A stretch of DNA of 57,697 nt from Vasconcelosia minhoensis LEGE 07310 (lineage in GTDB: Bacteria; Cyanobacteriota; Cyanobacteriia; Phormidesmidales; Phormidesmidaceae): NCBI RefSeq assembly GCF_015207255.1, contig NZ_JADEXG010000029.1:1-57697 (forward strand), written 5' to 3'. Shown one piece after another: positions 1 through 57,697 of the stretch (position 1 is its first letter; each line of letters starts with the position of its first letter). The notes below the pieces were generated by a model, which was given only the letters and a program-made list of their open reading frames with translations, did not search any database and had not been told where the DNA came from. A program made the position numbers and the translations under genes.

Positions 1-1
1 A

Positions 2-121
2 CAGTTCTGCCGCATTCGGGGCTACATCTCGACATTAAGAAAGCAGGGGATTGCTGTACTTGATGCCTTGAAAAGTGCTTTTACGGGTAGCCCTATTCTT
101 CCGGTGTTTCAGCCTGAGTAG
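2..121 (+). CDS. C-terminal end of an IS66-family transposase (cut by window edge)
   Basis: An open frame runs from base 2 to a TAG at 119-121 and encodes the last 39 residues of a protein. It contains FCRIRGYISTLRKQG followed by an ALKSAF segment and a proline-rich end. I recognise this as the usual C-terminus of the IS66-type DDE transposase (TnpC). Only the tail is visible, so I cannot say whether the element is intact to the left of the window. The family is recalled from memory, not from a search. Confidence 0.6.
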   Translation, partial: QFCRIRGYISTLRKQGIAVLDALKSAFTGSPILPVFQPE

Positions 122-466
122 TTACAATTTTTCTATTGTTTTAGCAACGGTAAGCTCATAGCATTCGATGTCTATTTTTGTTAAAAAACGCAAATCTTAT
201 CCTGGAATCGCTTAATCTGAAGTTATAAAGATTCAGGTTAAAGGACTTTAAAAAAGCTAAAAAAGACTGCAAAGGTCAATACAAAGAAAGATTACAAAGA
301 ATCCCAAAATGTAGGCTTAGGTCAGGATTTTGTTAAGCGATTTTCGATTTCGCTCCAAGATTGTTTTTCCGGGCGCTGTTGCCAAAAACAAATGCTGACT
401 GAGCGAAATGGATTCCTGGACTTAAAATTCAAAGCCTGTTATATACCCTAAGGAGGCAATGCTGAG
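122..466 (+). promoter_or_regulatory. Leader region and strong ribosome binding site of lrtA/hpf
   Basis: These 345 bases hold no gene. They are AT-rich and contain A-rich runs between about 180 and 310. A near-perfect Shine-Dalgarno, AAGGAGG at 450-456, lies 10 nt before the ATG at 467 and fixes that start. Long leaders that control transcript stability are known for light-repressed lrtA genes in other cyanobacteria; a similar role here is inferred only from position. I could not place a -10/-35 pair with confidence. Confidence 0.45.
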
Positions 467-1069
467 ATGAGGCTGGTTATCCAAGGGAAAAACATCGAAG
501 TCACAGATGCTATTCATGACTATGTGCATCAGAAAGTTGGCAGGGTCATCGATCACTTTGCTCATCGGGTCAAGAATGTTGACGTCAATCTATCGGTGCC
601 TCGAAAGTTGCGCGGGCAGCCTCAGCAGATTGCCGAGGTGACCGTTTATGCAGAGGGTGCGACCATTCGGGCAGAAGAGAAGCATGAAAGTCTCTATGCC
701 AGTATTGATCTAGTCGCTGATAAGCTGGCCCGGCAGCTGCAGAAGTATAAGGACAAGCTACAGCAGCGGCCTGCTAAAGCAGCGCCAGGTAATGCGTTCG
801 AGCAGGCCCCGTTATCTGCTGATATGATTCGCGATCGCGAACCTGAACTTCCCCCTAAAGTCGTTCGCAACAAGTTTTTCGCTATGCCGCCCATGACGGT
901 TGAAGAAGCGTTAGATAACTTGCAGCTGGTGGGTCACGATTTTTACATGTTTCACAACTCAGAAACCGGCGAAATTAACGTCATTTACGAGCGCAATCAC
1001 GGCGGATATGGAATCCTTCAGCCCCGTTTGGACTACAGAAAGCCTATTGGAGATGCTAACGATGTCTAA
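467..1069 (+). CDS. hpf: Long-form ribosome hibernation promoting factor (LrtA/HPF)
   Basis: This 200-residue cytoplasmic protein binds the 30S decoding region and silences or dimerises ribosomes in stress, darkness or stationary phase. Residues 1-105 form the S30AE/YfiA domain (start MRLVIQGKNIEVTDAI). After a linker, residues 135-190 form the C-terminal dimerisation domain that defines the long form, with KFFAMPPMTVEEALDNLQLV and a VIYERNHGGYGI strand. The length fits the family. The start is set by AAGGAGG at 450-456. The stop overlaps the start of the next gene in ATGTCTAA, which suggests translational coupling. The cyanobacterial name is lrtA (light-repressed transcript). Confidence 0.93.
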   Translation: MRLVIQGKNIEVTDAIHDYVHQKVGRVIDHFAHRVKNVDVNLSVPRKLRGQPQQIAEVTVYAEGATIRAEEKHESLYASIDLVADKLARQLQKYKDKLQQRPAKAAPGNAFEQAPLSADMIRDREPELPPKVVRNKFFAMPPMTVEEALDNLQLVGHDFYMFHNSETGEINVIYERNHGGYGILQPRLDYRKPIGDANDV

Positions 1070-1352
1070 GAAAAACGTGTTCAATTTTTTGGCTAAGGCC
1101 GCGCAAGATCAGAACCTTAAGAATCAGCTAGAGACCACCTCAACCCCCGAGGAAGTGGTTGGAGTAGGTAACCAGGCTGGCTACGAGTTTTCTTCCCAGC
1201 ATGTGGACGAGGCGCTAGCAGACCTGAAGCAGCAGCCTGGATTTTTTGGAGTCCTGGCGGAAGCGGTGATCGAGCTGTTTAGCCCTGACCATGATGACTA
1301 CCCAGTCAGCGGCGTACAGCCGTTTAGCGGCGACCCTAATCCAGATAGATAA
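1062..1352 (+). CDS. Nif11-family small protein
   Basis: This 96-residue protein starts at an ATG that overlaps the hpf stop by 8 bases, so the longer reading from 1008 is unlikely. MSKKNVFNFLAKAAQDQNLK, then a GYEFSSQHVDEAL segment, match the Nif11 helical domain (pattern: FL..A..D..L...L, then GY.F....V). Nif11 domains occur as stand-alone cyanobacterial proteins of unknown role and as leader peptides of ribosomal natural products. I see no double-glycine cleavage site and no modification enzyme nearby, so a stand-alone protein is more likely. The tail is acidic and Asp/Pro-rich. Overlap with hpf implies co-translation. Confidence 0.8.
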   Translation: MSKKNVFNFLAKAAQDQNLKNQLETTSTPEEVVGVGNQAGYEFSSQHVDEALADLKQQPGFFGVLAEAVIELFSPDHDDYPVSGVQPFSGDPNPDR

Positions 1353-1415
1353 GCTGACAGTCCGCTTCTGCTGGTTCTAAGAGAGGGTATCTTCACAACT
1401 TTCTCAGATTCCTGC

Positions 1416-1439
1416 TCTAACGTGAGGAGTAGCGTTAGA
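1416..1439. terminator. Possible weak hairpin after hpf-nif11
   Basis: TCTAACG (1416-1422) and CGTTAGA (1433-1439) form a 7-bp stem with a 10-nt loop, 64 bp after the nif11 stop. There is no T-run, so a factor-independent terminator is doubtful. It could be a processing hairpin or chance. Confidence 0.25.
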
Positions 1440-1620
1440 ACTGGGGATTGTTCTTTCTGCTGTAGCAGGAGTATTGGCTTAGACGCCTCGCAGCAATTCC
1501 CACCTTCGTAACCAAATCGCATTTTGGTCCAAATCATTCTGTGGGAGAAAAAGTGATGATAGCTCGAAACGGAGCAGCTCCAAAAAGAGTCGGCATTCTG
1601 CTATTACCACAACGGTGGCC

Positions 1621-1787
1621 GGGAGCATGTCACCTTTGAGCCCTCACCCTAAATCCTTCTCCCAAAACGGGGAGAAGGACTTTGAGTCTTACTCAGGTTT
1701 CTGGCCATTTCCGGCTCCCCTTCTCCCCGGGGAGAAGGGGCTGGGGGATGAGGGTTATACAGAGTATGGCAAACCTGACATGCTCCC
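1621..1787. mobile_element. MITE-like element carrying palindromic repeats
   Basis: The element is bounded by a perfect 12-bp inverted repeat: GGGAGCATGTCA (1621-1632) and TGACATGCTCCC (1776-1787). Just outside lie ACGGTGGCC (1612-1620) and ACGGTCGCC (1788-1796), an 8/9 match that fits a 9-bp target duplication. Inside are a 10-bp stem hairpin (1654-1679) and a perfect 24-bp palindrome (1717-1740), bracketed by CCCTCA (1641-1646) and TGAGGG (1749-1754). The interior resembles the 'CCCTCACCCTAAATCC' repeat widespread in cyanobacterial genomes. No transposase is encoded, so mobility would be in trans. Confidence 0.65.
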
Positions 1788-2372
1788 ACGGTCGCCGCTG
1801 TCCAGTAATCAGGGTTCTCTGAAACTGTGATGGCGACGGTAAGCTACCGAGGACCCCCTGTTCCGTGCAACGATCAGGGTTATTGGCAGGGTTATTGGTC
1901 TACCGTCGAAAAATTTATAGCGCAACATGCAGACGCATCGTTTACCCACAGTATGTGTGACAGCATTTGTGACAGCTGTATGCAGGTTCATTTCCCAGAG
2001 GTTACTAACATTCTACTACCAAAAAACGATCTAGTAGATGAGTCGAATTGAACGCGCAGATCAGTTTGGTTACGGCATGGATTGACCTATTTGGCACCTC
2101 AGGTAAAACGTTATTTCATGCCCTACGGTATGTTTCTTTGTAACTTTTCATCGTCGGGAAGTTGAGCGGAAAGTTATACTGTTTCTATCACTACAAAAAG
2201 CGCGGAAAATAAGATTCTGCGAACCATCTCTGTCATCAGTCTCAAGAATCAATCTCGACAGAGCCTCACTGCAAACAGATTCTAAACTTTCGGCGCATCA
2301 GTTGCTTCATGGATTTAGCGTTCCGCTGAAGCATTTTTTGGAGGAAAGAGAGTCCTCTCTTAGACACATGCA
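1788..2372. other. Gene-poor region upstream of the beta-oxidation operon
   Basis: About 585 bases without a supportable gene. A 74-codon frame at 1827-2051 has no ribosome binding site and no recognisable domain. A short imperfect tandem, GGTTATTGGCAGGGTTATTGG-like, lies near 1877-1898. The promoter of the fad operon must lie here; I could not assign a convincing -10/-35 or an operator. Confidence 0.35.
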
Positions 2373-4481
2373 ATGTTCTCGCCTGACCCAGCTAACGTTC
2401 ATAGGTTCCCTCCGAATGAGGCGGGTATCAGGACCTGTTGGAAACCGGACTGCGGTATACAGGCAGTAGGCGTACAGCTAGGACGCACGCTGCCCTCGCT
2501 ACTGGATGAAGGCTGCGAGCTAAGCATTCCGTCTACTGCCGTCCCCAGCTGGGTTTCCGCTTTCGGGAGATTTTTGAAAAATCAGCGGTCTACGGCCACG
2601 CTCAATCATTACAGCGCCGGCGGTTGGCAAAGCTGGACCTTAGTAGAACTCAGGCAGGCCGCTGAAGAAATTGCCCTAGGGCTGCACCACTACGCGGCGA
2701 TTCAGAAAGGCGATCGCGTCGGTCTCCTGATGGCCAGCAGCGTCCCGTTTGTGATGGCAGATATTGGCTGCCTGCTAGCCCAGCTGGTGACGGTGCCGAT
2801 GCTGCCAGAGCAGCCCCTGGAAAGTCGTGAGTATATGTTGAAAGAGACAGCCGCCAGCGTGCTATTTGTCTCTGAGCTGAAACAGGTTGAGCCGCTGCTG
2901 CCCAAGCTTCCTGACCTGAGCGCGCTGCGGCTGATTGTAGTGCCCGAGGTTCCCAAAGACCTATCCAAGCATCGGTGGGACAGACTCCAGTGGGCTTTGC
3001 CTAACACCGTTGAAATGGTCACTTTAGAGGCCCTCAGACAGCGAGCAAAATGGTCGGCTGCAGCGGTTCAGGCCCTGAGAGCGGCTCTGCATCCGCAAGA
3101 TTTGGCCACGATTGTTTACACGCCCCACGCTAGCGGTCGGCTTCTAGGCGCAATGCTGACCCATGAGAATCTTGCCGGGAGTGTGATATCAGCTTTTAGT
3201 ACCCTGCCCTGTCTCCGTCAGGGACCGGGTGAAGTCGCCCTTTCGTTCCTACCCCTGCACCATATCTTTGCGCGGGGGTTTATCTATGGCAGCCTCAGCT
3301 ACGGGCAGACCATCTACTTCTCCAACCCGCGGCTGGTGATGAAGCATCTGCGCGAGCTGAAGCCCACCGTCTTTTTTACCGTACCCCGGCTGCTAGAAAA
3401 GGTATACGAAGGATGGCAGGTTGCTCCTCAACGCCTCAAAAGACCTTTCCGCCAGCTTCAGCAGCGGGCATTGTCCTGGGCCTGGGATCTGGCCAGTCGC
3501 TATCCGTTGGCGTATACCCAGTCCCGCCGATATAGGGCCGAGCTCTGGCTGGCCCAACGGACGGTTTTTGGTCCGCTGAGAAACCTGTTTGGCGGTAGGA
3601 TTAAGTGCTTTATCTCAGGCGGAGCGGCTTTACCCGCTGAGGTCATGACGCTGCTCTCTGGGGCGGGGCTGAAGCTTTGCCAGGGCTACGGGCTCACTGA
3701 AGCCAGCTCGACCCTGAGCTTTACCCGCCGACAGTGGAGCCGGGCTGGCACCGTCGGCGTCCCGATGCCGGGGGTAGAAATGGCGATCGCGGCCGACGGC
3801 GAGGTCATGGTGAAATCGCCCTACGTCATGCAGGGCTACTATCGTGCCCCCGTAGAGACCCAACGGGTGCTAGAGCCGAACGGATGGCTGCATACGGGCG
3901 ATCGCGGCGAATTTTCGGCCGATGGCCTACTCACGCTGACCGGCTATAAAAAGGAGCTGTTCAAACTCTCGATTGGAGAATATATCGCTCCCAGACCGAT
4001 TGAGCTAGCTCTGCGTCAGTCTCCGCTAGTCCAGCAGGCCCTGGTCGTTGGGCCGGGTCGTAAATTCTGCGGGCTGCTGATCTTTCCCAATATGACCGTT
4101 CTGATGACGCAGGCACAGCTGATGGGCCTATCGATGCCGCCGGAGTCGCTGCTCAGCCAGCCGCAGATTGTGGCGCAGTACCAGTCGCTGGTAGACCAGG
4201 TCAATGCGTCACTGCCGCTTTGGTCAACCGTGAAGCGCTTCCAGCTGATCAATGCCGAGCTCACGGTTGAGAATGGGCGATTGCGATCGCCCGGTCAGCT
4301 GAACCGCGAGGCGCTTTATCTGGCTTTTGCGGCAGAAATCGATCGGCTCTATCAGCTGACCCCTCGTAAAGCGCTGCCAGAGTCTGCAAGGATGCCTACG
4401 GTGCCAGAACCACCCGATTGGCCGCTGGTGTCCTGGTGGCCTAAAATCCGGACGCGGTTTCCAGCCCGACTATCAAACTAA
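2373..4481 (+). CDS. fadD: FadD-like long-chain acyl-CoA ligase with degenerate active site
   Basis: This 702-residue AMP-binding protein is first in a four-gene beta-oxidation operon, where a fatty acyl-CoA ligase is expected. The fold signature is clear: YGLTEASSTL (~440), LHTGDRG (~510), and a C-terminal lid with KKELFKLSIGEYIAPRPIE. Two key sites are abnormal. The phosphate-binding loop, normally YTSGTTGxPKG, reads YTPHASGRLLGA (~250). The C-terminal segment that normally holds the catalytic lysine (TLKxxR) reads NGRLRSPGQLNRE (~645), where my alignment by eye gives Gln instead of Lys. It may be a weak or repurposed ligase. The ATG at 2373 has no good ribosome binding site, and the N-terminus is about 50 residues longer than usual. 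Confidence 0.8.
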   Translation: MFSPDPANVHRFPPNEAGIRTCWKPDCGIQAVGVQLGRTLPSLLDEGCELSIPSTAVPSWVSAFGRFLKNQRSTATLNHYSAGGWQSWTLVELRQAAEEIALGLHHYAAIQKGDRVGLLMASSVPFVMADIGCLLAQLVTVPMLPEQPLESREYMLKETAASVLFVSELKQVEPLLPKLPDLSALRLIVVPEVPKDLSKHRWDRLQWALPNTVEMVTLEALRQRAKWSAAAVQALRAALHPQDLATIVYTPHASGRLLGAMLTHENLAGSVISAFSTLPCLRQGPGEVALSFLPLHHIFARGFIYGSLSYGQTIYFSNPRLVMKHLRELKPTVFFTVPRLLEKVYEGWQVAPQRLKRPFRQLQQRALSWAWDLASRYPLAYTQSRRYRAELWLAQRTVFGPLRNLFGGRIKCFISGGAALPAEVMTLLSGAGLKLCQGYGLTEASSTLSFTRRQWSRAGTVGVPMPGVEMAIAADGEVMVKSPYVMQGYYRAPVETQRVLEPNGWLHTGDRGEFSADGLLTLTGYKKELFKLSIGEYIAPRPIELALRQSPLVQQALVVGPGRKFCGLLIFPNMTVLMTQAQLMGLSMPPESLLSQPQIVAQYQSLVDQVNASLPLWSTVKRFQLINAELTVENGRLRSPGQLNREALYLAFAAEIDRLYQLTPRKALPESARMPTVPEPPDWPLVSWWPKIRTRFPARLSN

Positions 4482-4507
4482 CGTTGTTCTCTCTGGAGGG
4501 CCAAACT

Positions 4508-6880
4508 ATGTTTAAGCCGTTTCGAACCGCTGCTGTTTTAGGGGCAGGCGTGATGGGCAGCCAGATCGCCGCCCACTTAGCTAATGCCGGGCTGCGCGTG
4601 CATCTGTTAGACCTGCCTGCTGGGGTAGATAGGGCTGGACAAGGGGATAGAAATGCGCTGGTGGCGAAGGCCTTTGCTAAGGCGAGGAAACTCTCTCCGC
4701 CGATCTTCTTCTCAGATCGGGAAATTCATCGAATCCAGCTGGGGAACTTTGAAGACCATTTTTATCGGCTGGGCGAGGTGGACTGGGTGATCGAAGCAGT
4801 GACTGAAAATTTAGAGATTAAGCGGCAGCTAATGGCCCGATTAGAGGGGGTGGTGAAGGCAGACGCGGTGATTTCGTCGAATACCAGCGGGCTGCCCATT
4901 CAGCAAATCGCGGCGGGCTGTACAGAACATTTTCGGCAGCGGTTTTTGGGCACTCACTTTTTCAATCCACCCCGCTATCTCAAACTGTTGGAGCTGATTC
5001 CCACAGCGGATACCGAGAGCACCGGACTGGAGCGGATGGCCTGGTTTGGCCGCGAATATCTGGGGAAGGGCGTGGTCGTTGCCAAGGATACGCCTAACTT
5101 TATTGCTAATCGGATTGGCCTGTTTGTGACCTTTTCAGGAATGCAGGCCCTCACCCAGGGATACAGCATTGAAGAAATTGATACGATTACCGGAACGCTG
5201 GTCGGCAGGCCCAAGTCGGCGACCTTCCGCACGGCTGACCTGGTGGGGCTCGACACGCTCCAGGCGGTCGCTAAGCATCTCCATCAGGCTGTTCCAGAAG
5301 ACGAGCAGCGGGACCGGTTGGCTGTGCCGCCCCTGCTGTCAAAGCTGGTCGAGACGGGCGCAGTGGGTGCCAAGGTCGGTCGCGGATTTTACCAAAAGGT
5401 GAAGGGCGAAATTCTCTCGGTGAACCCGGAGTCGCTGGCCTACGAACCGGCTAAACCCCTCCGGCTGGAGGGGTTGACCGAGATTACGCAGCAGCCTCTG
5501 GCTGACCGGCTGCGCAGCCTTTACCAGCTGCCGGGGCGGGCGGGCGACTTGTTCCGTCAGATCACCTGGGCCATGCTGAGCTACAGCGCCTGCCGCCTGC
5601 CCGAGATTGCCGATCGTCCCCTGGACATCGACCAGGCCATGCGCTGGGGATTTGGCTGGCAGCTGGGGCCGTTTGAAATCTGGGATGTGCTGGGCGTACA
5701 GAGGGTGCTCAACGACTTGCAGGCTCAGCAGCTGCCTGTACCCGCCTGGGTCGAAAAAGTGGCGGCCCAAGCCGGTAGCTTCTATCAGGAAGGCAGCTCA
5801 GACGGTCTGCTCACGGCTCAGACCGTTGTTGGTCCCGCTGGCTCCCATGCCGTCCAGAAGCCTGCTAAAGAACTCTCGGTGGCTGCTTTGCAAACCTCGC
5901 CCAGTCGCATCCTCTGGCAAAATGCTGAATCTGCCTGGTTGGATATGGGTGAGGGAGTCACTCTATTCGAGTTTCGCTCTAAGGGAAATACGCTCAGTAA
6001 TGAAGTCATGCAAGGGTTAGAGGAGATCCTGAACCGGCTGGAAACTGATGCTTCTCACGGTCTGGTGATCGGCAATGACGGCGACCACTTCTGCGGCGGC
6101 GCTAACTTGGTCGAAATGGGACAGATGGCCCAGACTGCCGATTGGGACGCGATCGCGCACCTGATCAGCCACTTTCAATCCCTGCTCCAGCGGATTCACC
6201 ATTTCCATAAGCCCGTCGTCGCGGCGGTGCGAGGTCGGGCCTTGGGCGGCGGCTGCGAGCTGGTGATGGCCTGCCCGCAGGTGGTGGCTGCGGCGGAAAG
6301 TTATATTGGCCTGGTGGAGCTAGGCGTGGGCCTGATTCCAGGGGCGGGCGGGATTATGCGGATGGTAGAGCGGTCCGCCGATCGGGCCGCCAGCAACGCC
6401 CCCAGCCATATCCAGCCCTTTATTAACCAGACTTTCCAAACCATTGCCCTGGGCAAAGTTTCCACCAGCGCTGAGGAGGCTCAGCAGCTGGGCTATCTGC
6501 TGCCGACGGCCCGGATGGTGATGAACGGCGATCAGCGGCTGTATGTCGCTAAAGAAGAAGTGCTGCGGCTGGCCCGTCAAGGCTATCGACCCTGGCCCGA
6601 ACGCCATGATATCTGGGTGCTGGGCCAGCCGGGGCGGGCGACGCTGGAGCATATGGCCTATGTCCTCCAGCAGGGCGGCTTTGCCTCCGAGTATGACCGT
6701 TTCCTGGCCAGCCGCCTAGCCTACGTGATGACCGGGGGTGAGCTGACGGCACCGGCACGGGTGTCGGCGGACTATCTCTTGCAGCTAGAGCGAGAGAATT
6801 TTGTGCCGCTGTTGGAAAATCCCAAGACCCAGGCGCGGATGGCTCATCTGCTGAAGTATAAGAAGCCCCTACGTAATTAA
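4508..6880 (+). CDS. fadN: Bifunctional 3-hydroxyacyl-CoA dehydrogenase / enoyl-CoA hydratase (FadN/FadB type)
   Basis: This 790-residue enzyme hydrates trans-2-enoyl-CoA and oxidises the 3-hydroxyacyl-CoA with NAD. The start at 4508 is chosen because GGAGG sits about 8 nt upstream; a TTG at 4484 is less likely. Domain order is dehydrogenase first: Rossmann motif GAGVMGSQIA at residues 10-20 and GTHFFNPPRYLKLLELIP with the catalytic His. A crotonase domain follows, with FCGGAN, GGGCELVMAC and VELGVGLIPGAGG, which carry the two catalytic Glu. This order and length match Bacillus subtilis FadN rather than E. coli FadB, where the hydratase is N-terminal. It starts 26 nt after the ligase stop, so it is in the same operon. 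Confidence 0.93.
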   Translation: MFKPFRTAAVLGAGVMGSQIAAHLANAGLRVHLLDLPAGVDRAGQGDRNALVAKAFAKARKLSPPIFFSDREIHRIQLGNFEDHFYRLGEVDWVIEAVTENLEIKRQLMARLEGVVKADAVISSNTSGLPIQQIAAGCTEHFRQRFLGTHFFNPPRYLKLLELIPTADTESTGLERMAWFGREYLGKGVVVAKDTPNFIANRIGLFVTFSGMQALTQGYSIEEIDTITGTLVGRPKSATFRTADLVGLDTLQAVAKHLHQAVPEDEQRDRLAVPPLLSKLVETGAVGAKVGRGFYQKVKGEILSVNPESLAYEPAKPLRLEGLTEITQQPLADRLRSLYQLPGRAGDLFRQITWAMLSYSACRLPEIADRPLDIDQAMRWGFGWQLGPFEIWDVLGVQRVLNDLQAQQLPVPAWVEKVAAQAGSFYQEGSSDGLLTAQTVVGPAGSHAVQKPAKELSVAALQTSPSRILWQNAESAWLDMGEGVTLFEFRSKGNTLSNEVMQGLEEILNRLETDASHGLVIGNDGDHFCGGANLVEMGQMAQTADWDAIAHLISHFQSLLQRIHHFHKPVVAAVRGRALGGGCELVMACPQVVAAAESYIGLVELGVGLIPGAGGIMRMVERSADRAASNAPSHIQPFINQTFQTIALGKVSTSAEEAQQLGYLLPTARMVMNGDQRLYVAKEEVLRLARQGYRPWPERHDIWVLGQPGRATLEHMAYVLQQGGFASEYDRFLASRLAYVMTGGELTAPARVSADYLLQLERENFVPLLENPKTQARMAHLLKYKKPLRN

Positions 6881-6910
6881 ATTTGAAAATTTAAAGTTAG
6901 GAGAGAAATC

Positions 6911-8089
6911 ATGCAAGCCTACATTGTCAGCTCAGTTCGAACCGCGATTGGCAAAGCGCCCGACGGTGCGCTTCATACCCAGCGTCCCGATGACCTGGGC
7001 GCGATCGCGCTGAAGGGAGCCTTAGGACGAGTCCCTGCCCTCTCTGCCGACCAGATTGAAGACGTAGTGGTGGGCTGCGCCCTGCCCGAAGCCGAGCAGG
7101 GCTACAACCTGGGCCGAATGATCGCTCAGCGCGCCGGTCTGCCCGACTCGGTGGCGGGGGCGACGATTAATCGGCTGTGCGCTTCGGGCTTGCAGGCGAT
7201 CGCGATCGCCCACCAGGCGATTACCCTGGGCCAAGCCGCCGTGATGGTGGCAGGTGGAGCTGAGTCGATGAGCCTGATTCCCATGGGCGGTCATAACCTG
7301 CTGCCCAACCCCGCCCTGATGGGACAGTCTCCTCGGGTTTACTGCACCATGGGCCTGACCGCCGAAAATGTGGCGAGTCAGTTCGGCATTGCTCGGGACG
7401 ATCAGGATGCCTTTGCGCTGCGATCGCACCAGCGAGCCCTGCAGGCGATCGAGCAGAGTCGATTTGCCGCAGAGATCGTACCGGTGCCGATTAAAGCAAC
7501 TCGCTATGTCGAAGGCCAGGCTGAAACCACAGAAACGCTATTCCAGGTCGATCAGGGGCCGCGAGCCGACACCAGCCTGGTGGCGCTGGCGGCTCTGAAG
7601 CCGGTCTTCCGGCTCAAGGGGACGGTGACGGCGGGTAACTCTTCCCAAAGGTCTGATGGGGCCGCGGCAACGCTGCTAGTGAATGAGGAGACTTTGCGAT
7701 CGCTCAATCTTCAGCCTATGGCCAGAATGCTGGGTTTTGCAGTCGCCGGGGTACCGCCCGAAATTATGGGTATCGGCCCGGTGGAGGCAGTGCCGAAAGT
7801 CCTCAAACAAGTCGGGCTGTCGCTGGCCGATATCGGTCTGATTGAGCTGAATGAAGCCTTTGCGTCACAGGCTCTGGCGGTGATTCGTAAGCTCGGTTTA
7901 GATGAGCAGATCTTAAACGTCAACGGCGGCGCTATTGCCCTCGGCCATCCCCTCGGCTGTACGGGGGCGAGACTCACCGCCACGCTGCTGCACGAGATGA
8001 GACGTCGCCAGATTCGCTATGGCCTGGTCACCCTGTGCGTCGGCGGCGGCATGGGAGCGGCAGGTGTGTTTGAGAATCTAAAGCTGTAG
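6911..8089 (+). CDS. fadA: Acetyl-CoA acyltransferase (3-ketoacyl-CoA thiolase)
   Basis: This 392-residue degradative thiolase cleaves 3-ketoacyl-CoA with CoA, releasing acetyl-CoA. All catalytic elements are visible: nucleophilic Cys in [10 protein letters not shown] (residue 90), [10 protein letters not shown], His in [10 protein letters not shown] (residue 346) and the second Cys in [11 protein letters not shown] (residue 376). Length is typical. AGGAG lies upstream of the ATG and the gap to the preceding gene is only 30 nt. A biosynthetic PhaA-type role is possible for this fold, but its position between FadN and FadE favours beta-oxidation. The codon style and HIP1 octamers match the neighbouring genes. 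Confidence 0.93.
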
Positions 8090-8130
8090 CGTCAATTCCA
8101 TTTCCTTGAGAGTTCTGTTGGAGGTTTGCC

Positions 8131-10563
8131 ATGAGCGTTCTAATCTATGCTCTTCTCCTGACGTCGGCGCTTCTTGTCGCCCTCATCCTCACCTACGTCG
8201 GGATTCCCCTCTGGGGCTGGACACTTTATCTGGCAGCTATCTTAGCTATTCTACAGAGCCCAATCTGGCTATGGACTATCGCTGCTGCGATCGCGCTCGT
8301 GCTCAACATTCCTCGACTGCGGCGCTGGGTGATTAGCGATCGCCTATTCCATCTGATCCAGGCGCAACAGCTCCTCCCCAAAATCTCCGATACTGAAAAA
8401 GCCGCCATCGAAGCCGGTAACGTCTGGGTTGAAGGCGAATTTTTCTCCGGTCGGCCTCACTTTCAGCGCATTCTCTCGGCACCCTATCCGACGCTGACGC
8501 CCGAACAGCAGGCTTTTCTCGATGGCCCGGTAGAGCGAGTGTGTCATATGGCTACCGACTGGGAGATCTCCCAACGCAAAGACCTGCCGCCTGAGGTCTG
8601 GGCCGATCTCAAAGAAGCGGGCTTTTTTGGCATGATGATTCCCCGTGAGTATGGCGGCTTAGGCTTTTCTAACACCGCCTACAGCGCGGTGATGACCAAG
8701 CTGGCCTCGCGCTCCTTTACCCATACGGCCACCGTCGGCGTCACCAATTCACTGGGACCCGCAAAACTTCTGCTGCACTACGGCACGCCCGCTCAAAAGA
8801 ATTACTATTTGCCCCGGCTAGCCAGCGGCGAAGAGATTCCCTGCTTTGCCCTGACCGAACCGCAGGCAGGCTCAGATGCGGCTAGCCTCACCTCGTCGGG
8901 CACGGTTTTTGAACAAGCAGGCGAGCTCTACCTGCGGCTCAACTGGAAGAAACGCTATACCACCCTTGGGGCCATTTCTACCCTGATTGGCCTCGCCTTC
9001 CGGCTGTACGATCCCGATAATTTGTTGGGTAAAGGCAAAGCGGTCGGCATTACCTGCGCGCTGGTGCCGACAAACACGCCGGGCGTCATCGTTGGGCGAC
9101 GCCACGACCCGATGGGCGTTCCCTTTTATAACTCTCCGATGGAGGGGCGAGATGTGGTGCTGCCGATCGGCCAGATTATTGGCGGCGCAGACCAGGCAGG
9201 CGAAGGCTGGAAAATGCTGATGCAAACCCTGGCAGCGGGCCGGGGGATTAGCTTCCCAGCGACCTGCACCGGCGTTGCTAAGCTGACGACTCGGGTGACC
9301 GGTGCCTACAGCACCATTCGCCACCAGTTTGGCCTGCCCATTGGTCGGTTTGAAGGGGTGGAAGAACCGCTGGCTCGGATTGGCGGGCTCACCTATGTCA
9401 TGGAGGCGGCCCGGCTCTATACCTGCGGCGCGGTGGATCAAGGCGAACAGCCGGCGGTGGTATCCGCGATCGCAAAATATCAGTTCACCGAACTCTCTCG
9501 CAAAATTATCATCGACGGCATGGACATTCTCGGCGGCGCCGGTATCAGCCGAGGGCCGCGCAATCTGCTGGCCAACATCTACACAGCGACGCCAATCCCG
9601 ATCACCGTGGAAGGGGCCAACATTCTCACCCGGGCGCTGATTATCTTCGGTCAGGGGGCGATTCGCTGTCATCCCTATGTGTATGACGAGATTACCGCTT
9701 TGAACCAGGGCGATTTCGCTGGCTTTGACCGGGCGGTGTGGGCGCATCTGGGCTTCAGCCTGCGCAACGGGGCGCGATCGCTAATTTTAAGCCTCACCCG
9801 TGGTCATTTAGCCCGAGTCCCGCTCTCCGGTAAACCTGCCCGCTATGCCCAGAAACTGGCCTGGGCCTCGGCCGGGTTTGCCTGCCTGACGGACTATGCC
9901 CTGCTGGCCTACGGCGGCAGCCTGAAGCGCCATGAGAATATCACGGGTCGCTTTGCGGATGTGCTGTCCTGGCTGTACTTGGGCAGCGCTACGCTAAGGC
10001 GGTTTGAACAAGAGGGTCAGCCGGTGGAAGATTGGCCGTTTGTGCAGTGGGGACTGGAAACCGCGATCGCGCAGATTCAGCAGAGCTTTGACGGCCTCCT
10101 GAGCAATCTTCCCATGCCTATTCTGGGTAATCTGCTGCGGGCGGGGCTGCGGCTAAATTCTCTGGGCGGTCCTCCTGCCGATCGGCTCAGCCAGCGAGTA
10201 GCTCAGCTGATGCAGCAGGCCGATACCCGAGAGCATCTGACAGCGGGGATTTACCTCCCCCAAGATCCAGAACAGGCGCTCGGTCGGTTAGAAAATGCCT
10301 ATCGGCTGACCCAGCAGGCCATCCCTATTCTGAAGCAGCTTAAAGCGGAGGTTAAGTCGGGGCAGCTGTCCGCCGACCTGGCGCATCAGCCGACAGCTGC
10401 CCTGATCGAAGCGGGTCTGCGGGCGGGCCTAATCAGCGGCCCCGATTCCGATATCGCCTATGCCGCAGAAGTCGCTCGCACGGACGCTATTCAGGTCGAT
10501 TCATTTACGCTAGAAGCGTACCAGAACATAGGTCACCCTTCCAGCTTGACTATGCAAAAGTAA
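8131..10563 (+). CDS. fadE: Membrane-anchored acyl-CoA dehydrogenase (FadE type)
   Basis: This 810-residue flavoenzyme introduces the trans-2 double bond in acyl-CoA. The N-terminus has two or three hydrophobic helices (residues 3-60), then the E. coli FadE-like entry region with EQQAFLDGPVE and FFGMMIPREYGGL. The acyl-CoA dehydrogenase signature LTEPQAGSDA starts at residue 241, and VEGANILTRALIIFGQGA marks the C-terminal helical domain. A FadE-specific extension runs to 810 residues, close to the 814 of E. coli. GGAGG lies 7 nt before the ATG. Electrons should go to an electron-transfer flavoprotein, which is not in this window. It is the last gene of the fad operon, 41 nt after fadA. Confidence 0.93.
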   Translation: MSVLIYALLLTSALLVALILTYVGIPLWGWTLYLAAILAILQSPIWLWTIAAAIALVLNIPRLRRWVISDRLFHLIQAQQLLPKISDTEKAAIEAGNVWVEGEFFSGRPHFQRILSAPYPTLTPEQQAFLDGPVERVCHMATDWEISQRKDLPPEVWADLKEAGFFGMMIPREYGGLGFSNTAYSAVMTKLASRSFTHTATVGVTNSLGPAKLLLHYGTPAQKNYYLPRLASGEEIPCFALTEPQAGSDAASLTSSGTVFEQAGELYLRLNWKKRYTTLGAISTLIGLAFRLYDPDNLLGKGKAVGITCALVPTNTPGVIVGRRHDPMGVPFYNSPMEGRDVVLPIGQIIGGADQAGEGWKMLMQTLAAGRGISFPATCTGVAKLTTRVTGAYSTIRHQFGLPIGRFEGVEEPLARIGGLTYVMEAARLYTCGAVDQGEQPAVVSAIAKYQFTELSRKIIIDGMDILGGAGISRGPRNLLANIYTATPIPITVEGANILTRALIIFGQGAIRCHPYVYDEITALNQGDFAGFDRAVWAHLGFSLRNGARSLILSLTRGHLARVPLSGKPARYAQKLAWASAGFACLTDYALLAYGGSLKRHENITGRFADVLSWLYLGSATLRRFEQEGQPVEDWPFVQWGLETAIAQIQQSFDGLLSNLPMPILGNLLRAGLRLNSLGGPPADRLSQRVAQLMQQADTREHLTAGIYLPQDPEQALGRLENAYRLTQQAIPILKQLKAEVKSGQLSADLAHQPTAALIEAGLRAGLISGPDSDIAYAAEVARTDAIQVDSFTLEAYQNIGHPSSLTMQK

Positions 10564-10768
10564 TGGCGCAAAAGTGATGGCTGAATTAAACATCGCTTAT
10601 TCAGCTTGACGTCACTCAGCTGGGGCAGTCAGCCACCGCGCTTTTGATTATGACAACGCTGGGGAGCCACCTTATTTCCTAAGCCACTGTTTTTGCTGCC
10701 GCGCCTTGGCAACAGCTGACGCTCTCATAAATTCCTCAGATTTGTTCAATAGGCTTAAAGCCAAAGGT

Positions 10769-10807
10769 CTGAGTTCGCGCCTGCCGTGGGTCGCAGGCGC
10801 GAATCAG
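10769..10807. terminator. Strong GC-rich hairpin between fadE and the next gene
   Basis: TTCGCGCCTGC (10774-10784) pairs perfectly with GCAGGCGCGAA (10793-10803). CTGA (10769-10772) and TCAG (10804-10807) extend the stem past a one-base bulge. It lies 43 bp before the ATG at 10851. No T-run follows directly; five T occur about 10 nt on. It may separate the fad operon from the next gene or act as a leader structure. A weaker 7-bp hairpin lies at 10580-10605. Confidence 0.55.
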
Positions 10808-10850
10808 GGCACAGCTGTTTTTGGCATGAAGTATGGCCTGGGAGACAGAG

Positions 10851-12425
10851 ATGGAACATGTAGAACATTTTGACTATGTCATTTTAGGCGCTGGGCTGGG
10901 GGGGCTATCTGCCGCCGCCTGCCTGACCCGCCAGGGAAACCGAGTCGCCGTTTTAGAAAAACACTACCTGCCAGGGGGCTGCTGCCACACCTTTGACTAC
11001 GGCGACTATCGCTTCTGCGCCGACGTCCATTACATCTCCCAATGTGGGCACAACCAAACTATCGACCAGTTTCTCAACTATATTGGGCGCGAGGTTCCCT
11101 TCAATTCCCTCGACCCAGACTGCATCGACCGGGTGATTACACCAGAGGCTGACTTTAGGATTCCGCTCGGGTGGGAATATCTGCGATCGCGGCTGCTGGA
11201 TACCTTTCCGGAAGAGTCGAAGGCGATTGACTATTATTGCGATCGCATCAAGCTGCTGCACCAGGAGATTCGCTCCCTGGGTCAAGCGGTGCGCTGGTAT
11301 GATCAGCACTGGCTGGACTGGCTGAAGCTGCCCAAGTACTGGAACCTGTTCCAAAGCCGCAACCAGACCCTGCAAGACCTCTATGATCAGGCTGGGCTGT
11401 CACCCAAGCTACAGGCGGTGGTCGCAGGCCAGAGCGGCGACTATGCCCTGCCGCCCAACCAGATTGCGCTGCTGATCCATACCTCCTTGGTCTGGGACTA
11501 TTCCGAAGGCGCCTACTATCCGAAACATCACTTCAAGCACCTGGTAGACAGCATTGTTGAAGCGATTGTTGCAGGTGGGGGCGTGGTGCGCTACGAGACT
11601 CCGGTCGAGCACATCAAAGTGCAAAATCACGCGGTGCATTCGGTTTTGGCTAACGGCACCGTTTACTACGCCGATAAGGCATTCATCAGCGATCTAGACC
11701 CTAAGCTCACTGTCCAGCTGATGCATAACCCCGGCGCCCTGAGCGCTCATGAGTACCACCGGCTAACGGATTACGAATACTCTGCTAGCGCCTTCAACAT
11801 CTACCTTGGCCTAGACAGCCGGTTCGACCCGCAGCGTTACGGTATTGGCAGCTGGAATATCTGGTACTATCCCAACGGCGACCTAAATGAAGCCTATCAG
11901 CGACAGTTCGACGGCGACCTGACTCACCCCTGGATCTTTCTCTCTTGCCCGACGATGAAATCTGACCAGCCCGGCATGGCGCCTGCTGGACACCATGTCT
12001 TGGAGATTGCCACCGTTTGCGCCTACGAACCCTTTAAGCAGCTCCAGGAGAGCGATCCCAGCGCCTACAAAGCGAAGAAGCGGCAGGTGTATCAGTCGGT
12101 AATGGAGAGCGTGCGCGACCTGATCCCCGACGTGGATGCCTATGCCCGGATGAAGGTTTCCGGTACGCCCACCACCAGCGAATATTACTTAGGTCAGCCC
12201 CAGGGCAATATCTATGGAGAGAAGCTGGTACCCCAGCAGGTGGGCCTGAACCGTCTGGGCTATCGCACAGATCTATCCAATTTGTTTTTAGTCGGCGCCA
12301 GTGCCGGATATCCCAGCGTGCCCGACGTGATTCGCAATGGCATGGACGTGACGGAGCTGATGACGGGACAGGCCGTGGCTCCGTCCAGAGCAGCTAGCCC
12401 GGCTCTGGCAGGCACCTTTCGATGA
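10851..12425 (+). CDS. CrtI/RetSat-like FAD-dependent carotenoid or polyisoprenoid oxidoreductase
   Basis: This 524-residue flavoprotein starts with a dinucleotide-binding motif, DYVILGAGLGGLSAA, and LEKHYLPGGCCHTF. The C-terminal FAD loop reads FLVGASAGYPSVPDVIRNGM. This is the layout of phytoene desaturases, prolycopene isomerases (CrtH) and retinol 13,14-reductases (RetSat). The N-terminal EKHYLPGGC element is closest to RetSat/CrtH from memory. The substrate cannot be told from sequence. I prefer ATG 10851, with GGGAG 6 nt upstream, over ATG 10833. It is downstream of the fad operon but separated by 287 bp and a hairpin, so a link to fatty acid metabolism is possible but unproven. Confidence 0.75.
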   Translation: MEHVEHFDYVILGAGLGGLSAAACLTRQGNRVAVLEKHYLPGGCCHTFDYGDYRFCADVHYISQCGHNQTIDQFLNYIGREVPFNSLDPDCIDRVITPEADFRIPLGWEYLRSRLLDTFPEESKAIDYYCDRIKLLHQEIRSLGQAVRWYDQHWLDWLKLPKYWNLFQSRNQTLQDLYDQAGLSPKLQAVVAGQSGDYALPPNQIALLIHTSLVWDYSEGAYYPKHHFKHLVDSIVEAIVAGGGVVRYETPVEHIKVQNHAVHSVLANGTVYYADKAFISDLDPKLTVQLMHNPGALSAHEYHRLTDYEYSASAFNIYLGLDSRFDPQRYGIGSWNIWYYPNGDLNEAYQRQFDGDLTHPWIFLSCPTMKSDQPGMAPAGHHVLEIATVCAYEPFKQLQESDPSAYKAKKRQVYQSVMESVRDLIPDVDAYARMKVSGTPTTSEYYLGQPQGNIYGEKLVPQQVGLNRLGYRTDLSNLFLVGASAGYPSVPDVIRNGMDVTELMTGQAVAPSRAASPALAGTFR

Positions 12426-12460
12426 CCGCCGGACCTCGCTGATCTGAGCTGTTTTGGCTT

Positions 12461-12505
12461 AGCAGTAACCGCCCCAGATTAACTTAATCCGGGGCGGTTA
12501 CTGCT
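12461..12505. terminator. Long perfect inverted repeat, likely terminator
   Basis: AGCAGTAACCGCCCC (12461-12475) pairs with GGGGCGGTTACTGCT (12491-12505) over 15 bp. After one mismatch, five further pairs close down to a 3-nt loop. It begins 36 bp after the oxidoreductase stop. The trailing TCTCATATTCT is only moderately T-rich. The position and stem strength fit a terminator. Confidence 0.65.
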
Positions 12506-13157
12506 CTCATATTCTGCATCCTGAGGGTTTTTTCATCGCTCAGGCAACTTTGACCTTGCTAGCGTTGGGGCTCAGGCTGTGTAGTCACCGCCAGGTAGAG
12601 TCGATATCATCCACTATCGGCAGGCAGATGGTCTTATCGCCTGCGATGTCTCGCTGCTTCCGCTTGGCCATGGCCTTAGCCTCCACTCGCTTGCTATGAC
12701 TCTATTTTACGTCAAACAAACTTGCAAGGAGGTCGCGGCTGGCTGTCTCTATACCCTGAGCAAACTCAGCCAGTCTCAGCCAGTCTCAGATTTTCTCAGT
12801 AATCGCCAGGGCTGATGGTCGGCTGGTTGCTCGCTTCGATCATCAGGGCCAGGTGCTTGAATCCCAGCCGTCGATACCTGATCGTCGCCAGTGGGCTGTC
12901 ATTTTCGCAGTTATCGGTATGCTGACAGTACATCTACGACGCTTAAACTGAAGGTTCACGGGTACTGAGCACATTAAATCCGTAAACCTTCTCTGACGAA
13001 CTGGCAGTCAGTATTCCTATAACTGAGAAAGCTGCAAACAGCTTTGCAGCAATGGTGCCTTTATGTGCTTCCTCTTTAGCGAACCTAGCATTAGCAAGCA
13101 CGAGATTCTAGCACAGCAGCTGAGTGAGACCTAAAATTCAGTAGGGAAAAACCCATC
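12506..13157. other. Gene-poor, apparently degraded region
   Basis: About 650 bases without a convincing gene. On the minus strand two short frames start with ATG: 12585-12671 (28 residues, MAKRKQRD start) and 12796-12933 (45 residues, RRLGFKHLALMIEASN). Neither has a good ribosome binding site, and they may be scraps of a lost gene or transposase. CTCAGCCAGT is repeated in tandem near 12766-12785. A promoter for the next gene is expected in the AT-richer part after 12900. Confidence 0.3.
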
Positions 13158-13868
13158 ATGCATCAATCTGTGGCTCTGCAGGAGCTGGCTATCGTTGTTG
13201 CAGCCAACAATCATAGTCCCGCTGTCGTCAACCTCGAGTTTCTCAAATACACTGGCATCGTGCCAATGGATTGGGAACTGGCCCGTAATCCCATCTATAC
13301 CCCACAGCTGGTTCAGCATACGTTCCAGAATGGCATTACGATCACGGCGCAGCCCAATCGAGTGATCTTTACGGAAGTCATCGAAGGCAAAGACTTGGCT
13401 CAGGTTGAAATAGCTAGGCTGGCCCGCAAGTATGTCCAGAGCTTGCCCAATCTAGAGTACGAAGCCGTTGGGCTCAATCCAACTGGCCATGTCACTTTTG
13501 GTGGTCAACCGGAAGCTGTTAAGAAGTACTTAAACGAAACGCTGCTAGCTCCAGGTCCTTGGCAAAACGTAGGGCAATCGCCAGCCCGGAGCACGATCAA
13601 CTTCAGCTACACACTAGAGCGCAATGTGCTGAATCTTACAATCAGCGAAGCTGGAATGCGAAATGAGGACGAAACCGTTACTCCAGTTATCCTTTTTGTT
13701 GGTAATTTTATCCATCGCCCAGAGGGTAGCAGTCCTCAAGAGCTGGTGGAAAGCCTGTGCAATAATCTAGACCAGTGGCAGACGGATCTAGAAACCTACC
13801 AGGATATTATCAACCAGAATTTTTTATCTGGTCTTGGGGAAACTGTCTTACTCCCCGCTTTTGCTTAA
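13158..13868 (+). CDS. Conserved-looking protein of unknown function
   Basis: This 236-residue soluble protein has no signal peptide or membrane segment. AGGGAAAA lies about 9 nt upstream of the ATG. It shows mixed alpha/beta character: a strand-rich N-terminal half (ITITAQPNRVIFTEVIEGKD), a helix with IARLARKYVQSLP, and a C-terminal helix with LVESLCNNLDQWQTDLETYQ. I do not recognise a catalytic motif or a named family. It stands alone between a terminator-like hairpin and the giant toxin gene, and shares no repeats with the latter. It could be an accessory of the toxin locus, but only position suggests this. Confidence 0.65.
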   Translation: MHQSVALQELAIVVAANNHSPAVVNLEFLKYTGIVPMDWELARNPIYTPQLVQHTFQNGITITAQPNRVIFTEVIEGKDLAQVEIARLARKYVQSLPNLEYEAVGLNPTGHVTFGGQPEAVKKYLNETLLAPGPWQNVGQSPARSTINFSYTLERNVLNLTISEAGMRNEDETVTPVILFVGNFIHRPEGSSPQELVESLCNNLDQWQTDLETYQDIINQNFLSGLGETVLLPAFA

Positions 13869-14036
13869 TCAATCATTTCGCGCACCAGCCTAAACGCCAG
13901 TGAGCCGATAGGCTGAGTTTCCAACTGTTCATTGACTAGCAGATTAACCCAGAAGTTGAACGCATAACGTTCGACTCTTGTTGATCTGCCTTAATTTTTT
14001 CCAACCACTTCACCTCGATATCGGAAAGGATTGGCA

Positions 14037-17000
14037 ATGGGTAAGCCTGAAGACTTGCTGAACATCAACAGCAAAAATGTATTCGCTCAGCCGCTGCTAC
14101 AGGATGCATCTCTGCTCAATGAAGTCGCGTCATTGGGTATAGAAGTATCTACTCGCTCCGGCAAGGTGAAGAAGTCGAGTCTTGACCCAATTGCCAAGGC
14201 TGGAACGGATGACCTCAGTCTCCAACCCCTGCCAACCAAACCAGCAACGCCGCTGAACTCGTCCCCAACCGTGTTTGGCAGCATTCCAGATGGGTCTACC
14301 GTCAAAACCTCCGCAGCTGACGTAGACCCAGTTACTGGAAATCCAGGCTTAACCCCACTAGCTAACGCCATTCAAGCCGCTCCGCCAGCCGCTATTCCGG
14401 TTACCCTGCCCGCCTTTGCGGTAATGGCAGAAGGGACGGTCACTGTTAATGGCAGCAGCGACTTTGATGGCGATCCCAGGAATCTGAAAGACGATGCCTT
14501 GATATATGGAGGTGCCGGGTTCACCATTAACGGGAATCCGACTCTACCCATACAGCGGGACGCTAATGGAAATCCAATTCTGGATGCCAAAGGCAAACCC
14601 CAGTTAGTTAAAGAGGCCGTTGCCGTTGCGCCAGACTACCGCGTCAGTAATGCCTCTGGAAACCACTATGCTGGACTGATTCCACCCAGTGTGGTGCCCA
14701 AGCAGGTAGTTTCAGTCACGGCCTATGCCGATATTAGACAACATGAGCTGACCCGGCGCATTCCATTGGGAACACCAACCGTTTTCTTCAACGCTCAGCA
14801 GAACCCGATTAACAATGCCAATGACTGGGCTAAGAAATTTCCAACGCCAGGGACCGCAGCGAATCCGACCGTAGTACAGGTTACCAACGGCGGGTTGACG
14901 ATTCCATCTGGCGTTAACCTGAGCCATACCATTATCACCGTTGCCAATGGGGATATCAATTTCAACGGTAGCGGCCAGACCCTCAACAATACGGTGCTGG
15001 TCACGAACAACGGAAATGTGAACTTGGCGAAGGTTCGCTCTACCGATCTATCGGTTTTGGCTGCCGGTGCGATCAATATGAATGGGGGAGCCAAGTTTGG
15101 TGGCTCAACGCTGCTGGCGAATGAGACAGGCGGCATTACTTTTAACGGTTCAACATCCACGACGGATAGCGGCAGCAACCTGGCCGTTATTTCTCAGGGA
15201 AACATCACCTACAACGGCTCGTCAAACACCCGAGGAATCTTTCTGAGCGCCAAGGACTTTACCTACAACGGTAGCTCCACCCTCTATGGCGCAATCGGGG
15301 CAAAGGGGAATGTCCTGTTTAACGGTCGAGCAACAGTTATTGCCGATGCGACCATCTCTTTCCGTCCCACTCCGCCAGCCATCACCGCTGGATTGACCCG
15401 CGATACCGCTCCTGGCAACACGACGAATACAGACCGCATTACCTACGACCCAACCATTGCGGGTGCGATTTCGGTTACTAATCCCGGCATCCAGATTGGG
15501 GCCAGCGGTACGATCCCAGCGAATGGTTCATCGACCAGCGGAAATCAAATTATTGAATTCAAGGCTAGATTCGACAGTATGCCTTCAGGCAGCTATCGCA
15601 ATATTCTGTCGAGCTTGCAGGCAAACGGAACGTTTAACCTCAGCCGCACGGAGCTGAACCAGATTTATGGCAGTTCGCTCACGGATGGTCCGCATTCACT
15701 GCACCTGCTAGCAAGAGATCAGTATAACAACGTTACCAATGTCGATATTGTTTTTACCCTAGATACCCGCACCGCTGCTCCAATCTTAACCCTACAGCCG
15801 ACCAGCGACAGCGGACAAAGCAACCAAGACCGGATTACAAATGTCGTCGGGCCGACGATTCGCGGTACCGCAGAAGCTGGCGCTAGTCTAGAGATCTTCA
15901 ATGGCAACCAGTCGATTGGGCAAACCACTGTAGCCGCTGACGGCACCTGGCAATTCACGACACCGCAGCTCGATAACGGGGTCCATACCCTGAGCGCGAT
16001 CGCAACGGATATTGCTGGAAACACCAACACTTCCACAACCTTCCAGATCACAGTGGATAGCGTTCTGCCGCAAGTTAGCCTCACCCCACCGATTGACCAA
16101 GCTCCTCTCAGAGCCAATGCCCGCCTTACCGGCGTTACCGATGGCACCGGTTCCGCTATCGTTGCGCTGCGCTATCACTTTAACGACCGAGCCGAAATTG
16201 ACCTGGCGGTCTCAGCAAACGGCAGCTTCGACCAGGCCATCGACTTCACCGGCATCGGCAATGGATCGCACACGCTGACGGTGATGGCGACAGATATAGC
16301 GGGCAATACGGCTACGCTTCAGTTCCAGGTAACGGTTGATCTCGATACCACGGGTCCTGTGATCGCCGCCGAGCTGGCCAATGATACCGCGCCTGATGGT
16401 ACCAACCGCGATCGCGTTACGTCTGACCCCACCGTTTCTGGTACATTAGCTGACGCCAGTCAGGTGGTAGAATTTCAGGCTCGGTTTGCGGGCCTCGGCT
16501 CCGCTACGGATGTGCTCACAGACCGGCAGGCGGATGGCAGCTTCACGTTTAACCGCGATCGCCTAGAGCAGATCTATGGCGGCGCGCTGACGGACGGACA
16601 GTACAGTCTCCAGCTTGAGGCTAGGGACCAGTACGGCAATGTCTCGCAGCTGTTTGAGCTTTCCTTTGTCCTCGATACGACGCTGGCATTAAGTATTGCC
16701 CTTGACCCGGCGTTCGACTCAGCTCCGGTGGGCGACAGCCATACGACGACTGCGACGGTCAGCTTGAGCGGACTGACGGAGGCTGGCGCAACGGTGCAGC
16801 TGCTGGAAACCGGGGCGACGGTAACCGCCGACAGCAGCGGCCAGTTCTCTTTCTCGAATGTAGCCCTGGTACTCGGGGAGAACAGGTTTACGGTGGAAGC
16901 GATAGATGTCGCCGGTAATCGCAGCACCTCGCCGCTGTCAATTACTCGCCTGGCGACGAATCGGGCCCCAACTGATATTTTTCTGAGTCAGAATTGGGTG

Positions 17001-20000
17001 GCTGAGAACAGTCTCTCGGGTACCGTGATTGGACAGCTCACGACGCTAGACCCGGATGCTGCTGATACCCATACCTACACTTTGTTGGATAATGCAGGCG
17101 GGCGGTTCCAGCTGGTGGGTCATCAGGTACGGATTGCGCCCGGAGCGGTGCTCGATTTTGAAAGCAGCCCCAGCTACAGCATTCAAGTGCGAACCACTGA
17201 CAGCGGCAGCCCCGGCCTGTTCTTTGACAAGACGCTCACAATTGACCTGACGGATGTGAATGAAGCGCCCCGCTTCACTAGCTCACCGGTGCTCAATGCT
17301 GAGGTAGGGACGCCTTATCGGTACGCGATCTCAACGGTTGATCCAGAGAGAAATCAGCGCACCATTGCGGCCAAGGACCTGCCCAGCTGGCTGACCTTGG
17401 TAGACAACGGCGATGGCACTGCGACCCTAAATGGATCTCCGACGACGGCTCAGTCGGGACTCTATCCGATCCAGCTGACGGCGACCGATGCAGGCGGCCT
17501 GCAAGCGACCCAGACTTACTTGCTGGGCGTGGATGTCATCCTCCGCGAGGGCGCAAACTTTAGCCCGACCCAGGCGGTCACCTTTAAAGTAGATCGACCC
17601 TCGATTCTTAGCTTTACCTTCGACCCCACGTTTGACCTCACCGACCTGAGCGCGATCAACGATGCGTTTGAGGTGGCGCTGGTCGATGCCGGGGGCCGGT
17701 CGCTAGTCCATACCATTGCCCAAGGCCGAGATGCTTTCTTTAACCTGACAGAAGGGGAACCGACGGCACTGGCGGTGGGCGCAACCTATTCGACTCAGTC
17801 TCGAACGGTCACGCTCAACCTTACCGGTATTCCCACCCATACGGCAGCTACGCTGGTCTTTAGGCTGGTCAATGACGATGGCGATATTACGACCAGCGTT
17901 CGAGTTCGAGATATCACGCTATCGGATGCTCCTTTGGGGATGCAGCCACAGACTGGCACAGTTCCGGGCACTGCGAGAATTCCCGCTCCAATTACGCCTG
18001 ACAAACTCTCGGTTCTAGAGGATATTTCTTCTAGCATCCAAGCGGACTATCGTCGTACCACGTTTAACGCTCAGACCAAGCTGCTTTACGCGGATGTGGC
18101 TGTCACCAATAGCGGCACCTACAGTGTCGATGCGCCGCTGCTGGTTGCCATTAGCAATATTAGTGACCCTTCTGTTCTAGTGCGTGACCCCGATGGCTTC
18201 ACCCCGACGAGGCTGCCCTATTACAATTTCAGTGCTCTAGTCGCAGACGGGAAGTTAGACCCAGCTGAACTGACCAGTACTCGTGCTCTGATCTTCTACA
18301 ACCCCAATCAGGTTCAATTTACCTACGACCTGGTGGTGCTAGCGCAGCTGAACCAAGGGCCAACTATTCAAACGCTGCCAGTTCGGGAAGTTCTAGGTGG
18401 ACAGCCTTATCTCTACGATGTCAATGCAACTGACCCCAACGGAGATGTGCTCACCTACCAGCTGCTGAGCGCGCCTCAGGGCATGGCGATTGATGCTCAG
18501 TCTGGGGTAATTAGCTGGGATACGGCGACTAGCGATCGCGGCAGTCATGCGGTACTCATTCAAGTAAGCGATAACCGAGGTGGCATTACAAAGCAAAGCT
18601 TTACCCTCTCGGTCACAGAGGAGCTGCCTAACCGCCCACCTATCTTCACGTCCACGCCTGCGGTAGATGCTTTCATTGGCCAGCGCTACGCCTATGATGC
18701 CGATGCAGTAGACCCCGATCAGGATAATCCCCTCACCTACGATCTGATCAGTGGCCCGGACGGCATGACCGTAGACCCTAGCACTGGATTGGTGTATTGG
18801 ACGCCACCGCCTGCCCTAATTCTAGGAGATACCGTCTTAGGGCGAATCAATGTACCGGGTGAGATAGACGAGTTTACCTTCAGCGGTGCCATTGGACAGC
18901 GCCTTTACTTCGACCCGTTGCAATATTCGGGAAGTCACTATGACTGGCGCATGAATGTATACAGCCCTAGCGGCATCAAAGTCATTGATGCCGCAAACTT
19001 TGCATGGGATCAAAATAAGCTTATTACGCTGACTGAAGATGGCACCTATCGAACGGTCGTGCGCACCGTAGGGGATAAGGTTGGCAGCTATGGCTTTAGC
19101 GTGATCAACCTCAGCCTAGTCCCGGTTGTTCCCTTTGATGTAGTTGTCAAAGGACAACTCAGTCCTGGCTCTGAAGATGATGTCTTTCGCTTCACAGGCA
19201 ATCGAGGTCAAAAACTCTTCTTCGATCAGCTGAGTAAAAGCGGTGACTTTGACTGGGTTTTGTACGATGCTAACAATCAGGTGGTGCAATCCAGCTATTA
19301 CTTCAGCGACATGGAGGTCAATTTACCTTCTAATGGTGAGTATGTCCTGACTTTGCGAGGACGTTCTGGGTTTAGCAGTACGGCTGATTATGCATTCAGC
19401 ATCGTCACGCCGGACTTGATTACTACACCGATTACGTTAGGTAACGTGGTCAGCGGCACCATCGGCGAAAAGGGCGAGCAGGACATTTATACCTTCACAG
19501 GGAGCATTGGGCAGCGGCTGTTCCTGGATGTTCTCACATACAGTGGCAGCTACTACTCACAAAGGCTCTACCTGTACAGTCCTAGCGGCGTCACTTATCT
19601 TAACCGCTACCTAACTTATGGTGATGAAGGGCCATTCACGCTTACAGAAGCGGGTACCTATCGCCTAGTGATTGATGCTAGCGGAGAAGATACGGGCAGT
19701 TACAGCTTTAATCTGCTAGATGTTGGACAAGCTACACCAATCAGCTTAGACGTCAGCCAAAGCGGTCAACTTAGCCCTGGGCAGGAGACACATCTCTATA
19801 CCTTCACAGGTAACACGGGGCAAATCCTGTTCTTCGACTCCATGATGAACTCATCTGGGTCATGGACGCTCTACGACTCTGGTAATCAAAGAGTTGATGG
19901 CACAAGCCTCAGGAGCGACTTTGAGGTTAACCTATCTCAATCGGGTACTTACACTCTCGTCCTGCAAGGCGATCAAAACAAGGCGATTAATTACCAGTTT

Positions 20001-23000
20001 CAAATCATCACACCCGAAATATCAACGACGGAATTAACTCTCGGCAGTACTGTTAGCGGCACGATTAGTGAAAAGGGCGAACAGGACATCTATACTTTCA
20101 CAGGCAGTGTTGGGCAACGGCTGTATCTGGATGTTCTAACCTATAGCAGCAGTTATTCACAGAATCTTTACCTCTATAGCCCTAGTGGTGTCGTATATCT
20201 TAGTCGCTCGCTTGGCTCTGGTGATACAAATCCATTCACGCTTAAAGAAGATGGAACCTATCGCCTAGTAGTTGATGGAGCAGGAGAGAATACAGGAAGC
20301 TACAGCTTTAGCTTATTAGATGTTGAACAAGCTACACCTGTAGAATTAGACGTTAGCCAAAGCGGCCAGCTCAGTCCTGGACAGGAGACACATTTGTATA
20401 CCTTCACAGGTAACGCAGGGCAACGGCTATACTTCGACTCCATGATGAACTCATCTGGGTCATGGGCGCTCTACAACTCTGGTAATCAGCAGGTGGAGGG
20501 CACGAATCTCAATAGCGATTTTGAAGTTATCCTTTCTCAAACAGACACTTATACTCTAGTCCTGCAAGGAAATAGGAATTCCCCAATTGACTACCAGTTT
20601 CAGATCATTACGCCGGAGACAACGACAGCGGACTTAATCCTGGGCAATTCTATTAGCGGCACTATTGCTGAGAAAGGTGAGCAAGATGTCTACACTTTTA
20701 CAGGAAGCATTGGACAACGGCTATTCCTAGATGTTCTCGCATACAGTGGCAACCACGTACAAAAACTCTACCTCTACAGCCCTAGTGGAGTCATATATCT
20801 TGATCGCTCCTTATCCTCTGGCGATGCGGCACCATTCACTCTCACAGAAGCTGGCATCTATCGCTTAGTAATCGATGGAGCAGGGGAGAGTACGGGCAGC
20901 TATAGCTTTAATCTGCTGGATGTTGGACAAGCTACACCAATCAGCTTAGACGTTAGCCAAAGCGGTCAACTTAGCCCCGGGCAAGAGACACACCTGTACA
21001 CCTTTGAAGGCAATGCCAGGCAGCGGCTGTTCTTCGACTCCATGATGAACTCATCTGGGTCATGGACACTCTACAACTCTGGCAATCAAAGAGTGGATGG
21101 CACAAGCCTCAACAGCGATTTTGAGGTTACCCTATCTCAGTTAGACACGTATACTCTAGTCCTACAGGGCAATCGAAGCGAGGCGATTGACTACCAGTTT
21201 CAGGTCATTACGCCTACGGTAAACACGGTGGAATTAACTCTGGGTAACACCGTTAGCGGTGCCATTGGTGAAAAGGGCGAGCAGGATATCTATACTTTTA
21301 TAGGTAATGTCGGACAACAGCTGTTTCTGGACGTTTTAACCTACAGCGGCAGCTATGCACAAAGCCTATTCCTTTATAGTCCTAGCGGGGTTGTACAGCT
21401 TAACCGCTATTTGAGTTCCGGCGATTCGGTGCCATTTACTCTCACAGAAAGTGGTACCTATCGCTTGGTCGTCGATGGAGTTGGGGAAAATACAGGCAGT
21501 TACAGTTTCCGAATGGCAGACCTTGCAGCAGCATCTGACTTAGCGCTCGATACGCCTACAAACGATGACCTACTCCCTCAAGCGGTTCGTTTTTACCAAC
21601 TTAAGGGTACACCTGGACAGCGCCTTCAGTTTGATAGCTTATCAGCCGTACCAGGAGCAGACTGGGTGATATATGGACCCGGAAATTTTGTTCTGGGCTC
21701 CGCGCCTCTTAGTAACGACTTTGAAGTTGAGCTGATCAGTGTCGGGACTCATTTTCTTGCAGTACGAAATTCTAGCAATAATGCCGTCAGCTATAGCATT
21801 CAAGTCAACACACTACCCTCTCTCAGTGTTGAAAATACCGGCTTAGGCATTATCCATAGTGGTGTTAGTGCCAGCACACCCACGAGCAAGTCATTTACAG
21901 CAGCAGCCGGAACGCTCATTTATTTTGATGGTCAGGGCACTTCTTCTGGAGTGTATGCTCGTCTATCAGATCCAAAAGGAGATCAGATTTTTAATATTAA
22001 TGCGTATAGAGACTCGGGTTCCATTCTTCTAAGACAGTCAGGCGCTTATACCTTGCAATTGACAGGAAATGGCAGCTACCAGTATCGGGTAATTGATCTG
22101 GGAACAGCAAAGGATTTGGTACTGAATACCGTTACTAACGTCACACTCAGTCCGATAACCGCAACTACAGCTTATAAATTTACGGGTACATTCGGACAAC
22201 AGCTGTATTACGATGCATTAAACAGTAATTATCCGAACGTTTCAGTTCGCCTGGTAACACCTAGCGGACGTGAACTATTCAACAGTAGCGCTCAAGACGA
22301 CCAGAATCTCTATCAGACATTAACTCTGGATGAGGCAGGGACTTTTTATCTGCTGTTTTCAGGAAGTCAATCCGCAGCTAGCAGCGTCAGTTTTCGACTG
22401 TTTGACAAGGCTCAAGTACAGTCGATTACTTTAGATCAAGAGGTGACGGGGCGCTTTACGAATAGTCGCCAAAGCGATCTTTACCGATTTGCAGCTAATG
22501 CTGGACAGTATATGTATGTTAATCAGCAGGCGGGCGGTTCTCCTAACCAGTGGTATCTGTTTGGCCCTGGAGGGCTAAAACTTTCAAACAACACCTATTA
22601 CAATTCCAACTATATCTACACTGATCAGGAGTTTACGTTGTCGGCTGACGGAGAATATCTGCTGGTGATGCGGGGCAACGGTAGCAGTAATCTAGACTAC
22701 AAGTTCACTTTGGTCACGCCTGAGTTTGTGACTCAGGAGCTGCCCCTCAACCAAACCGTCAGCGGTACGCTTTCGGAGCCAGGCGAGAATGACATCTATA
22801 CCTTCACGGGTGCTGTAGGCCAACAGCTGTTCTTTGATGCGCTGAATAGCAATAGCCCTGGCTTCACCGTCAGAGTATACAGTCCGACCAATCAACAGGT
22901 CTATAGCTCTGCCATTCAGAATGATTTTCATCTAGGCCATACCTTTACTCTAGCTGAGAGTGGTAACTATCGGCTTATCATCGATGGGGATGGAGATGCG

Positions 23001-23588
23001 ATAGGTAACTATAGCTTCCGACTGCTGAACAAAGCTGAAGCACAGCTGATCGCCCTAGACCAAGAGGTCATAGGTCGTTTCGCAAATAGTCGCCAAAGCG
23101 ACCTCTACCGCTTCATGGGCAATGCCGGACAGTACCTTTATGTCAATCAGCAGGCAGGCAACTATCCAAACGAGTGGTATCTGTTCGGACCTGGTGGCTT
23201 AAAGGTTCTAAGTACATATATCTACAATGACAAAGAATTTACCTTACCAGCAGATGGAGAATACCTGCTGGTGATGCGGGGCAATGGTAGCAGTAATCAA
23301 GACTACAAGTTCACTTTAGTCACGCCTGAATTTGTGACTCAAGCGCTACCTCTTAACCAAACCGTTAACGGTACTCTGTCTAAGCCAGGCGAGAATGACA
23401 TCTACACCTTTAGCGGCACTGTAGGACAGCAACTCTTCTTTGATGCGCTGAATAGCAGTAGCCCTGGCTTCACCGTCAGGGTAAGCGCAAGAATCAATAA
23501 AGACTGCCTTATTGAGAAAAATGGCCGCGCCTATGTCAACAGGGTAAAGCTATTGAGAAAGGCGAGTACGAAAAACTGGGGCTTCTAG
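14037..23588 (+). CDS. 5' part of a split giant RHS polymorphic toxin/adhesin gene
   Basis: Start ATG 14037 has AAAGGA 6 nt upstream, better than TTG 14031. The 3183-residue product has no Sec signal, as expected for type I export. In order: a proline-rich linker (to ~130); a beta-helix-like region rich in NGS turns (~300-445); Ig-like domains with TATDIAGN motifs (~455-975); a cadherin-like domain (APTDIFL... LDFESSPSYSIQVRTTDSG, ~980-1080); He_PIG-like domains; then from ~1590 PPC-like beta-sandwich repeats (ISGTI-EKGEQDIYTFTG type) to the end. The frame runs into the insertion at 23480-23648, adds about 35 foreign residues and stops at 23586-23588. Deleting 185 bp would join it to the frame of the next entry. 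As it stands it lacks the toxin tip. Confidence 0.85.
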   Translation: MGKPEDLLNINSKNVFAQPLLQDASLLNEVASLGIEVSTRSGKVKKSSLDPIAKAGTDDLSLQPLPTKPATPLNSSPTVFGSIPDGSTVKTSAADVDPVTGNPGLTPLANAIQAAPPAAIPVTLPAFAVMAEGTVTVNGSSDFDGDPRNLKDDALIYGGAGFTINGNPTLPIQRDANGNPILDAKGKPQLVKEAVAVAPDYRVSNASGNHYAGLIPPSVVPKQVVSVTAYADIRQHELTRRIPLGTPTVFFNAQQNPINNANDWAKKFPTPGTAANPTVVQVTNGGLTIPSGVNLSHTIITVANGDINFNGSGQTLNNTVLVTNNGNVNLAKVRSTDLSVLAAGAINMNGGAKFGGSTLLANETGGITFNGSTSTTDSGSNLAVISQGNITYNGSSNTRGIFLSAKDFTYNGSSTLYGAIGAKGNVLFNGRATVIADATISFRPTPPAITAGLTRDTAPGNTTNTDRITYDPTIAGAISVTNPGIQIGASGTIPANGSSTSGNQIIEFKARFDSMPSGSYRNILSSLQANGTFNLSRTELNQIYGSSLTDGPHSLHLLARDQYNNVTNVDIVFTLDTRTAAPILTLQPTSDSGQSNQDRITNVVGPTIRGTAEAGASLEIFNGNQSIGQTTVAADGTWQFTTPQLDNGVHTLSAIATDIAGNTNTSTTFQITVDSVLPQVSLTPPIDQAPLRANARLTGVTDGTGSAIVALRYHFNDRAEIDLAVSANGSFDQAIDFTGIGNGSHTLTVMATDIAGNTATLQFQVTVDLDTTGPVIAAELANDTAPDGTNRDRVTSDPTVSGTLADASQVVEFQARFAGLGSATDVLTDRQADGSFTFNRDRLEQIYGGALTDGQYSLQLEARDQYGNVSQLFELSFVLDTTLALSIALDPAFDSAPVGDSHTTTATVSLSGLTEAGATVQLLETGATVTADSSGQFSFSNVALVLGENRFTVEAIDVAGNRSTSPLSITRLATNRAPTDIFLSQNWVAENSLSGTVIGQLTTLDPDAADTHTYTLLDNAGGRFQLVGHQVRIAPGAVLDFESSPSYSIQVRTTDSGSPGLFFDKTLTIDLTDVNEAPRFTSSPVLNAEVGTPYRYAISTVDPERNQRTIAAKDLPSWLTLVDNGDGTATLNGSPTTAQSGLYPIQLTATDAGGLQATQTYLLGVDVILREGANFSPTQAVTFKVDRPSILSFTFDPTFDLTDLSAINDAFEVALVDAGGRSLVHTIAQGRDAFFNLTEGEPTALAVGATYSTQSRTVTLNLTGIPTHTAATLVFRLVNDDGDITTSVRVRDITLSDAPLGMQPQTGTVPGTARIPAPITPDKLSVLEDISSSIQADYRRTTFNAQTKLLYADVAVTNSGTYSVDAPLLVAISNISDPSVLVRDPDGFTPTRLPYYNFSALVADGKLDPAELTSTRALIFYNPNQVQFTYDLVVLAQLNQGPTIQTLPVREVLGGQPYLYDVNATDPNGDVLTYQLLSAPQGMAIDAQSGVISWDTATSDRGSHAVLIQVSDNRGGITKQSFTLSVTEELPNRPPIFTSTPAVDAFIGQRYAYDADAVDPDQDNPLTYDLISGPDGMTVDPSTGLVYWTPPPALILGDTVLGRINVPGEIDEFTFSGAIGQRLYFDPLQYSGSHYDWRMNVYSPSGIKVIDAANFAWDQNKLITLTEDGTYRTVVRTVGDKVGSYGFSVINLSLVPVVPFDVVVKGQLSPGSEDDVFRFTGNRGQKLFFDQLSKSGDFDWVLYDANNQVVQSSYYFSDMEVNLPSNGEYVLTLRGRSGFSSTADYAFSIVTPDLITTPITLGNVVSGTIGEKGEQDIYTFTGSIGQRLFLDVLTYSGSYYSQRLYLYSPSGVTYLNRYLTYGDEGPFTLTEAGTYRLVIDASGEDTGSYSFNLLDVGQATPISLDVSQSGQLSPGQETHLYTFTGNTGQILFFDSMMNSSGSWTLYDSGNQRVDGTSLRSDFEVNLSQSGTYTLVLQGDQNKAINYQFQIITPEISTTELTLGSTVSGTISEKGEQDIYTFTGSVGQRLYLDVLTYSSSYSQNLYLYSPSGVVYLSRSLGSGDTNPFTLKEDGTYRLVVDGAGENTGSYSFSLLDVEQATPVELDVSQSGQLSPGQETHLYTFTGNAGQRLYFDSMMNSSGSWALYNSGNQQVEGTNLNSDFEVILSQTDTYTLVLQGNRNSPIDYQFQIITPETTTADLILGNSISGTIAEKGEQDVYTFTGSIGQRLFLDVLAYSGNHVQKLYLYSPSGVIYLDRSLSSGDAAPFTLTEAGIYRLVIDGAGESTGSYSFNLLDVGQATPISLDVSQSGQLSPGQETHLYTFEGNARQRLFFDSMMNSSGSWTLYNSGNQRVDGTSLNSDFEVTLSQLDTYTLVLQGNRSEAIDYQFQVITPTVNTVELTLGNTVSGAIGEKGEQDIYTFIGNVGQQLFLDVLTYSGSYAQSLFLYSPSGVVQLNRYLSSGDSVPFTLTESGTYRLVVDGVGENTGSYSFRMADLAAASDLALDTPTNDDLLPQAVRFYQLKGTPGQRLQFDSLSAVPGADWVIYGPGNFVLGSAPLSNDFEVELISVGTHFLAVRNSSNNAVSYSIQVNTLPSLSVENTGLGIIHSGVSASTPTSKSFTAAAGTLIYFDGQGTSSGVYARLSDPKGDQIFNINAYRDSGSILLRQSGAYTLQLTGNGSYQYRVIDLGTAKDLVLNTVTNVTLSPITATTAYKFTGTFGQQLYYDALNSNYPNVSVRLVTPSGRELFNSSAQDDQNLYQTLTLDEAGTFYLLFSGSQSAASSVSFRLFDKAQVQSITLDQEVTGRFTNSRQSDLYRFAANAGQYMYVNQQAGGSPNQWYLFGPGGLKLSNNTYYNSNYIYTDQEFTLSADGEYLLVMRGNGSSNLDYKFTLVTPEFVTQELPLNQTVSGTLSEPGENDIYTFTGAVGQQLFFDALNSNSPGFTVRVYSPTNQQVYSSAIQNDFHLGHTFTLAESGNYRLIIDGDGDAIGNYSFRLLNKAEAQLIALDQEVIGRFANSRQSDLYRFMGNAGQYLYVNQQAGNYPNEWYLFGPGGLKVLSTYIYNDKEFTLPADGEYLLVMRGNGSSNQDYKFTLVTPEFVTQALPLNQTVNGTLSKPGENDIYTFSGTVGQQLFFDALNSSSPGFTVRVSARINKDCLIEKNGRAYVNRVKLLRKASTKNWGF
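19436..21535 (+). repeat. Tandem PPC-like repeats with an exact 600-bp period
   Basis: Equivalent positions recur exactly 600 bp apart (for example TACAG/TATAG at 19701, 20301, 20901, 21501, and the GAAAAGGGCGA-type element near 19470, 20070, 20670, 21270). Each 200-residue unit contains two related sandwiches, one with EKGEQDIYTFTGSIGQRLFL and one with GQLSPGQETHLYTF. The first three units are close to identical in stretches, such as TTCGACTCCATGATGAACTC. A second, more diverged tandem family (LDQEV-G-F-DSRQSDLYRF) continues from about 22.4 to 25.0 kb. Confidence 0.85.
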
Positions 23589-23648
23589 CCACGTCTGCAG
23601 CGCCCAAAAGCCAATGCATACTTTGGATACGATTTTCTTGCGCTTACC
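23480..23648. mobile_element. 169-bp MITE-like insertion splitting the giant gene
   Basis: The ends form an inverted repeat: AGGGTAAGCGCAAGAA (23478-23493) and TTCTTGCGCTTACCCT (23635-23650). The host sequence CTGGCTTCACCGTCAG occurs directly on both sides (23464-23479 and 23649-23664), a 16-bp direct repeat that a paralogous uninterrupted repeat unit at about 22857-22875 has only once. Total added length is 185 bp, which is not a multiple of 3, so it causes both a stop and a frame change. Because the element ends in CC, its exact edge is uncertain by 2 bp. No transposase is encoded. A long 15-17 bp duplication is recalled for part of the IS1202 family, which I mention only as a lead. Confidence 0.8.
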
Positions 23649-23737
23649 CTGGCTTCACCGTCAGAGTATACAGTCCGACCAATCAGCAGGTCTATAGCTC
23701 TGCTATTCAGGATGACTGGAGATTAGACCGAACCTTT

Positions 23738-26700
23738 ATGCTGGCTGAAAGCGGCACTTATCGGCTTGTCATTGATGGAAATGACGATCGCGTCGGTGAG
23801 TACAAATTTCGACTATTGGACAAAGCAGCAGCAGCATTGATTACCTTAGATCAAGAGGTAATAGGGCGTTTTCCAGACAGTCGGCAAAGCGATCTTTATC
23901 GCTTTACAGGCAGCACAGGACAGTATGTGTATGTCAATCAGCAGGTCGGCGGTTCTCCTAACCAGTGGTACTTGTTTGGCCCTGGAGGACTAAGAGTTTC
24001 GTCTGAATACATCTATAATGACCAAGAGTTTGCCCTGCCTGCAGATGGTGAATACTGGTTGGTAATGCGGGGCAATGGCAGTAGCAATCTGAACTACAAG
24101 TTTACTTTGGTCACGCCTGAATTTAGCACTCAGAATCTGTCGCTCAACCAAACGATTAGCGGTACTCTGACTGAGCCAGGTGAGAATGATACCTACACCT
24201 TTAATGGTGCTATCGGTCAGCAACTGTTCTTCGATGCGCTCAACAGCAATAGCCCAGGCTTTACAGTCAGATTGTACAGTCCGACCAACCAGCAGGTCTA
24301 TAGTTCCGCAATCCAGAGCGACTGGCGACTAGATCGGACTTTTGTACTGTCTGAGAGCGGTACCTATCGGCTCGTTATTGACGGAGATGGCGATCGCACG
24401 GGTGACTACAGTTTTCGGTTACTAGACAAAGCCGCAGCCACGTTAATCAACCTAGATCAAGAGGTTACAGGAAAGTTCACAGATAGCCGCCAAAGCGATC
24501 TTTATCGCTTCACAGGCAGTACTGGACAATACATGTACGTCAACCAGCAAATGGGCAGTTCCAACGAGTGGTACTTGTTTGGCCCAGGTGGACTAAAGGT
24601 TTCGAGCGATCAAATTTACGATGACCAAGAGTTTGTGCTGCCTGCGGATGGAGAGTACCTGCTAGTCATGCAGGGCAAGGGTTATACTCCTTCAGACTAT
24701 CAGTTCACGCTGGTTACGCCTGAGTTTGTGACTCAGGCACTGCCTCTCAATCAAGTTATCAGCGGCACTCTAACTGAGCCAGGAGAGAATGATACCTATA
24801 CCTTTAGTGGTGCTATCGGTCAGCAGCTATTCTTTGACGCTCTAAGCGCAACCTACTTCAGAGCTAAGCTTTATGACCCCATTGGACGCGAAGTTTTCAA
24901 CCTCGACAGTCGCTATGATCGGGGTCCTAGCGATGGATTGCTTCTTTCGATGAATGGAACCTACCGGGTTGTCATCGATGGAGTTGGCGATCGCACCGGC
25001 GACTACAAGTTCCGTTTGCTAGATAAAGCCGCGGCTACGGTCGTCTCATTCAATACCGAGGTCAAAGGAACCTTTGAGCAGGACGGAATTGGAAGCGAGC
25101 TTTACCGCTTTACCGGTGTAGCTGGGCAGTCTATATACCTAGACACGGGTAGTGGTCAATACCCAAACAGCTGGATTCTGTACGGCCCAGGCGGGCAGCA
25201 CATTTCCAACGGCTATGTGCAGGATAATTACAACTATTCCTACGCTGACGATTATGAGTTTACCTTGCCAGCAACGGGCGAATACTTGCTGGTCATGCAG
25301 GGCAAAGGGGCAGTCAATGTCAATTTCAAATTCAAGTTAGTTACACCGGAAACCCTCTCTACCTCTCTGACAATAGGCACTCTCGTCACCGGCAACATCA
25401 GTAATGCTGGTGAACAGGACATCTATACCTTTGATGGCATCGTCGGTCAGCAGCTATACTTTGATGCCCTAAAAGGCAATTCAAATCTGAAGGCGCGGCT
25501 GATTGGCCCCGGTGGTGCTGTAGTTCTTGACAAAAATACGAACGGTGATTGGGGAGGCTTCAACCTAACGGAGACAGGAACATACCGCCTTTTAATTGAT
25601 GGAGAGAAAGCGACAACTGGCGAATATAGCTTTATCCTAAGCGATCGCGCCTTGTCCCCTGCCCTAACCCTGGATACTGCGATCGCGGGCAGCCTCAATC
25701 CAGGAAATCAGGCCAAGCTGTACCAATTTACTGGAAAGACTGGGCAGCGCCTCAAATTTGCCCTGGAGGCCGCTAGCTGGAACGGTGCCAACTGGGTCCT
25801 CTACAACCCGAGCGGCGGAATTGCGAAAGCTCCTACAGCTAGTAGCCCAGACTTTGCTGCCACTATCGGAGCTGACGGTCTGTATACCTTGGCCATTTTA
25901 GGCAATAGTAGTGCACCGATAAGTTACAGCTTCAAAGTAACAGACCTTCAAGCAGAGCAGATTACCAATACTGGGTTGAATACTATCCAGAGCGGTAGCT
26001 TATCTGCTGGTCAGGTCAACGACTACAGCTTTTCAGCGACTGCTGGCACATTGATATACTTGGATAGCCACACTAACAGTTCAACTTGGTACCTGCGGAC
26101 TCGCCTCTTAAACCCAGATGGAACATTTGTATTTAATAATGAGGATGCAAGAAATAACCGAGGACCTATCCTTTTAGAGCAGTCAGGCACCTATACGCTA
26201 CAAACATATGGCACATATAGCAATACTATTGGAAATTACCAGTTTAATCTGTTGGAATTACCCAGGGATATTGCCTCACCGAATCCTAACGCCTTGAGAA
26301 TCGGCGAAATCAACACAGAAAACTTAAGCTCTCGCCAGTCAAAAGTTTACATTTTTGAGGGAGCAATTGGTGAAAAATTTGCCCTGAACGCGTTAGTGGG
26401 ACAAAATGTTAAGGCAACAGTTTACGATCCGAATGGTAGCCAACTATTTTCTAACAGTTTGTATTGGTATGGCGATAGCAAACCTCTAACGCTGTCTCAA
26501 AGCGGGCTATACTATCTCGTAGTTGAAAACTATGACACAGCTAGCCAGAACTACTCATTTCAGCTGTTAAACATCTCAAACCTTCCTGAAATTCGCTATG
26601 GTCTTCCTGTTTCTGGCTCATTGAAGAACGGACAGGAAAATCATTTCTATAAACTGCAAGCGCAGGCTGGTGAGCGGCTGTTTTTCGATCATCTCACCAC

Positions 26701-29700
26701 GACTGCACCGAATAGTAACTTTCGCTGGAAGCTTTTTGGACCTAGCAACAATTTACTCTTTGATACAGCGCTTCAGTCAGACTTTGAGTTCGCTATTCCA
26801 ACCACAGGAGAATACTATCTCAAAATTGAAGGTGGTAATACTCTAGGCAAGGTTGACTACAGCTATAGGGTACTTAAGCATACAGCTGCCGTTCGAGATG
26901 TGATTATCCCCGGCACAGGTGAGACAGCTGCCAATGATACGGATTCGCTTGGTTTAATACCCGTACAGCTTTCGGTCAAGGACTCCAGGAGAGCGAGCTC
27001 AGTTCAAAACTTCAATGTAAAACTTTGGGCCGATCCGGACAATGGTAATCCAATTATTACCAGTATCCCGGAACCTAGGTTTAGCTTAGCGGATAAAGTC
27101 TATCGCTACCAGCTCAAGAGCATCGATCCTGATGCGGATAACTTGAGTTACCGATTATTGGAATCTCCCCTCGGTGCTTTGATTGATAACGAGTCCGGAG
27201 AAATTCTCTGGTACCCAGAAAACACAGTTAATCCAGGTAGCACAGTCAACTTCAAAGTAGAGGCATCTGACCGGCGCGGTGGAAAGGCCGTTCAGTCCTT
27301 CAGTGTAGATGTCTTTAGTAGTTTAGGCAAAATCCAAGGGGTTGTTTTCAACGATTTAAATGGCAATGGAATTCCTGATTCCAAACTCATCAAGGGTGAT
27401 AATCCAGATGTTTTCTTTGTTATTGATGTATCTGGCAGTATGGGCGGTCGTTATGTGGATTGGACTACTGTCGATTTGAACACCGTTTTTGATCAGGCAT
27501 TATCGCCACTAGATCAAGAATTAGGGTCTATCATTGCTCTGAGCGATTTCCTGATTGCACGCGGCTTTGGTGATACATCCCAAATAGGAGTAATTACTTC
27601 TGGGCAAAGTTTGTATGATATGGATCCCTCTATGCCTGGCATTCAGGTGTCTACGACTCCATTGGCCGACAATAACAATAATGGTATTCGAGATATTCTA
27701 GAAGTCCTTAATCGGCAACCTGGGGGCGGTGGCTCTGATACTAGTGGTTTAGAAACAGCATGGGTACTTCAGCAAGTAACAGATAGAGATGCCAATATCA
27801 TCTTTATGTCTGATGGCTTCATCAGTGTTGACACTCGATTAGTAGCAGACATTAAGGCTGACGGCGTTAATATACAAGCATTTGGTTTTGCCCAAAATGG
27901 TATGGATACAATGCGTTTGGTCGAACCTAACGCTCTATACATTAGTAGCCCAAATAGTATTGAAAATATCTTCAGTGGTTTTGATACTCGATACATTCTC
28001 GAACCATTGATGGAAAATGTAACAGTTTACTTGGATCTGAACGAAAATGGTGTCTTAGACGTTGATGAACCGTTTCAGATAACTAAATCTACAGAGGAAA
28101 CTAACTTTGGTGATAGTCGCTATCAATTTAGCTTTGACGATCTACTACCTGGCACCTATACTATTCGGCAAGTCATTCCTAGCGGTTACACACAGACTTC
28201 CCCAAGTTCTTATAGCTTCGTAGACACCGTAACTGTTGCTGGTGGAGAAGCATTTACTCATTGGTTTGGTCTGAACAAGGTTGCTGAACCTCCTAATCAA
28301 GATCCGGCTTTTCATAGTATCGCTCCCTCCCCGGCTCTGAAACTCGGTGAACATTTTCTTTATCGTGCAGTAGCTCACGACCCAGATGCGAATCCTTTGA
28401 CTTACGACCTTCCCCTTGGACCAGAGGGAATGGTCATTGATCAAAAAACCGGTGAACTAACTTGGATTCCCAAAGCCAACCAAGTTGGAAAATTTAACGT
28501 CATCTTACGGGTAAAAGATGATCAGGGCGGCTTCGCCTTACAGACTTTCACAGGGGAAGTCCTACCTAAAAACACTGCGCCTTTGTTTACGTCAGCGCTG
28601 CCCGCTACGGTTAAACCCCAAGTCGGAAACCTCTTCCAGTATCAGGCTAAGGCAATCGATGCCGACGGTGATACGCTGACCTACTCGCTGCTCACCGGTG
28701 CTCCCAACGGAATGACCATTGATGCGACGACTGGGCTGCTCCGGTGGACTCCTACCGCAGTAGGAACCCAAGAAGCCACAATTAAGGTGATCGACGGCAA
28801 GGGTGGTGAGTCGCTTCAGAAACTCGCTCTGACGGTGAATCCAGCAGCCGCGAATCAAGCCCCAACGATTACTTCTACACCGCGCACCACGGTCCAGCTC
28901 GGCAATACCTTCTTTTACCAGGTTTCAACCTCTGACGCTGAGGGCGATCGCGTTTCCTATTCACTGGAAACCGCCCCTGCTGGAATGACCCTCCAGGACG
29001 GTGTAATCAGCTGGACGCCGACTGCGGCCCAGTCTGGCACCCATCCCGTCACTATCAAAGTCAGCGATGGCAAACTGGCCACCACCCAATCCTTCCCGCT
29101 GACGGTAGCCCATCAGTCGGTCAACTATGCCCCGACGATTACCTCGGCCCCGAACCTGGTGACGAATCTGGAGCAGACCTATGTCTATGACCTGGTCGGT
29201 AGCGACCCGGATGGCGATCGCGTGTTCTGGAGTCTAGAGAAAGCTCCCTCTGGCATGGTGATCGACGCCGAAACAGGTGCGCTGCGCTGGCAGCCTCAGC
29301 CGGGTCAGATTGGCACCCATCAGGTCTTGGTGAAGATCACCGATGCCGCTGGCTTAGAATCTGCTCAGGAGTTCACGCTCAAGGTGACGGGCACGAATAC
29401 GCCCCCGGCCATTCTTTCGACGCCGATCACTCGGGCTGCTCAGGGGCAGGCTTACAGCTACACCGTAGTCGCAACCGACCCAGAAAACGACCCGATCGCT
29501 TTCAGTTTGGGCCGCCGACCCGAGGGCATGACGATTGGCTCAGACGGCATAATCCGATGGACGCCAAAATCCACTCAGCTTGGCGCTCAGCTGGTCGAAG
29601 TGCTGGCCACCGACAGCCAGGGCGGGACGACTACCCAGCGCTTTACCGTTGAGGTTGGGACGGCAGCAATCAATCATGCGCCAACGATTACCTCGACGCC

Positions 29701-32700
29701 CGTTTTCTTGGCGATGCCAACCCAGGGCTATGTCTACCAGGTTCAGGCGACCGATATCGATGCGGGGGACATGCTGACCTATCAGCTGCTGGACGGTCCC
29801 ACCGGAATGACTATCGACGCGGCAACCGGCAAGCTCGAATGGGCCATGCCCACTATAGGAGCACATCAGGTGGTCGTGGGCGCTGTAGACTCCAAAGGGG
29901 TAGGAGCGGCCCAAGGCTTTACCCTGACCGTGCGGCAAAACCATGCGCCGGTGATCACCTCTACCGCCCCAGAGACCGCCATGCTGGGGACGACCTATCG
30001 CTACGACGTGCGGGCTACCGATGCCGATGGCGATCGCATCTTCTACCGCCTCGACCCGGCTTCCCTAGCCCAGGGCCTCAGCATCGACGCGCTAGGCCGC
30101 ATTGCCTGGACGCCGACTGTCGCTGACATCGGTCAGTCCTACCCAGTGACGATTACCGTCACCGACGAGCAAGGCGCTACCCAGCAGCAAAGCTTCACAC
30201 TGAGCGTTGCTCAGGATACCCAAGCTCCCACGGTGACGGTGTTTGCCACCCAGTCGCTGGTGGATGTGGGCTCAACCGTCACCCTAGTCGCCCGCGCCAC
30301 GGATAATGTGCGGGTGGCCAACCTGACGCTGGTAGTCGGCGGCCAGGCCGTCGTCCTCGATGCCAATGGCCGGGCCACGCTGCGAGTCGAGCAGGCCGGT
30401 GAGCTGACCGCAGTAGCCGCTGCCATCGACGCGGCAGGCAACCGCAGCCAGGCGACGACGACCATCCAGGTAATTGACCCAACGGCACCGTTTGACCCAG
30501 ACCTGTCCTTTGACCTGCCCGAAGTCGTCACCGCCCCGACGCAGTTCAACGTGGCTGGCACCGGCGTGGTCGGCTATAAGCTAGAGGTCGCGCCGATAGC
30601 GGGCGGGCAGTGGCGCACCCTGACGGAAAAGCAGGGCGACATTGCTACCGATGAAACGGCAACTTTTGACCCTTCTTTGCTGGAGAATGACACCTACCTG
30701 GCCCGGCTGACGCTCTATGGGGCCAACGGCAGTGTGGTGTTCGTCGAAGACACGGTGAGCGTGGCCGGTGAGCTGAAGCTGGGCAACTTCCGGCTGTCGT
30801 TTACCGACTTGAGTATTCCAGTCGCGGGCATCCCTATCAGCCTGACCCGCACCTATGACTCGCTGACGGCATACACGACTGATGACTTTGGCTTCGGCTG
30901 GCGGATGGAGTTCCGCGATACCGACCTTAGAACGAGCCTCAGACGCACTGAAGAGCAAGAGCTCGTCGGCATCTATCCGGGCTTCAAGGATGGCACCCGG
31001 GTCTACATCACGCTGCCGGGCGGTCAGCGGCAGGGCTTTACCTTTAAGCCCACGGGCGACCGGCTGAACCAGTTCTTTGGCGCGGCTCCAGAAGCGGCAC
31101 TGTATCATCCGGCGTTCGAAGCCGACAAGGGGGTGACCAGTACGCTGACGGTGAAGGATGTGCGCATCACCCGTGGCGGCACGGACCAGTATGCTGGTTT
31201 GGTGGGCAATCCTTACAATCCGGCTGACCCGATTTACGGCGGCATCTATGTGCTGACGACTAAAGATGGCACGGTCTATGAGATTGACGGTCAAACCGGG
31301 GACCTGCTGACGGTGACGGATGCCAACGGCAACCGGCTGACCTATACCGATGAGAGCATCACTAGCTCTACCGGACAGAAGGTGACCTTTGAGCGCGATA
31401 GTCAAAACCGGATCACCGCGGTAAAAGACCTGATGGGTGAGCTGATTCGCTACAGCTATGATGCGATGGGTGACCTGGTAGCGGTGACCGACCGGCTGGG
31501 CAACACGACGCGGCTGGTCTATGACGCAGAGCGGCAGCATTATCTCAAGGAAATTATTGACCCGCTGGGTCGCAGTGGGGTGAAGTCGGAGTATGACGAG
31601 AATGGTCGCTTGCGTAAGCTGCTGGATGTCAACGGCGAAGCGGTTGAGCTAGTCTATGATCCAGCCAACTCACAGCAGACGGTCAAGGATGTCTTTGGCA
31701 ACCCGACTACCTATGTGTATGACCAGCGCGGCAATGTCGTCACTGAGGTTGATGCTTTGGGAGGAATCACTCAGAGAACCTACGACCGTGACGACAATTT
31801 GCTGAGTGAAACAGACCCGGATGGCATTGTTACGACCTATACTTACGACAATAGTGGCAACACAATTACGATCAAAGACAGCGCAGGCAACATTACATAC
31901 ATGTCTTATGGCCAGTATGGTCGGCTGCAATCAGTAACATCACCTACCGGATTGTCTATTACATTTGAGTATGACAAACGTGGCAATCTGTTGTCTAGCA
32001 CCGATAGCAATGGCTTGCTAACAACCTACCAGTATGACTCTAGAGGCAGATTGCTTAAGCAAGTCGGGCCAGATGGTCAAATAATGGTTTATGGCTATGA
32101 CGCTTTGGGTAATCCCAATCGCATGGTTGATAGTCGCGGCAATGAAGTAACCTCGACCTATGACCGTAACGGTAGGATGCAGAAAGCCACTACGGAATTT
32201 GTTGTCAACGGTGAGACATACGTTCACAGCACTAGCTTTATTTATGATTCAGAAGGTCGCACCCTGTCTAGCACTAATGCTCAGGGCAACACTCAATCGA
32301 ATGTTTACAATTCTCTGGGTCAGGTCGTTTCCACGATTGACATTCTTGGCAATGTGACATCCTTTGTCTATGATGATGCGGGTAGAGTCATTGGAATCAC
32401 TCTACCAGATAATACACCTGACAATCCCGACGACAATCCAAAGGTGTTCAACGAATATGATTTAGCTGGACGGTTGATCTCAGAGACTTCTGCAACAGGG
32501 TTAGTAACTCGATATAGCTATGACGTGTTAGGAAGACTCATTGAAACAATATTGCCAGATGAAACGCCTGATACTTTCGATGACAATCCGAGGATTACAA
32601 CTGAATATACTGTTGCAGGACGCATCAAAGCTAGAACCGATGTCTTCGGTAATCGTGAAACTTATGAGTACGATAGCATTGGTCGTCTGATTAGGAAAAC

Positions 32701-35700
32701 CGATATCTTAGGCAATAAGACAGATTTTGCTTATACCGTAGGCGGGCAAGTAGCCTCTGTCACCGATTTGCGGGATCGCGCCACTCAGTTTGTCTATGAC
32801 GATAAGTCTCGTCTGACCGAAACCCATTACTTCGATGGGACTAAAGCAACATTCACCTATGACAAACTAGGGCGCGTTGTCGCTGAAACAAATCAGTTGA
32901 ATCAAACAACGCAGTATAAATATGATGCCTTTGGTCAGGTAATAGCAGTCATCGATGCGTTAGGTGAACGCACAGTATTTGAATATGATACTCGCCAAAA
33001 TCTTGTAAAAGTCACTAATGCGTTAGGATATACAACTTACTACGAGTACGACCAATATAATCGTCAGGTCGCGACCAGGTATCACACTGGTGACCGGATA
33101 GGAAAGGGCTACGACAGCTTTAATCGTCTTATCAGCATTACTGATGAGAATGGTTACACTACTCGGTATGACTACAGTAATCTTAATCAGCTCACGACCA
33201 TCAGTCAGGCCAATGGCGCTCTAACTAACTATACATACGACATTCTAGGCCGACTGACACAAATTGAAGACCCCAATCAAAATGTAACTCGGTACGCATA
33301 TGATGCCTTTAATCGTACAGTTTCAACAACTTTGCCAATGGGTCAGCAAGATCAAATGGTCTATGACAAGTTTGGCTTGGTTTCAAGCTATACTGACTTC
33401 AATGGCGATACCCTCTTGTACACCTATGACCAGTACGGTCGTATAACGCAAAAATCGTTTAGCAATACCAATGTTGCCTCTGTTTCTTACACTTATGACC
33501 CTGTTACTTCCCAGCTTATAGAGGTCACCGATGGTCGTGGAACTACTAGCTATCACTATGACGAACGAGATCGGCTCGCTGCGATCACAAATCCAGATGG
33601 TAAGTCGGTTGGCTATGGCTATGACGTACTGAATAATCTGACCTTGCTCAAAACGGAGGCTGGCCAGATAACTTACACCTATGATGCGCTCAATCGCTTG
33701 GATACCGTTCAAGAAGCAGGGCGTTTACTGGCTGACTATGACTATGACGCCGTTAGCAATCTGATCCAAACTCGTCAAGCAGATGGCACTTCGGAAACTC
33801 GCCAGTATAATGCTCGCAATCGGCTTATAGAGCTAGAAACAAAAGATGCAGCTGACAATCTCCTCTCTAGCTATCGCTATACGTTAGACGCGGTTGGCAA
33901 CCGAACCCAGGTCTTTGAGCATTCAGGCCGTACGGTCAGCTATGTCTACGACGAGGTAAATCGCTTAACGGAAGAAGCCATCATAGATTCCGTGGCGGGG
34001 AACCGCACCGTTAGCTACAGTTACGACCTAGCCGGGAATCGTCTCTCGCGGAATGACTCAGTCAATGGATTGACAAGCTATCTTTATGATGCCAACAATC
34101 GCCTGACTCAAATGACTCTGGGCTCCGAGGTAACGCAGTTTGCTTACGATGCCAACGGATCTATGTTGAGTCGCTCGAATGGTACTGAGTCCGTTGCCTA
34201 TACTTGGCTTAATGATGGTGAAAATCGCCTGATAGGCATCACCATCAACGATGGCGACAACGTATCACAGATTAGCTATCTCTATGATGCTTTTGGTAAC
34301 CGGGTTACCAGCATCGCCAATGGAGAAAAAACTAACTATCTAAGCGCTTCGATCTGGAATTTGCCTCAGGTCTTGCTGACGTATGACGAAAATGGTCAGG
34401 TGATCACTGACTATACCTACGGGCTCGATCTAATCCGTTCTCGCGAGGCAGGCACTGAACGCATCTATCATCAAGATGGATTGGGCTCAACCCGTCTGCT
34501 GACAGATAATACGGGGCAGGTTATAGATCGCTACGTCTATGATGCCTATGGTCGTCTGATTGCGCATGATGGCAATGCTGACAACGCCTATCAGTTTGCT
34601 GGTGAGCAGCGGGATTCGCAGACCGGCTTGGACTACCTGAGGGCAAGGTACTATGACTCTGACTTAGGACGCTTCATCTCCAAAGATGCGTTCTCTGGTA
34701 TGCTTGGCGACCCGATGAGTCAGCATGACTATCAGTATGCTCATGCTAATCCGGTCAATTTTACTGACCCTACTGGCTACTTTTCATTACAGGAAGCTTT
34801 GTCAGTTACTGCAATGCTCAGTATCACAGCTAGTTTAGGTGCTTCAGCGGGATACTTAGGAGGAGCGATCGCGGGCGGCAGCGTCCGCAGTGCGGAGGAT
34901 CTAGTCAGCTTGCTAGACCAGTGGGTGGCTGGCTTTGCTCACTTTGTGAGCTTTGGAGCAACTACCTACATCCGCAATAACTACATCGGTGGTGTTGCTC
35001 CACAGCATCACTCGGGTTTCCTATGGAATATGGGTCAGCTCGCTGGTGCGGGCACTGCCCTGTTGATGGGTGCTGCTGTACCTGACAAGCTCTCGTTCAC
35101 CATGGGCCGCGCTGCGTGGCTGGCGACCGCTTATGAAGGAGCTTCCTCGTTTAGTGCAGCTTGGCAGACAGGTACAAACACTCGAAACGGGCAGCTGGGA
35201 TGGAGTGATGCGTTTACGCTATTGCCTCTGATTCCTTTTGCTCTGAGTTCCAATGGCACGAAGGCATTCTTAGGAGCTGCCCAAGACGTTAATCAACGCC
35301 TCAAAAACTGGGGCAATATGAATGTTAGCGCCTGGACAGGACAGATTCCGAAGGGCACGAGCAAAGAGATTGGCACAGCTATTAGCGAAATCGGTTCCAA
35401 GGAGGAAGCTGCCGCTCGCATAGCAGGTGCTTTAAGATATAAAATTCTAGGTACAAACCTTGAGCAAGGAGGAAAATTTAGTCCTATCGAGGCGCTAGGA
35501 GCTACCCGAATAGAAAATATCATAGGTAGAAGACTATCGCCTTCTGATATTGAAGGAGTCGATTTTATCGACGGCGGAAACCTAGGTAAAATTCAGCTTA
35601 AAGGGCCATATTTGACGGACGACTTGCAGCCGCTCTCACCTGAGCGCCAACAGAAGGCAATTGCGAGTGTTTTGCGAAAGATCCAAGGTAACACTGCTCC

Positions 35701-35809
35701 AGATACATTTGTGATAGACACATTAGGATTATCCAACGAAGCATATACTCAGCTTAACCAAGCAGTACAGCAATTACCGAATGCTCAGAAGGTTCGATTC
35801 ATTAGATAG
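23738..35809 (+). CDS. 3' part of the split giant gene: repeats, VWA, RHS shell and C-terminal toxin
   Basis: Coding continuity with the upstream half begins at 23649 (GFTVRVYSPTNQQVYSSA); ATG 23738 is just the first Met, with no ribosome binding site. Order by position: PPC-like repeats to ~26.88 kb; SdrD_B-like domain with nested VWA (27.33-28.27 kb; MIDAS DVSGSMGG at 27425); about seven He_PIG/cadherin-like Ig repeats (28.28-30.2 kb); an Ig-like domain; RHS/YD repeats (30.78-34.7 kb) starting at SIPVAGIPISLTRTYDS; RHS core GLDYLRARYYDSDLGRF and PVNFTDPTGY, the usual self-cleavage border; a pretoxin region; a toxin tip. If only this fragment were made it would lack the N-terminus. Whether it is expressed is unknown. 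Confidence 0.88.
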   Translation: MLAESGTYRLVIDGNDDRVGEYKFRLLDKAAAALITLDQEVIGRFPDSRQSDLYRFTGSTGQYVYVNQQVGGSPNQWYLFGPGGLRVSSEYIYNDQEFALPADGEYWLVMRGNGSSNLNYKFTLVTPEFSTQNLSLNQTISGTLTEPGENDTYTFNGAIGQQLFFDALNSNSPGFTVRLYSPTNQQVYSSAIQSDWRLDRTFVLSESGTYRLVIDGDGDRTGDYSFRLLDKAAATLINLDQEVTGKFTDSRQSDLYRFTGSTGQYMYVNQQMGSSNEWYLFGPGGLKVSSDQIYDDQEFVLPADGEYLLVMQGKGYTPSDYQFTLVTPEFVTQALPLNQVISGTLTEPGENDTYTFSGAIGQQLFFDALSATYFRAKLYDPIGREVFNLDSRYDRGPSDGLLLSMNGTYRVVIDGVGDRTGDYKFRLLDKAAATVVSFNTEVKGTFEQDGIGSELYRFTGVAGQSIYLDTGSGQYPNSWILYGPGGQHISNGYVQDNYNYSYADDYEFTLPATGEYLLVMQGKGAVNVNFKFKLVTPETLSTSLTIGTLVTGNISNAGEQDIYTFDGIVGQQLYFDALKGNSNLKARLIGPGGAVVLDKNTNGDWGGFNLTETGTYRLLIDGEKATTGEYSFILSDRALSPALTLDTAIAGSLNPGNQAKLYQFTGKTGQRLKFALEAASWNGANWVLYNPSGGIAKAPTASSPDFAATIGADGLYTLAILGNSSAPISYSFKVTDLQAEQITNTGLNTIQSGSLSAGQVNDYSFSATAGTLIYLDSHTNSSTWYLRTRLLNPDGTFVFNNEDARNNRGPILLEQSGTYTLQTYGTYSNTIGNYQFNLLELPRDIASPNPNALRIGEINTENLSSRQSKVYIFEGAIGEKFALNALVGQNVKATVYDPNGSQLFSNSLYWYGDSKPLTLSQSGLYYLVVENYDTASQNYSFQLLNISNLPEIRYGLPVSGSLKNGQENHFYKLQAQAGERLFFDHLTTTAPNSNFRWKLFGPSNNLLFDTALQSDFEFAIPTTGEYYLKIEGGNTLGKVDYSYRVLKHTAAVRDVIIPGTGETAANDTDSLGLIPVQLSVKDSRRASSVQNFNVKLWADPDNGNPIITSIPEPRFSLADKVYRYQLKSIDPDADNLSYRLLESPLGALIDNESGEILWYPENTVNPGSTVNFKVEASDRRGGKAVQSFSVDVFSSLGKIQGVVFNDLNGNGIPDSKLIKGDNPDVFFVIDVSGSMGGRYVDWTTVDLNTVFDQALSPLDQELGSIIALSDFLIARGFGDTSQIGVITSGQSLYDMDPSMPGIQVSTTPLADNNNNGIRDILEVLNRQPGGGGSDTSGLETAWVLQQVTDRDANIIFMSDGFISVDTRLVADIKADGVNIQAFGFAQNGMDTMRLVEPNALYISSPNSIENIFSGFDTRYILEPLMENVTVYLDLNENGVLDVDEPFQITKSTEETNFGDSRYQFSFDDLLPGTYTIRQVIPSGYTQTSPSSYSFVDTVTVAGGEAFTHWFGLNKVAEPPNQDPAFHSIAPSPALKLGEHFLYRAVAHDPDANPLTYDLPLGPEGMVIDQKTGELTWIPKANQVGKFNVILRVKDDQGGFALQTFTGEVLPKNTAPLFTSALPATVKPQVGNLFQYQAKAIDADGDTLTYSLLTGAPNGMTIDATTGLLRWTPTAVGTQEATIKVIDGKGGESLQKLALTVNPAAANQAPTITSTPRTTVQLGNTFFYQVSTSDAEGDRVSYSLETAPAGMTLQDGVISWTPTAAQSGTHPVTIKVSDGKLATTQSFPLTVAHQSVNYAPTITSAPNLVTNLEQTYVYDLVGSDPDGDRVFWSLEKAPSGMVIDAETGALRWQPQPGQIGTHQVLVKITDAAGLESAQEFTLKVTGTNTPPAILSTPITRAAQGQAYSYTVVATDPENDPIAFSLGRRPEGMTIGSDGIIRWTPKSTQLGAQLVEVLATDSQGGTTTQRFTVEVGTAAINHAPTITSTPVFLAMPTQGYVYQVQATDIDAGDMLTYQLLDGPTGMTIDAATGKLEWAMPTIGAHQVVVGAVDSKGVGAAQGFTLTVRQNHAPVITSTAPETAMLGTTYRYDVRATDADGDRIFYRLDPASLAQGLSIDALGRIAWTPTVADIGQSYPVTITVTDEQGATQQQSFTLSVAQDTQAPTVTVFATQSLVDVGSTVTLVARATDNVRVANLTLVVGGQAVVLDANGRATLRVEQAGELTAVAAAIDAAGNRSQATTTIQVIDPTAPFDPDLSFDLPEVVTAPTQFNVAGTGVVGYKLEVAPIAGGQWRTLTEKQGDIATDETATFDPSLLENDTYLARLTLYGANGSVVFVEDTVSVAGELKLGNFRLSFTDLSIPVAGIPISLTRTYDSLTAYTTDDFGFGWRMEFRDTDLRTSLRRTEEQELVGIYPGFKDGTRVYITLPGGQRQGFTFKPTGDRLNQFFGAAPEAALYHPAFEADKGVTSTLTVKDVRITRGGTDQYAGLVGNPYNPADPIYGGIYVLTTKDGTVYEIDGQTGDLLTVTDANGNRLTYTDESITSSTGQKVTFERDSQNRITAVKDLMGELIRYSYDAMGDLVAVTDRLGNTTRLVYDAERQHYLKEIIDPLGRSGVKSEYDENGRLRKLLDVNGEAVELVYDPANSQQTVKDVFGNPTTYVYDQRGNVVTEVDALGGITQRTYDRDDNLLSETDPDGIVTTYTYDNSGNTITIKDSAGNITYMSYGQYGRLQSVTSPTGLSITFEYDKRGNLLSSTDSNGLLTTYQYDSRGRLLKQVGPDGQIMVYGYDALGNPNRMVDSRGNEVTSTYDRNGRMQKATTEFVVNGETYVHSTSFIYDSEGRTLSSTNAQGNTQSNVYNSLGQVVSTIDILGNVTSFVYDDAGRVIGITLPDNTPDNPDDNPKVFNEYDLAGRLISETSATGLVTRYSYDVLGRLIETILPDETPDTFDDNPRITTEYTVAGRIKARTDVFGNRETYEYDSIGRLIRKTDILGNKTDFAYTVGGQVASVTDLRDRATQFVYDDKSRLTETHYFDGTKATFTYDKLGRVVAETNQLNQTTQYKYDAFGQVIAVIDALGERTVFEYDTRQNLVKVTNALGYTTYYEYDQYNRQVATRYHTGDRIGKGYDSFNRLISITDENGYTTRYDYSNLNQLTTISQANGALTNYTYDILGRLTQIEDPNQNVTRYAYDAFNRTVSTTLPMGQQDQMVYDKFGLVSSYTDFNGDTLLYTYDQYGRITQKSFSNTNVASVSYTYDPVTSQLIEVTDGRGTTSYHYDERDRLAAITNPDGKSVGYGYDVLNNLTLLKTEAGQITYTYDALNRLDTVQEAGRLLADYDYDAVSNLIQTRQADGTSETRQYNARNRLIELETKDAADNLLSSYRYTLDAVGNRTQVFEHSGRTVSYVYDEVNRLTEEAIIDSVAGNRTVSYSYDLAGNRLSRNDSVNGLTSYLYDANNRLTQMTLGSEVTQFAYDANGSMLSRSNGTESVAYTWLNDGENRLIGITINDGDNVSQISYLYDAFGNRVTSIANGEKTNYLSASIWNLPQVLLTYDENGQVITDYTYGLDLIRSREAGTERIYHQDGLGSTRLLTDNTGQVIDRYVYDAYGRLIAHDGNADNAYQFAGEQRDSQTGLDYLRARYYDSDLGRFISKDAFSGMLGDPMSQHDYQYAHANPVNFTDPTGYFSLQEALSVTAMLSITASLGASAGYLGGAIAGGSVRSAEDLVSLLDQWVAGFAHFVSFGATTYIRNNYIGGVAPQHHSGFLWNMGQLAGAGTALLMGAAVPDKLSFTMGRAAWLATAYEGASSFSAAWQTGTNTRNGQLGWSDAFTLLPLIPFALSSNGTKAFLGAAQDVNQRLKNWGNMNVSAWTGQIPKGTSKEIGTAISEIGSKEEAAARIAGALRYKILGTNLEQGGKFSPIEALGATRIENIIGRRLSPSDIEGVDFIDGGNLGKIQLKGPYLTDDLQPLSPERQQKAIASVLRKIQGNTAPDTFVIDTLGLSNEAYTQLNQAVQQLPNAQKVRFIR
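27334..28270 (+). other. VWA domain nested inside an SdrD_B-like domain
   Basis: GVVFNDLNGNGIPD at about 27.34 kb is the usual opening strand of a cyanobacterial SdrD_B-like domain. Its usual continuation, NVTVYLDLNENGVLDVDEP, appears only at about 28.02 kb. Between them sits a von Willebrand A fold with VFFVIDVSGSMGG (metal-binding DxSxS starting at 27425), a later Thr/Asp-rich segment and NIIFMSDGF. The B-type domain then closes with LPGTYTIRQVIPSGYTQT. This looks like an in-frame domain insertion. Confidence 0.7.
34784..35809 (+). other. Pretoxin region and C-terminal toxin tip of the RHS protein
   Basis: After the RHS border PVNFTDPTGY the sequence becomes variable-type. About 180 residues contain Gly/Ala-rich hydrophobic stretches (AGTALLMGAAV, LLPLIPFALS), a typical pretoxin. 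The last ~130 residues hold EAAARIAGALRYKILGTN, GATRIENIIGRRLSP, GVDFIDGGNLGKIQLKGP and FVIDTLGLSNEAY. The E...D...QxK order with a following strand resembles PD-(D/E)XK-type nuclease toxins seen at RHS/CDI tips. This is pattern matching, not a search. The cognate immunity gene is expected directly downstream, and a small gene is there. Confidence 0.6.
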
Positions 35810-35817
35810 GAGAAAGT

Positions 35818-36162
35818 ATGTCAAGCAGTGAAGTAATTTTCAATAATAGATCTAGACATTTAAAGGATTCTGCCCTTGGCAAATTCCTAGATATTCTAGA
35901 AGAAGAGATATGCAGTCAACAATTCGAAAATAACGAGAGTAAGTGGCTTAAGGACGCCTGTAGAGCATGGAAGGAGGAGTGGAGCGAAATGCCTCCCGGC
36001 CTCAAGGATATTGAGCTTGATGATTTCTTGACCAATTCTCAGCGACAAGAAGAATTCCATCGAATAGTTAATAGAATTCTCATGAAAGTTGAAAAAGTTT
36101 CTGAAGGAGCAGAGTTCTTAGTGAGAGAAATTGTACGAATAGAAGAACTGGTTCGCCCATAA
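35818..36162 (+). CDS. Candidate immunity protein for the RHS toxin
   Basis: This 114-residue protein starts 8 bp after the toxin stop, and its ribosome binding site (AGGAG) overlaps that stop codon. It is mostly helical and acidic by eye, with many Glu/Asp (LDILEEEI, ELDDFLTN) and two Trp-rich stretches (KWLKDACRAWKEEW). It has no signal peptide, as expected for a cytoplasmic antidote. I recognise no family. The role is inferred entirely from gene order: polymorphic toxins are followed by small immunity genes. It also ends the giant-gene unit, since a displaced repeat fragment begins 28 bp later. Confidence 0.6.
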   Translation: MSSSEVIFNNRSRHLKDSALGKFLDILEEEICSQQFENNESKWLKDACRAWKEEWSEMPPGLKDIELDDFLTNSQRQEEFHRIVNRILMKVEKVSEGAEFLVREIVRIEELVRP

Positions 36163-36190
36163 TTATTGGGGTAAACGTTTACTCTCCAGA

Positions 36191-36406
36191 CAACCGGCAA
36201 GCTCGAATGGGCCATGCCCACTATAGGAGCCTATCAGGTTGTCGTTGGCGCTGTAGACTCCAAAGGGGTAGGCGCGGCCCAAGGCTTTACTCTGACCGTC
36301 CGCCAGAACCATGCGCCGGTCATCACCTCTACCGCCCCAGAGACCGCCATGCTGGGGACGACCTATCGCTACGACGTGCGGGCTACTGATGCTGATGGCG
36401 ATCGCA
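36191..36406 (+). repeat. Displaced 216-bp copy of an Ig-like segment of the giant gene
   Basis: It matches 29823-30038 at a constant offset of 6368 bp with about a dozen mismatches. The translated segment (PTIGAYQVVVGAVDSKGVGA onward) differs from the parent by one residue (His to Tyr); nearly all other changes are synonymous. The match ends at GCGATCGC plus A (36398-36406), right on a HIP1 octamer. It has no start and its frame is lost at 36407, so it is not a gene. Confidence 0.9.
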
Positions 36407-36437
36407 GCCTTCTATCCAAACTTTTAGAGCAGTTAGC

Positions 36438-37085
36438 CTACCGACTTCTGAGCCATTGCCGAAACTGCCTGATTACGCTATTCTCGCTCAGGGCTGTTTG
36501 CGCCTCTTGTTTAGGGAAGCGCAGTTCACGAACGTCGGTAATGACGATCGCGCTGAGCAGCGGTAGTGCAAGGCTGTGGTCACAAACACTGTAGTGGCCT
36601 TTGGACAAAGCATAGATGCTCAGAGAGCGGCCATCATAGCGCCAAATTTCTGGAATTCCTAAAGCGGTATAGATTGAAAATCGATCGAGTGAGCTGCTGG
36701 TGATGTCTACCTCTACCGCCAGGTCAGGCGGCGGGAAAAGGGCCAGGTCAATTTGTTCAACGTCTCGCACCCGGGCCTCGTTTTGGATGTAGTAGCACTG
36801 GTCTGGCTCTAGCCCTTTCTGTAGGTCTTCTCGGTCACAGGTGCGTGAGCCTAAGCTGCGGATCTCTAAATCGAGTCCTTCAGTTGCGGCTTCGATCAGG
36901 CGACCGAGTAGTTTCCGATAGCTTTCATGGGGGTCAAGGGGCATACGGATTTCGAGGCTACCGCGATCGTAGGTCAGCCGTATCGCAGGCTCGGCGCTAA
37001 AGTCTTTGAGCAAGGACTGATAGGTTTGCCAGCTGATGTTCTGGAGGACGACGCGGTCGGGGCTTTGGATGAGCGTAGCGGTCAT
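36438..37085 (-). CDS. Uma2-family (DUF820) putative nuclease
   Basis: This 215-residue protein belongs to the Uma2 family, expanded in cyanobacteria and related to PD-(D/E)XK nucleases. Visible marks are ISWQTYQSLLKDF near the start, RLTYDRGSLEIRMPLDPHE, DLAVEVDITSSSLDR (the family's catalytic-type Asp/Glu strand) and GIPEIWRYDGRSLSIYAL. Length is usual. Biological role is unknown for the family. It is transcribed toward the giant toxin locus and ends 32 bp from the displaced repeat, so it may have been moved next to the locus by the same rearrangement. Confidence 0.85.
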   Translation of the reverse strand: MTATLIQSPDRVVLQNISWQTYQSLLKDFSAEPAIRLTYDRGSLEIRMPLDPHESYRKLLGRLIEAATEGLDLEIRSLGSRTCDREDLQKGLEPDQCYYIQNEARVRDVEQIDLALFPPPDLAVEVDITSSSLDRFSIYTALGIPEIWRYDGRSLSIYALSKGHYSVCDHSLALPLLSAIVITDVRELRFPKQEAQTALSENSVIRQFRQWLRSR

Positions 37086-37267
37086 GACGTTTTCCAGAGG
37101 GGAGCTATGCCCAGTTTAAGCTACTCAAATTTATAGCCGCACTTTCATCTACGAATTTCCCAATCCAACAAAAAAGTTAGGTGAAATTGCATAGCCATCT
37201 TACTGCTGACGGGGAACTCTAAAGCCGGGCAACCCAATGGCTAACGTCCCTTCACCTGCGCACGACC

Positions 37268-38023
37268 ATGATTCCAGTCCTGCAAGTTGGCGATCGCACC
37301 TTGACCACCACAGACCTGCTGCCGCTGCTGATTCGCTACCAGCTGCTGCCGCAGTTCTGCCGGGAAGTGCTGATTGACCAGGCGATCGCAGCAGTCGAAT
37401 GCAGCGCCGACGAAACCGAGCAGGCCCTGCAAGTCTTTGATGTAGACAACCAGATTACTGACGCCGCCACCCGGCAGGACTGGCTGATGCGTCACAGCAT
37501 GACGCCAGAGACACTAACCGACCTGGTCACCCGGCCCCTGTGCATTGAGAAATTCAAGCACCAGAGCTGGGGCAACAAACTGGAAGCCTACTTCCTCACC
37601 CGTAAAGCGCAGTTCGACCAGGTCGTCTACTCCCTGATTCGCAATACCGACCCCGGCATCATCCAGGAACTCTACTTTCGGATTAGGGCAGGCGAAGGCA
37701 CCTTTGCCGAGCTGGCTCAGCAATATTCCCAAGGGCCAGAAAGCGAAACCGAAGGTCGGCTCGGCCCCGTGCCCCTGACCCAGCCGCATCCCACCCTGGC
37801 CGCACAGCTGGCCAAAAATAAGCCAGGCTATCTATTCCCACCCACTCGCCTGGGGGAATGGTACGTCATCATCCGGTTGGAAAAACTGATTCCCGCTCAG
37901 CTCGACGAGCCCACCCGGCAAAAGCTGCTCGACGAACTCTTTGAAACCTGGCTGCAAGAGCGCCTGAGCCAGCCCCAACCGCTACCCGCCTCACCTGTCC
38001 CGCTCGCGGTGGCCTCGGTATGA
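37268..38023 (+). CDS. Parvulin-type peptidylprolyl isomerase of a type I secretion operon
   Basis: This 251-residue foldase has an N-terminal SurA-like helical part (LLIRYQLLPQFCREVLIDQAI) and a rotamase domain at about 120-215 (RIRAGEGTFAELAQQYSQGP, GRLGPVPLTQPHP). No signal peptide is visible, so it probably acts in the cytoplasm on the export substrate. Its TGA overlaps the next ATG (ATGA, 38020-38023), showing tight coupling to the ABC transporter gene. In cyanobacteria such parvulin/ABC/HlyD trios often lie beside giant repeat proteins. The start has no strong ribosome binding site. A role in keeping the giant toxin export-competent is inferred. Confidence 0.85.
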   Translation: MIPVLQVGDRTLTTTDLLPLLIRYQLLPQFCREVLIDQAIAAVECSADETEQALQVFDVDNQITDAATRQDWLMRHSMTPETLTDLVTRPLCIEKFKHQSWGNKLEAYFLTRKAQFDQVVYSLIRNTDPGIIQELYFRIRAGEGTFAELAQQYSQGPESETEGRLGPVPLTQPHPTLAAQLAKNKPGYLFPPTRLGEWYVIIRLEKLIPAQLDEPTRQKLLDELFETWLQERLSQPQPLPASPVPLAVASV

Positions 38024-40983
38024 CAACGGCGACGACCCCCATCTACGACTTTCTTGCCACTACCCCGCCCTTCGACCGGCTCTCTCCCGAAAGGCTTGGG
38101 CAGCTGGCGAGCCGAGTCAATCTGCTGCGCTACCGGATGGGGCAGGCCATCGTCATGCGCGAAACCCTGCCCGCCCAGGTCTCCATCCTCTACGAAGGCC
38201 AGGCCCGGCTGCTGGGCTACTCGGCCCAGTCCTGCCTACCCGAAAACTTGCAGCTGCTGCGGCCCGGCGCGGTACTGGGCTGGGTCGGCCTGATTCGCGG
38301 CGTCGCCTGTGAAACCGCGATCGCGTCGGTCGAATCCGTCTGCCTCACCCTCACCGCCCGCGACTTTCGCACCCTGGTCCAGCAGGAACCCGACTTTGCC
38401 GAAGCCTTTCACCAGCGCTGCGACATCACCGAGCTCTACGAGCTGCTCGGAGCCGAAGTCGAGCGCCGAGCAATTGGCGAAATCGACTTACACCAGATTG
38501 CGTTTAAGCTCCTGCCCGAGGCCGCCATCCTTACCCTGCCCCAGGGCAAACAGCCGCTGAGTCAGCTCGACCCCAACCTGTTGTGGTTCCTCAGCGGCGG
38601 AAAGACCAATTTCCTGGTCGGCAGCCGCCTTGACCCAGACCCAGAAGCAGTACTCACAATCGAAAGTTCTTCCGCGCGACTGGTCGGGATTCGCCATACC
38701 GCCTTTGACCCCGAGAGCCGCTCCGATGAAACCGCGATCGCCGATACTCCATCGCTGGCCGCGAGCGACGCCATTCCCTACGCCCCGGAACGCCCCCCGG
38801 CCCTCGACGAAGACGACATTCCCACCCGCAAGGCCAAGTATCCCCATATCCACGGCAGAGGTCCGGTCGATACCGCCCTGGCCTGCTTTCAAATGCTCAG
38901 CCGCTACTGGCAGATGCCCTTCCGGCGGGACGTCCTGCGCCGGGCCTTAATTAATCAAAACCAGCGTAACGGCAGCCTGTCCCTCCAGTTTTGCGGCGCG
39001 ATCGCCGAGCTGATGGGCCTGACCTCCCAGCTGGCCACCGTGCCCGTCGAAGCCGTCAGCCGACTGCAAACCCCGATTATGCTGCAATGGCAGGGCAGCT
39101 TTGCGCTGCTGTACAAGGCCAGCGAAAAAGAGCTGGTGCTGGCCATCCCGGAACAGGGCATCCGGCGCATGAAGCCTGCCGCGTTTGTGGACAGCTGGGG
39201 TGAAGAGGGTGAAGTGCTGCTGCTCCAGCCGACCAAAGACACGCCCAAACAGAAATTTGGCCTCAGCTGGTTTGTGCCTTCGGTCGTTCGCCATCGCAAA
39301 GTCCTGATTGAGGTGCTGCTGGCCTCCTTTTTTGTGCAGCTGCTGACCCTGGCCAATCCCCTCCTGACCCAGACCATTATCGACAAGGTGATTGTCCAGA
39401 ACAGCGCCAGCACCCTCAATTTCCTGGGCACGCTGCTGATTGTAATGAGCGTCTTTGAGGCGCTGATCACTGGCCTGCGGACGATGCTGTTCGTCGATAC
39501 CACCAATCGGATCGACATGGCCCTGGGCAGTGAGGTGATCGATCACCTGCTGCGGCTGCCGCTGCGCTACTTCGAGAAGCGCCCGGTAGGGGAACTCTCT
39601 ACCCGCGTCAACGAGCTGGAGAACATTCGCCAGTTCCTCACCGGCACCGCCCTGACCGTTGTTCTGGATGCCGTCTTCTCCGTCATCTACATCGCAGTCA
39701 TGCTGATGTACAGCGTCCTGCTCACCGTCGTGGCGCTGGCCACCGTGCCGCTGTTCGCCCTGCTGACGCTGACCGTTGCCCCCGTCATCCGCCAGCAGGC
39801 CCGGATTAAGGCCGAGCGCAATGCCGAAACCCAGTCCTACCTGGTCGAAGTCGTCTCCGGCATTCAAACGGTCAAAGCCCAGAACATCGAGCTCAAGTCG
39901 CGCTGGCAGTGGCAGGACCGCTATGCCCGCTACGTCAGCGCCGGTTTCAAAACCGTCCTTACGTCAACGACGGCGGGCTCCCTCAGCAGCTTCCTCAACC
40001 AACTCTCTAGCCTGCTGCTGCTATGGGTGGGGGCCTACCTCGTCCTCCAGGGCAAGCTGACCCTGGGTCAGCTGATTGCCTTTCGGATCATTGCCAGCTA
40101 CACCACCAGCCCGCTGCTGCGGCTGATTCAGCTCTGGCAAAACTTTCAGGAAACGGCGCTCTCCCTAGAGCGGCTCAGCGATATTCTCGACACGCCCCAG
40201 GAGACTGAGGAAGCCGACCGCAAGAATATTCCCATGCCCGATATCCAGGGCAGCGTCAGGTATGAGAATGTTTGCTTTCGCTTCAGTCCCAATGGCCCCC
40301 GCCAGCTGGATGGGATTGATTTAGAAATTCCTAAGGGCCTGTTTGTCGGCGTGGTTGGTCAGAGCGGCGCGGGTAAGAGTACCTTGACCAAGCTGCTGCC
40401 ACGGCTCTACGACCTGGAATCGGGCCGCATTCTGATTGACGGCTACGACATTCACAAAGTCGAACTTTACTCCCTGCGACGGCAGATCGGTACGGTACTG
40501 CAAGACACGCTGCTGTTTGATACGACCGTCCAGGAAAACATTGCCCTAACCAACCCCGATGCGACCCCTGAAGAAATCGTCGAAGCGGCCAAAATTGCCT
40601 ATGCCCACGACTTTATCATGGACCTGCCTAACGGCTATAACAGCCGGGTGGGAGAGCGGGGGGCAGCGCTATCCGGCGGCCAGCGGCAGCGAATCGCGAT
40701 CGCCCGCACCGTCCTGCAAAATCCTCGTTTACTGATCCTAGATGAAGCCACCAGTGCTCTAGACCTGTTCAGCGAGCGGCAGGTCTGTACTAATCTCATG
40801 GCCGCTTTCAGGGGCCGAAACGTCTTCTTTATCACCCATCGCCTCGCCACGATCCGCAATGCCGACCGGATCTTGATGATGGACAAAGGCAGCATCGCCG
40901 AGCAGGGCACCCACGAGGAGCTGATGGCGATGCAGGGGCTGTACTACTGCCTCTACCAGCAGCAGGAAGCCAGCGGAGAATAA
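38020..40983 (+). CDS. Type I secretion ABC transporter (HlyB-like) with cNMP-binding and C39-like domains
   Basis: This 987-residue exporter combines three parts. Residues ~5-135 resemble a cyclic-nucleotide-binding domain (LYEGQARLLGY, LRPGAVLGWVGL). Residues ~275-410 are C39-peptidase-like, but the catalytic Cys position reads PVDTALACF (Thr at residue 285), so it is probably a non-cleaving substrate-binding domain as in HlyB. Then come six membrane helices (~430-720) and the ATPase: Walker A GQSGAGKST (780), LSGGQRQRIAIAR (884) and LLILDEATSALD (~905). It should form an inner-membrane channel with the HlyD protein encoded next. The outer-membrane partner (TolC-like) is not in the window. 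Confidence 0.92.
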   Translation: MTTATTPIYDFLATTPPFDRLSPERLGQLASRVNLLRYRMGQAIVMRETLPAQVSILYEGQARLLGYSAQSCLPENLQLLRPGAVLGWVGLIRGVACETAIASVESVCLTLTARDFRTLVQQEPDFAEAFHQRCDITELYELLGAEVERRAIGEIDLHQIAFKLLPEAAILTLPQGKQPLSQLDPNLLWFLSGGKTNFLVGSRLDPDPEAVLTIESSSARLVGIRHTAFDPESRSDETAIADTPSLAASDAIPYAPERPPALDEDDIPTRKAKYPHIHGRGPVDTALACFQMLSRYWQMPFRRDVLRRALINQNQRNGSLSLQFCGAIAELMGLTSQLATVPVEAVSRLQTPIMLQWQGSFALLYKASEKELVLAIPEQGIRRMKPAAFVDSWGEEGEVLLLQPTKDTPKQKFGLSWFVPSVVRHRKVLIEVLLASFFVQLLTLANPLLTQTIIDKVIVQNSASTLNFLGTLLIVMSVFEALITGLRTMLFVDTTNRIDMALGSEVIDHLLRLPLRYFEKRPVGELSTRVNELENIRQFLTGTALTVVLDAVFSVIYIAVMLMYSVLLTVVALATVPLFALLTLTVAPVIRQQARIKAERNAETQSYLVEVVSGIQTVKAQNIELKSRWQWQDRYARYVSAGFKTVLTSTTAGSLSSFLNQLSSLLLLWVGAYLVLQGKLTLGQLIAFRIIASYTTSPLLRLIQLWQNFQETALSLERLSDILDTPQETEEADRKNIPMPDIQGSVRYENVCFRFSPNGPRQLDGIDLEIPKGLFVGVVGQSGAGKSTLTKLLPRLYDLESGRILIDGYDIHKVELYSLRRQIGTVLQDTLLFDTTVQENIALTNPDATPEEIVEAAKIAYAHDFIMDLPNGYNSRVGERGAALSGGQRQRIAIARTVLQNPRLLILDEATSALDLFSERQVCTNLMAAFRGRNVFFITHRLATIRNADRILMMDKGSIAEQGTHEELMAMQGLYYCLYQQQEASGE

Positions 40984-41012
40984 GCTGTGTTGAAGCCAGG
41001 GAAGGAACTCGC

Positions 41013-42560
41013 ATGACATTAACCGGTGGACATTACGAAGCCAATGGGCATAAGCCCGCCGACGTCCCTCAGGCCGCTCTAGAACCAGAAGCCGCTCCCG
41101 CCGCCCAGCCTAAGCGGCCTCCCAAGGCTGAAAAATTTGAGCATCCTTTGATGATGCAGCAGTCTCCTTTCTGGTCACGCACCATCCTCTGGTCTCTGAT
41201 GGCGGCAGTCACCGCGGCCCTGACCTGGGCCTGCACTGCCCAGATTGAAGAAGCGATTCCAGCCCAGGGCAAGCTTGAGCCCCAGGGCACGGTCAAGCGA
41301 ATCCAAAGCCCGGTTAACGGCGTCGTGAAAGAGGTCTTTGTCAAAGAAGGCCAGCAGGTCGAACCGGGAGACCTGCTGCTCCAGATCGATCCCACGACAG
41401 CGCAGGCCCAGCTGGCTTCGCTCCAGCAGATTCGGCTAGCGCTCACGCAGGAAAATCAGTTTTACCAGGCCCAGATGCAGGGGAACGCGATCGCCGCAGT
41501 CGCCGTAGAGATCCCATCCCAGTTTCTAACGCTGACTCAGAACCGAGCTGAGCTGGTCGCAGAAAATCAGCTCTTTCGGACTCAGCTAAAGGGTTCAACT
41601 GCCGGGATGGCCCTAAGCCCCCTCCAAGCAGAGCGATTGCAGTTTAGCCAGGCAGAATCTGAAACTCGCGCGACGGCGGCTCGCCTGGAAGCCGACCAGG
41701 CAGAGCGGCAGCTAGCACAAACTCAGGCCAAGCTAGCCAGCGCCAGAAATACCCTGGCGTTAAATCAAAGCATTCTCCGCGAGGTCGATCCGCTCGCCCA
41801 GGCCGGAGCGATCTCTCGGATTCAATATCTCAAGCAGCAGCAGGAAGTCGAAATGAATCAGTCTGAGGTCAATCAGCTGATTGAAGAAGCAGCCCGCCTG
41901 CGGCTGTCTATCACTGAAGCTAATACCAAGGTCGAAAACGTCTGGGCGACCGACCGCAAAGATCTCTCCACCCGGATGGCCCAAAATGACCAGAGCGTTG
42001 CCGAGATCGATAGTCAGCTCAGCAAGGCAATCGTTGAGAATAACAAGCGAATGGCCGAAATCGACAGCCAGATTAGCCAGGCCCAGCAGACATTGACCTA
42101 CGGTGACCTGCGGGCCACGACTGCCGGTACCGTGTTTGAGCTTAAGGCAACCTCGCCAGGTTTTGTTGTCAATACCACTGAACCCGTCCTGGAAATCGTG
42201 CCCAACGAGGCGCTGGTGGCCAAAATTTCTATCACCAATCAGGATATCGGCTTTGTTGAAGCAGGAATGGCGGTTGACGTTAGGATTGACTCGTTCCCTT
42301 TCAGCGAATTTGGCGATATTGAAGGTAAGCTCGTATGGATTGGCTCTGATGCGCTGCCGCCAACCCAAATCCAGCCGCTCTATACCTTCCCGGCTAAAAT
42401 TGAAATAGACCAGCAGTCGCTCAGGGTCAAAGGACGAGAGATCCAGCTCCAGTCGGGCATGTCCGTCAGTGTCAACATCAAGGTCAGAGAGCGTAGAGCC
42501 ATTACCATCTTCACCAGCCAGTTCACTAAAATGGGCGATCGGCTGCAGCAGGTGCGGTAG
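41013..42560 (+). CDS. HlyD-family membrane fusion protein of type I secretion
   Basis: This 515-residue adaptor links the ABC transporter to an outer-membrane channel. It has a cytoplasmic Pro/Ala-rich N-terminus, one membrane helix (ILWSLMAAVTAALTWAC, ~60-80), a lipoyl half-motif (IQSPVNGVVKEVFVKEGQ, ~100), long coiled-coil hairpins (~140-370), the second lipoyl half (LRATTAGTVFELKA), and the C-terminal barrel. AGGGAAGGAA precedes the ATG, 29 nt after the transporter stop, so it belongs to the same operon. Length is typical for cyanobacterial HlyD. Confidence 0.92.
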   Translation: MTLTGGHYEANGHKPADVPQAALEPEAAPAAQPKRPPKAEKFEHPLMMQQSPFWSRTILWSLMAAVTAALTWACTAQIEEAIPAQGKLEPQGTVKRIQSPVNGVVKEVFVKEGQQVEPGDLLLQIDPTTAQAQLASLQQIRLALTQENQFYQAQMQGNAIAAVAVEIPSQFLTLTQNRAELVAENQLFRTQLKGSTAGMALSPLQAERLQFSQAESETRATAARLEADQAERQLAQTQAKLASARNTLALNQSILREVDPLAQAGAISRIQYLKQQQEVEMNQSEVNQLIEEAARLRLSITEANTKVENVWATDRKDLSTRMAQNDQSVAEIDSQLSKAIVENNKRMAEIDSQISQAQQTLTYGDLRATTAGTVFELKATSPGFVVNTTEPVLEIVPNEALVAKISITNQDIGFVEAGMAVDVRIDSFPFSEFGDIEGKLVWIGSDALPPTQIQPLYTFPAKIEIDQQSLRVKGREIQLQSGMSVSVNIKVRERRAITIFTSQFTKMGDRLQQVR

Positions 42561-42584
42561 CACCTTATTTTAAAATCGCGGTGA

Positions 42585-42800
42585 ATGAGTATGAACCTCG
42601 TTACAGCTACTGATCTCACCCAACGGGCCGAGTGTAAAGACGCTGAGGCCAAACTTCCCCAACTTGTCCGACGTTTGATTGCCGCAACGACTAGCGGGTT
42701 TTCTCGTATCTCCATCCGCGCTGGTGAGGGCGTTGCCTTGGCTGGATGGGACGACATCACCGATGCTGAGCATTCATCAACGTTTGTTCCCCAAGGGACT
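42585..42800 (+). pseudogene. Truncated N-terminus of a larger unknown protein
   Basis: MNLVTATDLTQRAECKDAEA, KLPQLVRRLIAATTSG and SIRAGEGVALAGWDDITDAE form a start I recognise only as the opening of large, mobile, probably NTPase- or nuclease-containing cyanobacterial proteins (pattern: AEAKLP.LVRRLI...EG...GWD). Similarity ends at about FVPQG (42.80 kb); the last ~17 residues are the antisense of the adjacent gene fragment. The open frame continues to 42848. It is a broken gene end fused tail to tail to the next entry. Confidence 0.5.
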
Positions 42801-42804
42801 TATT

Positions 42805-42945
42805 TTGACTGCCAAAGGTCAGCGCCTGGCGGTCTTCTCCAAACGTAACCAGCTGCAACCCTAGCGCCTCGGTATAAAAGCGGATGGTCGCATCCAGATC
42901 GCGAACGGTTAAAACAATATGGTCAAGGCTCGCAACAGCAATCAT
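42805..42945 (-). pseudogene. Truncated N-terminus of a VOC/glyoxalase-like protein
   Basis: The start MIAVASLDHIVLTVRDLDAT, then IRFYTEALGLQLVTF and a FGSQ end, are the first half of a vicinal-oxygen-chelate (glyoxalase-like) protein. The usual continuation (QKINLH) is missing: after FGSQ the reading runs into the opposite fragment and stops at 42757. With only about 47 native residues it cannot fold as a complete enzyme. The metal-ligand His is in LDHIVL. Confidence 0.65.
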
Positions 42946-42999
42946 GAGGATTCCTATTGACCGTAGTTCCCTAGCAACAGAACTGAGAACGGGCTAGAA

Positions 43000-45639
43000 C
43001 TACTTGTCTTCATTGACTGGGAAGCGGTTGACTAGGAAAGCGGCCTGGCGAGCGTTGGTTTTGATCTCGTCTGAGAGGTGAGGGATGTGGACCGTCTGGG
43101 AGAGCACGTCCAGGGTGCGGCGGAGAACCCTGACGATGTCGCCCTCGTCCAGGCTGGTGTTGTCGCAGAGCTCGGTCCAGTCCGTACCCAGCGCCCACTG
43201 TTCGACCAGAGCAATCGTCTGCTCCTCCAGCCAAACCGGCACCATCACTTCCTGACGGCGCTGCTGCTGAAAGATCTGACGGCGCAGGCCGCGAATGCCG
43301 TTTAGGGCAGTTTCGACCGGCGGCGAAGAGCGGTAGCGCACCCAGGTATCGGGGCGGCTCGACTCGCTGACGATCGCGGCTACCGCAGCGGCAAACTGCT
43401 GCGGTTCCAGCCCGTCAAATTCGCCCGAAGCCAGCACCAGTCCCAGCCATAGTTCATTATCGCCGCGAATTGCGGCGGCCAGTTCCCCCAGCTCGGTCGG
43501 CACGTTGTTCTCTAAACAGCCAAAATGCTCCAGCACCCGCATTAGGCTGACAAACTCCTGCCAGTAGCGCTGGGATAGCGCCTGATATTTTCGGGTGCGA
43601 TCGCGCACTTCCGCTTCCATCTGGCCCAGCTGCCGCTGCTGCTTCAGCAGCTTTCTCGGATTCTCGACCTGGCTGACCGGATGAGCTGCCAGCTGCTCGG
43701 CTACCGCTTCCACCTCGGCCTGCTGCGCCTTCAGCTCCGGTGCGAGCGCTTCTAGGGGCGGCATCTGGGGGATTTGAGCGGCGATTTCAGCCGTCTGCTC
43801 GTCGCCCGGCTTGGATTTACCTAGCTTCGGCTCCAGCCCCTTGGGCGGCTCTAAATCGTCCACCGCCGCTAAACGGGGCAGGTCGCTATGCTTGATCAGC
43901 GCCTCACCCACCGCGCTGACGTACCAGCGGTTGTCCTGCCCTAGACAAACCAGGTAGGGAAACTGGCCAGAGCTCGGCACCTTACTCACCAGCACGGCGG
44001 GCAGCAGCTCGTCTTGCTGCTTCAGCCGCAGGGAGAACAGCGTGCCGGTGACGGCAAAGGACACCGCCATGCTGTCAGTATTGGAGATCGCGTCTATGGC
44101 CTGCTGCTGGAGCGTCTTAAGCAGCCGTTTGGCTTCCTTGAGCCGCCCCCGCAGCTTTTCATAGGCCGAGATCGCAGCCTCATCGATCCAGGCCAGCTGG
44201 TCCCGGGTCACCTCGATTTGGGTCTTGAGGTCGCGGATCGCCTGCCGCTGCGGCGTCAGGTGCAGCGTCGCCAGGTACTGACCAAAGCTTTTCTCAATTA
44301 GCACCCGGGCGTCTTCGAGCGTATGGGTTTGCAGCAGGTTGAGCACCATGCCGTAGCTGGGCGTAAACTGGCTGACCAGCGGGTCGGGGCTAGCCATCGC
44401 CAGATGAGCCGCTTCGTGCGCCCCTTCAAAGGGCGACTCTACCGTCACCACATGCCCCTGCGGATCCATCCCGCGCCGCCCGGCCCGGCCCGACATTTGC
44501 AGAAACTCCGAGGCGTGCAGCAGCCGGTGGCCGCTGTCGGTACGCTTCGACAGGCTGGAGATTACCGTCGTCCGAGCCGGCATATTAATCCCCGCCGCCA
44601 GGGTTTCAGTTGCAAAGACAACTTTAATCAGTCCGGCCTGAAACAGCTCCTCCACCAGGCTCTTCCAGGCCGGTAGAATGCCCGCATGGTGGGCCGCAAT
44701 TCCCCGATAGAGCGGCTCTAGCTGCCCCGTCCGCACCGCCTCGGGATTGCGGTCGAGGAAGCTGTCAATCCGCCGCTTCAGCAGCTCCACCTCCGCCGGG
44801 TTGACCAGCTTTAGCGAGGCGACATCTTTGACAGCGCGATCGCATCCCTTACGGCTAAAGATAAAGTAGATGGCGGGCAGCATATCGAGCTGCTGCAAGT
44901 TGCTGACGATGGTCGGCAGGCTGGGAGCCCCGACCTGCTTCTTCTGGCCCCGCTGCCGTCGGGGCGGCTTGCGGCGCTGCTTCAGCCGAGGGTGAATGGC
45001 GGTCTTCGGCTCATTCAGCAGCGGAAAGATACCCTTGGCCGTGGCGAAGTGAAAATTCAGCGGCACCGGCCGAAAGTCAGAATAGATCAGCGTCGTCGGG
45101 CCGTGGACTTCGTGAATCCAGTCGGTCAGCTGGTCGCCGTTGGCCACCGTCGCCGACAGCCCCACCAGCTGAATCTCCGGTGGGCAGTAGATTACCGACT
45201 CTTCCCAAACCGTACCCCGCTGGCGGTCGTTCATATAGTGGCATTCGTCCAGCACCACCGCCTGCACCTGGCGCAGCGACGTCCCCACCTCGCCAATCGA
45301 GGTGCCGTAGAGCATATTCCGAAAAATTTCCGTGGTCATCACCACGATTGGCGCATCCCGGTTGACCGACGTATCGCCAGTCAGCAGCCCCACCTGCTGA
45401 TCGCCAAAAGCCTCCCGAAAGTCTCGCAGCTTCTGGTTCGACAATGCCTTCAGCGGCGTCGTGTAAAATACCCGCTTACCCAAGCTCAGCGCCCGGTGGA
45501 TGGCATATTCCCCAATCAGCGTCTTCCCTGACCCGGTTGGTGCGCAGACGACGACGGACTCGCCCTGGTTGAGAGCCGCGATCGCGTCAAGCTGAAAGTC
45601 ATCAAGCTTAAACGGAAATAGGTTTTCAGGCGCTAGCAC
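43000..45639 (-). CDS. Ski2/Mtr4-like DEAD/DEAH-box RNA helicase
   Basis: This 879-residue superfamily 2 helicase has all main motifs: Q-like FKLDDFQLDAIAAL, Walker A CAPTGSGKT, TTPLKALSNQK (Ia), DECHYM (II), SATVAN (III), then FATETLAAGINMPARTTV and MSGRAGRRGMDPQGHV (V-VI). A long C-terminal region with a coiled coil (QQAEVEAVAEQLAAH, LLKQQRQLGQMEAEVRD) and a DSHCT-like end follow. Cyanobacteria typically carry one such Ski2-like protein, thought to act in RNA metabolism. The start is a GTG at 45637-45639. It stands alone on the minus strand, with host-like GC content. Confidence 0.9.
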   Translation of the reverse strand: MLAPENLFPFKLDDFQLDAIAALNQGESVVVCAPTGSGKTLIGEYAIHRALSLGKRVFYTTPLKALSNQKLRDFREAFGDQQVGLLTGDTSVNRDAPIVVMTTEIFRNMLYGTSIGEVGTSLRQVQAVVLDECHYMNDRQRGTVWEESVIYCPPEIQLVGLSATVANGDQLTDWIHEVHGPTTLIYSDFRPVPLNFHFATAKGIFPLLNEPKTAIHPRLKQRRKPPRRQRGQKKQVGAPSLPTIVSNLQQLDMLPAIYFIFSRKGCDRAVKDVASLKLVNPAEVELLKRRIDSFLDRNPEAVRTGQLEPLYRGIAAHHAGILPAWKSLVEELFQAGLIKVVFATETLAAGINMPARTTVISSLSKRTDSGHRLLHASEFLQMSGRAGRRGMDPQGHVVTVESPFEGAHEAAHLAMASPDPLVSQFTPSYGMVLNLLQTHTLEDARVLIEKSFGQYLATLHLTPQRQAIRDLKTQIEVTRDQLAWIDEAAISAYEKLRGRLKEAKRLLKTLQQQAIDAISNTDSMAVSFAVTGTLFSLRLKQQDELLPAVLVSKVPSSGQFPYLVCLGQDNRWYVSAVGEALIKHSDLPRLAAVDDLEPPKGLEPKLGKSKPGDEQTAEIAAQIPQMPPLEALAPELKAQQAEVEAVAEQLAAHPVSQVENPRKLLKQQRQLGQMEAEVRDRTRKYQALSQRYWQEFVSLMRVLEHFGCLENNVPTELGELAAAIRGDNELWLGLVLASGEFDGLEPQQFAAAVAAIVSESSRPDTWVRYRSSPPVETALNGIRGLRRQIFQQQRRQEVMVPVWLEEQTIALVEQWALGTDWTELCDNTSLDEGDIVRVLRRTLDVLSQTVHIPHLSDEIKTNARQAAFLVNRFPVNEDK

Positions 45640-45761
45640 AGATAGGCTGGGAGAAAAATCAAGTTTTACCCCTCCATTGTGCCAGCGATAGCGAAAAACG
45701 GCGGCATAGACTCATTCAAGCCCCTCACTCCCCTACCCCATCCCTCTCTTCCCTCTGCTAT

Positions 45762-45998
45762 GTGCTGATTGCACTGATGACCTATGGGCTGTTCAAAACC
45801 CGCTTCGGGCTGTCGCTGCGAGCCGTCGGCGAATATCCCCAGGCGGCTGGCAGTGCCGAAATTTCCGTCGCGCTGGTACGTCACGCGGCGGTGTTCTTGA
45901 GCGGCTGCCTGTCGCGGCTGGGCGGCGCTTACCTAACCCCGGCTCATGTTCAATTCACCGCCCGCAGGTACAGCGCCAACGCCAGGACCGTCCCCTAA
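45762..45998 (+). pseudogene. Fragment of a BmpC/RfuD-type ABC transporter permease
   Basis: FKTRFGLSLRAVGEYPQAAG and LSRLGGAYLTPAHVQFTA match the C-terminal half of permeases from the nucleoside/riboflavin ABC importer family (usual pattern: FGLRLRAVGENP.AA...G....LSG.LAGLGGAYL). Only about 60 residues remain, with no N-terminal membrane helices and no partners. It is a decayed remnant between the helicase gene and the IS element. Confidence 0.5.
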
Positions 45999-46074
45999 TT
46001 AGATGAGGGTTAGATCAGGGCGCAATGTTTACAGTAGGGAGCCGCCATCTACAACCGCGATCGCATTCCAGCCT

Positions 46075-46180
46075 CTAGGCGTCTAAAATTTCTTTAATTT
46101 GGGGTATGGCAGCCTTTGCTGTGTCGTAGCCCTCTTGAATCATCGGCTGCGGCTGATGGAAGTCAAAGACGCCAAACTTG
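46075..46180 (-). pseudogene. C-terminal scrap of a gene next to the IS element
   Basis: On the minus strand a frame enters from the IS end and reads LFKFGVFDFHQPQPMIQEGY, then AKAAIPQIKEILDA, to a TAG at 46075-46077. It looks like the end of a real protein, possibly patatin-like, but I am unsure. The IS boundary (TTCAA at 46178-46182, minus strand) falls at its upstream edge. The missing N-terminal part is not visible on the other side of the IS. Confidence 0.35.
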
Positions 46181-46186
46181 AATAAA

Positions 46187-47454
46187 CTACGCGCCAGTCG
46201 CTATCGCATCAGGCGGTTTCCTGTGCTTCAGTGCCCCAAGGTGCTTCATGCTTCCGCAGGAAGTAGAGCTTGAGGGCTCCACACTTGCGAGGGAAGATTC
46301 CTGCCCCCGTGCCCAGAGCAGGTTGACCTGGGCAGCATTTACGTCTCTGTCCTCAACGCGCTGGCACGCTGGGTTAGAGCAGATGTGAACTCGGTCTTTC
46401 AACGTCTTGGGGGTCAACTCCCAGCACTTTGCACAGCGCTGAGTCGGTTTGAGCTCTTGGGTGGGCGACTCCAAATAGAATCCGCCCGCCTCGGCTGACT
46501 TGTAGGCCAGCATCGGGCCAACCATGCCAAAGCCAACCGAGAGGATAGAACGGTTCAAGCCAGCTTTTTGGCGCTTCCGGTTCCCCTTTTTTTTGCTCGG
46601 GCTGTCATTCCCTTGACGTTGAGCTTTTCACCCGCGACCAGGCTATTACGGCTGACTGTGTCGCTGGTGAGTTTGTGCAACCAATCGGCTCGTTGATTGG
46701 CGACCTTTCGCTTGAGCCGGGCCACGTCCCGACTTGCTTTGCGCCACCGTCACGAGGCTTTGATGCCTGCTTTACGGTCAGGTCTGCGCTTGCGGCGAAG
46801 CTTTTTAGAGGCTGCCTTCACGGCTACATCCCCGTCCTGAATAAAGGTCGGTTTGGTTATCTTGCGGCCATCGGAGAAGGTGACGGCATCTTTGCAGCCC
46901 AGGTCAATGCCAATCGCACCAGGGCCAGTCTGCCGGACAGGCACACACTCCACCGTGATAGAGGCATACCATTTCCCTTCGCTGGCCCGATAGACGATGG
47001 TGCAGGGGGTCGGGGTGCCCCACCTCCGGGCTTTGCCGCACATCCGAATCTTGCCTAGATTCGTAATTTGCAGTTGACCATGCTTCCCGTCAGTGAGCGC
47101 TTTCCAACCCGCTTTCCCTGAGTAAGTGAAACCCGAATAGTGGCGAATTGTCTTGAACTTTGGATAGCCGCCTAGACCCTTGAAAAATCGCTGAAAGGCA
47201 AAATCTACTCGCTTCACTGTGGCCTGTAGCGCTTGGCTGCCTAGCGCTTTGTACTCAGGCCAGCACGCTTTGAAGGCTGGCAGCAGGTTTTGCTGGTCAA
47301 TGTAGCCGACAGACTGGCCGAATTTGCGGTAGCTCGTAATGCGATGCTCCACGCAGGCATTGTAGAGGTAGCCATGCAGCCGCCGCCACTCAAACAGCTT
47401 TTGCTGCTGCTGCTTGGTGGGGTATAGCCGGAAGGTGATGCGTCTAGTTACCAT
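46187..47454 (-). pseudogene. tnpB: tnpB (guide-RNA nuclease) with a stop and a frameshift
   Basis: TnpB is an RNA-guided RuvC-like nuclease. The N-terminal part (47454 to 46750) carries RLYPTKQQQQKLFEWRRLHG and the first RuvC Asp in GIDLGCKDAV. An in-frame TGA at 46750-46752 interrupts it, probably from a CGA Arg codon; reading through gives RWRKASRDVARLKRKVANQR and the Glu in LVAGEKLNVKGMT. A second lesion, one base too few in an 8-base A-run (T at 46587-46594), shifts the frame. The C-terminal part (46558-46187) then supplies the zinc finger CAKC...CSNPAC and the last Asp in DRDVNAAQ. All three catalytic acidic residues are still encoded, but not in one frame. Confidence 0.85.
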
Positions 47455-47477
47455 GTCCTAAGTATACCTCACCTGCA

Positions 47478-47900
47478 ATGACTAGGACAACGCTACATAA
47501 GGCAGCTCATGTCGCTTACAGTATTCACCTACATATTTACCTGGTGACACGGTATCGCCGTAAATGCCTCACACAACCAATAGCTGAGTGCATCGCGGAA
47601 ACTGTGCGGCGAATTTGTACTAAGAACAGGTCTGAACTAATGGAATGGGGGGTTGAGCCTGACCATATTCATTTCCTGGTCAGCTTGCACCCAGACAACA
47701 ACATCTCTCAGCTCGTCAAAAGCTTCAAGTCTGCTTCAACCAAGGCCGTGATGGCTCAATTCCCGTCCGATTTCAGGCAGACTTACGGGAAGGGCCGCAG
47801 CCTGTGGGGTAGGCAGAAAGCCATAATCTCCTGCGGCGGAGCGCCCTTGGCAATTGTGATGGAGTACGTCAAGAACCAGGCAGGGGTTGAGGCTGAGTAG
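47478..47900 (+). CDS. tnpA: IS200-family Y1 transposase TnpA
   Basis: This 140-residue single-strand transposase has the family start (VAYSIHLHIYLVTRYRRK), the HUH metal-binding pair in DHIHFLVSL and the catalytic Tyr in AIVMEYVKNQ. LWGRQKAIISCGGAPL, the usual segment before the catalytic helix, is present. Length is normal. It looks intact, unlike the neighbouring tnpB, so the element could in principle still move. Confidence 0.88.
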   Translation: MTRTTLHKAAHVAYSIHLHIYLVTRYRRKCLTQPIAECIAETVRRICTKNRSELMEWGVEPDHIHFLVSLHPDNNISQLVKSFKSASTKAVMAQFPSDFRQTYGKGRSLWGRQKAIISCGGAPLAIVMEYVKNQAGVEAE

Positions 47901-47955
47901 CATAAACTCCGTGTTCGCTTTCATCCCCCAGTCACTTCGCGTCAGGGGGATTTCC

Positions 47956-48553
47956 CGCTCACGATGCTAAGGATGCGGTGGCTTTTCATGCTCTCCCTTG
48001 CTTAGGCTGCTATCTCAACCTTACCGAATCTTACCTGCCCGCTCGACGAATCTATTCAACAAAGCTATACGAATCGGGAAAGAGACAGAGGCTTCCAACG
48101 CATGAAACAGAGCAACTAGCAATGTCACCAGGAACACATTACATTACCTGACAGAAAAGCAGCTCCTGCAAGTTACATTTTTGTTACTACTTGCAGAAAG
48201 TTAAAGACTCTAATAGTATCGGCTTGTAGTAAATCACCACTAACTCAGGTCAGGCGCAAAATGCAAACCATCTTGTCCGTACAAGGGTCTCAATGGCGTC
48301 ACCTTAATGCTGCATGTGAAGAGTTGTAAGCCATGAATCTCGGCCCCACTAGTGTTGTAGCAGCTTGCCGATAGATAACTATAGATGCTGTAGCTTTTTA
48401 CAGGTGTTCAAGGAGCCGTACATATATCTTTAACGCCACTTAACCTGAGAATGTTTCACACAATACAATGGCTCTAAGATTGTTTTAAGTATAGGCAGTT
48501 ATTGCTGATCAGCATGTAGCTGCTTTCAGAAAGGAAGTTACAAACAAAATAAG
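47956..48553. other. Intergenic region upstream of the NmrA-diiron-scyD genes
   Basis: About 600 bases, AT-rich towards the right, without a supportable gene. It lies between the IS end and the next operon and must contain that operon's promoter. GCTGATCAGC, a 10-bp palindrome, is at about 48504-48513. AAGGAAG at about 48531 lies rather far from the ATG at 48554. I found no riboswitch or tRNA. Confidence 0.35.
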
Positions 48554-49459
48554 ATGAATAAGATGAATAAGACGCAAAAACGTATCCTCGTTTACTGTGC
48601 AACAGGTCTTCAAGGACAAGCCGTTGCCAGTCGCCTTCTACTAAAGGAGGACTTTTCAATCAGGCTCCTAGTCCGAAACCCGGAAAAAGCTGAAGCTTTA
48701 CAACGAGCCGGAGCCGAGATTTTTTGTGGAGATCTTGGAGAGGCTTCAAGCTTGGTTTCGGCTAACGATGGCGTTGACCGAGTCTTTTTACAGCTGCCAC
48801 TAGACTTTACACCAGCTGTTGTTGACTACGCCATTAATGCAATCGATGCAGCAAAAGAAGCTGGTGTCAGCTTGCTTGTACTGAATACAAGTGTCATAGT
48901 ACCTAGCGAAAAAACAGGCGTGAAAGCTATAGATCTCAAGTACGATATCGAACATTATCTGAAACGAAGTAGTCTACCCTATATTATCCTACGGCCGACA
49001 TTTTATATGGAAAACTTAGCCGCTCCCTGGTCTGTACCCAGCATTCAAGAAAAGTCGACTGTTGCCTATCCCATTCCAGCTGATTTCCCCGCATCTTGGA
49101 TTGGGGTTGAAGATCTGGCCTCATATGTGGTGGAAGCTTTGAAAAAAACTGAGCTAGCAGGCTCTGAATTTAACATCGGTGGGCCTGAAGTTTTGACGGG
49201 CAAGGATATTGCTGAGCGGTTTTCTCAGGCACTACGTCGAGAAATTGATTACTATCCCATCCCTCTTGATACGTTTGAAGAACAAATCAATGCTGGTATC
49301 GGTGAGCCCATTGGGACAGAAATTGCGGCCTTATATGGATGGTTTGTGAGTCAGCCGCAGTCGCCAGTAGCTCTGAGTCTAAACGCAGTACTAGAAAAGT
49401 TACCAGTGCAGCTAACACCAATGAGTGAATGGATTAATCAGCAAGACTGTTTTAAATGA
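48554..49459 (+). CDS. NmrA-like NAD(P)-binding reductase (atypical SDR)
   Basis: This 301-residue protein opens with a Rossmann motif of the NmrA type, YCATGLQGQAVASRLL, then RLLVRNPEKAEAL and the strand/loop GVSLLVLNTSV. LPYIILRPTFYMENLA is the conserved NmrA/isoflavone-reductase segment and the C-terminal lid has FNIGGPEVLTGKDIAE. The family includes quinone and phenylpropanoid reductases and redox-sensing regulators. Substrate is unknown. Two in-frame ATGs are possible (48554 and 48563, in an AAGATGAAT repeat). It is first in a run with a diiron protein and a ScyD-like protein, so a tailoring step on an aromatic product is an inference. Confidence 0.8.
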   Translation: MNKMNKTQKRILVYCATGLQGQAVASRLLLKEDFSIRLLVRNPEKAEALQRAGAEIFCGDLGEASSLVSANDGVDRVFLQLPLDFTPAVVDYAINAIDAAKEAGVSLLVLNTSVIVPSEKTGVKAIDLKYDIEHYLKRSSLPYIILRPTFYMENLAAPWSVPSIQEKSTVAYPIPADFPASWIGVEDLASYVVEALKKTELAGSEFNIGGPEVLTGKDIAERFSQALRREIDYYPIPLDTFEEQINAGIGEPIGTEIAALYGWFVSQPQSPVALSLNAVLEKLPVQLTPMSEWINQQDCFK

Positions 49460-49561
49460 AGTAAATCATACCATTTCCAACTTGCCGCGAATTTCGATGC
49501 CTGCATATTCATCTGCGGTTCTTTGTTCTCATCAAACCAACCTAAAATACAGGAAATATCT

Positions 49562-50272
49562 ATGAGTCACGCCAGTACAGACAGGACTTTAGCTCCATCT
49601 AGTGTTACAATGCATTCGCTTTACAACTATCTTGAATTAAAGGAAAACATATTTATGGAGCACTTATTCTTTAAACAGCTAGAATCCTTGAATAGCTTGA
49701 GTCAGCTAGCTCCAGTGGCTCAGAAAATGGCCTTTTGGGTATTGTCTTTTCAAGATCTCTTAGAACTCAACGTGAGAAGGATTCAGGATGGAAGCTTAAA
49801 AAAACTACTGAGATTGCATCAGTCTGAAGATGCGGGTCATGAGGAATGGTTTTTGCATGATTTGGATGTAATGAACGTCGAAGCGCCTGGGATTCGCTCC
49901 TTGTATGGTGAGAAAAATACACCGGTCCGCGACACAACCTATGAAATCCTTGCTAAGGTCTTCGAGGCTCGTAGCGATCACGAGCGTATCGCGATCTTAT
50001 TAACAATTGAGTCTGCTGCAAAGGTTTTCTTTAGCAAGATTTCTGGATTTTCAGAGCGGCTAGAAGCTTCTGATAAATTAAAATACTTCTCAAAAAAACA
50101 TCTAGCAGCAGAAGAGAGTCATGATTCTTTGGATAATGAGATGGACGAGCTGTTGGCCCATATGTGGATGGCTGACGATAAAAAGCAGGTAGTACATAGA
50201 ATTGTTGACCATGTCTACATAAACTTTTCAAATATGTTTGATCACTTCAACACACTATTAACGATAAGCTAA
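49562..50272 (+). CDS. Haem-oxygenase-like diiron oxidase/oxygenase (HDO family)
   Basis: This all-helical 236-residue protein starts at ATG 49562, with AGGAAA 8 nt upstream; an upstream TTG is unlikely. It carries the spaced ligand sets of the haem-oxygenase-like metalloenzymes: LHQSEDAGHEEWFLHDLDV, the Glu in LLTIESAAKVFF and the KHLAAEESHDSL helix. Members include UndA, BesC and SznF, which cleave or N-oxygenate amino or fatty acids, and CADD-type proteins. The substrate is not predictable. It lies between an NmrA reductase and a ScyD-like protein, upstream of trp genes, so an amino-acid- or tryptophan-derived substrate is plausible but unproven. Confidence 0.7.
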   Translation: MSHASTDRTLAPSSVTMHSLYNYLELKENIFMEHLFFKQLESLNSLSQLAPVAQKMAFWVLSFQDLLELNVRRIQDGSLKKLLRLHQSEDAGHEEWFLHDLDVMNVEAPGIRSLYGEKNTPVRDTTYEILAKVFEARSDHERIAILLTIESAAKVFFSKISGFSERLEASDKLKYFSKKHLAAEESHDSLDNEMDELLAHMWMADDKKQVVHRIVDHVYINFSNMFDHFNTLLTIS

Positions 50273-50404
50273 TGTTTCTGCAGGAATTCGAAATAAGGAT
50301 GAGGATTCACATTCGGCCCGGTAATGGTAACGGCTGCTTATGTCTGATAATGCAGACACCAAGTTTGAAATAACGTGTTGGTCTAAGATAGGATTTTCGC
50401 CATC

Positions 50405-51715
50405 ATGAAGATGATTCGCAATCAGTGTTTTATTGGTCAGTACTCTTTGAAACTGTTGATTAGTGTATTCTCAGCTCTGCTCTGTTCTGCTGGTGTAGCT
50501 CAAGCTGCAAGCCTAACAACCATTGCTACAGGGCTGAACAATCCAAGAGGAATGACGTTTGGTCCAGAAGGCGAACTGTACGTTGCTGAAGCAGGCATCG
50601 GTGGAAATGGCCTGACGGTGCCAGCGCCGGAGCTAAATTCAATTCAAACCTTTGGACTTTCGGGCTCTGTCACGAAAGTAAAAGATGGAATGCAACAGCG
50701 TGTAATAACTGACTTGCCGTCGTTAGCATTGATTCCAGTAGGCGCTACGGCCCCGACTAATTTAGGGGCGACACTTCCCGCGACAGGGGTTCATGATATT
50801 GATTTTGACCAGAATGGAAATCCTTACGCTCTATTCGGGTATGCGACAACAACTGATCAGAAAGACGCGATTGTTGCAGCAGGTGGCAATGACTTAGGAA
50901 AGTTGCTTTCATTCGATATCAACAAGGATGGGTACTGGGAGCGCGGAGACTTTACAGTCGATTTAGTAGAGTTTGAGGAATTAGACAATCCGGATGATGG
51001 TGCGTTTCTCAATAATCCATTTGATTTAGAGATTTATAATAATACCTTTTACGTTTCAGATCCTGGAGGAAACAACTTCTATTCTGCAGGCCTAGATGGA
51101 AATGTTACTCTAAATGCAGTTTTTCCTCCGGAAGTTGTTGATGGTGAGTCTTTCGAGCGCGTGCCTACGACAGCAGCCTTAGGACCTGATGGTGCTTTTT
51201 ACATAGGAGAGCTAACCGGCAACTTCGCGCCGCCTGGTAGCGCTCGCGTCTTGAGACTCGCTTCCGGAAGTGATCCTGAGGTTTTCGCTGGAGGATTTAC
51301 TCAAATTATCGGGTTGGATTTTGACAGCAATGGCGATCTGTATGTTTTAGAATTTGCCGTCAATCCAGATGCCCCTATTCCCACAGATGAATCTGAACAA
51401 GACTTTACAGGCGCACTCCGAAAAATCTCTGCGAACGGTAGCCTACGCACACTAATTGAAGCTGGCGAAGGGTTAGTAGGGCCGACTGGCTTGGCCATAG
51501 GACCTGATGACTCTATTTATGTCTCGAACTTCGGCACCACTATAGGGAGCGGCGAAATTGTCCGTGTAGAGGAGGCACCTTCCGTTCCGGAGAGGGCTTC
51601 AGGATTGCCTATTTTAGCTGTGGGCGCTGCTGGATATATCTTGTTAAAGAAAAAAACAATGACCTCACAGGCTCAAAAATTAAAATTACAGAATGTAAAC
51701 TCAGCGGCTAGCTAG
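50405..51715 (+). CDS. ScyD/ScyE-like exported beta-propeller protein
   Basis: This 436-residue protein has a signal peptide (hydrophobic LLISVFSALLCSAGVAQA, cleavage near residue 35). NHL/SMP30-like repeats follow: GLNNPRGMTFGPEGELYVAE, GVHDIDFDQNGNPYALFGYA, AALGPDGAFYIGELTGNF and TGLAIGPDDSIYVSNFG. The end VPERASGLPILAVGAAGYIL plus KKK resembles a PEP-CTERM sorting signal. ScyD and ScyE are periplasmic proteins of the scytonemin sunscreen cluster. The rest of that cluster (scyA-C) is not in this window. Its 3' end overlaps the convergent regulator gene by 15 bp. Confidence 0.8.
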   Translation: MKMIRNQCFIGQYSLKLLISVFSALLCSAGVAQAASLTTIATGLNNPRGMTFGPEGELYVAEAGIGGNGLTVPAPELNSIQTFGLSGSVTKVKDGMQQRVITDLPSLALIPVGATAPTNLGATLPATGVHDIDFDQNGNPYALFGYATTTDQKDAIVAAGGNDLGKLLSFDINKDGYWERGDFTVDLVEFEELDNPDDGAFLNNPFDLEIYNNTFYVSDPGGNNFYSAGLDGNVTLNAVFPPEVVDGESFERVPTTAALGPDGAFYIGELTGNFAPPGSARVLRLASGSDPEVFAGGFTQIIGLDFDSNGDLYVLEFAVNPDAPIPTDESEQDFTGALRKISANGSLRTLIEAGEGLVGPTGLAIGPDDSIYVSNFGTTIGSGEIVRVEEAPSVPERASGLPILAVGAAGYILLKKKTMTSQAQKLKLQNVNSAAS

Positions 51716-52024
51716 ATAAACCTCCCCCCACTGCTTCATCGATATTAATATCGGAATAAGGCTGCGGCCTTCCTGAGTAAGAGAATATTCAACTTTAAGA
51801 GGTGACAAATAAGCTTTCCTTTGGATCAAGTAATCCCGTTCAAGTTCTTTAAGTTGAAGTGTCAGGACACGTCGGCTGATGCTCGGAATCTTTCGTTGGA
51901 GCTGGCCAAATCTCTGAGTGTCCTCTCCCAAGTAGTACAAAATGTTGGGCTTCCATTTTCCAGAAATAAGATCAATCGTAATTTTTACTGGGCATGTCTC
52001 CTGAGGTTTAGTCTCAGTTTTCAT
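51701..52024 (-). CDS. HxlR-family winged-helix regulator
   Basis: This 107-residue DNA-binding regulator shows the HxlR pattern: ETCPVKITIDLISGKWKPNI, then FGQLQRKIPSISRRVLTLQL and KELERDYLIQRKAYLS. The N-terminal Cys in TCPV is at the position used for thiol sensing of quinones and electrophiles in relatives such as YodB/HypR. Start: ATG at 52024, with AAGGAG 9 nt upstream, rather than ATG 52030. It is divergent from trpEG and convergent with the ScyD-like gene, which makes it the likely regulator of both units. HxlR proteins often control NmrA/quinone-reductase genes, which fits the gene at 48554. Confidence 0.85.
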   Translation of the reverse strand: MKTETKPQETCPVKITIDLISGKWKPNILYYLGEDTQRFGQLQRKIPSISRRVLTLQLKELERDYLIQRKAYLSPLKVEYSLTQEGRSLIPILISMKQWGEVYLASR

Positions 52025-52274
52025 GATCATACACTCCTTGCATTTTCGGTGTCAACGCACAAGTAGTTGAGTCATGATCAATTTTAGCAGCTTATAACCG
52101 CCCAACTGCCTGAAATTCCAACTTAATAGAAATGACGCCTATCTGGCTGCCGAATTAATAGTAAGTATCGCCATCGCAAGCTAGCAACATGTATTGCTTA
52201 TCTCATCTTCTCTTTTACGGATTGGCTTGGGAAAAAGTACCAAACGAGAAACGTTTAAAAATAAGGAAAATGCA
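52025..52274. promoter_or_regulatory. Divergent control region between hxlR-like gene and trpEG
   Basis: This 250-bp gap holds the promoters for both directions. The 9-mer TCATGATCA occurs at 52021-52029 (over the regulator start) and again at 52072-52080, 51 bp apart; each contains the palindromic core TGATCA. They are candidate operator half-sites of the HxlR protein. The region is AT-rich. No attenuator-like Trp-codon leader was seen. Confidence 0.45.
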
Positions 52275-54491
52275 ATGCTTCAAGAGTCTTATACCTATAC
52301 TACACGCGGCAATGTTCAGGTGAGTCGCCGTGTAACCTCTCTATCCATAGCAGAAACTTTCAGCGGTCTACTTCCACAACTTGACTCAAAAAAAGGGGCA
52401 ATACTTCAAAGCAGTTATGAGTATCCAGGACGTTACAAGCGTTGGGCGATCGGCTTCGTCGATCCGCCTTTAGAAATAACTACTAAGGATAATACTTTTG
52501 TAATCAGAGCATTGAACGATCGGGGGCAGGTGTTAGTGTCCCATTTAGACCTTATCCTATGCTGCATTTCAGGCATAGATGACCTAAAACGTGAAAATCA
52601 GTGTATCAGAGGAAAGATTTTGCCTGGCAAGCAAATGTTTCAAGAAGAGAATCGTAGTCGTCAGCCTTCGGTGTTTTCGATAATTCGTTCCGTTTTAGAT
52701 ACCTTTCACAGTGACCAAGATAGCTACCTTGGTCTCTATGGAGCGTTTGGATACAACCTCATCTTCCAATTTGAATCCGTTTCCAAGCGTCGTGACCAAG
52801 GCGATGAACAGCGTGACATAGTGCTCTATTTACCTGATCATTTATTTGTCATTGATAATAGCGCCCGGCAGTCGTTTGAGTTGGAATATGAGTTTGATAC
52901 TGAAACTGGCAGTACCAAAGGTGTAGCACGCTGCGGCGAAGTCACTGACTTTCGCGGAGAGCGGCAGTTCTTAACACGCCAGTGCGACCATCAGCCTGGC
53001 GAGTATGCTGAATTAGTAAAGAAGGCGCTCAGGTATTTTCGCCAAGGAGACTTATTTGAAGTAGTGCCCAGCCAAAGCTTTTTCAGGAGCTGCAATGAAC
53101 CACCTTCTAAGTTGTTTGAAACCCTCCTTGAGATTAATCCAAGCCCCTATAGTTTTATGTTTAATTTGGGGGGCGAGTATCTGATTGGCGCTTCACCAGA
53201 AATGTTTGTGCGGGTTGATGGCCGTCGTGTTGAAACCTGTCCGATTAGTGGCACTATTCGGCGCGGTCAAAATGCCATTGAGGATGCTTCTCGGATACTT
53301 GAATTGCTGAATTCTAAAAAGGATGAAGCTGAACTTACGATGTGTACCGATGTAGATCGTAACGATAAGTCTCGCATTTGTGACCCAGGTTCAGTGCGGG
53401 TAATAGGCCGACGCCAGGTTGAACTTTACAGCCACCTGATTCACACGGTGGATCATGTTGAAGGTTTTCTGTGTCCTGAATTTGATGGCGTAGATGCATT
53501 CTTGACACATACTTGGGCAGTGACAGTAACAGGCGCACCTAAACGTGCAGCGGTTCAGTTTATTGAAGAAAATGAGAGCAGTTCTCGTCGATGGTATGGA
53601 GGAGCCGTTGGGTCTTTCACTTTTAACGGAAGTGTGAATACTGGGCTTGTCCTCCGAACCATACGTCTCAAAGATTCAATTGCCGAAATTCGCGTGGGTG
53701 CGACCTTACTGTATGATTCGCAGCCTGAAGCTGAAGAAGAAGAAATACAACTCAAGGCAACGGCGATGCTTCAAGCTCTGCACTTGGCTCAGCAGAATAA
53801 CTCTCCATTAAATCATCGGTTAAGGCCACAGACAAAATCGCAGGTTCTAGAGTGGCCTCAGCTAAGGAAAAAGGTCGTCCTATTAATAGATTATGAGGAC
53901 TCGTTTGTTCATACACTAGCAAACTACATTCGCCAGACAGGGGCTCGAGTTATCACTCTTCGTCATGGATTTCCAGAATCGGTATTTGAAATAGAAAATC
54001 CAGATTTAGTAGTTCTTTCCCCCGGCCCCGGCAGACCAAGCGATTTTAACTTAAGCAACGCTATTCAAACCTGTGTTCAACGAGATATTCCGCTATTTGG
54101 GGTTTGTTTGGGGTTACAGGGTATAGTAGAAAGGTTTGGTGGAGAGCTCAGTCTGTTGCCGACTCCGCAGCATGGTAAGGCCTCTGAGATCTCGGTGACT
54201 TCTGCCGAGTCATTTCTTTTTGAAGGGTTGCCTCAAAGATTTGTTGTAGGACGATATCATTCATTATGCGTCCAACCAGAAAAAACACCCTCTGAGCTGG
54301 TTGTAACCGCTATCTCAGAAGAAGGGGTTGTGATGGCTATTGAGCATAAAGTGTTGCCCATCGCGGCAGTCCAATTTCATCCCGAATCGATCATGACGTT
54401 AGCGGACGGGATCGGCTTGTCTATCATACACAACGTCATACAGAAATTCACCAAGTTGGCACCGACAGAGAGGCCCGTTCCCGTCGGCTAG
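52275..54491 (+). CDS. trpEG: Fused anthranilate synthase (TrpE-TrpG)
   Basis: This single chain of 738 residues converts chorismate plus glutamine to anthranilate, the first step to tryptophan. ATG 52275 has AAGGA 7 nt upstream; the longer reading from 52194 is unlikely. The TrpE part has ILQSSYEYPGRYKRW (Trp-feedback region), SGTIRRG, CTDVDRNDKSR and TVTGAPKRAA. From ~560 the amidotransferase starts (VVLLIDYEDSFVHTLA), with the Cys in GVCLGLQG and His/Glu in QFHPES. Such fusions are known in Nostoc and Agrobacterium. Catalytic residues look intact. Feedback insensitivity cannot be judged by eye. It heads a run trpEG-trpC-trpA-trpB. Confidence 0.93.
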   Translation: MLQESYTYTTRGNVQVSRRVTSLSIAETFSGLLPQLDSKKGAILQSSYEYPGRYKRWAIGFVDPPLEITTKDNTFVIRALNDRGQVLVSHLDLILCCISGIDDLKRENQCIRGKILPGKQMFQEENRSRQPSVFSIIRSVLDTFHSDQDSYLGLYGAFGYNLIFQFESVSKRRDQGDEQRDIVLYLPDHLFVIDNSARQSFELEYEFDTETGSTKGVARCGEVTDFRGERQFLTRQCDHQPGEYAELVKKALRYFRQGDLFEVVPSQSFFRSCNEPPSKLFETLLEINPSPYSFMFNLGGEYLIGASPEMFVRVDGRRVETCPISGTIRRGQNAIEDASRILELLNSKKDEAELTMCTDVDRNDKSRICDPGSVRVIGRRQVELYSHLIHTVDHVEGFLCPEFDGVDAFLTHTWAVTVTGAPKRAAVQFIEENESSSRRWYGGAVGSFTFNGSVNTGLVLRTIRLKDSIAEIRVGATLLYDSQPEAEEEEIQLKATAMLQALHLAQQNNSPLNHRLRPQTKSQVLEWPQLRKKVVLLIDYEDSFVHTLANYIRQTGARVITLRHGFPESVFEIENPDLVVLSPGPGRPSDFNLSNAIQTCVQRDIPLFGVCLGLQGIVERFGGELSLLPTPQHGKASEISVTSAESFLFEGLPQRFVVGRYHSLCVQPEKTPSELVVTAISEEGVVMAIEHKVLPIAAVQFHPESIMTLADGIGLSIIHNVIQKFTKLAPTERPVPVG

Positions 54492-54582
54492 GGGAAAACA
54501 GCCAAATGACCGGAAGAACCTTAATTGTACTGCACATTATGTCGCATTGAAGCTCTTTGAATGTACCTATTCTTGAGAAGAT

Positions 54583-55488
54583 ATGAAAATCCCCCCTTTC
54601 CCGATTCCTTTATCATTACCTCGTTTGAGCAATTATCCTACGACGAACTCTCACTCCATTCTCACTAGGATTGTGCGACACAAACAGCAGGAAGTTGTTC
54701 ATATGAGGCGGCAGCAATCTTTCGAGGAGATTGTTCAATGGGCTGAGGATATGCCAATCTGTCAAGATTTTGCTCGTGCGCTATGTTTAAAATCCGACAA
54801 GTCTAATTCTGGTTTTCCGAGTTCTAGGCCAAGCTTAATAGCTGAGATTAAGAAAGCATCTCCTAGTAAAGGCGTGATTCGAGAAAACTTCAATCCTGTG
54901 ACAATTGCAAGAGCCTACGAACAAGGTGGTGCAACTTGTCTGTCGGTTTTGACGGATTCAGCATTTTTTCAAGGTAGCTTTGCCAACTTGTGGGAAGTTC
55001 GAAGACGTGTAGCACTGCCATTGCTGTGTAAGGAATTTATTATTGATGCCTATCAGGTTTACCTAGCTCGTGTGGCGGGGGCAGATGCGGTACTTCTGAT
55101 TGCGGCCATTCTGCCTGAAGACAAGGGGCAACGCCTGTTGAGTCTTATTCACAGCTTAGGGATGCAATCTCTCGTTGAAGTGCATACTTTAGCAGAGCTT
55201 GATAGAGTAATGAATTGGTTGCCATTGGACATGGTGGGCATTAACAATCGTAATTTAGAGGACTTTAGGATTGATATCTCTAATACCCAACGGCTGCTAG
55301 CGGCACGTCGGGAACAATTGGATCGTCAAAAAATTCCTGTGATTAGCGAGTCAGGTCTAGACTCTCCGACAGCTTTATCAATGGTTTCTAAGGCGGGCGC
55401 GTCAGGCGTTTTAGTCGGTGAATCTCTTTTAAAAAAGCCCGATCTTGAGCAGGCTGTCAAAATACTACTAGAATTTCCTAAGAAATAG
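54583..55488 (+). CDS. trpC: Indole-3-glycerol phosphate synthase
   Basis: This 301-residue TIM-barrel enzyme closes the indole ring (CdRP to indole-3-glycerol phosphate). Visible: [17 protein letters not shown] at the entry helix, [17 protein letters not shown] (catalytic Lys region), [40 protein letters not shown] and SESGL...[12 protein letters not shown] Pro-rich N-terminal extension of ~25 residues precedes the usual start. It follows trpEG by 91 bp. Phosphoribosyl-anthranilate steps (trpD, trpF) are not in the window. Confidence 0.95.
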
Positions 55489-55537
55489 CAGTGGAACAAT
55501 TCTCGATTTAATAATGTTGTTTTTAAGTAGAAGCGCT

Positions 55538-56344
55538 ATGACCTCAGTCTCGGACCGTTTGAAAGCGTTACGCCAGCAGCAACTGTGTGCGCTTATCCCT
55601 TTTGTGATGGCAGGTGATCCTGACTTAGAAACAACGGCGCAAGCACTGCAAGTTCTCGATACTAGTGGGGCTGATTTACTTGAATTAGGGGTGCCCTATT
55701 CTGATCCTCTGGCTGATGGTCCTGTTATTCACGCAGCTGCAACACGGGCCTTAACCAAAGGGACTTCTTTCGATCGTGTTCTCGTGATGGTCGCCTCTGT
55801 CGTAGAAAAGTTGAGATCGCCACTTATTTTATTTGTTTACTACAACCTTATTTTGAATCGTGGTGTTAGTGTTTGTTTGGACCAAATTCAGCAAGCAGGT
55901 ATAAAAGGGTTGGTTGTGCCTGACCTACCCTTTGAGGAATCAAGAGCGTTGCTCAGAGCGGCAGCAGAGCGAGGTTTAGAGGTGATATTGTTGGTAGCTC
56001 CGTCGAGCCCTGCCGAGCGGATGCGCGCCATCTCGGGGGCTTCGCAGGGCTTTGTTTATTTGGTCAGCACGACCGGCGTGACAGGCACGCGGGTGCAAGT
56101 TGATGAGCGCGTAGTCTCACTGATAGAAAGGTTGAAATCACACACAGCCAAGCCTATTGGTGTTGGCTTTGGGATTTCTCATTGTGAGCAAGCCAGTCAG
56201 GTTAAAGCCCTGGGAGCAGACGCCGTTATTGTCGGGAGTGCCTTTGTAAAGCGTTTGGCAGAACCCTCTGATAGGCGGCTTCAATCAATCGAAGAATTTT
56301 GTCACAGTCTAAAATATTCCATCTCCGTTTCACCTTTGAGGTAA
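55538..56344 (+). CDS. trpA: Tryptophan synthase alpha chain
   Basis: This 268-residue alpha subunit cleaves indole-3-glycerol phosphate to indole. The start at 55538 ([15 protein letters not shown]) matches the family; the longer reading from 55514 adds eight residues without support. Catalytic Glu and Asp are in [44 protein letters not shown] and PIGVGFGIS form the active-site loops. It pairs with the beta chain encoded 61 bp downstream, with which it would channel indole; alternatively the cluster could divert indole to another product. Confidence 0.95.
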
Positions 56345-56405
56345 TTCATTTCTTTCAATAACGCCATCGTACCTATCAAAACCTTCGTGGAGATAGTTAA
56401 AAATC

Positions 56406-57653
56406 GTGAGTACTTCAGAAGCAGCCGCGCCACCCTTACAATTTTCTGAACAGCCTGATGCCTTTGGTCGATTTGGGGCCTTTGGAGGTAAGTATGTACC
56501 TGAAACTCTTATGCCCGCTCTAACCGAGATTGAAGCAGCTTTTCAGGACTCTCGTCTTGATGTGACCTTCAATCGAGAGCTAAAGCAGCTACTGCGGGAC
56601 TATGTGGGACGGCCCTGCCCACTATATTTTGCCGAGCGTCTGACCGCCCAATACCAGCAGCCAAATGGCTCTGGCCCCCAAATTTATCTAAAGCGCGAAG
56701 ATTTGAACCATACCGGCGCTCACAAAATCAACAATGCATTGGCGCAGGCCCTGCTAGCAAAGCGCATGGGCAAACGCAAGATTGTCGCTGAAACCGGAGC
56801 CGGGCAGCACGGTGTTGCTACCGCTACAGCCTGCGCTCGCTTTGGGCTAGAGTGCATCATTTATATGGGCATTCACGATATGGCTCGGCAGGCGCTGAAC
56901 GTATTTCGGATGCGGCTAATGGGGGCAGAAGTGCGCCCGGTCGAAGTGGGAACCGGCACTCTCAAGGACGCTACCTCTGAAGCCATCCGGGACTGGGTAA
57001 CCCACGTTGAAACGACTCACTATATTTTGGGTTCTGTCGCCGGGCCGCATCCCTACCCAATGATGGTTAGAGACTTCCACGCCGTCATCGGTCAGGAAAC
57101 CCGCATCCAGTGTGAGGAAAAGTGGGGCGGCCTGCCGGACATTCTGCTGGCCTGCGTCGGCGGCGGTTCCAACGCGATCGGGCTGTTCTATGAGTTTATT
57201 CAAGACCCTGCGGTGCGAATTATTGGGGTTGAGGCCGCTGGAGAAGGCGTAGACACCGACAGGCACGCCGCCACGCTGACCAAGGGGCGCGTCGGCGTCC
57301 TCCACGGCGCGATGAGCTACCTACTGCAAGACTCGGAAGGCCAGATCGTCGAGGCTCACTCGATCAGCGCCGGGCTCGACTACCCAGGCGTTGGTCCCGA
57401 GCACAGCTACCTCAAAGAAACCGGCCGGGCCGAATACTACAGCGTCACCGACCAGCAGGCCCTAAGCGGATTCCAGCTGCTCTCACAGCTAGAAGGCATC
57501 ATCCCCGCCCTCGAAACCGCCCATGCCATCGCCTATCTAGACAGTCTATGTCCCCAGCTAGAAGGCAGCCCCCGCATCGTCATCAACTGCTCCGGCCGCG
57601 GCGACAAAGACGTCCAAACCGCCGCCAAAGCCCTCAGTCTTGGTGATTCGTAA
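56406..57653 (+). CDS. trpB: Tryptophan synthase beta chain
   Basis: This 415-residue PLP enzyme condenses indole with serine. It starts at a GTG. Marks: [20 protein letters not shown], the PLP lysine in [39 protein letters not shown] and the C-terminal NCSGRGDKD. Length is typical of TrpB1. The 3' half is richer in G/C by eye than the trpE-C-A genes and resembles the host-like genes at the left of the window, though it has no GCGATCGC. It ends 44 bp before the window edge, so trpD or further cluster genes may follow. Confidence 0.96.
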
Positions 57654-57697
57654 CTCGCCACGCCATTACTCCCCTCCTCAATCACTCCCCCATGACC

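Follow-up and report, generated by a model that had tools for sequence, protein, structure and literature searches.

The window analyzed here, the entire 57,697-b contig C112 of Vasconcelosia minhoensis LEGE 07310, ends in what we consider, with a probability of roughly 0.6, to be a working specialized-metabolite locus that combines the supply-and-export chassis of scytonemin biosynthesis with a different core reaction. Because a scytonemin-type chassis occurs without the scytonemin core enzymes and together with an enzyme of the AetD family, the product is probably something other than scytonemin, and the cluster probably makes and exports a different tryptophan-derived compound. A preliminary description had offered two readings, a scytonemin locus that has been rearranged or a new compound derived from tryptophan, and these same three features (the chassis, the missing core, and the AetD-family enzyme) support that proposal.

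The genes that the preliminary description had listed, from an NmrA-type oxidoreductase to trpB, are all present where it placed them, their family models match (Table 1), and all eight are intact ORFs. Reading the sequence by eye places the likely start of the diiron enzyme at residue 14 of its ORF, with AGGA just upstream, and that of trpEG at residue 28. Family models identify both a chorismate-binding and a GATase domain in TrpEG, which is therefore fused; the NCBIfam cut-offs are 739 bits for TrpE-clade3 and 80 bits for the ScyD/ScyE family. Between 45.5 and 57.7 kb, Rfam detects no riboswitch or leader at gathering scores. The window ends 44 bases past trpB.

Table 1. Features at the right end of the window
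Feature	Coordinates	Strand	Evidence and remarks
NmrA-type NAD(P)H oxidoreductase, 301 aa	48554..49459	+	PF05368, 7e-41; possible helper
AetD-family heme oxygenase-like diiron oxidase/oxygenase	49523..50272	+	Likely true start ATG 49562
ScyD/ScyE-family protein	50405..51715	+	NF033206, 269.6 bits
HxlR-type regulator, divergent to trpEG	51701..52030	-	PF01638, 2e-29
Fused anthranilate synthase TrpEG	52194..54491	+	TIGR01815, 1105.6 bits; likely true start ATG 52275
TrpC, indole-3-glycerol phosphate synthase (IGPS)	54583..55488	+	PF00218, 1e-78
TrpA, tryptophan synthase alpha	55514..56344	+	TIGR00262, 299.6 bits
TrpB, tryptophan synthase beta, second copy	56406..57653	+	TIGR00263, 613 bits; PALP fold
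Probable trpD start (ATG ACC)	57692..57697	+	Contig ends; continued on C54

The sequence to the right of the window, where trpD, scyABC, or a prenyltransferase had been suggested as informative finds, is most likely that of contig C54, which opens inside trpD (C54:21-1073) and continues with an aroG-eboA fusion, eboB, eboC, eboD, eboE, and eboF. We infer that the two contigs are adjacent, in which case the locus is larger than first described. The AroG-EboA fusion is 694 aa long, with EboA as its C-terminal part; EboA, EboC, and EboE are recognized by models, and the remaining ebo genes encode a TatD-type EboB, a DHQS-type EboD, and a phosphodiesterase EboF. EboC is the sole prenyltransferase encountered, and the sole UbiA-type protein among the identified genes. 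The complete eboA-F order is shared with the ebo (eustigmatophyte/bacterial) operons of Nostoc, plastids, and Pseudomonas (EDB), but EboA is here fused behind AroG, and the metabolite served would be new.

Window and C54 together thus contain the redundant trpEG-C-A-B-D-aroG set of scytonemin clusters. The preliminary description would have been refuted had these trp genes been the only set in the genome, with no further biosynthetic genes nearby; instead, dedicated ebo genes follow on C54, and a separate trpB (C102) and trpD (C107), both above their model cut-offs, a probable trpE on C23 (513.0 bits, where the model cut-off is 517.7), and a trpG/pabA-type gene on C94 are present elsewhere. 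With the Nostoc punctiforme type of scytonemin cluster (scyABCDEF, trpECABD-aroG-tyrA, and ebo), the locus shares an additional fused TrpEG followed by TrpC, TrpA, TrpB, TrpD, and AroG in the customary arrangement, neighboring ebo genes, and an exported ScyD/ScyE-family protein. A scytonemin-type chassis is also indicated by the distribution of fused TrpEG: of 386 cyanobacterial genomes sampled, only 14 have it, the 13 others comprising 7 with scyABC in the inspected stretch, 2 without any in 38-48 kb, and 4 in which the stretch was cut at ScyD/E and is uninformative on scyABC.

The core of that pathway, in contrast, was not found in the genome beyond distant homologues, in agreement with the earlier remark that scyA, scyB, and scyC were not visible. 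Searches of the genome return no match to ScyC at E ≤ 1e-3, no ScyF by model search, only distant homologues of ScyA (27-29%), and only partial, distant matches to ScyB (31-34%); by local blastp, the same queries find ScyC at 67-71% and true copies of ScyA and ScyB at 62-66% in six other loci. Neither the window nor the first 20 kb of C54 has a match to ScyA, ScyB, ScyC, ScyF, or TyrA. Also unlike the scytonemin cluster are the AetD-family diiron enzyme, the aroG-eboA fusion, a single divergent ScyD/E-family protein, and an HxlR regulator; no UVA two-component regulator was recognized in the ORFs that the window has at 43-57.7 kb. Hapalindole- and ambiguine-type clusters likewise have dedicated trp genes beside indole-alkaloid genes, but no isonitrile synthase or Rieske gene is among the genes identified at this locus.

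The heme oxygenase-like diiron enzyme recognized in the preliminary description can be assigned to the AetD family by sequence, predicted fold, and ligands. Its match to PF14518 (9e-05, 22.8 bits) is under the Pfam cut-off of 28.9, and we uphold the assignment because the match to AetD bears it out: AetD is the only significant relative in the PDB by sequence (3e-7 by phmmer and 1.4e-70 with the family profile), although identity is only about 20%. The AlphaFold model (pLDDT 89.9) predicts a seven-helix heme oxygenase-like fold that is nearest to AetD (VIA; Z of 23.6 over 221 residues, 2.6 Å), followed by BesC (Z of 20.0), and the top 16 rows of a Foldseek search with this model are all AetD. 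A thiaminase or CADD-like identity was rejected, because proteins of both kinds score lower than AetD in the fold comparison and show no significant similarity in sequence.

AetD is described as a diiron enzyme of the aetokthonotoxin pathway that cuts the tryptophan side chain to a nitrile. The AetD ligands and substrate-site residues compared here follow PMC11611611 and PMC10654658. All six AetD metal ligands, three His and three carboxylates, are kept (D103, H106, E163, H193, E197, and H200) and are invariant in a 17-row alignment; among 24 rows, E197 is replaced by D in 4, and one incomplete row is without the last two ligands. F76 and Y188, equivalent to F48 and Y167 of AetD, occur in 24/24 rows, the pairing of Y188 with Y167 appearing in the profile alignment (a gap intervenes in the single-sequence alignment), and with F76 at the F48 position, auxiliary helix 2 contributes no extra Glu ligand. 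Fold (as predicted), ligand set, substrate-contact Tyr and Phe, and aromatic pocket are common to this enzyme, AetD, and SktA. The enzyme resembles AetD in having Ala at 165, and SktA but not AetD in having F at the position of S214, which contacts the 7-bromine in AetD (PMC13108848). As presented in that review, AetD and SktA have the same ligands and different products, a nitrile and skatole, respectively, and these two described members both act on bromotryptophans; on unbrominated L-Trp, the activity of AetD is given as about 35%, versus 100% for brominated substrates (PMC10654658).

In a tree of sampled cyanobacterial enzymes in which AetD is not a row, the enzyme groups into a subfamily with 5 members that is separate from the remaining 18 rows, and it was on this basis not considered a true AetD orthologue. 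It further differs from AetD and SktA in that no halogenase or P450 is among the identified locus genes and in being tied to a dedicated tryptophan supply and ebo genes. Relatives in three other genomes (G024, G296, and G143) lie away from trp, scy, and ebo genes, and a plasmid search with the enzyme (HDO) gives one distant match, at 27%, on a Calothrix plasmid.

Part of the locus recurs in another genus (G443) within the family of V. minhoensis, where the diiron enzyme (60% identity), a ScyD-like protein (70%), HxlR (65-67%), and TrpEG (68%) have the same order and orientation and are accompanied by all six ebo genes; the diiron-ScyD/E-HxlR-trpEG block is known from these two genomes. Values of dN (0.21-0.31) and dS (1.7 or more) between the two blocks indicate purifying selection. 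NmrA is absent from the corresponding place in G443, a 32% NmrA lying beyond eboA, so that its membership of the locus, assumed in the preliminary description, is uncertain even though the gene is present; its best PDB relatives are a "Monooxygenase" (5f5l, 7e-22) and a triphenylmethane reductase (9e-14). HxlR has a single cysteine, C13, which is kept in the G443 copy.

The exported protein termed ScyD-like in the preliminary description does belong to the ScyD/E family and, by reading of the sequence, has a signal peptide and a PEP-CTERM-like tail (the tail of the G443 copy reads VPEP...KR), but it forms its own branch in the family tree, apart from both ScyD and ScyE of the scytonemin loci examined. 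It is the one copy found in the genome, and it could still do the work of ScyE. A contig search with this protein returned a single 26% match in a gammaproteobacterial MAG, judged spurious.

The comparison with G443 also bears on the substrate. No trpC, trpA, trpB, trpD, or aroG occurs there within the 40 kb inspected, and the link to tryptophan, as opposed to anthranilate, therefore rests mainly on the window genome. TrpEG might accordingly supply anthranilate, and the substrate of the diiron enzyme might be an amino acid derived from anthranilate or some other one, as would also suit a further genome (G400) in which a different AetD-family enzyme is 3 kb from a fused TrpEG, together with two P450s and an O-methyltransferase and with no trpC, trpA, or trpB in the inspected stretch. 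We regard this as unlikely: the window locus includes trpC, trpA, and trpB and, on C54, trpD; the AetD-type pocket (F76, W72, and Y188) and open Fe1 suit an aromatic alpha-amino acid; and housekeeping trp genes could complete tryptophan synthesis in G443. The pairing of an AetD-family enzyme with fused TrpEG in G400 also counts in favor of the main reading.

Improbable, too, is a remnant of a scytonemin operon, in which scyABC and scyF were lost, the trp and ebo genes persist, and the diiron enzyme and NmrA are chance neighbors. Scytonemin operons of which only a trp/aro region remains have been recorded (PMC6529634), and in G300 and G019, fused TrpEG groups with scytonemin TrpEG, yet the inspected stretches hold no scyABC. 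However, the supernumerary and remnant copies reported in PMC6529634 nest within scytonemin clades in most of its phylogenies, whereas TrpEG of the window and G443 are sisters in a clade of their own (99/98), and the 14 remaining rows of cyanobacterial fused TrpEG, among them loci with scytonemin genes, fall outside it (96/96). Purifying selection on a block that a second genus has also kept intact makes a decaying remnant less likely, as does the integrity of all eight window genes. The TrpB and TrpD trees resolve too poorly to place the window copies; TrpC shares 54-59% identity with its counterparts in 12 further TrpEG loci and 46% with the one in G019. A plasmid search with TrpEG returned 15 records, all noncyanobacterial and below 60% identity.

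Base composition is uneven: a TnpA/TnpB-type element occupies 46.2-47.9 kb, and directly beyond it GC drops from about 0.55 to about 0.43; GC then rises from about 0.45 (NmrA to TrpA) to about 0.57 in TrpB and C54, so that the two halves may differ in history. The low-GC stretch could in principle stem from chimeric assembly or contamination, with the insertion sequence as the point of joining, which we consider very improbable, as the trp order runs unbroken from it into the host-like TrpB and then trpD-aroG of C54, as in scytonemin-type loci, and the same block is within a 963,703-b contig of G443, with diiron and HxlR genes that are also low in GC (0.43 and 0.42). Most improbable of all is a complete scytonemin pathway with scyABC hidden in an assembly gap: the draft has 161 contigs, one of which ends at the locus, but the genome is listed as 100% complete, the searches above find no ScyC, ScyF, or second ScyD/E-family gene in it and only distant ScyA and ScyB, neither the window nor the first 20 kb of C54 contributes a candidate, and the 40 kb around the G443 block contain no scyABC.

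Returning to a tryptophan-derived product other than scytonemin, the gene set and the further trp copies elsewhere suggest that the dedicated AroG-TrpEG-D-C-A-B set would overproduce tryptophan. As a substrate-triggered diiron enzyme of the AetD family, the oxidase would bind its amino acid at Fe1 through the amino and carboxylate groups and would most likely shorten the tryptophan side chain oxidatively in the cytoplasm, with indole-3-carbonitrile, indole-3-carbaldehyde, or a 3-alkylindole as candidate products. By homology, the Ebo proteins would carry the product to the periplasm, where the exported ScyD/E-family protein may act on it, possibly joining two indoles, as proposed for ScyE in scytonemin synthesis; the cysteine-bearing HxlR is a putative controller, where scytonemin loci are reported to use a two-component system, and would predict a response to electrophiles more than to UVA. 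A fuller version, which we put forward only tentatively, is a new hybrid pathway leading from AetD-type tryptophan shortening, with a simple indole nitrile or aldehyde as intermediate, through Ebo export to ScyE-family coupling into an extracellular biindole, in an ancient sister lineage of scytonemin loci rather than a derivative. Term searches of an open-license library returned no paper linking AetD, or a heme oxygenase-like diiron enzyme, to scytonemin.

In the published accounts consulted, scytonemin is the only exported client demonstrated for Ebo. The ebo genes are widespread, and another natural client that depends on a different core enzyme would probe Ebo as a general small-molecule exporter. 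The chemistry is decidable by a one-enzyme assay. If the proposed pathway is correct, the locus would provide a new setting for AetD-type enzymes and, in the fuller version, a second class of sunscreen or defense pigment built on a shared scytonemin chassis.

All eight genes named in the preliminary description (NmrA, a haem-oxygenase-like diiron enzyme, a ScyD-like protein, HxlR, trpEG, trpC, trpA and trpB) lie where it placed them, at 48554 to 57653, and family models agree with the assignments. The genome is a draft of 5.26 Mb in 161 contigs (listed as 100% complete), and because the window is an entire contig, the locus is truncated on the right. The trpD gene looked for beyond that end was found by own-genome search at base 21 of another contig, C54, with a second copy on contig C107, and both exceed the TrpD model cut-off. 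The window closes with ATG ACC, 38 bases past the trpB stop, and C54 opens a few codons into trpD, within a CCCACC-rich tract; from these contig ends, we infer that C54 follows the window. After trpD, C54 encodes an AroG-EboA fusion, EboB, EboC, EboD, EboE and EboF, whereas EboA is a separate gene of 303 aa in G443, a genome from another genus within this family. Members of the second trp set that the preliminary description wished to see are also present: a further trpB (contig C102) and the C107 trpD score over their cut-offs, a trpE-type gene on C23 is probable (513.0 bits versus a cut-off of 517.7), and a trpG/pabA-type gene lies on C94. As regards trpB and trpD at least, and probably trpE too, the locus therefore carries an additional set.

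Judged from its gene content, the locus is a putative scytonemin-type chassis without the scytonemin enzymes (gene roles in Nostoc follow an excerpt of PMC2726228). Fused TrpEG is rare: in a sample of 386 genomes from the phylum, 14 have it (E <= 1e-120). Among the 13 others, the inspected stretch contains scyABC in seven, including the compact full cluster of G159, and ends at ScyD/E genes, before scyABC could show, in four; none was seen in 38 to 48 kb of the remaining two, G300 and G019. The supply set of G300 possibly serves a different indole product. With G159 proteins as queries, own-genome searches returned no match for ScyC, only partial dehydrogenase matches for ScyB (31 to 34%) and only 27 to 29% matches for ScyA; a ScyF model finds nothing in the genome, and the ScyD/E model matches a single gene, the window copy. 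The three queries are sound, since they match their counterparts in six other loci at 62 to 71% identity, as shown by local blastp rather than whole-genome search. ScyA, ScyB, ScyC, ScyF and TyrA have no match in the window (local tblastn), in the first 20 kb of C54 or in 40 kb of G443 (blastp).

Coordinates and composition of features in the window and in other stretches (C, contigs; G, other cyanobacterial genomes; L, stretches from genomes)
Feature	Location	Remarks
Acyl-CoA synthetase, hydroxyacyl-CoA dehydrogenase/hydratase, thiolase and acyl-CoA dehydrogenase ORFs	window 2373-10563	in a row; translations read by eye
First giant repeat-rich ORF	window 14031-23588	3185 aa; by eye
Second giant repeat-rich ORF	window 23738-35809	4023 aa; YD/RHS-like repeats; by eye
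IS200/IS605-like TnpA, and TnpB in two pieces	window 46187-47900	by eye; just left of GC drop
Diiron enzyme	window 49523-50272 (+)	
AroG-EboA fusion	L078:1073-3157 (C54)	single continuous 694-aa ORF; DAHP synthase model residues 28-372, EboA model 407-618
EboB	C54	TatD type
EboD	C54	dehydroquinate-synthase type
EboF	C54	phosphodiesterase type
Full scytonemin cluster	G159 (L061)	scyA, B, C, ScyD/E gene, scyF, trpEG, C, A, B, D, aroG, tyrA
aroG, trpEG, C, A, B, Rieske oxygenase, porin, trpD	L065 (G300:C72) 7383-18991	no scyABC in 48 kb
P450, AetD-family enzyme, P450, O-methyltransferase, fused TrpEG, SnoaL-like, transposase	L097/L098 (G400:C10:10000-48347)	~23.1-31.6 kb of contig
Diiron-enzyme relative and cytokinin-dehydrogenase-like FAD oxidase	L069:4344-6580 (G296)	overlap by a few bases, same strand

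The only significant sequence relative of the diiron enzyme among solved structures is the nitrile synthase AetD (E = 3e-7). A profile of its cyanobacterial family matches AetD over the full length at 1.4e-70, a value that speaks for the family more than for the window enzyme alone, since 12 of the 17 profile rows belong to another, larger subfamily. The AlphaFold model (pLDDT 89.9, pTM 0.84) returns AetD in all top 16 Foldseek rows and aligns with it by VIA-align at Z 23.6 (221 residues, 2.6 A, 19% identity; BesC, Z 20.0). Alignments, with numbering counted by hand, place D103, H106, E163, H193, E197 and H200 at the AetD ligands D76, H79, E140, H172, E176 and H179, and Y188 and F76 at Y167, which contacts the substrate carboxylate, and F48 of the open Fe1 site (AetD residues from portions of PMC11611611 and PMC10654658). 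Both F76 and Y188 are kept in 24 of 24 family rows, and every row except one truncated ORF has the ligands, four of them carrying D in place of E197. Position 165 is Ala in five of the 24, the window enzyme included, and position 235 is Phe, at the site of AetD S214; according to an excerpt of PMC13108848, AetD has Ala and SktA Thr at the former, and S214 contacts the 7-bromine where SktA has Phe. Unbrominated L-Trp is also an AetD substrate, less efficiently (PMC11611611, PMC10654658, in part). Term searches of an open-licence literature collection found no paper joining AetD and scytonemin.

Family members occur in 30 of 386 genomes (E <= 1e-3) and 40 of 388 (E <= 1e-8) in two large samples; in the first of these, the highest-scoring hit from any other genome is 39% identical. 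In a 23-row tree, the window enzyme groups with those of G443, G024, G296 and G143, apart from the other 18 (100/100). The gene overlap in G296 suggests a two-gene oxidative operon. Stretches of 10 to 20 kb around members in 23 of the 40 genomes contain no trp, scy, ebo, NmrA or HxlR relatives (E <= 1e-5).

Within the order, fused TrpEG occurs in 4 of 63 genomes at the same threshold, and an AetD-family enzyme lies within ~2 to 3 kb of trpEG in three of the four; none was found in the fourth, G395 (1,840 contigs, 90% complete). G443 shares four genes with the window in order and orientation, at identities of 60% by blastp (57% across the full alignment) for the diiron enzyme, 70% for the ScyD-like protein, 67% for HxlR, which lies on the opposite strand, and 68% for TrpEG. 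After trpEG comes eboF-A in convergent orientation, and no scyABC, scyF, trpC/A/B/D or aroG lies within the 40 kb inspected. Changes between the two are mainly synonymous, with dN of 0.31, 0.21, 0.25 and 0.22 for the diiron enzyme, ScyD-like, HxlR and TrpEG genes and dS of 2.2, 2.8, 1.7 and saturated. In a TrpEG tree, their two proteins group together (99/98) and fall outside 14 further rows from cyanobacteria (96/96), 11 of these from loci with scytonemin genes seen and three (G019, G300, G395) from stretches without; a third genome of the family, G400, is placed more distantly and less firmly (87/81), and the three outgroups sit on long branches. Their ScyD-like proteins share a long branch apart from 15 ScyD/ScyE rows (100/100). 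In G400, another AetD-family enzyme lies ~3 kb before TrpEG, flanked by two P450 genes and next to an O-methyltransferase; this cluster resembles one for a further indole or anthranilate pathway.

Genes from NmrA to TrpA have a GC content of 0.40 to 0.49 (third position, 0.37 to 0.45), against 0.54 to 0.59 (0.60 to 0.65) for trpB and the trpD-ebo genes of C54 and mostly 0.53 to 0.62 for other genes inspected; the drop starts after the TnpA/TnpB-type element at 46.2 to 47.9 kb. In G443, the values are 0.43 (diiron), 0.42 (HxlR) and 0.51 (ScyD-like) on a background of ~0.5 to 0.57. This composition fits either of two suggested histories, transfer of the left part or an older block of low GC. Elsewhere in the window, the row of acyl-CoA genes reads as a fatty-acid beta-oxidation set, which is unusual for a cyanobacterium, and the two giant ORFs could be parts of a single gene interrupted by a frame break.

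In the working that we propose, the extra AroG and Trp enzymes would raise tryptophan, and the diiron enzyme, with its AetD-type arrangement for direct alpha-amino acid binding at Fe1, would trim the tryptophan side chain; NmrA may then reduce an imine or aldehyde. No tyrA turned up in the window or in the initial 20 kb of C54, in keeping with a product that lacks scytonemin's p-hydroxyphenylpyruvate half. HxlR proteins of the YodB/QorR type are controlled by reactive electrophiles, and the single Cys of the HxlR protein, C13, kept in G443, suggests by analogy that such control may operate here. Ebo would export the product, and the ScyD/E-family protein, with its signal peptide and PEP-CTERM-like tail, would act outside the membrane.
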